Source: a virus | DNA: 46,665 bases | Reading direction: 5' to 3' (one strand) | Virus record (IMG/VR): IMGVR_UViG_3300042894_004093 | Span: 1-46,665 of that record | In this document: positions 1 to 46,665 of the stretch, piece after piece | Layout: every line of letters starts with the position of its first letter | How positions within the stretch are numbered: the stretch's first letter is position 1 | Position numbers and translations under genes: made by a program | Notes under the pieces: model-generated | What the model saw: only the letters and a program-made list of their open reading frames with translations | Databases searched by the model: none | What the model was told of the DNA's origin: nothing

Positions 1-28
1 GTATTACAATTTGAAAAAAAAGTAGTGT

Positions 29-991
29 ATGAAAACTAAAAATTATATACAAATCCTTATGGAAAACGGCATTCATTTTGAAACCATTTCAAAGATGAAT
101 AAAGGTCAAATTATGACATTGGCAAAAAAATTCATTGTTAATGAACAAACAACCACCCCACAAAATACAACACCACAAACAATGACAACAACAAAGTATG
201 TTGTAAAACCTAATTCCAAAACAATGATAAATGGTGTTGAAATTGATACGACTGGTGGTAAAACAACGGCAACACCAATGAAAGAAACGGAATTAGCTGA
301 AAGATTTGAATCAAAGGCGCAACAAAAATTATTTTTTGCAAAATGTGGTGATGGTAAAACAAAGGAACAAAAAAAATGGTGTAGAATGAGAGATGAGTTT
401 GCAAAATCTACAACAAAAAAACAATATAAAAAAATGCCTGAAAAACTTCACCCTGAAAAAACTGTAAAATATAGAAAGAATAAAACAGACGAGGCATATC
501 AAAAATACTTGGAAGAAAGAATTTTTGAGATGATTGAAAAACATATTGAACCAAGTATGACTAAAGGTGAGATTATTCAAACCCTTATGGAAAAGGTTAA
601 TAAACAAGAAAACTTCGTCTTGAAAAACCCACCAAAAAATACTATGTTTCAAAAAGGTAAGATGAAATTACCTATCGGAAAATTATCAAGTATTGGTGGT
701 GAAATGAAAGAGGATACAAAAGAAAAGGAAAGAACAAAAGAAAGGGAAAAAACAAAAACACCTACAAGAAAAAATCCTTTCAAGGATCCAAATCCTGGGG
801 TTAAAGAAAAACCAAAGGCAAATACAAAGGAGAAAGAAAGAACAAAAGAAAGGGAAAAAACAAAAACACCTACAAGAAAAAATCCTTTCAAGGATCCAAA
901 TCCTGGTGTAAAAGAAAAACCTAAAGCTGACGTAGAAAAACAAAAAAGTGATTTTATGATGGCAATTAAACAAGCAGTTAATACAAAGTAA
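29..991 (+). CDS. Basic repeat protein, candidate internal head protein
   Basis: A 320-residue, Lys/Glu/Thr-rich protein of no recognised family. The first ~40 residues look helical (MKTKNYIQILMENG start) and resemble a capsid-targeting leader with a possible cut after ILME. The C-terminal third contains two nearly identical 36-residue basic repeats (KEKERTKEREKTKTPTRK type) followed by a short tail. The stop overlaps the next start by one base (TAATG), so the two genes are translationally linked. Its place just upstream of terminase, together with its basic composition, would fit a DNA-associated internal head protein, but that is inference. The gene could begin a little earlier than the window allows one to judge. 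Confidence 0.75.
   Translation: MKTKNYIQILMENGIHFETISKMNKGQIMTLAKKFIVNEQTTTPQNTTPQTMTTTKYVVKPNSKTMINGVEIDTTGGKTTATPMKETELAERFESKAQQKLFFAKCGDGKTKEQKKWCRMRDEFAKSTTKKQYKKMPEKLHPEKTVKYRKNKTDEAYQKYLEERIFEMIEKHIEPSMTKGEIIQTLMEKVNKQENFVLKNPPKNTMFQKGKMKLPIGKLSSIGGEMKEDTKEKERTKEREKTKTPTRKNPFKDPNPGVKEKPKANTKEKERTKEREKTKTPTRKNPFKDPNPGVKEKPKADVEKQKSDFMMAIKQAVNTK
728..906 (+). repeat. Tandem in-frame duplication, 108-bp period
   Basis: Two copies of a 71-bp stretch (728-798 and 836-906) are identical by eye and lie 108 bp apart, which is exactly 36 codons, inside the basic repeat protein. The flanking parts of each unit differ by a few substitutions. The high DNA identity indicates a recent duplication or ongoing homogenisation. 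Confidence 0.9.
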
Positions 992-2358
992 TGGGAAACT
1001 CAAATTTAGAAAGATTGATTAGAAAAGTAGTTAAGGAAGCCCCTATTGACTATGGTGATTATCCTGAAAGAATGCACCCAAGAACTCAACAAAGGGTTGA
1101 GGATCCTGAAGGTATATATGCAAAGAACCGTGCCTTTAGAGGTGGTGTGTCTGATGTTGAGAGGATTGCAGGTAAAAGATTTAAGGAAGTTGTGGATTAT
1201 GTAAAAAGATACTACGGGACAGATAGAAACATAACTGAACCACAAGTTAAGATGGCAATTCAGATGGAACAAATGATGGCTGTAAGAACTGCTATGTCTA
1301 GAGAACCTAATTACCGTGAACAATTAAGAGATTTAGCAGTAGAAATTGCCGCCAAAGAAGAAGGATGGATGCCTTACTCTAAAACTATGGAGGAAGCTAT
1401 AGGTGAAGGATTAGTTGTAAAGGAAAGAAAAATGGGTGGTGTAGTGTACCAATTTGATTTTGTTAATATGTTAACTTTTTTAGGTGAACAAAGAATAGAT
1501 CCAAATCAGTTTCAAATGAAACCGCAAAAAAATGAGAAACTACCATTACCAAAGAATTTTTCATTTGATATTGATGAATTAACTCCTGAAGAACAAAAAC
1601 AATTAGAAATAGAAAAACGTAATGTAATCAACGCACTAATAATGGGTAAGGGTAAAAGAGGACAATTTGCTTACCAAATGTTTAAGGATAGATTGGATGC
1701 AATTGATCCGACTCTTTATCCACTTTATAACAAAATTATGGGTGCGAACGATTTGATGTATTTTACGGATGAAGATTTAATTGAGGCTCTTGGTGGTAAT
1801 GCCGCAGGTTCTGCAGGTAAAGTAGATTCGGATGAAGACGAGGACGAAGATGACGGTGGAGAAGAGGAAGTACCAAATGACACATATTTTGCAAATGGGT
1901 TAATATTCCCTATTTTACTTCACGAATTATTTAAAGCATTTTCAATGGTTACGGCACGTGCGCAATGGAAAGATGTTGATCCTGAAATGGCAACACAAGT
2001 TATTTCACAGACAGATACAATGTCAAACGAACCAATGAATTTTAGAGTGGGTGCTGAAGTTGTAAGGAAGTTAAGATCATTACTTCCTGACGAATTAGTT
2101 TTAGAACCTGAAGGAAAAAAATATATGCCTTATTTTGAACAAATTCTTTACAGTATTCCTGCGGAACAATTTTTAAAGGACGTTATTGCAAATGTCATTT
2201 CTGATGATGCAACAGATAATAGTAAAGCAACAAGAAAGTTTGAGGAAATTTTTACCAAAGCTAAAGCAGAATATCAGAAAGTCAACCAAGGTGAAGATGA
2301 TGATGACTATGATGAGGATGAAGAAGATGATGATATCCTTACAAGATTAGGACTATAA
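991..2358 (+). CDS. Acidic-tailed hypothetical protein upstream of terminase
   Basis: A 455-residue protein I do not recognise. It begins with a short amphipathic helix, LERLIRKVVKEAP, of the kind shared by several proteins in this window and ending in a possible prohead-protease site (VKE|A). It has an Asp/Glu-rich linker around residues 278-294 and a very acidic C-terminus. The start is fixed by the one-base TAATG overlap with the preceding gene. A strong terminator follows, separating it from terL. Position and leader suggest a virion or head-assembly protein; this is inference. Confidence 0.75.
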   Translation: MGNSNLERLIRKVVKEAPIDYGDYPERMHPRTQQRVEDPEGIYAKNRAFRGGVSDVERIAGKRFKEVVDYVKRYYGTDRNITEPQVKMAIQMEQMMAVRTAMSREPNYREQLRDLAVEIAAKEEGWMPYSKTMEEAIGEGLVVKERKMGGVVYQFDFVNMLTFLGEQRIDPNQFQMKPQKNEKLPLPKNFSFDIDELTPEEQKQLEIEKRNVINALIMGKGKRGQFAYQMFKDRLDAIDPTLYPLYNKIMGANDLMYFTDEDLIEALGGNAAGSAGKVDSDEDEDEDDGGEEEVPNDTYFANGLIFPILLHELFKAFSMVTARAQWKDVDPEMATQVISQTDTMSNEPMNFRVGAEVVRKLRSLLPDELVLEPEGKKYMPYFEQILYSIPAEQFLKDVIANVISDDATDNSKATRKFEEIFTKAKAEYQKVNQGEDDDDYDEDEEDDDILTRLGL

Positions 2359-2380
2359 TAAATTTATATTTTTTACTATG

Positions 2381-2413
2381 AACCCCCTTTTATGAAAATA
2401 ATTGGGGGTTTTG
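2381..2413 (+). terminator. Rho-independent terminator before terL
   Basis: AACCCCC (2381-2387) pairs with GGGGGTT (2404-2410) around a 16-nt loop, and the 3' arm runs into TTTT. It closes the upstream two-gene unit just before the late-type promoter of terL. Confidence 0.8.
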
Positions 2414-2414
2414 A

Positions 2415-2422
2415 TATTTATA
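2415..2422 (+). promoter_or_regulatory. TATTTATA late-type promoter motif, terL
   Basis: Exact TATTTATA 13 nt upstream of the terL ATG and directly after the terminator, leaving a very short leader without a Shine-Dalgarno sequence. Confidence 0.6.
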
Positions 2423-2435
2423 TGTAAATCATTTT

Positions 2436-4211
2436 ATGAGTTTGACAAAAGAACAGTTGATGCTTGAATATGTTAAATGTATGAGGGACACACCATATGC
2501 TCTTCGCACATACCTACAAACATATGATAATACAGTATCAAAATATGTTCCATTAGAGTTATTTCCAGATCAAGTTTCACTACTTAAAGATTATGAGGAT
2601 TACGAAGAAAATATTGCATTAAAATATAGACAGGCTGGTGTATCAACTGTAACGGCAGCTTGGGTTTCAAAAAGATTAGTTTTCGCAAAAAAAGAACGTC
2701 CCGAAAAAATTCTAATTATTGCTAACAAACTTGATACATCAATGGAGATGGCAAACAAGATTAGAGCATTTGTTGAGCAATGGCCTAAATGGGTTGGTGC
2801 GGGGTTTTCTGCCGATAAAAACTCACAAAAACATTATAAATTAACAAATGGTTCAGAAGTGAAAGCGGTAGCAACATCAAAAGATGCATTACGTGGATTT
2901 ACCCCCACAATACTTGTGTTTGATGAGGCGGCATTTATTGAAGCGGACAGTGACTTTTGGGCTGCTTGTATGGCATCACTATCTACGGGTGGTAAAGTAA
3001 TCGTTGTATCAACACCAAACGGGTATGATCCAATTTATTACGAGATATATAACCAAGCAACAAAGGGAATGAATAATTTTAGAATTTCTGAAATGTTTTG
3101 GTATAGAGATCCAAGATACGCAAAAGATTTATATTTAGTTCCAACGGACGATTTGATTGATTATTTGTTAAATAAAGACGAAAAGGATACATCAAAAAAT
3201 ATTTCGTTCGCACATATTGATCCATTCCAAAGAGATTATAAAGAATTAAGTGATTTATTTTCAAAAGGTTATAAACCTTGTTCTACTTGGTATGAGAAAA
3301 TGGTTAAAAAACTCAAGTATGATAAAAGAAAAATAAATCAGGAGTTAAATTGTGAATTTTTAGGTTCGGGAGATAACGTATTTGATGGTAAACAACTTGA
3401 TTATATTAAACAAAATACGTTAGAGGATGCACCAAATAAAATGATGGGTAATTCATTGTGGTTATGGAAAGAACCGATTGAGGGACACAAATATATTATG
3501 GGTGTTGACGTATCTCGTGGGGACAGTGAAGATTTCTCAACAATACAAATAGTTGATTTTGATGAAAGAGAACAAGTTTTTGAGTATGTTGGTAAGATAC
3601 CACCAGACTCATTAGCAGAAATTGCGTATAAATGGGGATTGATGTATAACGCATTTTGTGTTGTGGATATTACTGGTGGTATGGGTATTACTACAGTTAG
3701 AAAAATGCAAGAATTGGGTTATAAGAATTTATACATTGATGGTGTGGACTCAACAAATATTTGGAGTTATAACCCAAAGGCTCAAGATAAGATACCAGGA
3801 ATAAACTTTAATAATAAAAGAGTTCAGATAATTGCCGCCTTTGAGGAATATGTAAGACACAAGTTCAAAATCAAAAGCGTTCGTTTGTATAATGAAATGA
3901 ATACTTTCATATATGTTAATGGTAGACCAGACCACCAAAAAGGACAACACGATGATTTAATTATGTCAATAGCAATGGCAATTTATGTCGGGGAATCGTC
4001 GTTTCAAAAACTTGAAAGAGTTGTTGAGAAAACAAAGGTTATGATTGAGTCGTGGACAGTAAGTAACAATGATTCTGTTGGTAAACAAGTTCATTTTGAT
4101 CCTGTATTACCTAATACACATATGCTTTCTGAAAGACAGAAAATGAATTCAGGTCCATCAAAAGATGATTACATAAAATACGGATGGTTATTCGGAGGAA
4201 TGAAACGATAA
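2436..4211 (+). CDS. terL: Terminase large subunit (T4 gp17-like)
   Basis: ATP-driven DNA packaging motor and headful nuclease acting at the portal. The 591-residue length matches the family (T4 gp17 is about 610). The ATPase domain shows a deviant Walker A, YRQAGVST (64-71), as in gp17-type terminases, a Walker B with catalytic Glu in VFDEAAF (DE at 163-164), and a coupling motif STPNG (192-196). The RNase H-like nuclease domain shows acidic residues D358 (GVDVSRGDSEDFS), D411 (VVDITGG) and D506/D507 (HDDLIMS). The ATG lies 13 nt after a TATTTATA motif. A small gene and then the portal gene follow in the same direction, as in T4-like head clusters. Confidence 0.97.
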   Translation: MSLTKEQLMLEYVKCMRDTPYALRTYLQTYDNTVSKYVPLELFPDQVSLLKDYEDYEENIALKYRQAGVSTVTAAWVSKRLVFAKKERPEKILIIANKLDTSMEMANKIRAFVEQWPKWVGAGFSADKNSQKHYKLTNGSEVKAVATSKDALRGFTPTILVFDEAAFIEADSDFWAACMASLSTGGKVIVVSTPNGYDPIYYEIYNQATKGMNNFRISEMFWYRDPRYAKDLYLVPTDDLIDYLLNKDEKDTSKNISFAHIDPFQRDYKELSDLFSKGYKPCSTWYEKMVKKLKYDKRKINQELNCEFLGSGDNVFDGKQLDYIKQNTLEDAPNKMMGNSLWLWKEPIEGHKYIMGVDVSRGDSEDFSTIQIVDFDEREQVFEYVGKIPPDSLAEIAYKWGLMYNAFCVVDITGGMGITTVRKMQELGYKNLYIDGVDSTNIWSYNPKAQDKIPGINFNNKRVQIIAAFEEYVRHKFKIKSVRLYNEMNTFIYVNGRPDHQKGQHDDLIMSIAMAIYVGESSFQKLERVVEKTKVMIESWTVSNNDSVGKQVHFDPVLPNTHMLSERQKMNSGPSKDDYIKYGWLFGGMKR

Positions 4212-4217
4212 TATAAT

Positions 4218-4547
4218 ATGGGACTTGAGAGAAGACCGACATCGGGTAGGATATTTAATGGATCTAGATTGATTGTTCCTGGATTACCAGTCTCATCGTC
4301 AAAAATTTTTCAAAATAATTTTGGTTCAAAAAAAGGTTCTGATCAATCTTTAATTAGAGAATACAATACAAATGTTACACCAACTCCCACAAATACCCCT
4401 ACACCAACACCAACACCAAGTGTTACACCTACTAATACGCCAAGCCCAACACCAACACCAACCCAAAACATAAATGACGCAATTTTAATAACTAACGATG
4501 TTTACATTAAAGTAGGACGGGATTCTTATTTAAGATATGAAGAATAA
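4218..4547 (+). CDS. Small protein with Thr-Pro repeat linker
   Basis: A 109-residue protein of unknown function between terminase and portal. Residues ~55-82 are an almost uninterrupted Thr/Pro linker (TPTPTNTPTPTPTPS type). This separates an N-terminal segment rich in Arg/Ser/Gly from a short C-terminal piece ending YIKVGRDSYLRYEE. The same kind of linker appears in the large adhesin at 43415. It starts 6 nt after the terL stop, so it is probably co-transcribed. The linker suggests a surface-exposed or glycosylated virion component, but nothing in the sequence proves it. Confidence 0.65.
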   Translation: MGLERRPTSGRIFNGSRLIVPGLPVSSSKIFQNNFGSKKGSDQSLIREYNTNVTPTPTNTPTPTPTPSVTPTNTPSPTPTPTQNINDAILITNDVYIKVGRDSYLRYEE

Positions 4548-4567
4548 CAAATTAAAAAATTTGTGAA

Positions 4568-4575
4568 TATTTATA
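4568..4575 (+). promoter_or_regulatory. TATTTATA late-type promoter motif, portal
   Basis: Exact TATTTATA 28 nt upstream of the portal ATG. A host-like -7 box TATATTTG overlaps it at 4572-4579, but no TTTG sits at the right distance upstream, so the late motif is the better explanation. Confidence 0.55.
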
Positions 4576-4603
4576 TTTGACAATTATAAATTAATTTTTC
4601 TAT

Positions 4604-6394
4604 ATGGAACAAAATACAAATCAATTAACCGTATGGCAAAGGTTATCAAAAGCCTTTGGGCCAAATTCATTATTGGGACAAGATGTTCCTACATATAAAT
4701 TTGATAAAAAAGAACTATTACGTACAAGAGATAGAAATGAATTTGAGAAGGAAAAACTACAGGCTCAACAATCTTTATTCTTGGCAAATCAATGGACAAA
4801 GATAGAAAACAATTTATATACTCAAGCAATATATTATGAACCAACTAGGTTAGCTGCATTTTATGATTATGAATCAATGGAGTTCACACCTGAAATCTCA
4901 ACAGCACTTGACATTTATGCAGAAGAATCTACAACACCTAACGAAGATGGACACATTCTTCAGATATATTCAGAATCAAAAAGAATAAAAGGTATATTAG
5001 CCGATTTATTTAATAATACTTTAGATATAAATACAAACTTACAAATGTGGATTAGAAACACTTGTAAGTACGGTGATAATTTTGTGTACTTGAAATTAGA
5101 TCCTGAAAAAGGAATTATTGGTGCAGTACAATTACCTAACATAGAAATTGAAAGGTTAGAACGAGGTATGACACCAAAGAGTCCAAATACCCAAGTGAAA
5201 ACGGATGAAAAAGGTTTAAGGTTTAACTGGAAAGAAAAGAATATGGAGTTTAACACTTTCGAGGTAGCACATTTTAGATTATTGGGTGACGATAGAAAAC
5301 TTCCATATGGAACTTCAATGCTAGAAAAGGCAAGGAGGATTTGGAAACAACTTGTATTAGCTGAAGATGCAATGTTAATATATAGAACATCAAGAGCACC
5401 AGAAAGAAGAGTATTCAAAATATTTGTTGGTAATATGGACGACAAAGATGTTGAACCATACGTACAAAGAGTTGCAAATAAATTTAAGAGAGATCAAATA
5501 GTTGATAACAAAACAGGAAATGTTGATTTACGTTTTAATCAAATGGCAGTTGATCAAGATTATTTTATTCCTGTTAGAGATGCAACACAAACAATGCCTA
5601 TTGAAACATTACAAGGAGCTCAGAACCTATCTGAAATTGCGGATATTGAGTATATTCAAAAGAAACTAGTTACAGCACTTCGTATCCCAAAAGCGTACCT
5701 TGGTTTTGAGGAACCAGTAGGTGATGGTAAAAACCTTTCACTATTGGATATTCGTTTTGCAAGAACAATTAATAGAATCCAAAAAAATATGCTTGGTGAA
5801 CTTAACAAAATAGCAATCATTCATTTGTTCTTGTTGGGTTTTGAAGATGAGTTACAAAATTTTACTTTAGGGCTTAACAACCCATCAAAACAAGCAGATT
5901 TGTTAATGGTTGATGTGTGGAAAGAAAAAGTACTACTTTACAAAGATTTGGTTAGTGAAATACCAAACACATTAGCACCAACATCGGCAACTTGGGCTAA
6001 AAAACACATTTTTGGGTTCTCTGATGAAGACATTAAAATTGACACACAAAGACAAAGAATGGAAAGAGCTGTTGCCGCAGAACTTGCAAATACTGCAACA
6101 ATTATTACACATACAGGTATGTTTGATACTATTGATAGATTATACAAAACTGTAAGTGGTTCGACTGAAGCACCACCACCTGAAGGAGGAGGTGAGGCAG
6201 GATTAGATATGGGTGGAGGAATGCCACCTGCGGCACCACCAGCAGGACCGCCACCACCAGAACCAGGTGGTTTACCTGAAAGTAAAAAGAAACTTGAGAA
6301 TTTACTTTTAGAAGGTGACGATATTGATTTTATGTATAAAAACTCATCTTTAGGTGATATTGAAAATGAATTACTAAAAATACTGAAGGATTAA
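4604..6394 (+). CDS. Portal protein (T4 gp20-like)
   Basis: Dodecameric head-tail connector through which DNA is packaged. The 596-residue protein carries gp20-family stretches: MWIRNTCKYGDNFVYLKL (148-165), an IVDNKTGNVDLRF strand (299-311) and the hallmark ETLQGAQNLSEIADIEY followed by a helix with LRIPKAYLGFEE (334-370). Residues ~520-558 are a Gly/Pro-rich insertion that T4 gp20 lacks. The C-terminus, KKLENLLLEGDD, contains an L-L-E|G site that fits gp21-type cleavage. Gene order terminase-portal-protease-scaffold-capsid supports the call. Confidence 0.95.
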   Translation: MEQNTNQLTVWQRLSKAFGPNSLLGQDVPTYKFDKKELLRTRDRNEFEKEKLQAQQSLFLANQWTKIENNLYTQAIYYEPTRLAAFYDYESMEFTPEISTALDIYAEESTTPNEDGHILQIYSESKRIKGILADLFNNTLDINTNLQMWIRNTCKYGDNFVYLKLDPEKGIIGAVQLPNIEIERLERGMTPKSPNTQVKTDEKGLRFNWKEKNMEFNTFEVAHFRLLGDDRKLPYGTSMLEKARRIWKQLVLAEDAMLIYRTSRAPERRVFKIFVGNMDDKDVEPYVQRVANKFKRDQIVDNKTGNVDLRFNQMAVDQDYFIPVRDATQTMPIETLQGAQNLSEIADIEYIQKKLVTALRIPKAYLGFEEPVGDGKNLSLLDIRFARTINRIQKNMLGELNKIAIIHLFLLGFEDELQNFTLGLNNPSKQADLLMVDVWKEKVLLYKDLVSEIPNTLAPTSATWAKKHIFGFSDEDIKIDTQRQRMERAVAAELANTATIITHTGMFDTIDRLYKTVSGSTEAPPPEGGGEAGLDMGGGMPPAAPPAGPPPPEPGGLPESKKKLENLLLEGDDIDFMYKNSSLGDIENELLKILKD

Positions 6395-6396
6395 TA

Positions 6397-6404
6397 TATT
6401 TATA
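6397..6404 (+). promoter_or_regulatory. TATTTATA late-type promoter motif, gene at 6417
   Basis: Exact TATTTATA 12 nt upstream of the ATG at 6417, starting three bases after the portal stop codon. The spacing nearly equals that of terL (13 nt). Confidence 0.55.
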
Positions 6405-6416
6405 TTAAAAAAAGTT

Positions 6417-7136
6417 ATGAAATTTGGATTAATAAAAAGTAAAATAGAAAAATGTCTAACGGAGTCGTATGGACATGACACATTCAAACCAAATATGTTT
6501 GTTTTTAAGGAGTTAGTATTAGAAAACAAAAATTTGAGTAAACTATTTTATTTATACGATGAACTTACAACAAAAAAATCGTTGAGTGAATCTATGGCAA
6601 CAGAATTAATTAATGAGTCAATTGTTTTATATGAGAATACAATCAACAAAATAACAAAAAAACAATTCAATGACTTGAATTTATGGTTATCAGACATCAA
6701 AGTAAAAAATAATTATGAAAATTTAGATAATTTATTTTCATCAAATGTACTAACATTAGAAAATAAAATTAAAAGTAAAAAAATTATTTTAGAGAACCTC
6801 AAGGAAACCTCATCTGAAATTACAGAAATTTCAGAAAAAATACCTTTAAGTAAATTAGTAAGTGCCGCTAACAAAACAGTTAACGATTATTTAGATACTA
6901 TAAACGAAAGTGATAAGAAAAAACTAAAAAGTATTTTATCCGAGGACGAGAAAAAACTGAAATTAAAATTTGAAGTGATAAAAGAAAATGTTATTGAGAA
7001 ATTAGAGGAGATTAAAGAAAGTGAAAATGATAACGAAACATTAACACGAATTAACGAGACATTGAACAAGGTTAGTAGTGAAGAATTTTCACGTATAAAC
7101 TACTTCAAACTTTATGAATTAAACAAGAATATTTAA
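6417..7136 (+). CDS. Coiled-coil head protein, gp67/gp68 position
   Basis: A 239-residue, Lys/Glu/Asn-rich, strongly helical protein with no recognised domain; residues ~100-215 look like coiled coil. It lies between portal and prohead protease, where T4 has the small prohead core genes 67 and 68, so a core role is suggested by position only. The N-terminus MKFGLIKSKIEKCLTESYG resembles a capsid-targeting helix with an L-T-E|S site. Its stop codon overlaps the stop of the convergent bS21 gene within TTTAA. Confidence 0.7.
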   Translation: MKFGLIKSKIEKCLTESYGHDTFKPNMFVFKELVLENKNLSKLFYLYDELTTKKSLSESMATELINESIVLYENTINKITKKQFNDLNLWLSDIKVKNNYENLDNLFSSNVLTLENKIKSKKIILENLKETSSEITEISEKIPLSKLVSAANKTVNDYLDTINESDKKKLKSILSEDEKKLKLKFEVIKENVIEKLEEIKESENDNETLTRINETLNKVSSEEFSRINYFKLYELNKNI

Positions 7137-7318
7137 TTCCCCGAATTTAATTTCTGACGATATGCGGCTTTCTTAAGAATCTGTCTTTTTTGGACAGATT
7201 TTTTTGTATACTCTTTTCGTTCATTTAATTTGGAATTTTGACGTGTTTTTATAACCTTACTTTTGAGTTCTTTCAGGGCACGTTCAATATCGTTTTTTTT
7301 GACTGTTACAATAAGCAT
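7133..7318 (-). CDS. rpsU: Ribosomal protein bS21 homologue
   Basis: A 61-residue basic protein colinear with bacterial bS21. It has the N-terminal strand MLIVTVKKNDIERALKELK, the central Lys/Arg helix, a SVQKRQILKKAAYRQKL segment equivalent to the S21 SVxRRxxxxKAxYxQKL block, and the usual length. In cells bS21 sits on the 30S platform near the 3' end of 16S rRNA and affects initiation; phage copies are known in some large and marine phages. It is the only minus-strand gene inside the head block, convergent with the gene at 6417. No TATTTATA precedes it; a TAAATTTG box (minus strand, 7359-7366) could be a host-type -7 element, but the -33 match is poor. Confidence 0.92.
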   Translation of the reverse strand: MLIVTVKKNDIERALKELKSKVIKTRQNSKLNERKEYTKKSVQKRQILKKAAYRQKLNSGN

Positions 7319-7410
7319 AAATTATTTAGTTAGTTTTTTGTTATATTGATATATATCCCAAATTTACATAAACTTCAATAAAATAAACATGATAGATATG
7401 AAAAATTATT

Positions 7411-7878
7411 ATGAAAAAAGGAAAAACCTCCAAAATCAACGGTTTTAGGACATCAAAAGTATTGTATGGCACAGTTGACTCAAAAGAATTCAAATCACTT
7501 TACTTAAACATTCAAACATGGGTAGAACCAAAATTAGAAGTAGAAAATTGGACAAGATTAGTTCTTAATATGAATAGAGCAGTTAAACACTCCGTTTATG
7601 AAAATTTAGATAAAACATTATTTGACGATAAATTTATTGTTGATTTAGATTTAAGAACAAGTGGCTTACAACTAAAAAAGAAATCTTTTATGAATTTAGA
7701 AATAAATCTATTTTTAAATGAAACAGTAGACTTCAAATCCACAAAACTAAAAAAATCACTTAAAAATTTAACCAAAGAAATATACTCTGATGTTTTCACA
7801 GGAAATGAGTATTTCAAGTTTTATTTGACAAAAAATGGAAATTCAAAACCACAGAAGGTAAAAATAGAAAAAGTTTAA
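7411..7878 (+). CDS. Hypothetical protein before prohead protease
   Basis: A 155-residue basic protein of unknown family that appears to be mixed alpha/beta, with alternating hydrophobic strands such as KFIVDLDLRTSGLQLKK and FMNLEINLFLNE. It occupies a T4 gp68-like position just upstream of the protease gene. The ATG at 7411 is the first in frame; nearby upstream ATGs (7389, 7398) are out of frame. No late-type motif precedes it, so it may be read from the promoter at 6397 through the bS21 antisense region. Confidence 0.65.
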   Translation: MKKGKTSKINGFRTSKVLYGTVDSKEFKSLYLNIQTWVEPKLEVENWTRLVLNMNRAVKHSVYENLDKTLFDDKFIVDLDLRTSGLQLKKKSFMNLEINLFLNETVDFKSTKLKKSLKNLTKEIYSDVFTGNEYFKFYLTKNGNSKPQKVKIEKV

Positions 7879-7886
7879 TATTTATT
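7879..7886 (+). promoter_or_regulatory. TATTTATT variant promoter motif, prohead protease
   Basis: One-mismatch variant (TATTTATT) 15 nt upstream of the protease ATG, immediately after the preceding stop codon. Confidence 0.4.
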
Positions 7887-7901
7887 ATAAAAACTTTTGA
7901 A

Positions 7902-8618
7902 ATGAAGATATTAGGACCAAACGATACAGGTAGGGGGATTCTTATTGAATATGACGCAGGTTATATTAATCCGAAAACTCACGGAAACCATTTTATTATG
8001 GAACAGAAGAGCTTTTTGGATTATTCAAAACCATTTGAATTCTACGCAGTTCTACAAAAATATAATACACCAAATAGAAACGGAAGGGTATATCCTGAAA
8101 AGGTATTAAAAAGGGAAGCTGAAAATTATAAGAAAATGATTGACAAAGGAACTTCCCTTTCCGAACTTAATCACCCTGAATCATCTCTTATTGATTTAGA
8201 TAGAGTATCACACATTATAACAGAGGTGTGGTGGGATGGACCTGTTCTTTTAGGTAAATTAAGATTACTTACAAGTCCTGGTTTCCATGAAAGAGGAATA
8301 TGTTCCACAAAAGGCGATTTAGCGGCAAACTATTTAAGACAAGGTGTAACACTTGGTATTTCTTCTCGTGGTGTTGGTTCTCTAAAAAAAGTTGGTGAAC
8401 AGAACGAAGTTCAAGATGACTTTGAATTAATCTGTTTTGACTTGGTATCTTCACCATCAACTCCTGGTGCTTATCTTTTCCGTGATGAAAATGAGAGAAT
8501 GAAGTTTGATGAAAATTTAGAAGAAGATAAAAAAATGGCAGTTGAGAGAAATATTGGTGATAGTGGAAACAAATCACTTGACTTAATGAAACGTTTATCC
8601 GATTATTTGGGTAAATAA
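7902..8618 (+). CDS. Prohead maturation protease (T4 gp21-like)
   Basis: Serine protease with the herpesvirus-assemblin-like fold that cleaves scaffold and capsid proteins during head maturation. The 238-residue protein shows the family signature: N-terminal NRNGRVYPEKVL (58-69), catalytic His in ELNHPES (H91) and catalytic Ser in LGISSRGVGS (S154/S155). The block ICFDLVSSPSTPGAYL (177-192) follows with a candidate third residue D180. It sits in the expected place between portal and scaffold. Its predicted targets include the capsid protein after E60 and the scaffold. Confidence 0.95.
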   Translation: MKILGPNDTGRGILIEYDAGYINPKTHGNHFIMEQKSFLDYSKPFEFYAVLQKYNTPNRNGRVYPEKVLKREAENYKKMIDKGTSLSELNHPESSLIDLDRVSHIITEVWWDGPVLLGKLRLLTSPGFHERGICSTKGDLAANYLRQGVTLGISSRGVGSLKKVGEQNEVQDDFELICFDLVSSPSTPGAYLFRDENERMKFDENLEEDKKMAVERNIGDSGNKSLDLMKRLSDYLGK

Positions 8619-8627
8619 AATAAAATT

Positions 8628-8843
8628 ATGGAACAAGGAGAAAAATATTTTGTAGCAAAAATCACTTCTGATTTATTGGATACTGAATCAGGTAAAGTAA
8701 AAAAAGTAAAAGAAGAGAAATTAGTTTTGGGTTACACACCCACGGACGTTGAGGCAAAAGTCACAAAAGTATACGAACACTATACAATGGACTGGAGAAT
8801 TACGTCAATTACCGAAAGTAAAATTGATGAGGTGATAGAATAA
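8628..8843 (+). CDS. Small protein, possibly DUF4494-like
   Basis: A 71-residue protein. The pattern of an N-terminal strand (KYFVAKI), a GKVKKVKEEKLVLGYTPTDVEAKV segment in two parts and a C-terminal strand resembles DUF4494-type small proteins found in Bacteroidota and their phages; I recall this pattern rather than having tested it. It starts 9 nt after the protease stop, so it is co-transcribed, and a strong terminator follows. Function unknown. Confidence 0.6.
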   Translation: MEQGEKYFVAKITSDLLDTESGKVKKVKEEKLVLGYTPTDVEAKVTKVYEHYTMDWRITSITESKIDEVIE

Positions 8844-8862
8844 AAACAAATAAAATACAAAT

Positions 8863-8898
8863 AAAAAAAGGGAATGACAATAGTTGTTCCCTTTTTTT
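8863..8898 (+). terminator. Rho-independent terminator after 8628-8843
   Basis: A perfect 12-bp inverted repeat: AAAAAAAGGGAA (8863-8874) with TTCCCTTTTTTT (8887-8898) around a 12-nt loop, ending in seven T. The symmetric A/T arms mean it could work on both strands. Confidence 0.9.
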
Positions 8899-8931
8899 AT
8901 GTCCAAAAATGAATTTTTTAACAAAATGATG

Positions 8932-8939
8932 TATTTATA
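8932..8939 (+). promoter_or_regulatory. TATTTATA late-type promoter motif, scaffold
   Basis: Exact TATTTATA 20 nt upstream of the scaffold ATG, in the gap after the terminator at 8863-8898. Confidence 0.6.
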
Positions 8940-8959
8940 TGAATAAGAAAAAAAATTAA

Positions 8960-10594
8960 ATGGCAATAAAAGAAACAGCTATTGAAGATGCACTATTCCA
9001 AATCAAGAATTTGGAGGAGGCTCTTAACAGAAATGCAAAAGGAATACTTTCTTCTACAATGAAGGAGGAAATCAGCTCTTTAGTAAAAGAATCTCTTAAA
9101 GAACAAGATGAGGTTGACACAGAAACTGAAACGGAAGTGGATGTTGATAATGAGGATGAAACAGGTGCTGAAGAACAAGATACCGAAATGGTAGATACTG
9201 AAGTAGAAGATGACGAAATGATACAACCACCTGTAGAACCTGAAGATGACACAATTGACTTAACCCAAGCTTCAGATGAAGAAGTTTTGAAAGTATTCAA
9301 AGCGATGGGCGACAATGATGGTGTTATCGTAAAAAAGGATAATAATATGTTACATTTATCTGATACAGAAAATAGTACAGATTACCTTATCCAACTTGGC
9401 GAATCTGAAGAAGAATTTTCTTTCTTTACAGATGATGAGTTAGAAATGATGGAATCATTTGAAGATGAAGATGAAGACGAAGATGAGTTTGAATTTGAGG
9501 ATGAAGACGAAGATGAGTTTGATTTTAATGAAATGATGGAATTTGATGAACTTGAGTTTGAGGACGATGAGGACATCTATGATGACTATGATTTTGAAGA
9601 ATTGGACTCAACTGAAATTGAGGATATGCCGATTAGAGACAAAGGGATGGTAAAAAGACACAAACGTGGTTTTGATGATATGTATGATGAATTTTCAGAA
9701 TCTGGTGCGGTACCATCTATTGAACCAGAATTTACAACTCCAAATAAAACAACACCAGTACAGGAAACAATTTATGAATTAGAACTTGATGATGAATCTG
9801 TTTCAGAAATGATGGAATTTGAAGACATGGAAATGAACTTTGATGATTATGGTGATGAGGAAGAAGAGTTTGAAATGGGTGAATCTTGGATGAATGAATC
9901 AAAGAAAACTATGAAAGCCAAAGGTATGGGTATGGGTAATGCCTCTAAATTCAAATACGGTAAAAAACCAAACCAAGAAGGAGGTTTCAAAACAAAAATG
10001 AAACAAGGAACCAGAGGGGTTGGAATGGGTAAAGCTAAATTTGAATATAAAGAGGAAGTTAACGGTGAAGGATTTGGAAAACAACCAAAGAAAATGGAAA
10101 CCAAAGAAGCATCAAGAACTTTAGGTAACGGTAAAAGATGGGGAAGAAAAGGTTTAGACAAACCAAAAGCAGCACCACGTCATTTAAGAGTTGAAAGTTC
10201 AAAAGAACTTGATTTATTGAGAGCTAAAAATGAAGAATACAGAAAAGCTCTTGATTTGTTCAGAACTAAATTAAATGAAGTTGCAATTTTTAATTCTAAC
10301 CTTGCATACGCAACCAGATTGTTTACCGAACATTCAACAACAAAACAAGAAAAAATCAACATTTTGAGAAGATTTGACAATGTTGATACTTTGAAAGAGT
10401 CAAAAAATCTTTATAGAGTGATTAAAAGTGAGTTAGGAACTGGAGGACCGAGCGCCTCACCTATTACAGAATCAGTACAAAGAACAGTAGAAAAAACACC
10501 TTCAACAGGATCTGCAGTAAATTTGATTGAATCTAAAACTTACGAAAATCCTCAATTCTTAAGAATGAAAGATTTAATGACAAAAATTAAATAA
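8960..10594 (+). CDS. Prohead core scaffold (T4 gp22-like)
   Basis: Internal scaffold around which the capsid assembles before being degraded by the prohead protease. The protein is 544 residues, about twice T4 gp22. Residues ~45-310 are extremely Asp/Glu-rich, ~320-405 form a basic Gly/Lys/Met-rich segment, and ~415-495 form a helical domain (LNEVAIFNSNLAYATRLFTE followed by KINILRRFDNVDTLKE) typical of gp22-like core proteins. It lies directly upstream of the major capsid gene, the canonical place. Low-complexity acid runs may expand or contract. Confidence 0.88.
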   Translation: MAIKETAIEDALFQIKNLEEALNRNAKGILSSTMKEEISSLVKESLKEQDEVDTETETEVDVDNEDETGAEEQDTEMVDTEVEDDEMIQPPVEPEDDTIDLTQASDEEVLKVFKAMGDNDGVIVKKDNNMLHLSDTENSTDYLIQLGESEEEFSFFTDDELEMMESFEDEDEDEDEFEFEDEDEDEFDFNEMMEFDELEFEDDEDIYDDYDFEELDSTEIEDMPIRDKGMVKRHKRGFDDMYDEFSESGAVPSIEPEFTTPNKTTPVQETIYELELDDESVSEMMEFEDMEMNFDDYGDEEEEFEMGESWMNESKKTMKAKGMGMGNASKFKYGKKPNQEGGFKTKMKQGTRGVGMGKAKFEYKEEVNGEGFGKQPKKMETKEASRTLGNGKRWGRKGLDKPKAAPRHLRVESSKELDLLRAKNEEYRKALDLFRTKLNEVAIFNSNLAYATRLFTEHSTTKQEKINILRRFDNVDTLKESKNLYRVIKSELGTGGPSASPITESVQRTVEKTPSTGSAVNLIESKTYENPQFLRMKDLMTKIK

Positions 10595-10618
10595 AATAAA
10601 CTTTTTAAACAAACCGTA

Positions 10619-10626
10619 TATTTATA
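10619..10626 (+). promoter_or_regulatory. TATTTATA late-type promoter motif, major capsid
   Basis: Exact TATTTATA 40 nt upstream of the capsid ATG. The leader between them is almost pure A/T and ends in an A-run directly before ATG. The repeat-fibre gene at 46353 has the same arrangement. Confidence 0.6.
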
Positions 10627-10666
10627 ATATACATAAAATTAAATAAAGCCTAAAAAAAATAAAAAA

Positions 10667-12526
10667 ATGGGAGCATTATTAGAATCAGGTCTTGTAGGTA
10701 ACATTGGGCTTAAGCACCTAAAAGTTATCAAAGAAGACACAATTAACAAATGGGACAGATTAGGGTTCCTTGATGGACTTAAAGGACATCTAAAAGAAAA
10801 CGTAGCACAGTTGTATGAAAACCAAGCTTCTTTCTTGATTAACGAAGCAACTTCTGAAGGTTCAAACGGAGCTTTTGAAACTGTTGTTTTCCCTATCGTA
10901 AGAAGAGTTTTCTCTAAATTGTTAGCTAACGATATCGTATCAGTACAAGCAATGAACTTACCTATCGGTAAATTGTTCTACTTTGTACCTCGTATCCAAG
11001 GTTATCAAGATGGATACGGAACAACTTCAGCAGAACACTATCCACCAATTGGATCACCTGAAGCCGCTACAGCAACACCACCACAAAATAATCCAGGACA
11101 GGGTTATGGTGATCCATCAGCAACTAACTTTCCTTTTGCTAAAAACCTTTATGACTTGTTCTACGAAGGTGCTGAAGCTGGACTTGATCCTCCAGGATTG
11201 TTTGATTATTCTAAAGGACGTTGGTCCGCAATTACATCTGCTGTTGGTGTTGTTAAGTGGTCTAATGGTTATTTAGTTGATGCTGATGCTACAAACGATC
11301 CTGCTTACATCGGTGTAACAAGAAAAGTTCTTTTACGTCTTTGTGGTTGGAGTAACGTTCCTGGTGCAGGTAAATTAATCGGTCCTGACGGAAACGAGAT
11401 TGATAGCGAGTCTTTCTTATCTGATTTGAAAATCCTACGTACTACTAACTTGGGGTTTGGTTCAAATAACGTTTGTCCTATTCCTACGGTAACTACTCCA
11501 TTGTTGTTTAGAGTTGTAACTCAAAAATACGGAAAAGGAATCGTTCAATATGGTAATTCTTACAAAACAACATTCCCTGATAATGGAAATGGTGGTTCAT
11601 TTAATAATATTTGTGACGCTGATGGATGTATTTTCCTTGAAGTAGATTTATCTTGCCCTGCTTGTGCTACTTGTGGAAATGATACACTTGATGGTTACAC
11701 AGGTTCATCTATTTCTGCTATCACTTCAGGAACTTCATTTACTGCTGTTTGGAGAAGATATGAAGAACTTGAGTTTGAAGAAAAAATCGGTGAGGTTTCT
11801 TTTGATTTAGAGTCTGTAACAGTTTCTGTATCTGAAAGAAAACTTAGAGCACAATGGTCTCCTGAATTAGCACAAGATGTTGCGGCATTCCACAACATTG
11901 ATGCTGAGGCTGAATTGACAGCCCTATTGTCAGAGCAAGTTGCCGCTGAAATCGACCGTGAAATTCTTCGTGACTTGAGAAAAGGAGCGGCTTGGAACCT
12001 ACGTTGGGATTACAACGGATGGAGAAGAATTGCACAAACTACATCTTACACTCAAAAAGATTGGAACCAAACTTTAATTACTGCAATCAACCAATTGTCT
12101 GCACAAATCCACAAATCTACTTTGAGAGGTGGTGCAAACTGGATCGTTGTATCTTCTGAAGTTTCAGCAATCTTTGATGATTTAGAATACTTCCACGTAT
12201 CTAACGCATCTCCTGAGCAAGATCAGTATAACATGGGTATTGAAAGAGTTGGTACTCTTGCAGGACGTTACCAAGTGTATCGTGATCCTTACTTCCCACC
12301 AAACCAAGTATTGTTGGGTCATAAAGGTACTTCACTTCTTGACACAGGTTACATCTACGCACCGTATGTACCTCTACAATTAACACCTACAATGTACAAT
12401 CCGTTCAACTTTACACCTATCAAAGGTATAATGACACGTTACGCGAAAAAAATGGTAAATAATAGATTTTACGCGCGTATTACTGTTGATGGTGTTCGTA
12501 CATTTGATTTGAGAGAATTGAGATAA
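10667..12526 (+). CDS. Major capsid protein (T4 gp23-like)
   Basis: HK97-fold shell protein, 619 residues (T4 gp23 is 521). FLINE|ATSEGSNGAFETV (57-70) aligns with the T4 maturation site FLAE|AEIGG, predicting cleavage after E60. VRRVFSKLLANDIVSVQAMN (78-97) and IDAEAELTALLSEQVAAEID (411-430) are gp23-family blocks, and the C-terminal LLDTGYIYAPYVPL and KGIMTRYAKK also match. The extra length lies largely in ~140-350, which includes a Cys cluster (C316, C321, C330, C333, C336) not found in T4. A strong terminator follows, consistent with very high expression. Confidence 0.97.
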   Translation: MGALLESGLVGNIGLKHLKVIKEDTINKWDRLGFLDGLKGHLKENVAQLYENQASFLINEATSEGSNGAFETVVFPIVRRVFSKLLANDIVSVQAMNLPIGKLFYFVPRIQGYQDGYGTTSAEHYPPIGSPEAATATPPQNNPGQGYGDPSATNFPFAKNLYDLFYEGAEAGLDPPGLFDYSKGRWSAITSAVGVVKWSNGYLVDADATNDPAYIGVTRKVLLRLCGWSNVPGAGKLIGPDGNEIDSESFLSDLKILRTTNLGFGSNNVCPIPTVTTPLLFRVVTQKYGKGIVQYGNSYKTTFPDNGNGGSFNNICDADGCIFLEVDLSCPACATCGNDTLDGYTGSSISAITSGTSFTAVWRRYEELEFEEKIGEVSFDLESVTVSVSERKLRAQWSPELAQDVAAFHNIDAEAELTALLSEQVAAEIDREILRDLRKGAAWNLRWDYNGWRRIAQTTSYTQKDWNQTLITAINQLSAQIHKSTLRGGANWIVVSSEVSAIFDDLEYFHVSNASPEQDQYNMGIERVGTLAGRYQVYRDPYFPPNQVLLGHKGTSLLDTGYIYAPYVPLQLTPTMYNPFNFTPIKGIMTRYAKKMVNNRFYARITVDGVRTFDLRELR

Positions 12527-12549
12527 TCAAAATCTTAAAATAGAACAAG

Positions 12550-12579
12550 AAAAAGGAGAACATTTTGTTCTCCTTTTTT
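12550..12579 (+). terminator. Strong terminator after the capsid gene
   Basis: A 12-bp perfect stem: AAAAAGGAGAAC (12550-12561) with GTTCTCCTTTTT (12567-12578), a 5-nt loop and a T-run. It ends the capsid transcript. Confidence 0.92.
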
Positions 12580-12618
12580 ATTTTATAAGAGTATGGTAAT
12601 TTAAATTGGGGATTTGTT

Positions 12619-12655
12619 CATCTACGTATTTATACTGATTCACATCTACGTATTT
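12619..12655 (+). repeat. 13-bp direct repeat upstream of secreted-protein gene
   Basis: CATCTACGTATTT occurs at 12619-12631 and again at 12643-12655, start-to-start distance 24 bp. The first copy runs into an exact TATTTATA (12627-12634), the second into TATTTTAT. It may be a duplicated promoter region or an operator pair. Confidence 0.6.
12627..12634 (+). promoter_or_regulatory. Upstream TATTTATA motif, secreted-protein operon
   Basis: Exact motif 62 nt upstream of the ATG at 12697, inside the first direct-repeat copy. A second exact motif lies closer to the gene, so this may be a tandem or decayed promoter. Confidence 0.4.
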
Positions 12656-12669
12656 TATCTGTAAGATTA

Positions 12670-12677
12670 TATTTATA
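12670..12677 (+). promoter_or_regulatory. Proximal TATTTATA motif, secreted-protein operon
   Basis: Exact TATTTATA 19 nt upstream of the ATG at 12697, within the usual distance for late-type genes in this window. Confidence 0.55.
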
Positions 12678-12696
12678 TAATATAAAACCGAAAGAT

Positions 12697-13782
12697 ATGA
12701 AAAATCTAATTTTAACCCTACTTTTTTTATTTCCATTTATTACAAAATCTCAAACTGTTGTTGAGTTTGATAATATGGAGACATCGTCAACATTGTATTC
12801 GTCCGCAGGATGGTGGACACCAGCAGTAACTGCGGGTTGGTTTAATAACACATTTGTTAGTTCTAATTTAAGTGCCGCAATTTATGGTTCAGGTTCAGGA
12901 ACATCTGGTAATGAACAGGATTGGTATTCATTACCAAACAAAACAGGTTTGGACATAAACAAACAATATCAATTAAAGTTTCGTTTGTCATCCCGTACAT
13001 TTTCAAATTCTACAGCAGCAACAAGAGGAGTTGATGTTGGAGATTTTGTTGATGTTCAGGTTTCTAGAAATGGGGGCACATTTATATCTGAACTAAGAAT
13101 AACAGGAAATAGTAATGCACAATGGACATATGCATCTACAGGTGTTGTAAATCATACTGCAAACGGAACTTTTACAAATTCTGCAGCACCCACAGGAGAT
13201 GTGTATCAAGCACCTGCAGGTACGACAACAACCGCACCTTCTACAGTTTATTTAACGTTTCCTTATGGAACATCACAATTGGCAATTGATTTATTTTGTA
13301 GAGTAAATTCGGCAGGTGAAGAATGGTGGATTGACAATATTGAATTGTTGGATATTACACCCATATCACTTCCTGTAGAGTTAATTTCTTTTGATGGGTT
13401 ATCAACAGACGAAGGTAATTTATTAATATGGAAAACAGCTTCCGAACATAATTCTGACTACTTTGTTATTGAATCGTCTATTGATGGGGAAAAATACAAT
13501 CCTGTTGATGTTGTAAAAGCGGCAGGTAATAGTGTAGAAATTTTGGAGTATAATTTATTAGATATAAAATACACATCAAATATCACATATTACAGATTAG
13601 TTCAATACGATTTTGATGGGGAAAACAAAACATACGGGCCAATTTCTGTAGATAATAGAGTTCAAAAGAAAAAAGTTGTAAAAATTGTAACAATGACAGG
13701 ACAAGAAGTTACTGAATTTGTATCAGGTGGAATTTATTTAGAGGTTTATGAAGATGGTAGCGTAAATAGGATATATAAATAA
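12697..13782 (+). CDS. Secreted protein with T9SS-cargo-like architecture
   Basis: A 361-residue protein with a clear signal peptide (MKNLILTLLFLFPFITKSQ). A ~200-residue Ser/Thr/Gly/aromatic-rich beta region follows. Then comes the linker block characteristic of Bacteroidota secreted proteins: LPVELISFDGL (~226-236), LLIWKTASEHNSDYFVIESS and YYRLVQYDFDGE. The tail, KIVTMTGQEV...GGIYLEVYEDGSVNRIYK, matches the last strands of a type A type IX secretion sorting domain, but the usual N-terminal NPNP-type strand is missing. It probably came from a host gene. It overlaps the next gene by one base (TAATG). Export to the cell surface is inferred. Confidence 0.85.
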   Translation: MKNLILTLLFLFPFITKSQTVVEFDNMETSSTLYSSAGWWTPAVTAGWFNNTFVSSNLSAAIYGSGSGTSGNEQDWYSLPNKTGLDINKQYQLKFRLSSRTFSNSTAATRGVDVGDFVDVQVSRNGGTFISELRITGNSNAQWTYASTGVVNHTANGTFTNSAAPTGDVYQAPAGTTTTAPSTVYLTFPYGTSQLAIDLFCRVNSAGEEWWIDNIELLDITPISLPVELISFDGLSTDEGNLLIWKTASEHNSDYFVIESSIDGEKYNPVDVVKAAGNSVEILEYNLLDIKYTSNITYYRLVQYDFDGENKTYGPISVDNRVQKKKVVKIVTMTGQEVTEFVSGGIYLEVYEDGSVNRIYK

Positions 13783-14264
13783 TGTTAAAAAAGTATGATT
13801 TTATTGTAAGGTTGTTTGTAATCATTTTAGCATTACTACAACCTTACATTGTTTATAGGGCATTGGGAGATATAGAAGCCCTGTCGTTAGTTTGGGGAAC
13901 ACCATTAGAACCCTTATTTATTGCAACAAATGCCCTTACAAGTTATTATTTATTTTCAATGAAAAGGTGGGAACTACCTGCACTTTGTTTATTATTATTA
14001 ACATCCTTTTCATTAGTAACATATCCAATTGCACACGACATTATTGCAATTTGTTTTTTTGTTTCAGTGATATATCCATTATATATGACAAAAAGATTTA
14101 AGTATTTTTTGTATCTATATTTAATTAGTTTGGTTGTTGGTTTTTTTTGGGGGATATTTTGGATGGAGGTGTGGGGTATAGTTGTGATGTGTGTGTACCA
14201 CTTATTTTTAATTACATATAAAAGATTACTCCGTTCTAGAAAGAACTCTAATAGCTTTAGATAA
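13782..14264 (+). CDS. Multi-pass membrane protein
   Basis: A 160-residue, very hydrophobic protein with about five transmembrane segments (roughly residues 8-28, 45-60, 66-100 as one or two, 108-126 and 129-148) and a basic C-terminus (KRLLRSRKNSNSFR). No family is recognised. It is translationally coupled to the secreted protein (shared base of TAATG), so the two probably act together at the envelope. Holin, superinfection-exclusion or export-helper roles are all possible; it is larger than typical holins. Its 3' end overlaps the convergent gene at 14226 by 39 nt. Confidence 0.75.
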   Translation: MLKKYDFIVRLFVIILALLQPYIVYRALGDIEALSLVWGTPLEPLFIATNALTSYYLFSMKRWELPALCLLLLTSFSLVTYPIAHDIIAICFFVSVIYPLYMTKRFKYFLYLYLISLVVGFFWGIFWMEVWGIVVMCVYHLFLITYKRLLRSRKNSNSFR

Positions 14265-14441
14265 AACTTCCACCTCACCTAAAGTAAACGCACCTCTTTG
14301 ATAGGCGGATTTAACACCCTCAATTAAATAAAACATTGAGTGTTCTTTATTCATAGAATCTAATATGGTATCTAAATGTTCTTCAGACAAAAGTTCAATA
14401 GTCCCAAAAATATTACCAAACGCTTCATTTCCTTTTTCCAT
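14226..14441 (-). CDS. Small helical hypothetical protein
   Basis: A 71-residue mostly helical protein (EEHLDTILDSMNKEH, then FTLGEVEVLSKAIRVLS), without a known family. Its amphipathic pattern and ordinary amino-acid composition argue for a real gene, although it overlaps the 3' end of the membrane-protein gene on the other strand by 39 nt. It is divergent from the gene at 14465 and only 23 nt separate the two starts. No promoter is recognised for it. Confidence 0.6.
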   Translation of the reverse strand: MEKGNEAFGNIFGTIELLSEEHLDTILDSMNKEHSMFYLIEGVKSAYQRGAFTLGEVEVLSKAIRVLSRTE

Positions 14442-14450
14442 ATTCTATGA

Positions 14451-14458
14451 TATTTATA
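14451..14458 (+). promoter_or_regulatory. TATTTATA motif upstream of 14465
   Basis: Exact TATTTATA 6 nt upstream of the preferred ATG at 14465. The distance is the shortest in the window; a transcript from here would be nearly leaderless. It also argues against the longer start at 14447, whose codons would lie in the motif. Confidence 0.4.
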
Positions 14459-14464
14459 AAGGTA

Positions 14465-15100
14465 ATGATAATTGACGATATTATAAAGAAAATATTAAAG
14501 GAAGCAAATACTTCTGTTACCGCGGGTTTATATAATGGACCTGTTGAAATAGGTTTAAAAAAATGGAAAGAAAGTGAATTAGGTCCTTTTTATAAATTTG
14601 TTGATACTGAATTCAACCACAACAAAAAACAAAAAACTTTGAAAAATAATATTAAAAAAACTGTGGGTGTTTGGGAGAAAAATGCTGACGGTACGTATGA
14701 TGTTGATGAACACGATGTTCACGCAATCAGTGAGGATTTAGCAGTATGGTTTGGAACAAAGAAAAAACCTAAAGGTTCAAAACAACCAAAAGGTCCTTGG
14801 GTGGACATTTGCCGAAAAGTTAACGGAAAACATCCACCTTGTGGAAGAAGTGATGCGGATAAAGGTTCGTATCCTAAATGTAGAGCCGCGGGTGTTGCGG
14901 GTAAAATGTCTGATTCACAAAAAAAAGCAGCCTGTCAACAGAAAAGAAGAGCAGAAAAAAAAGACACACAATCAGGTAAAGGACAAAAACCTGTAATGAC
15001 ATCCTACAAACCAAAAAATGAAAACACAGAAAAAAATATCGTAACTTTAACTGAAACTGATTTGATGAGAATTGTCAGAAGAGTTCTTAATGAACAATAA
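14465..15100 (+). CDS. Basic Cys-motif protein with targeting-like helices
   Basis: About 211 residues. The start MIIDDIIKKILKEANTS is preferred over ATG 14447 because the longer form would overlap the TATTTATA motif. The N-terminal helix ends in ILKE|A, an ideal gp21-type cleavage site. The C-terminus, LTETDLMRIVRRVLNEQ, is a second helix of the same type. Between them lies a basic domain with WVDICRKVNGKHPPCGRSD and GSYPKCRAAGVAGKMSD, a Cys-containing motif that I associate with phage and large-virus proteins of unknown function. An internal capsid protein is the favoured guess; a metal-binding role is possible. Confidence 0.75.
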   Translation: MIIDDIIKKILKEANTSVTAGLYNGPVEIGLKKWKESELGPFYKFVDTEFNHNKKQKTLKNNIKKTVGVWEKNADGTYDVDEHDVHAISEDLAVWFGTKKKPKGSKQPKGPWVDICRKVNGKHPPCGRSDADKGSYPKCRAAGVAGKMSDSQKKAACQQKRRAEKKDTQSGKGQKPVMTSYKPKNENTEKNIVTLTETDLMRIVRRVLNEQ

Positions 15101-15120
15101 TAACATCAAGTAGAAAAAGT

Positions 15121-15552
15121 TTAATCGTTTAATTTATTTGATATTTTTTGTAATACGTTGTGTAGTGAATTTTTGATTTGTGAATTAACCTTATCTTCGT
15201 AGTTTAGTCTTCTTTTTTCTGCTTCACTATCAAAGATAAATGTAATTCGTTCCCAATCTCTTTGGCTTAATTTTACACTATAATGATAAACGTGGTTAGT
15301 CAAATCAACTCTACCATAATCCATTGTGATGAATAAATCCATGTCTTTGTTCTCTATGTATCTTTTGTTTGACATAGGAGCAATCATAAACTTTGACGTT
15401 GGATTTTTAATCATTTTAAGACATATCTGAAATGTTGTCTTTTCGTATGTGGTAACTTCTTCTTCCGCAGTAGGCATAAAGCTACTACGTTTACTCCAAA
15501 TATACAATTTTAATTTTGTTCTGGTAAAAAATCTGATTATTCTCTTTTTCAT
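15121..15552 (-). CDS. Hypothetical protein with host-type promoter
   Basis: About 143 residues of unknown family. The N-terminus is very basic (MKKRIIRFFTRTKLKLYIWSKR) and the rest mixed, with a helical C-terminus. An upstream in-frame ATG at 15573 would add seven residues, but it lies within a TTTG-N21-TATCTTTG promoter; the predicted transcription start falls downstream of it, so 15552 is chosen. The Bacteroidota-type promoter and the absence of TATTTATA suggest expression early, unlike its neighbours. Confidence 0.65.
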   Translation of the reverse strand: MKKRIIRFFTRTKLKLYIWSKRSSFMPTAEEEVTTYEKTTFQICLKMIKNPTSKFMIAPMSNKRYIENKDMDLFITMDYGRVDLTNHVYHYSVKLSQRDWERITFIFDSEAEKRRLNYEDKVNSQIKNSLHNVLQKISNKLND

Positions 15553-15570
15553 CGTTTTGTTTTTATTTAA

Positions 15571-15603
15571 CAAAGATAATGAAAAATATTTGAATAAAAC
15601 AAA
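15571..15603 (-). promoter_or_regulatory. Host-type promoter TTTG-N21-TATCTTTG
   Basis: On the minus strand TTTG (15600-15603) is followed after 21 nt by TATCTTTG (15571-15578), an exact match to the Bacteroidota -33/-7 pattern TTTG...TAnnTTTG. It lies 18 nt upstream of the ATG at 15552. Confidence 0.6.
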
Positions 15604-15619
15604 TTAATTAAAAATTATT

Positions 15620-16066
15620 TTAACAGTAAGAACCCGAACAATGTTTTTTACCGTCAAGTCCTTTGATTTTACCTTTACAAACTTGGACAGCAAAACCATT
15701 GGCGTATGCCGAAGGGTAAACCTCAAACTTTGCTTTTGCCGCAGCTTTACCTCTTGCACAAAGTTTGGTTCCTGTTTTCTTTTTTCCTTCCGACATTACC
15801 ATGTCGTCATTAACCATATTTTCTCGTTTTGATTCGTTCATAATAAAGTCAAATACTTGATCCATATTATTTTTAGCTTCAGCAATATGATCTTGTGCCC
15901 AATCGTGTCCATTTTCTAAAATTGATTCGACCATATTTTCATCTAAATCTAATAACATATCACATTGTCTTCTCATTTGTTGTAAGTTAGAAAAGAACAT
16001 ATATCTTGATGAACGATCACCTTCTTCTTTTATAACCCTTTTAATAATTCTGTCTAAATTTTTCAT
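15620..16066 (-). CDS. Small protein with targeting-like N-terminus and YPSAYAN motif
   Basis: 148 residues. The N-terminal helix MKNLDRIIKRVIKEEGD resembles a capsid-targeting leader ending in IKE|E. The C-terminal ~55 residues are basic and hold the motif LCARGKAAAKAKFEVYPSAY followed by ANGFAVQVCKGK, with four Cys in all; I recall this motif from other phage proteins of unknown function. It starts 10 nt after the upstream adhesin gene's stop, suggesting one transcript. With the gene at 14465 it forms a pair of short basic Cys proteins with the same kind of leader. Confidence 0.75.
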   Translation of the reverse strand: MKNLDRIIKRVIKEEGDRSSRYMFFSNLQQMRRQCDMLLDLDENMVESILENGHDWAQDHIAEAKNNMDQVFDFIMNESKRENMVNDDMVMSEGKKKTGTKLCARGKAAAKAKFEVYPSAYANGFAVQVCKGKIKGLDGKKHCSGSYC

Positions 16067-16076
16067 ATTGTATATT

Positions 16077-16250
16077 TTAACTATTTAATCCATTTCCACC
16101 AATTACAATCATATTTAATTGCGTGACTGGTGTCCCGTAACCATCAGTCCAAACAGGATGAGGTGGTGTTATAATATTTATAGTTGAACCAGTGGCACCA
16201 CAGTCACAACAAATTTCACAAACTGTTGATTCAGTATTTGCACTTCTCGG
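16077..16250 (-). repeat. Shared C-terminal cassette, copy 1
   Basis: Encodes the last 57 residues of the 917-residue adhesin, starting PRSANTESTVC and ending IGGNGLNS. By eye 48 of 57 residues are identical to copy 2 at 18845-19018, while many third codon positions differ. Confidence 0.85.
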
Positions 16251-18830
16251 AACAACACCTGGATTGTCTTCCGAACAAATAATACAATTAAAGTAAAACT
16301 CAACAGGTGTAAATCCTTCTTCTTCTAAAGGTATTGGACATAAATTTGATATTTGATAACAATTACCAAATTTATCACTCACGCTATAATTAGGTAAATC
16401 AAACTTTTCAAAAGAATAAATAGATAAGTAATTATCAAGTGTTATACTCACAAACGACTCAACCCCTGTATCACAATTAACTAATGTAACACCAATTAGT
16501 CCTTGTGAATTACAATTTTCACAACTATCATATTTTAATGTGTCACCAAGTCCATTTTTTTGTGTATTATAATATGTGTAATAACCACTATTAGAATTAA
16601 CAGTATTTATTAACCCAGCGCAAATCCATTCATTTGAACCCCACATTAATTTTACAATATCACCCTGTGCTACTGTATTATCCGTTGTAACATAAAAAGA
16701 ACTATATGTATTTGAGTTTGTGCATGCTGAAGCATTCCATATCTGTATATTTGGTTGCCCATTAAAGTAACAAGTGGCACAGTCATCGTCATTACCACTA
16801 AAAGTTTCAACACTATATAATATATCATAATATGATGAAGAGGTACCTAAAATTGTACAACATTCATCAATTGCTGGATTATAAAAAACAGAACCATTTT
16901 GTAAATATTGGTATGATTTTATATATCCACTCAAAGTTGAGCCACCAGTTTGAGAAAAATACCTTAACCCATCATTACGACCGTCATTATCGTTAAATCC
17001 AAGGTAAATATTATTATTTACATCGTAAAAATCAAAACCATAAATAGAATTTGTAGATGGTGTTACCGTATCATTTGTTGCAACAATACCATTTGTTAAC
17101 GGATTTATTTTTAATAAACCATTTGGTAGTGCAACATATATATATCCATCATAATTATTATATCTGATATTACCTGGAGATTGAGGTGTTGTTATTGTAT
17201 TTGTCACAGTTTTTGTTGTTGTATCAATAACTTTTACTTGATTATATCCACTACAAGTAACATACATATTTCCACTAGTTGGCTCATATGCGATATCATA
17301 AGGATCATTCACAGGTATTGATGTAACGTGTGATAGTGTATTTGGATTATAAACCTCAACACTATACCCACCACTTGCAGTTGTATAAACCTCATCATTA
17401 ATTGGATCATATGATATAAATTCTTCATAATAACCACTTGCTGTTGAGATTGACCCTGTTACCGTATTTGTTAGTGTGTTAAATATTTTAACACTATAGT
17501 CACTGCAAGTAATAAATAATCTGTTATTAGGTAAATCTTTTGTCATACGAAACGACGTTGTGCCAATACTATATGGTGTTGTTGTCCCAGAAATATCAAT
17601 TGATGTATCTAATTTACGAATACTAGATTGGTTAGTGCTTGTAAGATACATCGTATTTGTATCATAATATAAAACATCACCATAACCTCCACCAGGAAAT
17701 GTGTATTGGGTGTAAACAGAGTTTGTTGATGGGTCAACAACAATCATTCTTGTTGATTGAGTTGTTGTATAGATGTGTTGGGTGTCAGGATTATACTCAA
17801 CATCAAAAGGAGTTTCACTTGCACCACCAAAATCAATTAAACCATCATATGAAAAACCAGAAACAGGGTAACAAGTTTCGTATTGGTAGTTAATACCATT
17901 ACATTCAATACAAGGGTCACACCCTGGTTGTGGATCAAAATTCAAAAAACTGTCAATTGTAACAGTTGCACCAGTTGGACCGACAACAGTAAAACAACCG
18001 TTTTCTGTTGATAAATTTGACACGTCACCATTATTAAACAACGTTGATGCCCATACAACTTCAGTGATGTTTGGATCCAAACAATTTGCTATTAATATTT
18101 TTTCATTTACATTTGTAAGACAGTCCTCACAAGATGCGCCACCGTCTCTAATAATATTTGATAAACCATAATCAGTGATAAATGTCCATTGCGGAATTCC
18201 AGCTGTTTGACTAATTACAGTTCCACAATATTGATTAATACCATCAGAATATGATATAATATGATTAATGTAACTATCATTTATAAGTGACACATAATCT
18301 GTAACTCCTCCATCAGTACATCTTTTCACGGCATAAGGAAAAGAATTGTTTGTTAGACATTCTTGACAACCTATTTGTAATGTTGGCGTTCCTTGAACGA
18401 TACCTAATTTACCGTCTATTAAATATTTATCATAAACCTCAGCATTTAACTGCCCAATACTCTGAATTGTATAACATGAGGTATAAATTTGTCCTAAAAA
18501 TGTAAATGTAATATAATACACATCACCAACTGATGGTAATGAACCAAAACTTTCTAGTGTTAAAAGGAATGGTGTTCTATCAACACAATCGGTAACGGCT
18601 ACAACACCATAATTATTTGACAAACAATCATAACAATCTATATATTGTGTATCAAGTAAATAAGCACTTGTAGGTTCTGTTACTCCTGTTGTTATTGTGA
18701 CACAAAATGGTGTATCATTATCTACTGGTGTAACATTCCACACCTCACCAATAAGAGGTGTATTACCATTAAAATCAACACTTAAAGTTCTATTATTGTC
18801 TATACAATATGTTGAATTGTCAATTGCCAT
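16077..18830 (-). CDS. Cys-rich beta-propeller adhesin-like virion protein
   Basis: A 917-residue protein. Residues 1-~310 hold about four repeats of ~80 residues, each with a GSLPSVGDVYYI-type strand and a CxxC pair (CYDC 66-69, CQEC 155-158, CEDC 234-237, CDPC 304-307). Residues ~325-650 are a YVTN/NHL-like beta-propeller with blades such as NTQHIYTTTQS-like and VIDTTTKTVTNTI. More Cys repeats (CATC 684-687, CENC 770-773, CIIC 849-852) precede a C-terminal cassette (861-917) shared with the next gene. It lies next to baseplate genes, so a tail-tip or fibre protein binding the host surface is inferred. Confidence 0.75.
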   Translation of the reverse strand: MAIDNSTYCIDNNRTLSVDFNGNTPLIGEVWNVTPVDNDTPFCVTITTGVTEPTSAYLLDTQYIDCYDCLSNNYGVVAVTDCVDRTPFLLTLESFGSLPSVGDVYYITFTFLGQIYTSCYTIQSIGQLNAEVYDKYLIDGKLGIVQGTPTLQIGCQECLTNNSFPYAVKRCTDGGVTDYVSLINDSYINHIISYSDGINQYCGTVISQTAGIPQWTFITDYGLSNIIRDGGASCEDCLTNVNEKILIANCLDPNITEVVWASTLFNNGDVSNLSTENGCFTVVGPTGATVTIDSFLNFDPQPGCDPCIECNGINYQYETCYPVSGFSYDGLIDFGGASETPFDVEYNPDTQHIYTTTQSTRMIVVDPSTNSVYTQYTFPGGGYGDVLYYDTNTMYLTSTNQSSIRKLDTSIDISGTTTPYSIGTTSFRMTKDLPNNRLFITCSDYSVKIFNTLTNTVTGSISTASGYYEEFISYDPINDEVYTTASGGYSVEVYNPNTLSHVTSIPVNDPYDIAYEPTSGNMYVTCSGYNQVKVIDTTTKTVTNTITTPQSPGNIRYNNYDGYIYVALPNGLLKINPLTNGIVATNDTVTPSTNSIYGFDFYDVNNNIYLGFNDNDGRNDGLRYFSQTGGSTLSGYIKSYQYLQNGSVFYNPAIDECCTILGTSSSYYDILYSVETFSGNDDDCATCYFNGQPNIQIWNASACTNSNTYSSFYVTTDNTVAQGDIVKLMWGSNEWICAGLINTVNSNSGYYTYYNTQKNGLGDTLKYDSCENCNSQGLIGVTLVNCDTGVESFVSITLDNYLSIYSFEKFDLPNYSVSDKFGNCYQISNLCPIPLEEEGFTPVEFYFNCIICSEDNPGVVPRSANTESTVCEICCDCGATGSTINIITPPHPVWTDGYGTPVTQLNMIVIGGNGLNS

Positions 18831-18844
18831 TTTTTATTAATTAT

Positions 18845-19018
18845 TTAACTGTTTAATCCATTACCACCAATGGTTATCATATTCATTTGTATTGTCACAT
18901 TTCCATAACCATCTGTCCATACAGGGTGTGGAGGAACAATAATATTTGTTGTTGACCCTGTTGCACCACAATCACAACAAATTACACACACAGTACTTTC
19001 CGTGTTAGCGCTTCTTGG
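18845..19018 (-). repeat. Shared C-terminal cassette, copy 2
   Basis: Encodes the last 57 residues of the 205-residue protein. CCDCGATGST, PPHPVWTDGYG and IGGNGLNS are invariant between the two copies. Confidence 0.85.
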
Positions 19019-19462
19019 TGGACAATTTTCACAAGTCCCAAAAAGAGTATGTTGAACTAAAGTAACATCAGACAGGTTATTGTAATCTAACTCTAAAAAT
19101 TCAAAACAACCCACTTTAACATCCCTACCATCAGTATAAACTAATTGATAAACATCACCAATAGTTGGTAATGAACCAAATTCTAAAGGATTGACATTAA
19201 TTTGTGCTCTTGTGTCGTCACATACTTGAAAAAGGTATGATGTTTCCGTTGATGAACCTGTAATACAATCATAACAACTCTCATACAATGTAACAAGGTT
19301 GTAATCGGCAGCATCCTCCGATATTGAGATTATTTCGCCACAACCCAATATTCCTCCCCCAATGTCATAACTCCAAATTTCACCAATTTGAACTTCAAAT
19401 GAACCAGAATCAACAATAGCAGTATTTAAACTACCACATATATTAATAAGATATATACCCAT
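18845..19462 (-). CDS. Small paralogue of the Cys-rich adhesin
   Basis: 205 residues with two of the ~80-residue Cys repeats (CYDC 63-66; GSLPTIGDVYQLVYTDG 96-112; CENC 144-147), then directly the 57-residue C-terminal cassette (149-205). It lacks the beta-propeller of the downstream 917-residue protein, so it looks like a minimal version of the same design. It sits 14 nt upstream of the larger gene in one operon. A tail fibre or tip subunit is likely; the cassette may be a common assembly or attachment module. Confidence 0.75.
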   Translation of the reverse strand: MGIYLINICGSLNTAIVDSGSFEVQIGEIWSYDIGGGILGCGEIISISEDAADYNLVTLYESCYDCITGSSTETSYLFQVCDDTRAQINVNPLEFGSLPTIGDVYQLVYTDGRDVKVGCFEFLELDYNNLSDVTLVQHTLFGTCENCPPRSANTESTVCVICCDCGATGSTTNIIVPPHPVWTDGYGNVTIQMNMITIGGNGLNS

Positions 19463-19473
19463 TTTATATTTTT

Positions 19474-20931
19474 TTATTTTTTATTCACAATTTGGAACTT
19501 TATTGTTCTTTTATATGTATTCACTTCACCCGAAGAAATCACTTTTAAATCAACATAATACTCATTTGGAATTTTATCTCTTGTGTCAAAAATAAAGTAA
19601 TACTCGTTAGGTGTCCTGTTTAGTTTTGTCCAATCTTGAACTTGAACTTCGGTTTGTCCTTCTCTAACATATACTCTATAGTAACCTTCTACTTTTGGTA
19701 ATATTTGATTTCTTGTGTAAGCTTTCTTGATTATAACACCAACTTTTCTTATGTCAGTGTTTAATATTTTTTCATCTTGTTTAATACCAAAAAAGTCAAA
19801 CCCATAGATTGATGGATCGTTTGTTTTTGTTCCAAATTGTAGTGCATTTTGTATTGGGTAAATAACAAATTCATTAATCACATTAGGTAAACTAATACCA
19901 TTAACACTTATACCCGACCATGTGTCAGTAAAAACACAAGGGGTTTTAAACCCTAAAAGAGGAGGAATTTCAATTTCGTAAACTCCTTGAGTTCTCTCAC
20001 AACTTTGTAAATTGATTAAACCTGGTATTGCCGTGCCAGATGAATCTTTTATAGTGACTAAAGGTGGAAAATCTAAATTAAGAAAGTTACCGTTTTCATA
20101 TGTGTATAGGTATAACTTATTTACCTTACCTAATGAAAAGAAATTTCTATCATCCTCAATTAAATCATCGTAAACTGTTTCTAATCTTGGTTCATAAAAT
20201 GTTTGTGTATGACGTGAGAAAAACCCAACGTAATATGATTCAGTATTTCCTGTTAAATTTTCTAATTGAGGTAAGTAAGATATCCCCCAACCAACAGGAT
20301 TTTCAATGGTACCGTCCAAAATTGAATTAATTTCCGTTGTCATATCAAATTCTATATCCTCATTACCAAACTCAAAGTGTTGTATCCCTACTATAGTAAG
20401 TGCTGAATATGGGAACGCCCCACCATTTGTGTTGTCATATATTCCCTCTTGTTCCCAATTATATAACGTCTGCCTTTGAACCCAATTTGAAGGACGAACT
20501 GAATAATTTCTATCGTCAGGAAGTGAACCATAATCTGAAAAATCATAACCAACACCTTCGTCCCAATATTGTGGTTGATTTTCATTCATTCCACTATATG
20601 GTATTCTCCATAAAATTAAATCAAAAGAAGTTGCTCTAATTTTTTCTTCGGATGTTTTTTCGTTTAAAAAATCTCTTGAGAATGTTGAGGTGTTTATCAC
20701 CCTTAAGGTGTGTGTAATATTATCAGAACACTCCTTTGAAATGATTTTATCTTGGATTTTTTGTTTTAATTCAGTTAAATCAATATCAAAAATAAACCTA
20801 CTATAACCAACAGGGAATTTAACACCGCCCTCACCATAGAATAGTTCAACAATGGGATTTCTACCAGTGTTTGTTAAACCACTATATACAATTGTATTGT
20901 TTCTACTAAAATACGAATTATGAATTGACAT
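19474..20931 (-). CDS. Virion structural protein, tail/baseplate region
   Basis: 485 residues, no recognised family. The composition is beta-rich and typical of phage structural proteins (YSRFIFDIDLTELKQKI, then WGISYLPQLENL and YYVGFFSRHTQTFYEPRLE, resembling the strands of DNRLRE-like beta domains). The last ~80 residues look like one Ig-like fold (YYRVYVREGQTEVQ, YYVDLKVISSGEVNTY). A TATTTATA motif precedes the ATG by 12 nt, marking it as the first gene of a late unit that includes the adhesins. Confidence 0.7.
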   Translation of the reverse strand: MSIHNSYFSRNNTIVYSGLTNTGRNPIVELFYGEGGVKFPVGYSRFIFDIDLTELKQKIQDKIISKECSDNITHTLRVINTSTFSRDFLNEKTSEEKIRATSFDLILWRIPYSGMNENQPQYWDEGVGYDFSDYGSLPDDRNYSVRPSNWVQRQTLYNWEQEGIYDNTNGGAFPYSALTIVGIQHFEFGNEDIEFDMTTEINSILDGTIENPVGWGISYLPQLENLTGNTESYYVGFFSRHTQTFYEPRLETVYDDLIEDDRNFFSLGKVNKLYLYTYENGNFLNLDFPPLVTIKDSSGTAIPGLINLQSCERTQGVYEIEIPPLLGFKTPCVFTDTWSGISVNGISLPNVINEFVIYPIQNALQFGTKTNDPSIYGFDFFGIKQDEKILNTDIRKVGVIIKKAYTRNQILPKVEGYYRVYVREGQTEVQVQDWTKLNRTPNEYYFIFDTRDKIPNEYYVDLKVISSGEVNTYKRTIKFQIVNKK

Positions 20932-20943
20932 TTAAGTTTTTAA

Positions 20944-20951
20944 TATAAATA
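20944..20951 (-). promoter_or_regulatory. TATTTATA late-type promoter motif (minus strand)
   Basis: Exact TATTTATA on the minus strand, 12 nt upstream of the ATG at 20931, in the 20-nt gap between two structural genes. Confidence 0.55.
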
Positions 20952-22511
20952 TCAATTAATACGAATATTTTGATTTAGAATATTTTTTTCTGCGTTATCA
21001 ATTAATGTTTTAATACTTGCAAGTGTAACACCAGAGTCAGTTTGAATGTCGGGTATGTCACAAGGTCCAACATGGACGTGTCCCTCAATAAAAAGATAAA
21101 TTTGGTTTAATAACTTCATTAATTCCTCACCTCTTACCATTGAGTTTGTTCTACCTTTAAGATAGTCTGTAAATTTCTCTTGTTTTATACCATACAAAGT
21201 GTCCTTCAAGTCCACACTAAAAGATTCACTATTTGTTTTGTGTGTTAAAAAATATAGTACATCTCCACCCATTGTAGCGTAAGTTACTGCGTTATCTTTA
21301 TATTCACTTTTAATTATTGTAGTTGTAGTTGTATTTGATTGAGGTCCAACCGTGTCTTTAGTCCAAACAACCGCAAAGCCTGCCTGTTGATTTGATTCAT
21401 AAAGTTTAATTTGATTAAATATTGTTGTTAAAAAATTTTGTATTACAGGGTTCGCACTTGAGCTAGTATCAAGCATTGTATCATTTGTTGATTTACCAGG
21501 TCCAAAAACAAAAGGAAATTGCCCATTAAGATTCCCATTGTCTGGATATTTTTTATAACCCCCAATATTAACAACCCCTCTATTAAAGCCTCTTATGTAA
21601 TTAACAATAAACTCAACAATTTGATTTGAGGTGTAGCCTGTAAAATCTAATTTAGAACCTGCAAGTGGAAAACAGTTTAATAGTGTTGCATCGTTTATTG
21701 AAAAGTTTGAAACCGTGGTGTCCTCATTTTCTTTTACTGAATAAACCCTAACATTACCATCGGCAGTATTGGCGGTTAAATCTATATTAGTAATATTCCA
21801 CTCAACAAAATTTTTAACGTTTAAGTCAACGTATTCTTCAGTTTCTAATTCTTCTGTTCCAGTATCTACTTTTTCTTGGTTAAATAACGACAATTGGACA
21901 AACGCCCTTTTTTCGTATGGTATTACGTCAGGAAATTGCACCTGCCCAACATTGGTTTCGGGTAAAGTAGTATTTTGTATGTACTTACCAGCCCTTAATA
22001 ATACATCGTTTTTTTTCAAAATTACATCTGTGTTACCCCTACCCAACAAAGCGTTATCGCCAGGAAGAGGATAAATATCTTTTACACTTTCTTGTACAAC
22101 TCCAGTACTTTTATCCCTTACGGCAAATGGTTGTTGTATGTATCCACCTTCTGATAACATGGATGTTGAGTTTCTATAAACCTCCCTTTTATTGTTCCAA
22201 GGACGACTGACAGGACCTTGTATGTAAAATTTATTTTTACTTAAAGGTTCTTCTCTTGTGGAATAAATAATATGTACATATTCACCAACTTCTGGAATTT
22301 GACTAATGTAGTAAGGTAAAAGAGGTAAAAAAACAAATGGATCTTGTGATGTCCACGCATAGTCCGATTCAGGTATAGGATTACCATTCGCATCGGTAGG
22401 GACGGATTGATTTTCAAATTTTGTTTTAGGTTCAAGTCGTAACCTACCCAACATAAGTGGATCTATATTGTCTTTAACCTCCGCTGGTAATATTATCCTA
22501 TTATCTGACAT
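20952..22511 (-). CDS. Baseplate hub/spike protein with OB-fold (gp5-like)
   Basis: 519 residues. The N-terminus (RIILPAEVKDNIDPLMLGRL, then strands to YVHIIYSTREE and KNKFYIQGPV, roughly 5-95) matches the OB-fold of T4 gp5-like baseplate hub and spike proteins, where the phrase D-x-x-x-L-G-R-x-R-x recurs. GRGNTDVILKKNDVLLRAGK (~158-177) is a beta segment typical of such hub proteins. No lysozyme domain is visible, so cell-wall cutting, if any, is encoded elsewhere. The C-terminus includes IEGHVHVGPCDIP, a possible His metal site. Co-oriented with other tail genes. Confidence 0.7.
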   Translation of the reverse strand: MSDNRIILPAEVKDNIDPLMLGRLRLEPKTKFENQSVPTDANGNPIPESDYAWTSQDPFVFLPLLPYYISQIPEVGEYVHIIYSTREEPLSKNKFYIQGPVSRPWNNKREVYRNSTSMLSEGGYIQQPFAVRDKSTGVVQESVKDIYPLPGDNALLGRGNTDVILKKNDVLLRAGKYIQNTTLPETNVGQVQFPDVIPYEKRAFVQLSLFNQEKVDTGTEELETEEYVDLNVKNFVEWNITNIDLTANTADGNVRVYSVKENEDTTVSNFSINDATLLNCFPLAGSKLDFTGYTSNQIVEFIVNYIRGFNRGVVNIGGYKKYPDNGNLNGQFPFVFGPGKSTNDTMLDTSSSANPVIQNFLTTIFNQIKLYESNQQAGFAVVWTKDTVGPQSNTTTTTIIKSEYKDNAVTYATMGGDVLYFLTHKTNSESFSVDLKDTLYGIKQEKFTDYLKGRTNSMVRGEELMKLLNQIYLFIEGHVHVGPCDIPDIQTDSGVTLASIKTLIDNAEKNILNQNIRIN

Positions 22512-22731
22512 TTCTAGATTTATATTCTTTTAATAATGTGTTATATGTTAACTCAAGTTTGTCCAAATGATCTGTAAATTTTAACAAAGTGTCTTTTGTT
22601 TTTTCAAATTCAATGTTTATAAAATCTAATGCAATTTCTAAATCTTTATTAGATTTATCTTTATAATTTGCAACTATATCTAAAACTTTAGACGACTCAA
22701 TTATTTCATTGTTATTAAATTTTTTTTCCAT
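22501..22731 (-). CDS. Short coiled-coil protein
   Basis: A 76-residue, highly charged, helical protein with heptad-like spacing across residues ~30-72. It overlaps both neighbours by 11-17 nt, as expected for a compact operon. Function unknown; a small baseplate or chaperone protein fits the context only. Confidence 0.65.
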   Translation of the reverse strand: MEKKFNNNEIIESSKVLDIVANYKDKSNKDLEIALDFINIEFEKTKDTLLKFTDHLDKLELTYNTLLKEYKSRNVR

Positions 22732-24670
22732 AAACTACTTTAGGTATTGTTTGTCCTATTGGTGTTACAGATAGAAAATCAACTGCTATCTGAACTTGTC
22801 CATTTTCGGACTCTTCTTTATCAACTCCATCAATAACTGCTTTAACGGCTGCCATAAATTTGTTTGGTGCACCACTTGGTAGTGGTCCAGTTCTAATACC
22901 TAATTTTTCAAACTCTTCAATGACATTAAGATAGGCTCTTGTTGAGGAATATCCACTTAAAAATCTTGACGCTAACAATAAAGGTAATGGTACTTGTGTA
23001 CCAAACCCTTTTGATGCTAATTTTAGTAGTCTTAACAAACTATCTATAATACTTTTACATTCTCTAACGTCCTGTATTATTTCGGCTATTGTTAAAACTA
23101 TTTGTGTCAATGCTAAAATGATTGCCAAAGTTTTTTTAACCTTTTCATTTTTAATGTCAACAATGATAACTTGTACTAATTGTTTAATATCTTGCACTAT
23201 TAAATCAAAAATAATTTTAACAAAAATCCCAAAAATTTTAGATATAACATTAACAACAAAATCCTTAAACTTCTTAAAAAAGTCTATATAGGAATCAATT
23301 TTATCTAATGTATCTTGTTGTAAAGATTTAAGAACTATAGCAAGTGGTAGCATTACCTTTGGGGAAAGAAGCGCAAAAACAATGGCCTTTGGAAATTCTT
23401 TTATAAAACTTAAGTCTATGTTTATTTTTAACGGTAACCAATCAGGATTATCGGTTAATGAATTTGTAATATTTGTTGCATTTTGTATTGTATTGTTATT
23501 ATTTGAGCCAGGTACAAAAACTAAATTATCAACGGCAGAAACAATTGCAGTAGAATCTACAGGTAATTTTATATTTTCACATTCTTCAAACTCAACAACA
23601 CCATTAAGAATGTCAGATATTGTCGCATCAATAAAATTTATATCAATTTCGGTAAACTCAAAAAAAGAATCGTCAATATTATCTAATTCTGACACTTTTG
23701 CCGTTCCAGAAACATCAATTTCTTTTGTTCCATCAAAACATAATCCCAATATTCTTTGTATTATTAAAAAAACTTTATAAAAGTCGCCTAAATCATTTTT
23801 TCCATCGCCCTTCTCAATTGATATGGCACCAGTCAAAATATTCATTAAATTTGCAAAAATATTTTTGAAATCAATTATTTCTATTGTTTTGTAATAGTCT
23901 TTTATAAACTCTTTTATTTTTTGTCCCGTAACTCTATCTTTTGGGGTTACCTTAAAGTAACTTCCTGGTTGGTTGTTGTTATCTAATTCCACATAACTTA
24001 TATCAAACAATGGTTGAGTGGACTTTCCTAAATAATCTGTTGAGTATTGAACGGAAAATGGTTGATTAATGTTTTGTATCCTATTGTACAATTCTTTATT
24101 CATCGGGAATGGCGATGTAGGGTACGATAAATCCTTTCCTTCGTAAGTGATTTTTCCAATTTCTGTGGTAGGTTCCACTTTAAGCATCCTTAAAAAATCA
24201 ATAGATTTTACTTTTATATATAAATCTTGATTTGGTTGATAAACTTGATCATCTGAACAACCAGCCACATCTAAAACTTCTTGTTCTAATAACTCTAATA
24301 ACTTTGGTTTAATTTCGTTTAACGCGGTTATAAATTTTCCTATTAGATATTTTTGTAAATCACCACCTTTTTTAAATTTTTCTAATTTATTTGGATCTAA
24401 ATTATTTAAAACTTCCCCAAATTGATCATTTGCCGATAAAAATTTTATTTTTAATAATTCATCAAGTTGATTTGATTGTTTTTGTTTCCACTTGTCAAAC
24501 TTTTTCTTCTGCTCGTTATAACGACTTGTTGTTTCCTTTTTATTTTTTTCAAAGGCATCACCATATTTCTTTTTTAAACGTTTATAGTCATTTGAAAGTT
24601 GTTTATACGTTTGGTTTTTCTGTATTGAGGAACCAATAGCGTCATAACCTTCTTGTAAATCAATACCCAT
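22715..24670 (-). CDS. Large structural protein with hydrophobic helices
   Basis: 651 residues, no recognised family. Residues 15-75 are a charged coiled coil (KRLKKKYGDAFEKNKKE type). The middle is mixed. Residues ~430-570 contain long hydrophobic or amphipathic helices (AIVFALLSPKVMLPLAIVL; FVVNVISKIFGIFVKIIFDL; TLAIILALTQIVLTIAEII), which recall tape-measure or membrane-interacting tail proteins. It lies between the hub gene and the sigma factor. A tail-tube-internal or baseplate role is inferred; a cell-membrane role is the alternative. Confidence 0.65.
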   Translation of the reverse strand: MGIDLQEGYDAIGSSIQKNQTYKQLSNDYKRLKKKYGDAFEKNKKETTSRYNEQKKKFDKWKQKQSNQLDELLKIKFLSANDQFGEVLNNLDPNKLEKFKKGGDLQKYLIGKFITALNEIKPKLLELLEQEVLDVAGCSDDQVYQPNQDLYIKVKSIDFLRMLKVEPTTEIGKITYEGKDLSYPTSPFPMNKELYNRIQNINQPFSVQYSTDYLGKSTQPLFDISYVELDNNNQPGSYFKVTPKDRVTGQKIKEFIKDYYKTIEIIDFKNIFANLMNILTGAISIEKGDGKNDLGDFYKVFLIIQRILGLCFDGTKEIDVSGTAKVSELDNIDDSFFEFTEIDINFIDATISDILNGVVEFEECENIKLPVDSTAIVSAVDNLVFVPGSNNNNTIQNATNITNSLTDNPDWLPLKINIDLSFIKEFPKAIVFALLSPKVMLPLAIVLKSLQQDTLDKIDSYIDFFKKFKDFVVNVISKIFGIFVKIIFDLIVQDIKQLVQVIIVDIKNEKVKKTLAIILALTQIVLTIAEIIQDVRECKSIIDSLLRLLKLASKGFGTQVPLPLLLASRFLSGYSSTRAYLNVIEEFEKLGIRTGPLPSGAPNKFMAAVKAVIDGVDKEESENGQVQIAVDFLSVTPIGQTIPKVVYGKKI

Positions 24671-25038
24671 TACTTATTTAATTTATAGTTTTTATCGTCA
24701 ACATCTTTGTTAATTAAAGATTTCATTAAATCATCATCCAAATCTAAATCTGATAAAGTAAAATCTTCTTGTTTGTCTTGGGATTTTTGCCATATCTGCG
24801 CTTGAAGTTTTGATAAGGACAACTTTTTCTCTACACAGTCATTAACAATTTTTTGTTGTTTTTCAATGACAGGTCCAATAAGAGTCATATCTTCTGGTTC
24901 CTTCATCATTGTTAACATCTTATTCTGTATTCTAATCGCAGTATTTCTTTGTTCTACAAGTTCATTATAAATTTCTTGCATCAAAGAAAGCATGGATTCT
25001 TTTGTTAAGTTTATCTGTTTTTTTTGTGGTCTAGGCAT
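24670..25038 (-). CDS. Small helical hypothetical protein
   Basis: 122 residues, largely helical (ESMLSLMQEIYNELVEQRNT; IEKKLSL-type helices), with an acidic C-terminal LSDLDLDDDLMKSL segment. Its stop overlaps the start of the next gene by one base. It starts 11 nt after the sigma-factor stop. A TATTTATT sits only 3 nt upstream of the ATG, probably too close to act as its promoter. Function unknown. Confidence 0.65.
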   Translation of the reverse strand: MPRPQKKQINLTKESMLSLMQEIYNELVEQRNTAIRIQNKMLTMMKEPEDMTLIGPVIEKQQKIVNDCVEKKLSLSKLQAQIWQKSQDKQEDFTLSDLDLDDDLMKSLINKDVDDKNYKLNK

Positions 25039-25049
25039 AATAATAAATA

Positions 25050-25799
25050 TTAATCTTTCAAAATATCTTGAAGTAGTTCCGAATAAAGTTTTTTATAACG
25101 TTTCATAGAGTTTCTGATTTCTTTAGTTGAGAGATTTGTCATTTCACGTAATTCAAATAATATTACGTTTTTATTAAACTTATTGTTATTTGTTTCAGGA
25201 AACATCATTTGATAATTTTCAAACAAGTCAAACAATGATTGTCCTAATTTTAATTCTTGTTCGGTGATTTTTTTATCGCCCATAGAATCTTTTAATTTGT
25301 CTAAAAATTTTTTCATAATTTCTTCAGACGTTATTTCTTCATTATCAATATAATAAACCATTTCAGGATTGTTTTGTAAGTCTGATGAAATGTCCTCATA
25401 AGATATTTTTCTATTCATATCTTTTTGGTCTTTCATAATTTGACCCATTAAATAATTTTTACAAATAGTCCCAAAATATGAATACGCCTTTTTTTCTTTT
25501 GATGGTTTAAATTTATCAATTTTTGTCATCAAAAAAGAATGTGTATCAATATGAATTTCTTCGTAATTCATATCTTTTCTGTATAATTTGTAACGTCTTA
25601 TTATTGACGAAATCATTTTATCTAAAGGGTGTTTAAGAAATTCATTGTAAATTCTATTTTTCTCCTCAAAAGAGTCTGCGGTTAAGTAGTCCCTAACCGC
25701 GTTTTCCTCTCTTTCGGCAAAATAATTTTTTACCTTTGGTTTTCTCCCTTTCTTTTTCTTATCATTTAAATTCTCAATTTTTGTTTCATTAATAGACAT
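25050..25799 (-). CDS. Sigma factor, gp55-like late sigma candidate
   Basis: 249 residues. After a basic N-terminus (KKKKGRKPKVK), residues ~45-125 follow sigma-70 region 2: NEFLKHPLDKMISSIIRRY, then a helix with YEEIHIDTHSFLMTKIDKF and AYSYFGTICKNYLMGQIMKD at the position of regions 2.3/2.4. Residues ~210-240 (FELREMTNLSTKEIRNSMKR) look like a helix-turn-helix, which T4 gp55 lacks. It would direct host RNA polymerase to the TATTTATA sites found before the structural genes. It sits at the junction between tail genes and the enzyme array. An extracytoplasmic-type or middle-gene sigma is the alternative. Confidence 0.8.
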   Translation of the reverse strand: MSINETKIENLNDKKKKGRKPKVKNYFAEREENAVRDYLTADSFEEKNRIYNEFLKHPLDKMISSIIRRYKLYRKDMNYEEIHIDTHSFLMTKIDKFKPSKEKKAYSYFGTICKNYLMGQIMKDQKDMNRKISYEDISSDLQNNPEMVYYIDNEEITSEEIMKKFLDKLKDSMGDKKITEQELKLGQSLFDLFENYQMMFPETNNNKFNKNVILFELREMTNLSTKEIRNSMKRYKKLYSELLQDILKD

Positions 25800-26599
25800 T
25801 AAACTTCCTGCGGTTCATATTTTATACCCCTGTCCTTAATAAAGAGATATTCTTTTTTTGCGTTATCAATCCAAAACCTAACTTCGTCCTCATTTAAACT
25901 ATTTTCACCATTTTTATAGTTCCAAAAAATTGAACCAACCCTTAAGTTCATATGTTTGTAACCAATTTTTGGTATTGTCATAAATTTAACACTATTATTA
26001 GTCATCCTTAATAGGAATTCATAACCGAATGTTAGTTTGAAGGACTCTTTCAACATCCCAAAATCAACAAACGATTTTTTTCTAATTACTAATCCTGAAA
26101 TTTGGAAGTTTTGATATGTCATTAATGTTTCGTTATCCAAGTGTCCCATTTCTGTTGAAAAGTTGGCGGCAAAAGTTGCTTCATTTGTAAAACCAACAAA
26201 CATACCTTTATCATCAACATCAACAACTATTGGCATAAAAGCATCAACATCCTTGTATATGTTCATATATTTATTAACGTTTTTAAACCAAATGTTTGAA
26301 TACTCATCATCAAACTCTAATATTGATACCCAATTTGAGGATGCGTTTTCTACACCATAATTAACTTGGGCAGCAAAACTAGGTTCGCCATCATACTCAA
26401 CAACTTTAAGGTTTATATTATCAAAATTGTATTCTGAAATAATTTCTTTAAATCTATCTTCACCTACGTGAACGATAACCAATTCATTAACGAATTCACC
26501 TTGATTTTTAATTGATGTAATTGCTTTATCAAAATAATCATCAAAATCAATTGCTTTACCTGATTTTATTGGTAGTATTACCGATATCGTATTTTCCAT
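25799..26599 (-). CDS. Glycosyltransferase family 2-like
   Basis: 266 residues with a GT-A fold start (ISVILPIKSGKAIDFDDYFD), a donor-binding strand and the block NYGVENASSNWVSILEFDDE (80-99) where FDDE takes the place of the DxD metal site. The C-terminal half carries GYEFLLRM, typical of GT2 acceptor regions. It overlaps the sigma-factor start by one base and begins the glycan island when read from this side. Substrate not predictable. Confidence 0.8.
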   Translation of the reverse strand: MENTISVILPIKSGKAIDFDDYFDKAITSIKNQGEFVNELVIVHVGEDRFKEIISEYNFDNINLKVVEYDGEPSFAAQVNYGVENASSNWVSILEFDDEYSNIWFKNVNKYMNIYKDVDAFMPIVVDVDDKGMFVGFTNEATFAANFSTEMGHLDNETLMTYQNFQISGLVIRKKSFVDFGMLKESFKLTFGYEFLLRMTNNSVKFMTIPKIGYKHMNLRVGSIFWNYKNGENSLNEDEVRFWIDNAKKEYLFIKDRGIKYEPQEV

Positions 26600-26600
26600 A

Positions 26601-27662
26601 TTAATCTATTGTTTCAAATTTAGTTAATTGCTCTTCAAAAGCCGTCATTCTTGTGTTCATCATTTCAGAAAAAGTATACAAAACGTCATTCTTAAATTTT
26701 TCCATATCAGAGTATTTTGTTGCGGTTTTTTCCATACTATCAAACAATTCAGGATTTAGATTATCCTCTAACCAATTTTGTACAAAATCTGCAACAACCT
26801 CAACCAAAAGGTTTTTATTTGACAACCAAATTCCATTATCTTCATTAAGCCACTCTGGTTGTAGGTATGGTAACAACCCAATCACGGGTATTCCCATTTT
26901 CATAGATTCTAATGGGAATGTCCCAAATCCACTAGTTTGATCAACCCATACGGAAAGGAAACTATCTTTCATTGCATTTGCAAAATCTTTTTCACTTAGA
27001 CCTCTTAAATCTCTAAAAGTAATCCATCTGTATTGTGGAAATCTCACATAAAATTGTTTAATCAAGTTTGCAGTATCTCTAGAATCTCTTGTGTGAATCG
27101 AGATAATTGTTTTAGGTGGAAATTCTGACTTCTCAAAAACTTCTGAAATAACAGGGTTAATAATATCAAAAGAAACTTTACGCATAAGTTTTTCTATTTG
27201 TTGTTTTTGTGATTCACAAGTTGTAATACATTTAAAGAAACCTAATTGTGTCCATGATTGTCCAGGTTGTAACGTTTCAAAAATATGATCGTAAGCTTGT
27301 GTCAAAACAATTTTACCACAAGGTAAATCTTTTACTTGTTCCATAATGTAACCAAAAATTTCAGGTATAATCAATAAATCGTCAGGTGAAATTTCCAAGT
27401 TACCTTCGTCGATTGATTTGTGTGGTAATTCATTCATATATTCCTCACCTAACCAACTTGCAACGCCAAAGTAATCTTTATTCTCGTGAAGAATAATTGG
27501 GTTATAATCATCTTTTTTAAGAATCATTGCCATTTGGTAGACATATCTTAAAGATGCTTTTGCGTTACCTTTTGTGTCCTGTACAATAAAATAAATACGA
27601 GATTTTTTTTCTCTCATATTTTGAATTGATTTTTCTAATTTTACTATTTTTTCGTTATCCAT
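26601..27662 (-). CDS. Glycosyltransferase, GT-B/GT4-like
   Basis: 353 residues. The C-terminal half shows the GT4-type nucleotide-sugar binding block FGTFPLESMKMGIPVIG followed by a helix, preceded by ISIHTRDSRDTANLIKQF. The N-terminal half has a Rossmann-like start (RIYFIVQDTKGNAKASL). The acceptor is unknown. It is packed head-to-tail with the GT2 gene (1-nt gap). Confidence 0.75.
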   Translation of the reverse strand: MDNEKIVKLEKSIQNMREKKSRIYFIVQDTKGNAKASLRYVYQMAMILKKDDYNPIILHENKDYFGVASWLGEEYMNELPHKSIDEGNLEISPDDLLIIPEIFGYIMEQVKDLPCGKIVLTQAYDHIFETLQPGQSWTQLGFFKCITTCESQKQQIEKLMRKVSFDIINPVISEVFEKSEFPPKTIISIHTRDSRDTANLIKQFYVRFPQYRWITFRDLRGLSEKDFANAMKDSFLSVWVDQTSGFGTFPLESMKMGIPVIGLLPYLQPEWLNEDNGIWLSNKNLLVEVVADFVQNWLEDNLNPELFDSMEKTATKYSDMEKFKNDVLYTFSEMMNTRMTAFEEQLTKFETID

Positions 27663-27667
27663 ATATA

Positions 27668-27958
27668 TTAGATTTTATTTATTATTTTTTTCATTAAAAG
27701 TGAATTAAAAGCGATTTTGAATGGTATTGAAATCTCATTACTTTTCATTCCTAAATTTTCATCTACTTCCTCATTTTCTGTAAGAATAGTATCAATAAAA
27801 CTTTTTACTAACTCGTATTTTACAAGATGAATGTGTTTATCTTCTCTTAATTCATCTTCATCATCTTTAGTTTTCTCAACAACTTCTGACGTAAACTGTA
27901 CGTACTCATCAACAGCATCCATATCAATGTAGTAATTCTCACCAAGTATTTTAAACAT
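27668..27958 (-). CDS. Small acidic hypothetical protein
   Basis: 96 residues, acidic and helical, without recognised motifs. It overlaps the next upstream gene by 8 nt. Its place inside a dense operon supports a real gene. Confidence 0.6.
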   Translation of the reverse strand: MFKILGENYYIDMDAVDEYVQFTSEVVEKTKDDEDELREDKHIHLVKYELVKSFIDTILTENEEVDENLGMKSNEISIPFKIAFNSLLMKKIINKI

Positions 27959-28631
27959 AACTTTCTTTTATTTTATTCAATAATAAGTTAAATTCAGATA
28001 AAGTGGATATTTCATAATCCGACTTTACGTTTTCGTTGTATTTGGTTTTGAATTTAACAACTATCTTATTATCTGGTTTATTTGTTATTAAAATGGGATT
28101 TGCCGTTAATAATATGTCCACATTATCCCACATATCGTTTTTTGTTATTTCACTGTAAAAAAATACTTGTTCTAATAGACAACCAAATTTTGCTAAAAAG
28201 AAAAGTGATGCGGGTTTTGATTTACCAATTTCATCAGAGACAATTAGTAATTTATAATTATCCCTCAATTCTATATATAAATCGTTTAGAATATTAAATG
28301 TGTTAATTTCAGTGGATGGTGAGTGTCCAAAAAGCTCCATTGTATAATCTTCATACATAAAAGTATACAACTCGTCCTTTGAAGGGAAAGCAAAGTGTTT
28401 ATCCAATTCTAATGAATTTACTTCACTCAATATTTTATATTCAAACCATTTAACATCAACATTTTCATTAAGTTCAACAATTTCTTCTGTATCTCCTGAA
28501 AAAGTTATTTCATATGTTTTATCAATAGAATCAAATTCCATTTTACCAATCATATGGTGCTCATACAGTTGTTTAAATTTTTCTATTGTGTCCCTTAAAA
28601 CACCATTAATCTCAATTCCTATTCTCATCAT
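27951..28631 (-). CDS. HAD-like protein with degenerate catalytic motif
   Basis: 226 residues. The start, MMRIGIEINGVLRDT, reads like HAD motif I (hhhDxDGVLRD), but both aspartates are replaced (E and N). Later, YKLLIVSDEIGKSKPASLFF resembles motif II with a following conserved Lys, and VDILLTANP resembles the motif III region. Without the nucleophilic Asp, phosphatase activity is unlikely; a binding or regulatory role is inferred. Its start overlaps the 3' end of phoH by 20 nt. The second Met (28628) is an equally good start. Confidence 0.6.
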   Translation of the reverse strand: MMRIGIEINGVLRDTIEKFKQLYEHHMIGKMEFDSIDKTYEITFSGDTEEIVELNENVDVKWFEYKILSEVNSLELDKHFAFPSKDELYTFMYEDYTMELFGHSPSTEINTFNILNDLYIELRDNYKLLIVSDEIGKSKPASLFFLAKFGCLLEQVFFYSEITKNDMWDNVDILLTANPILITNKPDNKIVVKFKTKYNENVKSDYEISTLSEFNLLLNKIKESYV

Positions 28632-29346
28632 ATTTTTCCAATATTTTACCGATTAATGGATTACGAACATTTTTAGCGTTTCTGAAATCATAAATACCAA
28701 TATCGTTAACCCCTTGAAACCTTTGTAGTGCGTCATACAGTCCTGATTGTTTTTTGTCTTTATATCTATCAGTTTGTTCTAAATCTCCTGATATAAAAAA
28801 CTTACTATTAAACCCAATTCTTGTAAGTAGGAGTTTCATTTGATTTGGTGTTGAGTTTTGCGCTTCTTCAAAAATTAAAATAGAATTATCAATATTCATA
28901 CCTCTCATATATGCTAATGCAAAAACTTCTATAACTTCCGCATCTTTTAATTTTTCACGAGCGTCTTTACCAATAATTTTATTTAACAAATAATAAGACG
29001 GAAAAATGTATGGATCTAATTTCTCCTCCAAGTTTCCTGGTAATGAACCTAATTTTTCTTCAGCCTCAACCGCAGGTCTAACAATAATAATTTTTTCATA
29101 AGAGTTGTTTACGTCCATTAATAAATCAACTGCAGCCTTCATAGCAATAAAGGATTTACCAACACCAGCTGGACCTGAACAGACTGTTATTTGATTCTCT
29201 TTTAAGATATTATAATACTCTTCTTGATTGGGTGATAAAAATTTATTTTTTTGTTTTTTCTTAATTACAGAGTTAATGTAATCTTTTTTTGAAAATGGTT
29301 TTGTTTCACTTTCATCATTTTGAGGTACCGGTTTTTTTCTCGTCAT
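28612..29346 (-). CDS. phoH: PhoH-like ATPase
   Basis: About 244 residues from ATG 29346; a longer in-frame start (29403) would run into the gmd coding region and is rejected. Shows a Walker A GPAGVGKS (58-65), IIIVRPAVEAEEKLGSLPG and a Walker B-like SILIFEEAQN, the standard PhoH signature, plus the sensor block FFISGDLEQTD. PhoH ATPases are common in large phages; the proposed RNA-related role is not settled. It begins 1 nt after the gmd stop. Confidence 0.92.
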   Translation of the reverse strand: MTRKKPVPQNDESETKPFSKKDYINSVIKKKQKNKFLSPNQEEYYNILKENQITVCSGPAGVGKSFIAMKAAVDLLMDVNNSYEKIIIVRPAVEAEEKLGSLPGNLEEKLDPYIFPSYYLLNKIIGKDAREKLKDAEVIEVFALAYMRGMNIDNSILIFEEAQNSTPNQMKLLLTRIGFNSKFFISGDLEQTDRYKDKKQSGLYDALQRFQGVNDIGIYDFRNAKNVRNPLIGKILEKYDENRN

Positions 29347-29347
29347 C

Positions 29348-30355
29348 TTATATCGGTGATAGAATTTTATTTGTGTTATTATAATAATGTAACCAACCCT
29401 CAATCATATCGTCCATCAAGGTTTCAAATGTGTATTGTGGTTCCCAACCTAATGTGCTCCTTATTTTTGTGGAGTCACCCTTTAAATATTTCAATTCTTC
29501 GGCTCTTAAAAATTTTTTATCTTGTGTAACATATTTAGTATAATCTAAATCTAATTTGTTAAATACGTACTCAACCATTTCCCTAACTGAATGTGTTGTC
29601 ATTGTTGATACAACAAAATCATCGGCTTTATCGTGGTTTAATATTTTATGCATGGCTCTAACATAGTCTTTGGAATGTCCCCAATCCCTATAAGAATCCA
29701 TATTTCCTAAAACTAATTTGTCTGTTATGCCCAACTTTATTTCTACCGCAGTTTTAACAACTTTGTTAGTGACAAAATTAGAACCTCTTCTTGGTGATTC
29801 GTGATTAAATAGTATTCCGTTACAAGCGTGTAAGTTATATGCATTTCTATAGTTCCTTACAATATTATAAGCAAAAACTTTTGAACAACCGTAAGGACTA
29901 ACTGGTGTCATTGGTGTTGTTTCTCTTTGGAACCCGTCTTCGTCAACTGAATTACCAAACATTTCGGAAGAAGATGCTTGATAAAACTTGGCGTTTGGAC
30001 AAGATCTTCTATACGCCTCAAGTATATTTATGACACCAATTGCATTTGTTTGCACCGTAAATTGTGGTATATCAAAACTGATTCTTACATGACTTTGTGC
30101 TGCCAAATTATAAATTTCATCTGGTTGTATTTCATCTAATAATCTTTCTAAAGAACCTTGATCTAACAAATCACCATAATGTATATTTACTTTATTTCTT
30201 AATTCGTCATTGAACCTACTTTGTTGTGACTCAACAGAAGAGTTTCTTCTTATTATACCATACACCTCATATCCTAACTCAAGTAGATATTCTGCTAAAT
30301 ACGAACCGTCTTGTCCATTAATCCCAGTTATAAATGCTTTTTTTTGTTTACTCAT
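29348..30355 (-). CDS. gmd: GDP-mannose 4,6-dehydratase
   Basis: 335 residues, full length for the family. It converts GDP-D-mannose to GDP-4-keto-6-deoxy-D-mannose, the precursor of GDP-fucose, GDP-rhamnose and GDP-perosamine. The NADP-binding GINGQDGS lies at 11-18, the catalytic SSSEMFG at 128-134 and YGCSK (Y155, K159) of the short-chain dehydrogenase triad. The family block NHESPRRGSNFVTNKV (184-199) is intact. It anchors the glycan island. Confidence 0.96.
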   Translation of the reverse strand: MSKQKKAFITGINGQDGSYLAEYLLELGYEVYGIIRRNSSVESQQSRFNDELRNKVNIHYGDLLDQGSLERLLDEIQPDEIYNLAAQSHVRISFDIPQFTVQTNAIGVINILEAYRRSCPNAKFYQASSSEMFGNSVDEDGFQRETTPMTPVSPYGCSKVFAYNIVRNYRNAYNLHACNGILFNHESPRRGSNFVTNKVVKTAVEIKLGITDKLVLGNMDSYRDWGHSKDYVRAMHKILNHDKADDFVVSTMTTHSVREMVEYVFNKLDLDYTKYVTQDKKFLRAEELKYLKGDSTKIRSTLGWEPQYTFETLMDDMIEGWLHYYNNTNKILSPI

Positions 30356-30380
30356 ATTTTTTATTATTTTTTATTTTTTT

Positions 30381-31100
30381 TTATTTTGTTTGTAAATAGG
30401 GATCTATTTGATTTATTAAACAATATTCGTAAAACTCATCCTCGCCAAATTTTTTTCTTTTAATAATGTTTGGGTTGTCTGTTTGTTCGTATACATATTC
30501 TATTTTTTTCCCTTTTTGGAAAACCTCCATCTCTGTTAAATCAGGCCAATCTGTGTAAAGCCATTTCCTTGGTTTTGTTTCTATTGCTAAAGGTAATTTT
30601 TCTATACCCATTTTAGCTGTTTCAGGTGTCATATAATAATGATAACCTATACAATCAATATTTTGTTCTCGCCATGGTATATTTGGTAATCTTCCATCAT
30701 AAGACATTTTTTTTAACAAAATTGCTTCTTCTTCATTATCTAATAATATGATTCCACCTCTACCTAAACTCAAATGTTTTTGATACTGAAAAGAAATACA
30801 CATCATTGTACTTGGAATATAGCTGTTTTCCGCCCATAATACTGCGGCATCTATAACCCTATCGGTGAGATAATAGTAGTTTTCCCAAACATCATCCACC
30901 CACTCCAAAGGAATATTTAATTTGTTTGAAAGGAATGGGATTGATAAATAGGTACGTTTAGGAACTTTTATTTTTTTAGCTTTTGTTAATCTTAAACATA
31001 ACTCTACACCATGAGTACAAGAATCAACACTAACGGCATATTTTGCACCAAAAAATTTGGCAACGGAATTTTCAAATTCGGTTATAATACTAAAAGACAT
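30381..31100 (-). CDS. Short DegT/DnrJ-type aminotransferase
   Basis: 239 residues, compared with about 370 for typical sugar aminotransferases of this family. The PLP-binding core is present: an N-terminal FFGAKYAVSVDSCTHGVEL, the PLP-pairing Asp in VIDAAVLWAE (D84) and the Schiff-base Lys in SFQYQKHLSLGRGG (K108). The usual C-terminal small domain is replaced by a ~70-residue tail without similarity. Next to gmd it may act on GDP-4-keto-6-deoxymannose (perosamine-type chemistry), but the missing domain makes activity uncertain. Confidence 0.75.
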   Translation of the reverse strand: MSFSIITEFENSVAKFFGAKYAVSVDSCTHGVELCLRLTKAKKIKVPKRTYLSIPFLSNKLNIPLEWVDDVWENYYYLTDRVIDAAVLWAENSYIPSTMMCISFQYQKHLSLGRGGIILLDNEEEAILLKKMSYDGRLPNIPWREQNIDCIGYHYYMTPETAKMGIEKLPLAIETKPRKWLYTDWPDLTEMEVFQKGKKIEYVYEQTDNPNIIKRKKFGEDEFYEYCLINQIDPYLQTK

Positions 31101-31122
31101 TGTGTAAAATTTTTTATTTTAA

Positions 31123-31926
31123 CTACAAAAAGTTTTCAAAAAGGTAATCTTCGGCTAACGGAAAGTCAATTGATATTTGGTAATTATCTTTGATTGCATC
31201 CATTTTACTGTAATATAAATCAAAAGTCAAATCTTCTATCTTAAAATTTTCATCTAATATTATTATACCATCAAGATTAAAAAAATCCCCAATATTAGGT
31301 ATACCATAATATATTGGGATAGTTCCTGTAATAAAACAATCTGTTATTTTTTCTGTAATCATGTTTGGGTACGTGGCATTTTCCATCGCAATAGAAAAAC
31401 AATAGTCTTTTAATGCGTCAATTTTATTTTCTACCTGATTAAAACCTCTACCATAATGATCTAATTTATTTTTGTACTTTTGTATGATTTCTTGTCTGTA
31501 TAAATGTTCACTACACATTTGTTTTGACGATGCTACCATAGAAATTAATTTTGTTTTTGGGTATATACCACCATCAGTGATGTACGGTTTAATGTCACAT
31601 TGTGTAAGTTGAAAAATATCTGATTTTTTAGTTAGCTCTACATCGTGTGTAAAAACTTTTTTAAATTTACTTTTTAGAATGTCAACGTTTTTTTCTGCCC
31701 AATCATATGTACTTGATATGATACTTTTTGATTCTCTTAACCACCCATAATTTGTGGTATTTTCTGAAACTGTACGTCTTAATCCGTCATCAACATAAAA
31801 AGATATGTCAGAATGAATTTTGTTTGGTATCCACTCAACAAATTGAGTTCTCTTGTTAATGTCCTCAACAAAGTTTATAAAACCACCACCAAATAGATTA
31901 ATTTTATTTTTTGTCATTTTCTTCAA
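31123..31926 (-). CDS. GT10 fucosyltransferase-like enzyme
   Basis: 267 residues. The C-terminal half carries the alpha-1,3-fucosyltransferase (GT10) signature FSIAMENATYPNMITEKITD (177-196) followed by CFITGTIPIYYGIPNI (197-212), which binds GDP-sugar. The N-terminal half is variable, as in the family. It would transfer fucose, or a related 6-deoxy sugar made from GDP-mannose, to a glycan. Its start overlaps the acetyltransferase gene by 23 nt; the fourth codon is an alternative Met. Confidence 0.88.
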   Translation of the reverse strand: MKKMTKNKINLFGGGFINFVEDINKRTQFVEWIPNKIHSDISFYVDDGLRRTVSENTTNYGWLRESKSIISSTYDWAEKNVDILKSKFKKVFTHDVELTKKSDIFQLTQCDIKPYITDGGIYPKTKLISMVASSKQMCSEHLYRQEIIQKYKNKLDHYGRGFNQVENKIDALKDYCFSIAMENATYPNMITEKITDCFITGTIPIYYGIPNIGDFFNLDGIIILDENFKIEDLTFDLYYSKMDAIKDNYQISIDFPLAEDYLFENFL

Positions 31927-32440
31927 GTAATAGTTTATAATTTTTCAATATCTTATCAGGGTTTATTTTTTTTGTAAGTTTTGCTGGATTTCCTTTGTAA
32001 ATACCCCATTCTTCCGTGTCACCCATCAAAAGACTACCTGCGGTTAATAAAACTCCTTTTCTCAAAATAGAACCTGGTAACACAATTGCGTTTGTACCAA
32101 TGTTGGAAAATTCCTCCATAACTATAGGTTCTATTATTTGTTTACCTTTGTATTTTTTTGGTATCATAGCACCAAATAAACCACTTTCGTCAAACCTATC
32201 ACTACCACATATTATTCTTGCACCTGCCATTATATTATTAAAACCTTTAGCCTCAAAGTATGACAAACTACCACCAATTATTGTAACATAAGGACTTATG
32301 TGAACATAATCCCCAATACTAATTTCTGTGGTACAATACACTCCTTTATCAATTGATACATGGTTACCAATGTGTTTTGGTTTGTTTTTGAAAAAAACAT
32401 CTTTATTAATAACCAAATCTTTTTTTTTGTTGGACTTCAT
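31904..32440 (-). CDS. Hexapeptide-repeat acetyltransferase
   Basis: 178 residues forming a left-handed beta-helix. Hexapeptide-like strands such as VSIDKGVYCTTEISIGDYVH and NIGTNAIVLPGSILRKGVLL lead to the C-terminal NPAKLTKKI, typical of sugar O- or N-acetyltransferases of the Maa/NodL/PglD group. Adjacent to an aminotransferase and gmd, N-acetylation of an amino sugar is one possibility; O-acetylation of a glycan is the other. Confidence 0.85.
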   Translation of the reverse strand: MKSNKKKDLVINKDVFFKNKPKHIGNHVSIDKGVYCTTEISIGDYVHISPYVTIIGGSLSYFEAKGFNNIMAGARIICGSDRFDESGLFGAMIPKKYKGKQIIEPIVMEEFSNIGTNAIVLPGSILRKGVLLTAGSLLMGDTEEWGIYKGNPAKLTKKINPDKILKNYKLLLEENDKK

Positions 32441-32447
32441 AAAAAGA

Positions 32448-33128
32448 TTAAGATTTAATCAATATTCCTTGGCCTGTAGGACAAGTGTAAATTAAACAAT
32501 TTTTTTCTTTGGCAAAATTGTCGTGTGCTTCTTTTTGATATTGGTGACCAGGAAAACCGTAGTCGTCAAATATGATTATTCCACCAGTGACAACCTTATC
32601 CCATATAAACTGTAATGCGTCTTTTTCAGGTTTAACACAGTTAAAATCAATAGAAACAAAGGCAACTTCATCGGCTTCTAATTTATTCAAAGTATCAGGT
32701 ACATACCCTGGTATTATAACCATGTTATCAAATTTTTCAAATTTAGTTTTTATTTCTTCATACCAATTTCCATATTGTTTATAATTGTGTAAAGCTCGCA
32801 ACTCAACGTCCAATAAATTCTCATTTTTTAAACCCTCAAAACTATCTAACAAGTAGTATTTTTTATTTATCTTTTCAAATTCCAAATACTCATATATTGC
32901 GGAAGAAAATAATCCAAAGCCACCACCAAAATCAACAAAGTCACCTTTTATTTTAGAAGCGTATTTTGCTGCCCAAATTAAAGTGTGGATTCTCCATCTT
33001 ATGGTGTAGTTGTTTGAAATTAATCTATTATTTGCCGCTAAAACACATTTTTCGTAAGCACTTATAAATTTAGAATCATTCATAAATTCAGTGTTAGCCA
33101 ATGTTGTTATTATATCTTCTTTATACAT
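32448..33128 (-). CDS. TylF-like O-methyltransferase
   Basis: 226 residues with an SAM-binding motif GDFVDFGGGFGLFS (~62-75), a YYLLDSFEG strand, and the metal-binding block VAFVSIDFN...GGIIIFDDYGF characteristic of the TylF/MycF family, which methylates sugar hydroxyls using Mg2+. It lies between acetyltransferase and a second methyltransferase. Confidence 0.87.
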   Translation of the reverse strand: MYKEDIITTLANTEFMNDSKFISAYEKCVLAANNRLISNNYTIRWRIHTLIWAAKYASKIKGDFVDFGGGFGLFSSAIYEYLEFEKINKKYYLLDSFEGLKNENLLDVELRALHNYKQYGNWYEEIKTKFEKFDNMVIIPGYVPDTLNKLEADEVAFVSIDFNCVKPEKDALQFIWDKVVTGGIIIFDDYGFPGHQYQKEAHDNFAKEKNCLIYTCPTGQGILIKS

Positions 33129-33130
33129 TT

Positions 33131-33757
33131 TTATATTTTTTTTGTTTCACAAATTATGAAATGTTTGATTAAACCTTCCTGATTCAAATCATGCGTTTGG
33201 TAATCTTGATACCAAGTGTTTTCAACCTCAAAATACTTATTGATTAGATATTTTACTTTATCTTCTGTTATGTAAAATGTTTTGTGCCATTTCATTGAAA
33301 CTGGACTTCTTTCTTGATTGTATGGGGTTGAGAAAAGTAATTTACCACCAGGTTTAAGAGCCCTATGAAATTTTGACATTAGTATATCAATTTCGGGTTC
33401 TTCAAAGTGCTCAACAGTTTCAAATGAAACTATCACATCAAACATATTATCAAATTCAATATCTAAAAGATTTTTATTATAAAAAAATACTTTATGTTCA
33501 TTATTATATCTTTTTTTAATTTCATTAATCGTTGTTTCATCAATATCAACACCGTGAACTTCTTTACAATTTTCAGATAACATTAAACTACCATAACCTG
33601 AACCACAAGCCATATCTGCGACAACATAATCTTCTTTAATTATTTTTTTTGCCATCTCATATCTCTTATAATGTGATTTTTGATATATATTAAATCTATC
33701 ATAATCCATGTTGTAATAATTTATGTCCATTCTTTCACCATCATTTTCTAAATTCAT
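33131..33757 (-). CDS. Class I SAM methyltransferase
   Basis: 208 residues. Motif I is VADMACGSGYGSLML, followed by EVHGVDIDE, the acidic FDVIVSFETVEHF and the LKPGGKLLFSTP loop of class I methyltransferases. The target is not predictable; glycan methylation fits the context. The listed start overlaps the next gene by 17 nt; a Met ten codons in (33730) would avoid this. Confidence 0.87.
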   Translation of the reverse strand: MNLENDGERMDINYYNMDYDRFNIYQKSHYKRYEMAKKIIKEDYVVADMACGSGYGSLMLSENCKEVHGVDIDETTINEIKKRYNNEHKVFFYNKNLLDIEFDNMFDVIVSFETVEHFEEPEIDILMSKFHRALKPGGKLLFSTPYNQERSPVSMKWHKTFYITEDKVKYLINKYFEVENTWYQDYQTHDLNQEGLIKHFIICETKKI

Positions 33758-34433
33758 AATTTTTGTTTTTTACTATGTTTATTTCGTCTTTTAAATTTTT
33801 ATTATACATTTTACTTATTTGATTTGGGTGTGATGTGTTTGCAATCAAACAATCAGGTAAAATAAAAGGTAATCCATATTTTTTGTATAATGAATAGTAA
33901 TAATCACAATCCATCAACATTGTTAAATTTTCATCAAAAAAAATAATTTCACTATTAATAAAAGATAAAACAGATGGTGAACTTATTGTGTTTATACCTT
34001 CTAAAATCCTATCATTCCATGAAGGTACCATAAAATTATAAAAGTTAACAGAATCGGTAGTGTGACAACAACCGTTAACCAACCACTTTGCGTCTTTATT
34101 GGTGAAAGCGTTATCAATTAATTTTAGAGAGTTATTGTTTACAAAAAAATCATCCTGAAACATCACTTTAATAATATCTCCTTCAGCGTGATTTAACCCA
34201 AAGTTTAAGTTTGCGGGACTATTTCCTCTATTATTTTCATTTCTGAAATATCTAATAAATAAATCTGTAAAATTATTTGTAAGGTTTTCTATGTCATTAT
34301 TAATACTATGATCACTTATTATAACTTCTAAACTTTGATAGTTTTGATTTCTTATTGAGGTTAATAACTGATTGAGAAAAAAAACACCTTTTCCGTACTG
34401 TTCCCATGTTGGTATGACAATTGAAAATCTCAT
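33741..34433 (-). CDS. Glycosyltransferase family 2
   Basis: 230 residues with a clear GT-A domain: FSIVIPTWEQYGKGVFFLNQ, LEVIISDHS, NRGNSPANLNFGLNHAEGDI and the metal site MFQDDFF. Probably adds one sugar in the same glycan. Confidence 0.88.
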   Translation of the reverse strand: MRFSIVIPTWEQYGKGVFFLNQLLTSIRNQNYQSLEVIISDHSINNDIENLTNNFTDLFIRYFRNENNRGNSPANLNFGLNHAEGDIIKVMFQDDFFVNNNSLKLIDNAFTNKDAKWLVNGCCHTTDSVNFYNFMVPSWNDRILEGINTISSPSVLSFINSEIIFFDENLTMLMDCDYYYSLYKKYGLPFILPDCLIANTSHPNQISKMYNKNLKDEINIVKNKNYEFRK

Positions 34434-34435
34434 AA

Positions 34436-34852
34436 TTAATTTTTTATAAAGACTTTATCTAAAGTTTGTCCTTCATATGGGCCGGTTTTATACTCATACA
34501 CGATAGTGTCATCCTCAAGTATTTCATACGTATGTCCACCATATAAAGTAAAACTTGCATCACCAGGGTATAATATTGGTTGGGCAATAATAGTATCATC
34601 TAAATCATAAAAAATACATCTTACACTACCTTTTATAACAACCCACGATTCTTGAGCAATTTGTTCTGTGTAATGTCTATCTTTAACAATATGTTTATGA
34701 GGAGGAAAAGTTTTATTTTTTTCCATTTTTAACGTCGCACATTGTATGAAATTTTCATCAGGGATAACGTCAACCCTGCCTTTAATTTCATCTAGTCTAT
34801 TAATAATATGTAATAGTTTTGTCGGTTCTATTTTTGAGTATATTTTTTCCAT
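34436..34852 (-). CDS. Cupin-fold protein
   Basis: 138 residues. A cupin barrel is indicated by the metal-type motif PPHKH (50-54), the strand ESWVVIKGSVRCIFYD and the second motif region YPGDASFTLYGGHTYEIL. Cupins in glycan loci are often sugar epimerases or isomerases of the RmlC/FdtA type or sensors. No specific reaction can be assigned. Confidence 0.75.
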   Translation of the reverse strand: MEKIYSKIEPTKLLHIINRLDEIKGRVDVIPDENFIQCATLKMEKNKTFPPHKHIVKDRHYTEQIAQESWVVIKGSVRCIFYDLDDTIIAQPILYPGDASFTLYGGHTYEILEDDTIVYEYKTGPYEGQTLDKVFIKN

Positions 34853-34864
34853 TAAAATTAATTT

Positions 34865-35653
34865 TTATAGTATTATCCATTCTTCAGGGAATAAAGTTGA
34901 TGTGTTAAGGTGTGCATTAGCCGAACCGAACCAATTTTTTGTTGTTATTACTTTTTTGTTTTTGTTGGTGTTTAAATAAGCCCCCCACCAACTAAAAGTA
35001 CTATTACAAATTATGTTATGTTCACACAAACTCATTGTATACATATCCAACCAATCAGTACCTGAATTAAAAAATATTTTATTCGGTAAATAATCAAAAG
35101 AATTTTTAATACCGTTTATGTCATCACTAAAAATTAAAAAAGTTTTATCTCGCCCAATTAATTCAGTCGATGTTTTGAAATATTCGTCAGATTGTTGTGG
35201 ATGGTGATTTGGGTAAATTAAATAATCACCTCTTCTTACGTGTATTGATACGTAGTTATTAATATTTGGTAAAACTTCTATTATTTTATTTTTTATTTCT
35301 TCAGTTGGTTTAAATAAATCTATTATAAAATTTTTGTTGTTTATAAAATATTTTTCACTCTGAAAATAGCCACTTAACAATAAGTTACTACCTTTTACAT
35401 AATTTATAGTTTGATAACTAAACTGTCTTTCATTAAAAGTGTGATAATTTTGTGGTAGTTTTTCTATAAATGGTATCGATCTTAAAACGTTATTTTTGTA
35501 CGAATTGTAATCAGGGTCTACAGGTCTTATAAATTCATTTGAAAAGATGTAGTCCACTCCATTATCAATTGCTAAACTTATCGCTGCGGCAAGCTTAAAC
35601 ATTACATTGCCAAGACCACCCATATGATTAGTAGTAATAAAATTCATAATCAA
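34865..35653 (-). CDS. GT11 alpha-1,2-fucosyltransferase-like enzyme
   Basis: 262 residues, normal family length. Shows GGLGNVMFKLAAAISLA (12-28), the GDP-fucose binding motif HVRRGDY (138-144), FLIFSDD and the C-terminal CNSTFSWWGAYLN block of family GT11. It probably needs GDP-fucose, whose precursor is made by the gmd product; the reductase completing GDP-fucose is not in this window. Confidence 0.92.
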   Translation of the reverse strand: MIMNFITTNHMGGLGNVMFKLAAAISLAIDNGVDYIFSNEFIRPVDPDYNSYKNNVLRSIPFIEKLPQNYHTFNERQFSYQTINYVKGSNLLLSGYFQSEKYFINNKNFIIDLFKPTEEIKNKIIEVLPNINNYVSIHVRRGDYLIYPNHHPQQSDEYFKTSTELIGRDKTFLIFSDDINGIKNSFDYLPNKIFFNSGTDWLDMYTMSLCEHNIICNSTFSWWGAYLNTNKNKKVITTKNWFGSANAHLNTSTLFPEEWIIL

Positions 35654-36411
35654 TTAGCCCAATTCCATGTTTTTATATGTTCCTCAAGTTGCTCTTTGGA
35701 CATTGCCATTATTTTTTGATATTCCATCCCGTTATGACTATACATTGGGTTACTACCCGAACTATTATGTGTTCTATGATGTGTTAAATGATAAAGAACT
35801 CCATCAACCCTATATATTTTATAACCCATTTTTTCAATCCTACCCACTCTTTCCCAGTCTTCATGTCCCCAAGAAATGAAGTTTTCATTTTCTAAACCTA
35901 TTTTTGTGTATGTGTCTTTATTGAAGAATATAGCACCCCCCATTGAGTTTGGATTAAATAACGTACAAGAAGGTAAATTTACCGAGTTGAAGTCACCATT
36001 TTGTATAGTTTCAAAATAACTAACAGGTATGTCATAAAATTTTCCTTTATACGGGAAAACAAAGTCAACACCGCTATTTATCGCAAAACGACTTGCCACG
36101 TATTGTTCTGGTTTAAATAAAACATCAATATCATAATTTACAACAATATTTGTTTTTGACATCTTTGTCATGTCATTTAACATTTTTGTCCTATGAAATA
36201 ATGAATCTTCTGTTTTTTCAAACACATAATGTATTTTGTCAGAAATTGATTTAACAAACTCTTCGTTTGAAACTTTGTCTGATTCCATTACGATAATGTT
36301 TGTATCAAAATTTTTTTCTAAAAAATTAATTGTTATATTAAAATTTCTTTTTCTATCTTCACTATCAAACCTAATTGGTATGATAAAAGTAACATCTTTA
36401 AAATCTATCAT
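35650..36411 (-). CDS. Glycosyltransferase, galactosyltransferase-like GT-A
   Basis: 253 residues. A GT-A fold is shown by VTFIIPIRFDSEDRKRNF, the DxD in VVNYDIDVLF (D94, D96) and the acceptor/catalytic block ISWGHEDWERVGRIEKMGY, the W-G-x-E-D pattern of GT7/GT27-type enzymes. It overlaps the GT11 start by four bases (ATGA-type junction). Confidence 0.87.
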   Translation of the reverse strand: MIDFKDVTFIIPIRFDSEDRKRNFNITINFLEKNFDTNIIVMESDKVSNEEFVKSISDKIHYVFEKTEDSLFHRTKMLNDMTKMSKTNIVVNYDIDVLFKPEQYVASRFAINSGVDFVFPYKGKFYDIPVSYFETIQNGDFNSVNLPSCTLFNPNSMGGAIFFNKDTYTKIGLENENFISWGHEDWERVGRIEKMGYKIYRVDGVLYHLTHHRTHNSSGSNPMYSHNGMEYQKIMAMSKEQLEEHIKTWNWAN

Positions 36412-36412
36412 A

Positions 36413-37936
36413 TTACCTATTATTATATAAAAAGTTTATTGAATTGTAAACCGTTTGAGGGTTCATAAGTGGTGTTTCAGTTGGTGTCATGCCATGTTTT
36501 TTCTTATAGTGTTCTGTACCTTTTCTGAAGTTTTCATTCCACTCTGGAGTTCTTGCAATAGTACTTTCTTGAATTGAGTTTGGTATGTCAGTCAAATAAT
36601 CCCAACTATTATCAATATCGGCAAAATACCAAAATGGTGGATGAAAATTATTTTTTATTGCCTGAAATGTGTGTTCTACGTGTTCCCAAGCGTTCTTAAA
36701 CATTGGATCAAAAAATCCAATCTTTTCTAAAACGGAGCGATGGTAATAAGAAAACGCCCCAACACAATTTGGATAAAGGGCAATTTTGATTCCGTCGGGA
36801 TAAGGAATAATCATTCTTGGGTTGGGTTCACCATCAACGTCTTTCCTATCCTCAAGAGTTTTGAATCCTGTTGAACCTTTTTTATTGGCAGGCCCATGAA
36901 GTGCAAAGTTTAAGTGTTTAATCCCCGATAATACTGAATGTCTAATGTATTCCTCAAAAACTTTTTCATCTTTGATTAATATATCGTCTTCCATTAAAAA
37001 TATATGTTCACAACCTTTATCCATAAGATATTGCATTGCAGAATTTTTGGCAGCACCAACAGACATATTAGTTTCGTGTTGGATGAGGTGAGCTTGCTCT
37101 GGGTATGAAGAATTATCATATGGTGTTCCGTCATTAACAATAACAAAGTTTTTTATCCACGATGGAACTGTAAAGGCACTTTGTTTTATTCTATGTTCGG
37201 CATTATATGTCGTCATTCCAATACCAATCTTATCAATATTCATAGAAGCTCTCTCTTGTAATGTTCTATTATTTGATAACCTTATTGGTAATTTGTCACC
37301 ATACTTTTGTTCAAATATAACTTTATTATCCTCCCATTGTTGGTTTGTTTGTCCAACAGACATATGTGTTACTCTTATTTGCGTTGTAACACCAAGTTTA
37401 ACACCATTAAGATAGTTCTCAAAACAAAAAGGTATATCATAAAAATGGAAGCCGTCAAAACTTTCATCAAAATTATTTTTAATTTTTGTTTTATCAACAC
37501 AGAAAAATAATCCGTCTAACACAACAACCTCTTTAATTTTGTTACCTTGATCGGGAGAATAAGTGTTAGTCCATTTTTTACCTTCGTGTTTGTGTGAAAC
37601 AATTCCAGTCATTGATTCCTTCATCGTCCACCATCTGCCATCAATCATATCTGTCGTTCCTGCAATACCTAATATTCCGTATTCAGGATTTCTTTTGAAT
37701 AATTTCTGTACTTTTTCACCCCAATTGTTAGTATCAAATTCAATATCGTCGTGACAAAATACAACTAAATCATTTTCTGCTTCATTTAATATTTCATTGT
37801 AAACTTTAGCTAAACCCTTTTCACCGTTATTAACCTTTTCAATTACTTGAACCTTTTTACCCCCACCACAAGTTTTTTTATAATACTCAATTAACTGTGG
37901 GTTATGTTTTCTTGTTGAATATCCTATTGTAATCAT
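36413..37936 (-). CDS. Two-domain glycosyltransferase
   Basis: 507 residues with two GT-A domains. Domain 1 (1-~230) has AENDLVVFCHDDIEF (HDD 62-64) and LGIAGTTDMIDGRWW, resembling Glyco_tranf_2_5/StrF-type domains. Domain 2 (~236-507) begins KIGIGMTTYNAEHRI, has VIVNDGTPYD and the metal site IFLMEDDIL (316-318), and ends in an acceptor-binding region with GFFDPMF. Two transfer reactions, or a polymerase-like alternation, are possible. Confidence 0.85.
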   Translation of the reverse strand: MITIGYSTRKHNPQLIEYYKKTCGGGKKVQVIEKVNNGEKGLAKVYNEILNEAENDLVVFCHDDIEFDTNNWGEKVQKLFKRNPEYGILGIAGTTDMIDGRWWTMKESMTGIVSHKHEGKKWTNTYSPDQGNKIKEVVVLDGLFFCVDKTKIKNNFDESFDGFHFYDIPFCFENYLNGVKLGVTTQIRVTHMSVGQTNQQWEDNKVIFEQKYGDKLPIRLSNNRTLQERASMNIDKIGIGMTTYNAEHRIKQSAFTVPSWIKNFVIVNDGTPYDNSSYPEQAHLIQHETNMSVGAAKNSAMQYLMDKGCEHIFLMEDDILIKDEKVFEEYIRHSVLSGIKHLNFALHGPANKKGSTGFKTLEDRKDVDGEPNPRMIIPYPDGIKIALYPNCVGAFSYYHRSVLEKIGFFDPMFKNAWEHVEHTFQAIKNNFHPPFWYFADIDNSWDYLTDIPNSIQESTIARTPEWNENFRKGTEHYKKKHGMTPTETPLMNPQTVYNSINFLYNNR

Positions 37937-38493
37937 ATACCTGTACTCCCAAAACCTTTATCCGATCTATCTTTATCTTCTATATTTTTAACCTCATTAA
38001 ATTTAATCCATTTTCCACATACAACAGGTGTCAAAACTGCTTGTGCTATCTTTTGTCCCTTTTCAATCCTAATTAAATCTTTTGATGTATTAAAAATTAT
38101 TACCTTAATTTCACCCGTATATCCTTGATCGACAGTACCAGGTGAGTTCAATACCATAAGTCCTTGTTTGAGCGCTAAACCACTTTTACTTCTAACTTGT
38201 ATTTCATAACCATCTGGTATATCAATGTGTAAACCTGTTGGAACTAAAATTCTATCTAAAGATTCTACATCCATTTCTTCTGTTGAGAACAAATCAAAAC
38301 CTGAATCTGTTTCATATGCGTAGTTAGGCGATACTGAACTCTCATTACTTTTTGAGAACTCCACAGTTAATTTTGGTTGATACACACCCATGTCTTTTTC
38401 TAACTGCTCTATATCCAAACCGAACTCGTTTAATATTGCATTGTAATCGGTATCTGCTATTGAATCGTCAAATAAATCTTCAATCCCATTCAT
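37933..38493 (-). CDS. dut: dUTPase with N-terminal extension
   Basis: 186 residues. All five trimeric dUTPase motifs are present: YETDSGFDL (60-68), RSKSGLA (101-107), SPGTVDQGYTGEIK (117-130, catalytic D122), GQKIAQ (146-151) and RSDKGFGSTG (176-185). It hydrolyses dUTP to dUMP, limiting uracil in phage DNA and feeding dTMP synthesis. About 40 extra acidic residues precede the core. It overlaps both neighbours by 1-4 bases. Confidence 0.95.
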   Translation of the reverse strand: MNGIEDLFDDSIADTDYNAILNEFGLDIEQLEKDMGVYQPKLTVEFSKSNESSVSPNYAYETDSGFDLFSTEEMDVESLDRILVPTGLHIDIPDGYEIQVRSKSGLALKQGLMVLNSPGTVDQGYTGEIKVIIFNTSKDLIRIEKGQKIAQAVLTPVVCGKWIKFNEVKNIEDKDRSDKGFGSTGI

Positions 38494-39194
38494 TATTCTA
38501 AACTTTTTAATTTTTTTATTGTCTCAACTAAAACTTCAACATCTTTTTCACAATATTCAGATATTTCTTTTAGTTTTTGTTCATCCCAATATGCTGAATG
38601 AACTTTATCTCCTGTTATCTCACCGTCCTTTGGTGTTGGTATTCCCAAACAAGAACATAACAAATCAAGTGAACCTATTGATGTATAAGAACCATATTGC
38701 CAAATTTCTTTTGTATCAATTGCTTTAACTTCCCAAGGTTTGGTATTGTAATCTGGAAGTATCTTACTCGGCATAATTCCGTTTATTATCATTCTTTTTG
38801 CCATCATTGGGATGTCAAAGTTCTTAAGATTGTGTCCACAAAGATAGAAATCTAACTTATGACATCTATCAAGAAGGTTTCTTACTTGGAGTAACAGTTC
38901 CTTTTCGTCGTCACCTGAAAATGTTTGTTTTTTAATATCACCTTTGTCCATAACAAATGCCATTGAGACACAAACAATCTTTGCAAATTCAGGAACTAAA
39001 GCGGTTCTTTTCTTAAAAACCTCATCTTTTGTCATTCCTTCATCTTCGGGAAATCTTTTCTGAAACCAATCAAAGTATTTATCAAATTGATTTGCAAGTT
39101 CAGGACTAAATCTTTCACAAGATTCAAAATCAGGACAACCGCCAACGGTTTCAATATCCAAAAATAAAATTTTTGTAATGGGAATATTAATCAT
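38493..39194 (-). CDS. DEDDy 3'-5' exonuclease
   Basis: 233 residues of the DnaQ/PolB-exonuclease type. Exo I is FLDIET (D13, E15), Exo II is GHNLKNFDIP (D127) and Exo III is YCEKD (Y214, D218), which places it in the DEDDy class. As a free-standing enzyme it could proofread or repair DNA during replication. Adjacent to dUTPase, so a small DNA-metabolism pair is embedded in the glycan array. Confidence 0.9.
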   Translation of the reverse strand: MINIPITKILFLDIETVGGCPDFESCERFSPELANQFDKYFDWFQKRFPEDEGMTKDEVFKKRTALVPEFAKIVCVSMAFVMDKGDIKKQTFSGDDEKELLLQVRNLLDRCHKLDFYLCGHNLKNFDIPMMAKRMIINGIMPSKILPDYNTKPWEVKAIDTKEIWQYGSYTSIGSLDLLCSCLGIPTPKDGEITGDKVHSAYWDEQKLKEISEYCEKDVEVLVETIKKLKSLE

Positions 39195-39196
39195 TG

Positions 39197-40411
39197 TTAT
39201 TTAATTAAAGATTTGTAAAACTCTGCTCTTTCTCTTGTGACATTTGTAAGTTCATATTTGTCTTTTACTGTCTCATATAATCTCTCACCCAAATCGGTAA
39301 TCATGTTTGGGTTATTAACAAGAAGTTTAATATTTTTTGCCCAATCACTATGGTTTCTGTGTTCGTCAACAAGTAGAGCGTTACCATCAATAAAATTACC
39401 TTTATCCAAACTGTGTTTCAAATCAATAGTATATGGACCGACATTTGACGCAATTAACGCTTTCTTATAGAATCCCGCCTCAATGACTTTTAATTGTGAC
39501 TTCATTCTATTAAATACGTGATTTTTAATCGGTGCTAATGATATGTCAAACTTTGAATAGTTTTTAGCGTACGTATTTACGGGTCTTGTCCACACACGAA
39601 CATAATTCTCATCTAAAACACCAGGGTAATCGTTTTCCGTAAAAGTATCCAAGTACTCTTTATACTTCGGTGTGATAATTTTGTAATTGTTTGTAAAAAT
39701 ATTTTCATATTTTACCCAAACAGTTTCTTCAGGTTTAATAGGACGTTGTGTTTTTTCACCCGTGTTTTTATTTATTTCAGTAATTGTTCCCCTAATATCA
39801 AAACCACATAAGTGATATTGTATTTTATCTTGTAGTCCACTTAATTTACTTACCATACCATCAAGAAGCTTCAAATCGTGAAGATGGGATGAACCACCTA
39901 ACCAACCAACTCTTACTTTGTCTGAACTTAACGTAGGTTCATTGAATTGTGGATCTGTTGCGTCAACAGCATTTGGTAATACAATTACATTTTTATTAAA
40001 TTTTCTGATTTCATTTGCAAAAATTTCTGTTGTTGTAATTACATAATCACAAACTTTAAGATTTGCAAGAATTTTTTCATGTAATTTATTCTGTACAATC
40101 AATTGATGAATTGGGTGTTCTTTTGTTGGTAACCAATAATCATCAATGTCACCAATGACAACAATACCCATTCCTCGTAATTGTTTTATGAGATTAGGGG
40201 CTGCGTCATAATCAGAACCGATACTTCTATGGAAGTGTACAATTTGGTACTTTTTCCAAAAATTTATATCATTTACATTTGGTTCGTAATCTATATCAAC
40301 GTGAAAATCATCGGGATAAAGATTTTGTAATTTAACGTGTGGATCTACCGATCTGAATTTACCAACTCCCGATTTATCTGATGGTATGACTAATACATTT
40401 ATTTTTTCCAT
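39197..40411 (-). CDS. Glycosyltransferase family 4-like
   Basis: 404 residues, GT-B fold. The N-terminal domain has IVVIGDIDDYW and VCDYVITTTEIFANEIRKF leading to the linker motif VIVLPNAVD; the C-terminal domain has VRVGWLGGSSHLHDL and SLAPIKNHVFN followed by the E-x-G-like KVIEAGFYKKALIASNVGPY. First gene of the long minus-strand array; a host-like promoter and the terminator of the upstream operon lie in the 111-nt gap before it. Confidence 0.87.
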   Translation of the reverse strand: MEKINVLVIPSDKSGVGKFRSVDPHVKLQNLYPDDFHVDIDYEPNVNDINFWKKYQIVHFHRSIGSDYDAAPNLIKQLRGMGIVVIGDIDDYWLPTKEHPIHQLIVQNKLHEKILANLKVCDYVITTTEIFANEIRKFNKNVIVLPNAVDATDPQFNEPTLSSDKVRVGWLGGSSHLHDLKLLDGMVSKLSGLQDKIQYHLCGFDIRGTITEINKNTGEKTQRPIKPEETVWVKYENIFTNNYKIITPKYKEYLDTFTENDYPGVLDENYVRVWTRPVNTYAKNYSKFDISLAPIKNHVFNRMKSQLKVIEAGFYKKALIASNVGPYTIDLKHSLDKGNFIDGNALLVDEHRNHSDWAKNIKLLVNNPNMITDLGERLYETVKDKYELTNVTRERAEFYKSLIK

Positions 40412-40443
40412 TTTTATTTCTTTAATTTAGGAAAAATATACCT

Positions 40444-40476
40444 CAAATAAAAAGAAATATCAACTATAAAAACAAA
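40444..40476 (-). promoter_or_regulatory. Host-like promoter TTTG-N21-TTTATTTG, glycan array
   Basis: On the minus strand TTTG (40473-40476) is followed after 21 nt by TTTATTTG (40444-40451), one mismatch from TAnnTTTG. The spacing is the same as in the promoter at 15571-15603. It would start the array from 40411 leftwards. The -33 element overlaps the terminator's T-run. Confidence 0.4.
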
Positions 40477-40506
40477 AAACTCCCAACCTTAAAGGATGAG
40501 AGTTTT
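40465..40506 (-). terminator. Rho-independent terminator of the 40523-43360 operon
   Basis: Read on the minus strand, AAAACTC (40500-40506) pairs with GAGTTTT (40476-40482), with a smaller CCTT/AAGG stem inside, followed by an interrupted T-run (TTTTTTGTTTTT). It separates the upstream late-type operon from the glycan array. Confidence 0.75.
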
Positions 40507-40522
40507 GTAGGTGTAAAATAAT

Positions 40523-41110
40523 TTACTTTTGTATTTTTTTGATTTTAGTTAGTTTACCCTCAAATATGTGATTACCAACTCTAAATTTGAATACTTCGTC
40601 ACTTCTTGTTGTGGACTCAACAAGTAAACCGTTTTCCTTTAAAACGTCTTCTACTGTTTCTCTGATAATATCTCTTAAATCATTTTTATCAATACTTGGT
40701 GAAGATTGTTGTACTGTCCTATTAATAGTTTTACTTTCTTCATTAATTGGTTTAGGATTTGTACCCATAAGCCTTGATGCTTTTTCTACCAACTCATTTG
40801 ATAGAGTAGGTCCATTACCAATGCCTGGTTGTTCTATTGGGTGTTCCATCATCAAACGTTTAATTTCATCAGGAAGTTTAGAATTCATAATTCTATCTTC
40901 TGTGGGTAATTGTGGCATTTGTGTTTTGTTTTCATTTAACATCAAATCTGGTGGTAAATTGTAATTTGCATTTACTGGTTGATGTGATTCAACCATTGGT
41001 GCTGTATTAACCATAGTTTCTGTAGCATTACCTCTACCCATTGTGTTATGTTTTTCCATTATTTTTTTGGAAATCATTAACTTATTAATTAAATCTTGTT
41101 CTGAATTCAT
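40523..41110 (-). CDS. Hypothetical virion-type protein
   Basis: 195 residues. A disordered Asn/Met/Pro/Gln-rich N-terminal two thirds precedes a helix IDKNDLRDIIRETVEDVLKE (~139-158) and a small beta unit (VFKFRVGNHIFEGKLTKI). The helix resembles the targeting-like helices found elsewhere in the window. Last gene of an operon driven by the TATTTATA motif at 43376. Function unknown. Confidence 0.65.
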   Translation of the reverse strand: MNSEQDLINKLMISKKIMEKHNTMGRGNATETMVNTAPMVESHQPVNANYNLPPDLMLNENKTQMPQLPTEDRIMNSKLPDEIKRLMMEHPIEQPGIGNGPTLSNELVEKASRLMGTNPKPINEESKTINRTVQQSSPSIDKNDLRDIIRETVEDVLKENGLLVESTTRSDEVFKFRVGNHIFEGKLTKIKKIQK

Positions 41111-41114
41111 ATTA

Positions 41115-41495
41115 TTAAAATACTGCGTTTATGATAACTCTTGTCATACTTTTATCTCCTTGAGGATTGTAATTAGGACGTGGTTCATTAAAGGTTTCAG
41201 TTGTTGGTTTAAATGTTATTATTTTATCTACTCTGAACAGCCGCCAACTTGGTAAAGGTTTTTTTCCCAAATACGCTCTGTGTGACGAACCTTCTAAATC
41301 CCAAGCTCTTAAAACAGGATTACCCGCTTTACTATACCCATAACAAACAGGTTCAACAATTCTTAATCCTTTACCACCTGGTTCATCACCATCGTAATAC
41401 ACAATAACCCTTTGCCTCTTCTTAATAGCATCAACAATACTATCAATGGAAGCCACTTCAAGAATAAGGTTTTTATAGGTATTGTAAAGTTTCAT
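41115..41495 (-). CDS. Stand-alone WYL-like domain protein
   Basis: 126 residues. Residues ~17-102 follow a WYL domain: DAIKKRQRVIVYYDGDEPGG, then LRIVEPVCYGYSKAGNPVLR, and SWRLFRVDKIITFKPTTETF. WYL domains sense ligands or nucleic acid and are usually fused to DNA-binding domains; here there is none. The N-terminus MKLYNTYKNLILEVAS resembles the T4 capsid-targeting sequence. It overlaps the upstream gene by one base. Packaging into the virion is inferred. Confidence 0.75.
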   Translation of the reverse strand: MKLYNTYKNLILEVASIDSIVDAIKKRQRVIVYYDGDEPGGKGLRIVEPVCYGYSKAGNPVLRAWDLEGSSHRAYLGKKPLPSWRLFRVDKIITFKPTTETFNEPRPNYNPQGDKSMTRVIINAVF

Positions 41496-41782
41496 TATGC
41501 TGTAGGGGTGGTGTATGGTTTTTCTCTTTGATATTCATTTATTTTTATTTCATTAATCCTCTCAATTACATCAACAGATGAACCACCATTAGCGGTATCT
41601 AAAAATATACCAGTACCTTTTCCAAATTCATCACCATCACCCAACGCGTCAGGATTTGTTGATGAATATTGATTTGTTTGTTTATAATCATTTTTTGGGA
41701 ATAATTTTTTTCTTTGTTCTTCACCAATCATACCAAGTTCATTCATTGGTTGACTAAAATCTAATCTTTCCGTAGTTGCCAT
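41495..41782 (-). CDS. Small hypothetical protein
   Basis: 95 residues, hydrophilic, probably mostly disordered (Asn/Thr/Gly/Asp-rich middle), with a short helix SSVDVIERINEIKINEY. One-base overlaps at both ends tie it into the operon. No function assignable. Confidence 0.6.
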   Translation of the reverse strand: MATTERLDFSQPMNELGMIGEEQRKKLFPKNDYKQTNQYSSTNPDALGDGDEFGKGTGIFLDTANGGSSVDVIERINEIKINEYQREKPYTTPTA

Positions 41783-42252
41783 TACAAAAGTTTTTTCATT
41801 ATTTCGTTTATTCTTTTAAGATTTTCAGTTATTGCTACATCATCAGCAAATTTACTGTGTTCTTTTGATGGACGGTTCATGTCTGCCAACCATCCCATAT
41901 CATCGTAAATTTTATCATCAATTGGTTCTGGATTATATTCTTGTTCTATATGTTTGTGCATTGAGTCACCATTTCGCATATCTTCAAGTGTCTTATCAAC
42001 CCAACTTCTTACATAATCAGCACCATTCAAAATGTACGGAGCGTCTTTTCCGTCACCATCATACCCATCAAACCAATTTTTCATTCTACCCAGTTGTTGA
42101 TATGTTACATAACCAGTATCTCTCAATTCTTGGTTCCTATTGTGTCCCTCGGTGTTTGCGTCCGAGTTACCAACGTGATTGAAACAAGTTTCAAGATACT
42201 CAACAACTTCTTTTGGTAGTTGAATTGTTTTACCGTATAAATCTTTATTCAC
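41782..42252 (-). CDS. Hypothetical protein with C-terminal targeting-like helix
   Basis: 156 residues of unknown family, with aromatic-rich middle (QQLGRMKNWFDGYDGDGKDA; YVRSWVDKTLEDMRNGDSMH). The C-terminal ITENLKRINEIMKKLL is an amphipathic helix like those at the ends of other head-linked proteins here. It overlaps the next upstream gene by 8 nt. Confidence 0.65.
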   Translation of the reverse strand: MNKDLYGKTIQLPKEVVEYLETCFNHVGNSDANTEGHNRNQELRDTGYVTYQQLGRMKNWFDGYDGDGKDAPYILNGADYVRSWVDKTLEDMRNGDSMHKHIEQEYNPEPIDDKIYDDMGWLADMNRPSKEHSKFADDVAITENLKRINEIMKKLL

Positions 42253-43360
42253 TTTGTTTTAAGTGTTTAATTAATTTATTCAAACTTATTCCTTCTTTTT
42301 CTGCCAATTTTTTTATTGACTCAAGATTTTTCATCAAAATTTTTCCAATAACAGAATCATCATCATTGTCTTCCTTTTTGTCAACAATATCATCACGTTT
42401 AGATTTTTTATCTAATAATAATTCATCGAGCATTTGTCTCATTTTATCTTTACGTAGCTCAACAATCCTTTGTTTACCATCTTCATCTAATCCTGGATCA
42501 AAACCAAAAGACATACACCTTTCATACCTTTCAAATGGGTCTTTAATTTCTAAATTTTTAAATACCTTTAAACACCCCTTAAAAGTTTTAACATTTTTAT
42601 CTTCAATTTCCTCATAACCGTAAGCATCAGAAAAATCTTCTTCATCTAATACTTGTTCTTCGTTATCGGATTCACCAAAATAAATTCTTGCTTTGAATGG
42701 GAATCCACCACTTGCCATTCTTGCGAGTGACGCTCTCATATCTTGTGTCCAATGTGTGTGTTGTCCTTGATCTAATATTGGGTAAGTTGAATTTGAAAAA
42801 CTACCATCGGCATCAATAAATTCATCAATTTCACCTTTTGTCTCTTCTTGTTTATATTTTTCAGGTAATTTACTTCTTAATTTTATACCCGCTTTGTCTG
42901 CTAACATTATAATAAAAGGTGTTGCTAAAGATGAGCCTGGTACTATTTGAAATACAACTAACGGTAATACTTTGAGAACGTCTGCTGATTGTGATTTTAT
43001 AAATGTAACCTCTTCTTTATCTAAATTAAAGTCTCCATTTTTCATATATGAATTAAGTGCTTTTGAAACAATTTTAGATAAAACTCTAGTTTCATAAAAT
43101 TCTTTTTTTGTGTCTTCTAAAAACTTTTTGAAGTATTTTGTTAAAGTTTCTGGTGCAATTCTTTTACCACTATCTAATAGTCTTGAAATTAATCTTTTAA
43201 CTCTTTTCTCTTCGTGTTTAGGTAAATCTATTTTTCTATCTTCCTTTTTTGCTTCAGTCAAAGTATCGGACACAGAATAGTATAATGATATTTTATTACC
43301 CTTATCTTTCAGAAAAAAATAATAAGGTTTATTAAAATATTCTTTATCAAACTCAATCAT
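42245..43360 (-). CDS. LETM1-like hydrophobic-helix protein
   Basis: 371 residues. Residues ~70-170 resemble the conserved core of LETM1-like proteins: TKYFKKFLEDTKKEFYETRV, then VLKVLPLVVFQIVPGSSLAT and PFIIMLADKAGIKLRSKLPE, where a K-x-x-P hydrophobic helix is followed by an xLPxx segment. In eukaryotes LETM1 is an inner-membrane ion exchanger with a ribosome-binding domain; what a phage copy would do is unknown. The C-terminal part is charged with acidic stretches. The similarity is from memory of the motif, so moderate confidence. Confidence 0.6.
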   Translation of the reverse strand: MIEFDKEYFNKPYYFFLKDKGNKISLYYSVSDTLTEAKKEDRKIDLPKHEEKRVKRLISRLLDSGKRIAPETLTKYFKKFLEDTKKEFYETRVLSKIVSKALNSYMKNGDFNLDKEEVTFIKSQSADVLKVLPLVVFQIVPGSSLATPFIIMLADKAGIKLRSKLPEKYKQEETKGEIDEFIDADGSFSNSTYPILDQGQHTHWTQDMRASLARMASGGFPFKARIYFGESDNEEQVLDEEDFSDAYGYEEIEDKNVKTFKGCLKVFKNLEIKDPFERYERCMSFGFDPGLDEDGKQRIVELRKDKMRQMLDELLLDKKSKRDDIVDKKEDNDDDSVIGKILMKNLESIKKLAEKEGISLNKLIKHLKQSE

Positions 43361-43375
43361 AGGTACACTTTTTCA

Positions 43376-43383
43376 TATAAATA
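43376..43383 (-). promoter_or_regulatory. TATTTATA late-type promoter motif, 43360 operon
   Basis: Exact TATTTATA on the minus strand, 15 nt upstream of the ATG at 43360. It forms a divergent pair with the motif at 43397-43404. Confidence 0.55.
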
Positions 43384-43396
43384 CTTTCATTAATTG

Positions 43397-43404
43397 TATT
43401 TATT
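43397..43404 (+). promoter_or_regulatory. TATTTATT variant promoter motif, adhesin gene
   Basis: One-mismatch motif on the + strand 10 nt upstream of ATG 43415. A TTG codon at 43394 could extend the frame but would lie on the motif, so it is not used as the start. Confidence 0.4.
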
Positions 43405-43414
43405 AATAAAAAAG

Positions 43415-46264
43415 ATGGCAGAACAAAATATTAATCAATATGTGTATAAAAAATATAATATTGGACTTGTTTCTGAAAGTATGGATATGTCTTTAACTTC
43501 CGATGAAAGGGACTATAAAGAAGAAGTTATTTTTTCACCATATCTTATTGCACAAACATATGGAAATAAATTACCTTTTTATTTTGACATAGATAACTAT
43601 CTAACGGCACAACAATTAAATTTAACATACAAAAATTACAATTATAATAACATTTTTGTTTCACAAAACATTTATAACCCAAACAACGAAAATCTTGGTT
43701 GTTTTTCAGCATCAAGTTCTTGTGACATAGGATTTACGGGTATTGATAACGGTTTAGTGAGTCAAATTGGTAATCAAACAATCTATTTCACCAATGGATT
43801 ATTTAGTGATGGATTAAAGTTTAATAGATTGTTCTACGATAGAAGAATGAAACTACATCAAGTGACAGGATACACAAGTGATGATAATAGATTTGAGGCA
43901 TTTGATAAAAGAACATTATATGAAGTAGTAAGTAAAGTTGGTTCAGAAGGAAGGTATCACGAACTATATGGAGGGTTTTATCAAGGTTTTTACAAATTAC
44001 ACGATTATGACTATAACGTATTCCCTGAAAGGGTAAACAAGGGTTGGTCTGTTGAAATGGTTTTACGTCCGAGGTTTGTGGATGAATACCCATTACTACC
44101 TAATGAAACAAATCTTAATGAGTTGTATCCACAAAATAGAAATATGTTTTTCTATATGGGGGCGAGAGCGGAAAATAAATTTTATCATTATGCCGATGGT
44201 TCACCAAAATGTTTCCCAAGTTATACAAGAGTAACAACACCTTTGGCAAATTGTTTACAAACGTGTGCTTGTTGTAATCAAACAATAACTAATAGTAGGT
44301 GTATATATTTATACCCACCAAGACCGAAAGACGGAAATCACGATCCACATAAAAATTACGGGTGTGATGCTTGTAAGGGTAGTACAACTATTAGTATATC
44401 TTGTGGGTGTGGTTGTAATGAATTACCTTGTGAAAGTTGTGGATGGGAATGTTTTGCACATAGTTGTACAAACGTTATAACCCCTGTTCCGACACCAACA
44501 CCCGAACCTACACCAATACCTGATTGTGTTGAGGAAACGCCAATATGTACACCAACTTGTACCACTTGTAAAAGTTGTTCTAATTGCGTTGATTGTACCC
44601 CCCCTGAAAATTCAACCGTTGAGGATACTTGTGAGAAAGATCCTTTATACGATTCAATGTCAAATAACATTGCCTTTAAACTTTGTGGGGATCCTAAAAA
44701 TCCAAGTATCGGAGTTAAGGTTTTGAGAATTACGGGGGAATGTATAACAACTGGTACTTGTGTTACTGGACAAACATTTGTTACAGGATATACAATACAA
44801 GAATTTTGTACTGATCCTATTTACCCATACTGTGCACAAGTAAACCCATCATTTTTAGAACAACAACATTGGTTTTATGTGAATGTGACTTGGGAGAGGT
44901 ACACAAATATTGAGACAAATGATCTATGTTGGAATGGTGGTTTAGGTACTATCACCGAAATAAAATATCTTGAATCTTTAGCTAATAATACTGTAGCACT
45001 TATTAAACCACCATATACTGATGGTAAAGCAACACCACAACAAGTTGAGTTAACAAACTTAAATTACGAATGGATTAATACAAAGAAATTTAGAAATGGT
45101 AGATTAAAAATCTATGTTAATGGAAAGTTAATTAAAACAATAGAGGACTTTGAAGAAATAATTCCTAGGGCATTAAGCACCGATAAAGAAAAACAAGTTG
45201 GTGTTCCATTTAATATTTCTTGGGGTGGTGGAACTCAAGGTTTACACGACAACCTTATTCCATCATCTTGTGATAATCTATTAAGTGATTATATACAAGA
45301 TCCAGAATCTTTCCCAACTTCAGTTTTAAATAATTCTTCTTTATCAGGACTTAAAACGGATATATTACTTGAGCAAGAGTTTGCAGGATTTTTTAAAGGA
45401 GCAATATCACAATTTAGAATGTATGTTGAACCTTTGGATGCGTCGGAAGTAAGACACAACTTTTACGTATTAAAAAACAAATTTAAGTTGTTTGATCCAT
45501 TTTGTCCCGATTGTGACACTCTTGTTTGTGAACCAAATGATTTAACATACGTTATTGATGATGAGGTTATAACAACCATTACAACATTAACACCATTTGC
45601 GTTAGGTAGAGAATATATTTACGATGAAAGAGATCAGAAATATTTAATCAAAAATAATTTACAAAAATTACTTCAGTTATCTACACCACCAAAAAATCCT
45701 ACGGAAAGATATTGGGACGACAACGGATGGTGGGGTAATCAAGGTTCATTACCACAATGTGTTGGTTATGCTTGGGCACATTGGTTGGAAGATGGACCTG
45801 TACAACAATCAGGAGTACCACCAATCATACATCCATCAACAATTTATTTTAATGCACAAAAATTAGATCAGTGGCCTGGTGAAAATTATGCGGGAACATC
45901 GGTTCGTGGTGCGGTAAAATACCTACAAAATATTAAAAAAGTTAAAACATATTATTGGGCTTTTGATGTACAAACATTAATAGATACTGTTATGAAGATA
46001 GGACCTGTAGTTGTCGGGACAAATTGGTATTATAATATGTTCTTCCCTGACAAAACAGGAACAATAAGGGCGTCAGGTAGGTTAATGGGTGGACACGCTT
46101 ACATTATAAATGGTGTTGATATAAAAAATAAAAGATTTAGAATAAAAAACAGTTGGGGAAAATCTTGGGGATTAAGTGGTAGAGCATACATTTCCTTTAA
46201 CGACATGACTCGTTTAATAAGAGAACAAGGTGAAATATGTTTAGCAACAGAAATTGGTTCTTAA
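43415..46264 (+). CDS. LamG-like adhesin with papain-type protease domain
   Basis: About 949 residues. A beta-rich lectin-like (LamG/concanavalin) domain is seen in two parts: KGWSVEMVLRPRF (~209-221), then QQHWFYVNVTWERY, GRLKIYVNGKLIKTIED and FAGFFKGAISQFRMYVEPLD (~657-676). Between them lies a Cys-rich, CxxC-dense insert with a Thr-Pro linker (~265-410). The C-terminal ~190 residues are a C1A papain-like protease: oxyanion Gln and nucleophile in NQGSLPQCVGYAWA (Q776, C782), catalytic His in GGHAYIINGVD (H894) and Asn in KNSWGKSWG (N912). Probably a tail protein that binds and cuts a surface component, or processes itself. Confidence 0.88.
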   Translation: MAEQNINQYVYKKYNIGLVSESMDMSLTSDERDYKEEVIFSPYLIAQTYGNKLPFYFDIDNYLTAQQLNLTYKNYNYNNIFVSQNIYNPNNENLGCFSASSSCDIGFTGIDNGLVSQIGNQTIYFTNGLFSDGLKFNRLFYDRRMKLHQVTGYTSDDNRFEAFDKRTLYEVVSKVGSEGRYHELYGGFYQGFYKLHDYDYNVFPERVNKGWSVEMVLRPRFVDEYPLLPNETNLNELYPQNRNMFFYMGARAENKFYHYADGSPKCFPSYTRVTTPLANCLQTCACCNQTITNSRCIYLYPPRPKDGNHDPHKNYGCDACKGSTTISISCGCGCNELPCESCGWECFAHSCTNVITPVPTPTPEPTPIPDCVEETPICTPTCTTCKSCSNCVDCTPPENSTVEDTCEKDPLYDSMSNNIAFKLCGDPKNPSIGVKVLRITGECITTGTCVTGQTFVTGYTIQEFCTDPIYPYCAQVNPSFLEQQHWFYVNVTWERYTNIETNDLCWNGGLGTITEIKYLESLANNTVALIKPPYTDGKATPQQVELTNLNYEWINTKKFRNGRLKIYVNGKLIKTIEDFEEIIPRALSTDKEKQVGVPFNISWGGGTQGLHDNLIPSSCDNLLSDYIQDPESFPTSVLNNSSLSGLKTDILLEQEFAGFFKGAISQFRMYVEPLDASEVRHNFYVLKNKFKLFDPFCPDCDTLVCEPNDLTYVIDDEVITTITTLTPFALGREYIYDERDQKYLIKNNLQKLLQLSTPPKNPTERYWDDNGWWGNQGSLPQCVGYAWAHWLEDGPVQQSGVPPIIHPSTIYFNAQKLDQWPGENYAGTSVRGAVKYLQNIKKVKTYYWAFDVQTLIDTVMKIGPVVVGTNWYYNMFFPDKTGTIRASGRLMGGHAYIINGVDIKNKRFRIKNSWGKSWGLSGRAYISFNDMTRLIREQGEICLATEIGS

Positions 46265-46303
46265 TTTTTATGTTAATATAATGGTATTTCTTAAACAACT
46301 TAA

Positions 46304-46311
46304 TATTTATA
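46304..46311 (+). promoter_or_regulatory. TATTTATA late-type promoter motif, repeat fibre
   Basis: Exact TATTTATA 41 nt upstream of ATG 46353, with an A-rich leader nearly identical in length and composition to that of the capsid gene. Confidence 0.6.
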
Positions 46312-46352
46312 AAAAAAAGTAAATAAACTAAACAAAATAAAAAACAAAAAAA

Positions 46353-46665
46353 ATGGCATTTGTAATTGTAAATGATCCTGTTGGTGGCTTAACATCTACA
46401 GTCAGAACAGGACAAACAAACTCAGCCTCTGCAATGTACTCAACAGTAAGTGGAGGAAGGGCGAACACAGCAAAAGAATTGTACTCTACCGTTGCTGGAG
46501 GTAGAAAGAACACCGCTAATGGTTGTTATTCAAACATCAGTGGAGGTTATTTAAACAAAACAACTGGTTTATTCAGTTCTGTTAATGGTGGTTGTTTAAA
46601 TCACGCAAACGGAAAATCATCAGTTGTTGATGGTGGTGCGCTTAACACTGCACAGTCAGATTACA
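46353..46665 (+). CDS. Beta-roll repeat fibre protein, 5' part
   Basis: The frame is open to the right edge (104 codons seen). After MAFVIVNDPVGG the protein consists of 15-residue repeats: YSTVSGGRANTAKEL, YSTVAGGRKNTANGC, YSNISGGYLNKTTGL, FSSVNGGCLNHANGK and so on (consensus xSxVxGGxxNxAxGx). This is the pattern of YadA-head-like left-handed beta-rolls in adhesins and phage tail fibres. The start follows an A-rich leader after a TATTTATA motif. A trimeric tail-fibre role is inferred; the 3' part is outside the window. Confidence 0.82.
   Translation, partial: MAFVIVNDPVGGLTSTVRTGQTNSASAMYSTVSGGRANTAKELYSTVAGGRKNTANGCYSNISGGYLNKTTGLFSSVNGGCLNHANGKSSVVDGGALNTAQSDY

Follow-up and report, generated by a model that had tools for sequence, protein, structure and literature searches.

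Jumbo myophages of Bacteroidetes that encode the ribosomal protein bS21 have been described and assigned to clades a–e, and in lake metatranscriptomes their bS21 is expressed along with head and structural genes (Chen et al., 2022, ISME Commun., PMC9723584). The phage protein was proposed, by inference, to replace host bS21 and to favour phage transcripts (Chen et al., 2022). In Flavobacterium johnsoniae, the host gene rpsU is autoregulated through its Shine-Dalgarno (SD) sequence by ribosomes that lack bS21, and ribosomes without the C-terminal region of bS21 translate SD-less mRNA more poorly; phages were mentioned, speculatively, alongside this autoregulation (McNutt et al., 2023, PMC9976891). 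The bS21 of pelagiphage HTVC008M enters E. coli 70S ribosomes, and it cut their translation in vitro to about 5% (Mizuno et al., 2019, PMC6375957); a phage bS21 that is incorporated may therefore act as a poison. Genes of this kind bear on whether viruses reprogram bacterial ribosomes with ribosomal proteins that they encode themselves.

Here we describe a bS21 gene in a virus record of 46,665 bases, referred to below as the window. The open reading frame at 7133–7318 on the minus strand runs from an ATG start to a TAA stop and encodes 61 aa. It had been predicted to be a bS21, colinear with the bacterial protein, and profile searches confirm the assignment above both curated cut-offs: Pfam PF01165 (Ribosomal_S21) scores 37.4 bits where 27 are required (E=2.1e-9; positions 2–54 of the 55 in the profile are covered), and NCBIfam TIGR00030 (S21p) scores 31.2 bits where 28.95 are required. 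The top match in the PDB is F. johnsoniae bS21 (7jil_z; E=6.4e-6, or 2e-26 with the family profile). Among solved homologs, 7jil and 9i5v stand well ahead of other phyla, and the nearest genomic homologs are in Flavobacteriales. An AlphaFold model (pLDDT 85) consists of two helices, H11–34 and H40–58, joined by a short loop; a Foldseek search with this model returned no significant match, as expected for a two-helix protein. Relatives are encoded in 280 of the 312 viral stretches that matched the patterns of a first scan, and all 34 relatives scanned match PF01165. The PHROG family of phage-borne bS21 proteins, 21469, and the HTVC008M protein, which has been shown in E. coli ribosomes, are by contrast of alphaproteobacterial type, and the PHROG matches the window protein weakly (E 0.03). 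We conclude that the gene encodes genuine bS21 and belongs to a large, T4-like myovirus of Bacteroidota.

The gene lies antisense inside the head gene block, as the original prediction had it. Upstream of it on the plus strand are genes for the terminase large subunit (2436–4211; phrog_2, E 8e-41) and a T4 gp20-like portal protein (4604–6394; phrog_213, E 6e-63), and beyond it are genes for a T4 gp21-like prohead protease (7902–8618; Peptidase_S77) and the major capsid protein (10667–12526; phrog_138, E 4e-66). Between portal and protease, bS21 is convergent with a conserved 239-aa gene (6417–7136, plus strand) and divergent from a 155-aa gene (7411–7878, plus strand), hereafter its partner. 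The convergent stop codons share the bases TTAA at 7133–7136, in keeping with the overlap that had been claimed, and an identical 4-nt stop overlap recurs at 70 of 76 distinct loci where a convergent gene is present. The partner adjoins bS21 in 76 of 80 relatives. Its predicted core is ferredoxin-like (beta-alpha-beta-beta-alpha-beta), and tblastn found no match to it in the phage collection; an attempt to assign its function from the fold led no further than a myophage protein without a name and weak similarity to ferredoxin-like folds. The gene called bS21_CN in Chen et al. (2022) corresponds to either the 155-aa partner or the convergent 239-aa gene. The virus shares with the phages of that study a reverse-strand bS21 between two conserved hypothetical genes in a block of terminase, portal, prohead protease and capsid, a Bacteroidota-type bS21 with the Tyr54 aromatic, genes for PhoH and dUTPase, tail genes, sugar genes and low G+C; we found no difference in kind. 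The antisense arrangement and the idea of a ribosome swap are therefore already published (PMC9723584). We found no discussion in that paper of a promoter or SD sequence of the phage bS21 gene, an embedded terminator or loss of bS21 within the group. Within the literature searched, four features look new: the missing SD as set against the host feedback signal, an upstream element found only at bS21, the embedded terminator and a lineage that has lost the gene.

Two viral scans with bS21 gave 78 distinct versions of the upstream region plus gene, encoding 66 distinct proteins. The family is under purifying selection, with a median dN/dS of 0.21. At the position of F. johnsoniae Tyr54, which stacks on the anti-SD (ASD) tail and corresponds to Y53 in the window protein, all 66 proteins carry a residue scored as aromatic (Tyr in 62, Phe in 3, His in 1). 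Eleven positions are near-invariant with the same residue in phage and host; K16, K19, K21, K39, S41, R45 and A51 are among the residues held in common with hosts, and the C-terminal half retains K39, S41, R45, K50 and A51 together with the aromatic at 53. Thus, as far as can be judged at the sequence level, the protein matches bS21 and its contact residues are retained. The N-terminal helix differs from that of hosts by phage-specific switches at E17 (host R18), S20 (host R21) and V22 (host F/Y23), with further differences fixed in the phage clade at I23, Q27, N28 and N32. A tree that included 69 distinct Flavobacteriales proteins separates the phage proteins from those of hosts by a single branch (SH-aLRT 99); the alignment has 64 columns only, and fine branching is not resolved. 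The uncultured huge phages LR756502 and LR745206 also encode a Bacteroidota-type bS21 with the C-terminal Tyr, at 45–52% identity. In contrast to the window protein, theirs have a host-like N-terminal helix (KRYKRKF), and their genes are on the same strand as their neighbours, including a DnaJ-like gene, outside a head block and without the upstream element described below. Since the bS21 of these two phages is host-like and differently placed, the phage bS21 studied here represents a distinct clade. Two bS21 homologs per assembly were observed for Muricauda sp. CP2A (L107 and L133) and Mesonia (L149 and L162), which may be paralogs or contamination.

Genes of this virus had been described as starting without SD sequences, and this is what we find: none of the 47 called genes in the window has a strict SD core, and SD sequences precede 1 of about 270 genes (0.4%) in a 290-kb relative, G001, which was analysed as 20-kb stretches. 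An SD core is likewise absent from all 74 distinct phage bS21 starts, where the duplex with the ASD has a median free energy of +1.6 and a minimum of −5.1 kcal/mol. The homologous rpsU of Flavobacterium encodes a protein of the same size with the same ASD-pocket residues, but it differs in carrying an extended SD (GAGAGGAGGTG) and being autoregulated, whereas the phage gene is SD-less and has a phage-only upstream element. Among the 80 host rpsU genes sampled, 33 carried the extended SD (about −17 kcal/mol), and these came almost entirely from Flavobacterium; in the sampled rpsU genes from other hosts a canonical SD was often absent. Since synthesis of host bS21 rises through SD recognition by bS21-free ribosomes, a gene without an SD should be blind to this feedback, and the phage copy is probably outside the SD-based host loop. 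The argument for uncoupling hinges on the identity of the host, because rpsU genes outside Flavobacterium often lack a canonical SD.

The explanation that best accommodates these features, and that we consider fairly probable, is that phage bS21 is made from its own promoter, enters the 30S subunit and keeps ribosomes in the bS21-replete state that favours SD-less messages. During infection the protein would be produced from that promoter and would enter 30S subunits, replacing or accompanying the host protein, and the ASD tail would be kept hidden by it as by its host counterpart. With the ASD hidden, ribosomes would stay replete and favour SD-less mRNA, as phage genes require; the phage bS21 message, being SD-less, would itself be translatable by replete ribosomes and, because its gene lacks an SD, would escape host feedback. 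The phage-specific N-terminal helix may also tune the choice of mRNA. Of this picture, the identity, conservation and placement of the gene, its missing SD, the conserved upstream element and the embedded terminator are what we observed; promoter function, incorporation into ribosomes and an effect on translation are inferred. The SD-less start and the private, near-invariant upstream element make the proposed role cheaply testable.

The original prediction placed the emphasis elsewhere, on a swap into host ribosomes that biases initiation towards phage mRNAs, which is a plausible mechanism. In its selective form, which Chen et al. (2022) also proposed, the altered helix would shift mRNA choice to phage transcripts over equally SD-less host transcripts. 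The fixed phage differences at E17, S20, V22, I23, Q27, N28 and N32 lie in a helix near the mRNA path, and divergence in the same helix was reported by Chen et al. (PMC9723584); however, SD-lessness is common to phage and host mRNAs, no phage-specific signal was found at start sites, and LR756502 and LR745206 have a host-like bS21 without the helix switches. We regard such selectivity as rather unlikely, if still the strongest competitor. Lower again we would place host shut-off, in which ribosomes carrying phage bS21 are poor on host messages, or host bS21 is displaced and its feedback disturbed, chiefly to the detriment of the host. The strong reduction of E. coli translation in vitro by the pelagiphage protein (PMC6375957) is consistent with this, but that test used a mismatched host, and the bS21 studied here sits among head genes that need high translation and keeps its C-terminal ASD-pocket residues; shut-off is improbable by comparison with continued translation by replete ribosomes.

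Upstream of bS21, on its own strand, the phages share the arrangement GTTTATTTT-N13-TAnnTTTG-N3-TATATATCAA(A)TATAA. In the window, the GTTTATTTT box is at 7380–7388 (minus strand), a fixed 13 nt from the TAnnTTTG box; it reads AAAATAAAC on the plus strand and may serve both directions. The next box, TAAATTTG, at 7359–7366 (minus strand), matches the Bacteroidota housekeeping −7 box TAnnTTTG, a consensus from which its putative function is taken. An element of invariant type, TATATATCAATATAA, follows at 7341–7355 (minus strand), 37 nt 5′ of the bS21 start, and is the sole exact copy in the window. Across 74 distinct phage upstream regions, GTTTATTTT is present in 73 and TAnnTTTG in 61, while the pattern TATATATCAA.?TA occurs in 63; neither GTTTATTTT nor TATATATCAA.?TA is found in any of 80 host rpsU upstreams, on which ground we rejected a host rpsU origin for the element. 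A spacing of 24 nt between GTTTATTTT and TATATATC is kept in 61 of 68 cases. Pairwise identity reaches 99.7% (0.997) in GTTTATTTT and 90% in the TATATATC part (the TATATATCAATATAA element), whereas fourfold-degenerate sites in these genes reach 41% and the spacer and leader 55–60%. The pattern TATATATCAA.?TA has one copy in nine of ten large relatives and two in the tenth, and neither the 290 kb of G001 nor the window has the combination GTTTATTTT-N-TAnnTTTG anywhere but at bS21.

The known Bacteroidota −7 consensus, TAnnTTTG, is usually accompanied by a −33 box, TTTG. G001 carries TTTG-N18–20-TAnnTTTG upstream of eight genes (0.2 expected). At bS21, GTTTATTTT stands where the usual −33 TTTG would be, and a plain host-type promoter was rejected on this ground. 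The element presumably functions as a promoter, to judge from these motifs. In T4 middle promoters, an activator box takes the place of the −35 element; by analogy, the bS21 element might be a counterpart of these promoters, which is a guess.

A different motif, TATTTAT, probably marks the main phage promoter class, with the form TATTTAT(A). In G001 it was found ahead of 84 of the 183 starts that are intergenic, where 12 would be expected, and in the window it precedes the genes for terminase, portal, the 239-aa protein, protease, scaffold and capsid. TATTTAT(A) boxes were noted near window positions 2430, 4575, 6400, 7880, 8930, 10640, 12660 and 19480, and at further sites, upstream of head and tail genes. 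The reverse complement of the box resembles TATAAATA, the consensus of the T4 late box. A candidate T4 gp55-like late sigma factor (25050–25799, minus strand, 249 aa) was set aside as a guess, with Sigma70_r2 at E=0.18 only and no PHROG match. The box is absent upstream of both bS21 and its divergent partner in the window. We rejected, as a general rule, the view that the bS21 element is just another TATTTAT box (9 of 63 distinct upstreams pass the 5% level), because the central T of the box is near-invariant (0.98–1.00) and most bS21 elements have A there; the divergent loci L235, L241 and L246 do read TATTTAT at this site. As both genes lack the box, bS21 and its partner seem to form a separate unit of control, and with the box missing the sequence by itself does not suggest strictly late control of bS21. 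A fuller version of this idea, which we put forward tentatively and hold to be doubtful overall, is that the pair is separately timed: a composite promoter (GTTTATTTT, TAnnTTTG and TATATATCAATATAA) unlike those of the head genes or standard host promoters would supply bS21 from an SD-less message that escapes feedback, and this bS21, possibly with the partner protein, would re-dress host ribosomes ahead of head gene expression or regardless of it; the terminator of the opposing head transcript would lie in the same stretch of DNA.

That candidate terminator is a hairpin followed by a T run at 7174–7206 on the plus strand, opposite bS21 codons 39–49 (fold −15.6 kcal/mol, z −5.7). It reads AAGAATCTGTC TTTTTT GGACAGATTTTTTT, and its orientation is such that it would stop transcription arriving from the convergent head gene. 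Terminator-like structures that face the same way are found in the bS21 gene of 30 of the 78 distinct versions (1.4 expected), a frequency at which the hairpin was rejected as a universal feature; some, as in L227, L240 and L247, lie elsewhere in the gene. The L024 group shows a compensated change of a stem pair from A-T to G-C (AAAGTCTGTC/GACAGACTTT), which also changes protein residue 47. Rare codons, GTC and CAG, are used at the stem; GTC is present in 26 of 78 versions and accounts for 2% of valines in the head genes of the window. A simple terminator scan missed the hairpin, probably because the stem continues into the T run. If a coding sequence must also fold as a terminator for the opposite strand, two constraints overlap within a very short space.

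From its position, the convergent head transcript of the window should end about 40–70 nt beyond its stop codon, in the 3′ half of bS21. Antisense regulation, which had been suggested from the convergent arrangement, is narrowed accordingly on one side: if the head transcript ends at the hairpin, it would overlap only the last 70–75 nt or so of the bS21 message where the hairpin exists. No terminator for the bS21 message itself was found in the window, so transcripts from the bS21 side may read on into the head gene. The hairpin also bears on whether the locus acts chiefly in cis, as a terminator or antisense element, or encodes a protein that binds phage RNA, e.g., its own leader, rather than ribosomes. 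A hairpin within the coding sequence in 30 of 78 versions, and its retention with the promoter-like element in a lineage that has lost the reading frame, speak for such a role, but the dN/dS of 0.21 and the conservation of bS21-specific residues where the hairpin is absent point to a protein under selection, and the loss is so recent (about 5% divergence) that retention of the hairpin is weak evidence. An extra-ribosomal or cis role is accordingly quite improbable, more so than shut-off of the host.

This loss emerged from a sample anchored on the protease rather than on bS21. Among 72 relatives with enough sequence upstream, 68 have bS21 with its partner and four (L382, L383, L384 and L386) have the partner alone. 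These four have lost bS21 and kept the promoter-like element, the hairpin and a remnant, KKKSVLKRQILSKNIY*QKQ; at L382 3345–3500 a decayed bS21 was seen with hairpin and upstream element intact. They are nested beside bS21-bearing sisters at about 5% divergence, and no other bS21 turned up on their contigs, all of them fragmentary. bS21 is also absent in the cultivated Flavobacterium phage immuto. The gene is thus dispensable and was lost recently in one lineage; since one sister lineage lacks it, it is not indispensable to these phages. Absence in that lineage and in immuto would fit a neutral passenger gene captured recently, but purifying selection, the single old phage clade, the fixed position with its stop overlap and the near-invariant upstream element had already told against this, and we give it scarcely any credence. 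The naturally bS21-less sisters offer a ready control for the benefit of the gene to the phage.

Other genes in the window were noted in passing. The product of 12697–13782 (plus strand) looks secreted, with a C-terminal segment that by eye resembles Bacteroidota sorting domains (TGQEV..GIYLEVY). A long block on the minus strand (25799–40411) contains, judging from the translations, glycosyltransferase, GDP-mannose dehydratase-like, aminotransferase, methyltransferase and acetyltransferase-like genes. Finally, 43394–46264 (plus strand) encodes a protein of 956 aa with a papain-like peptidase domain at its C-terminus (phrog_16701).
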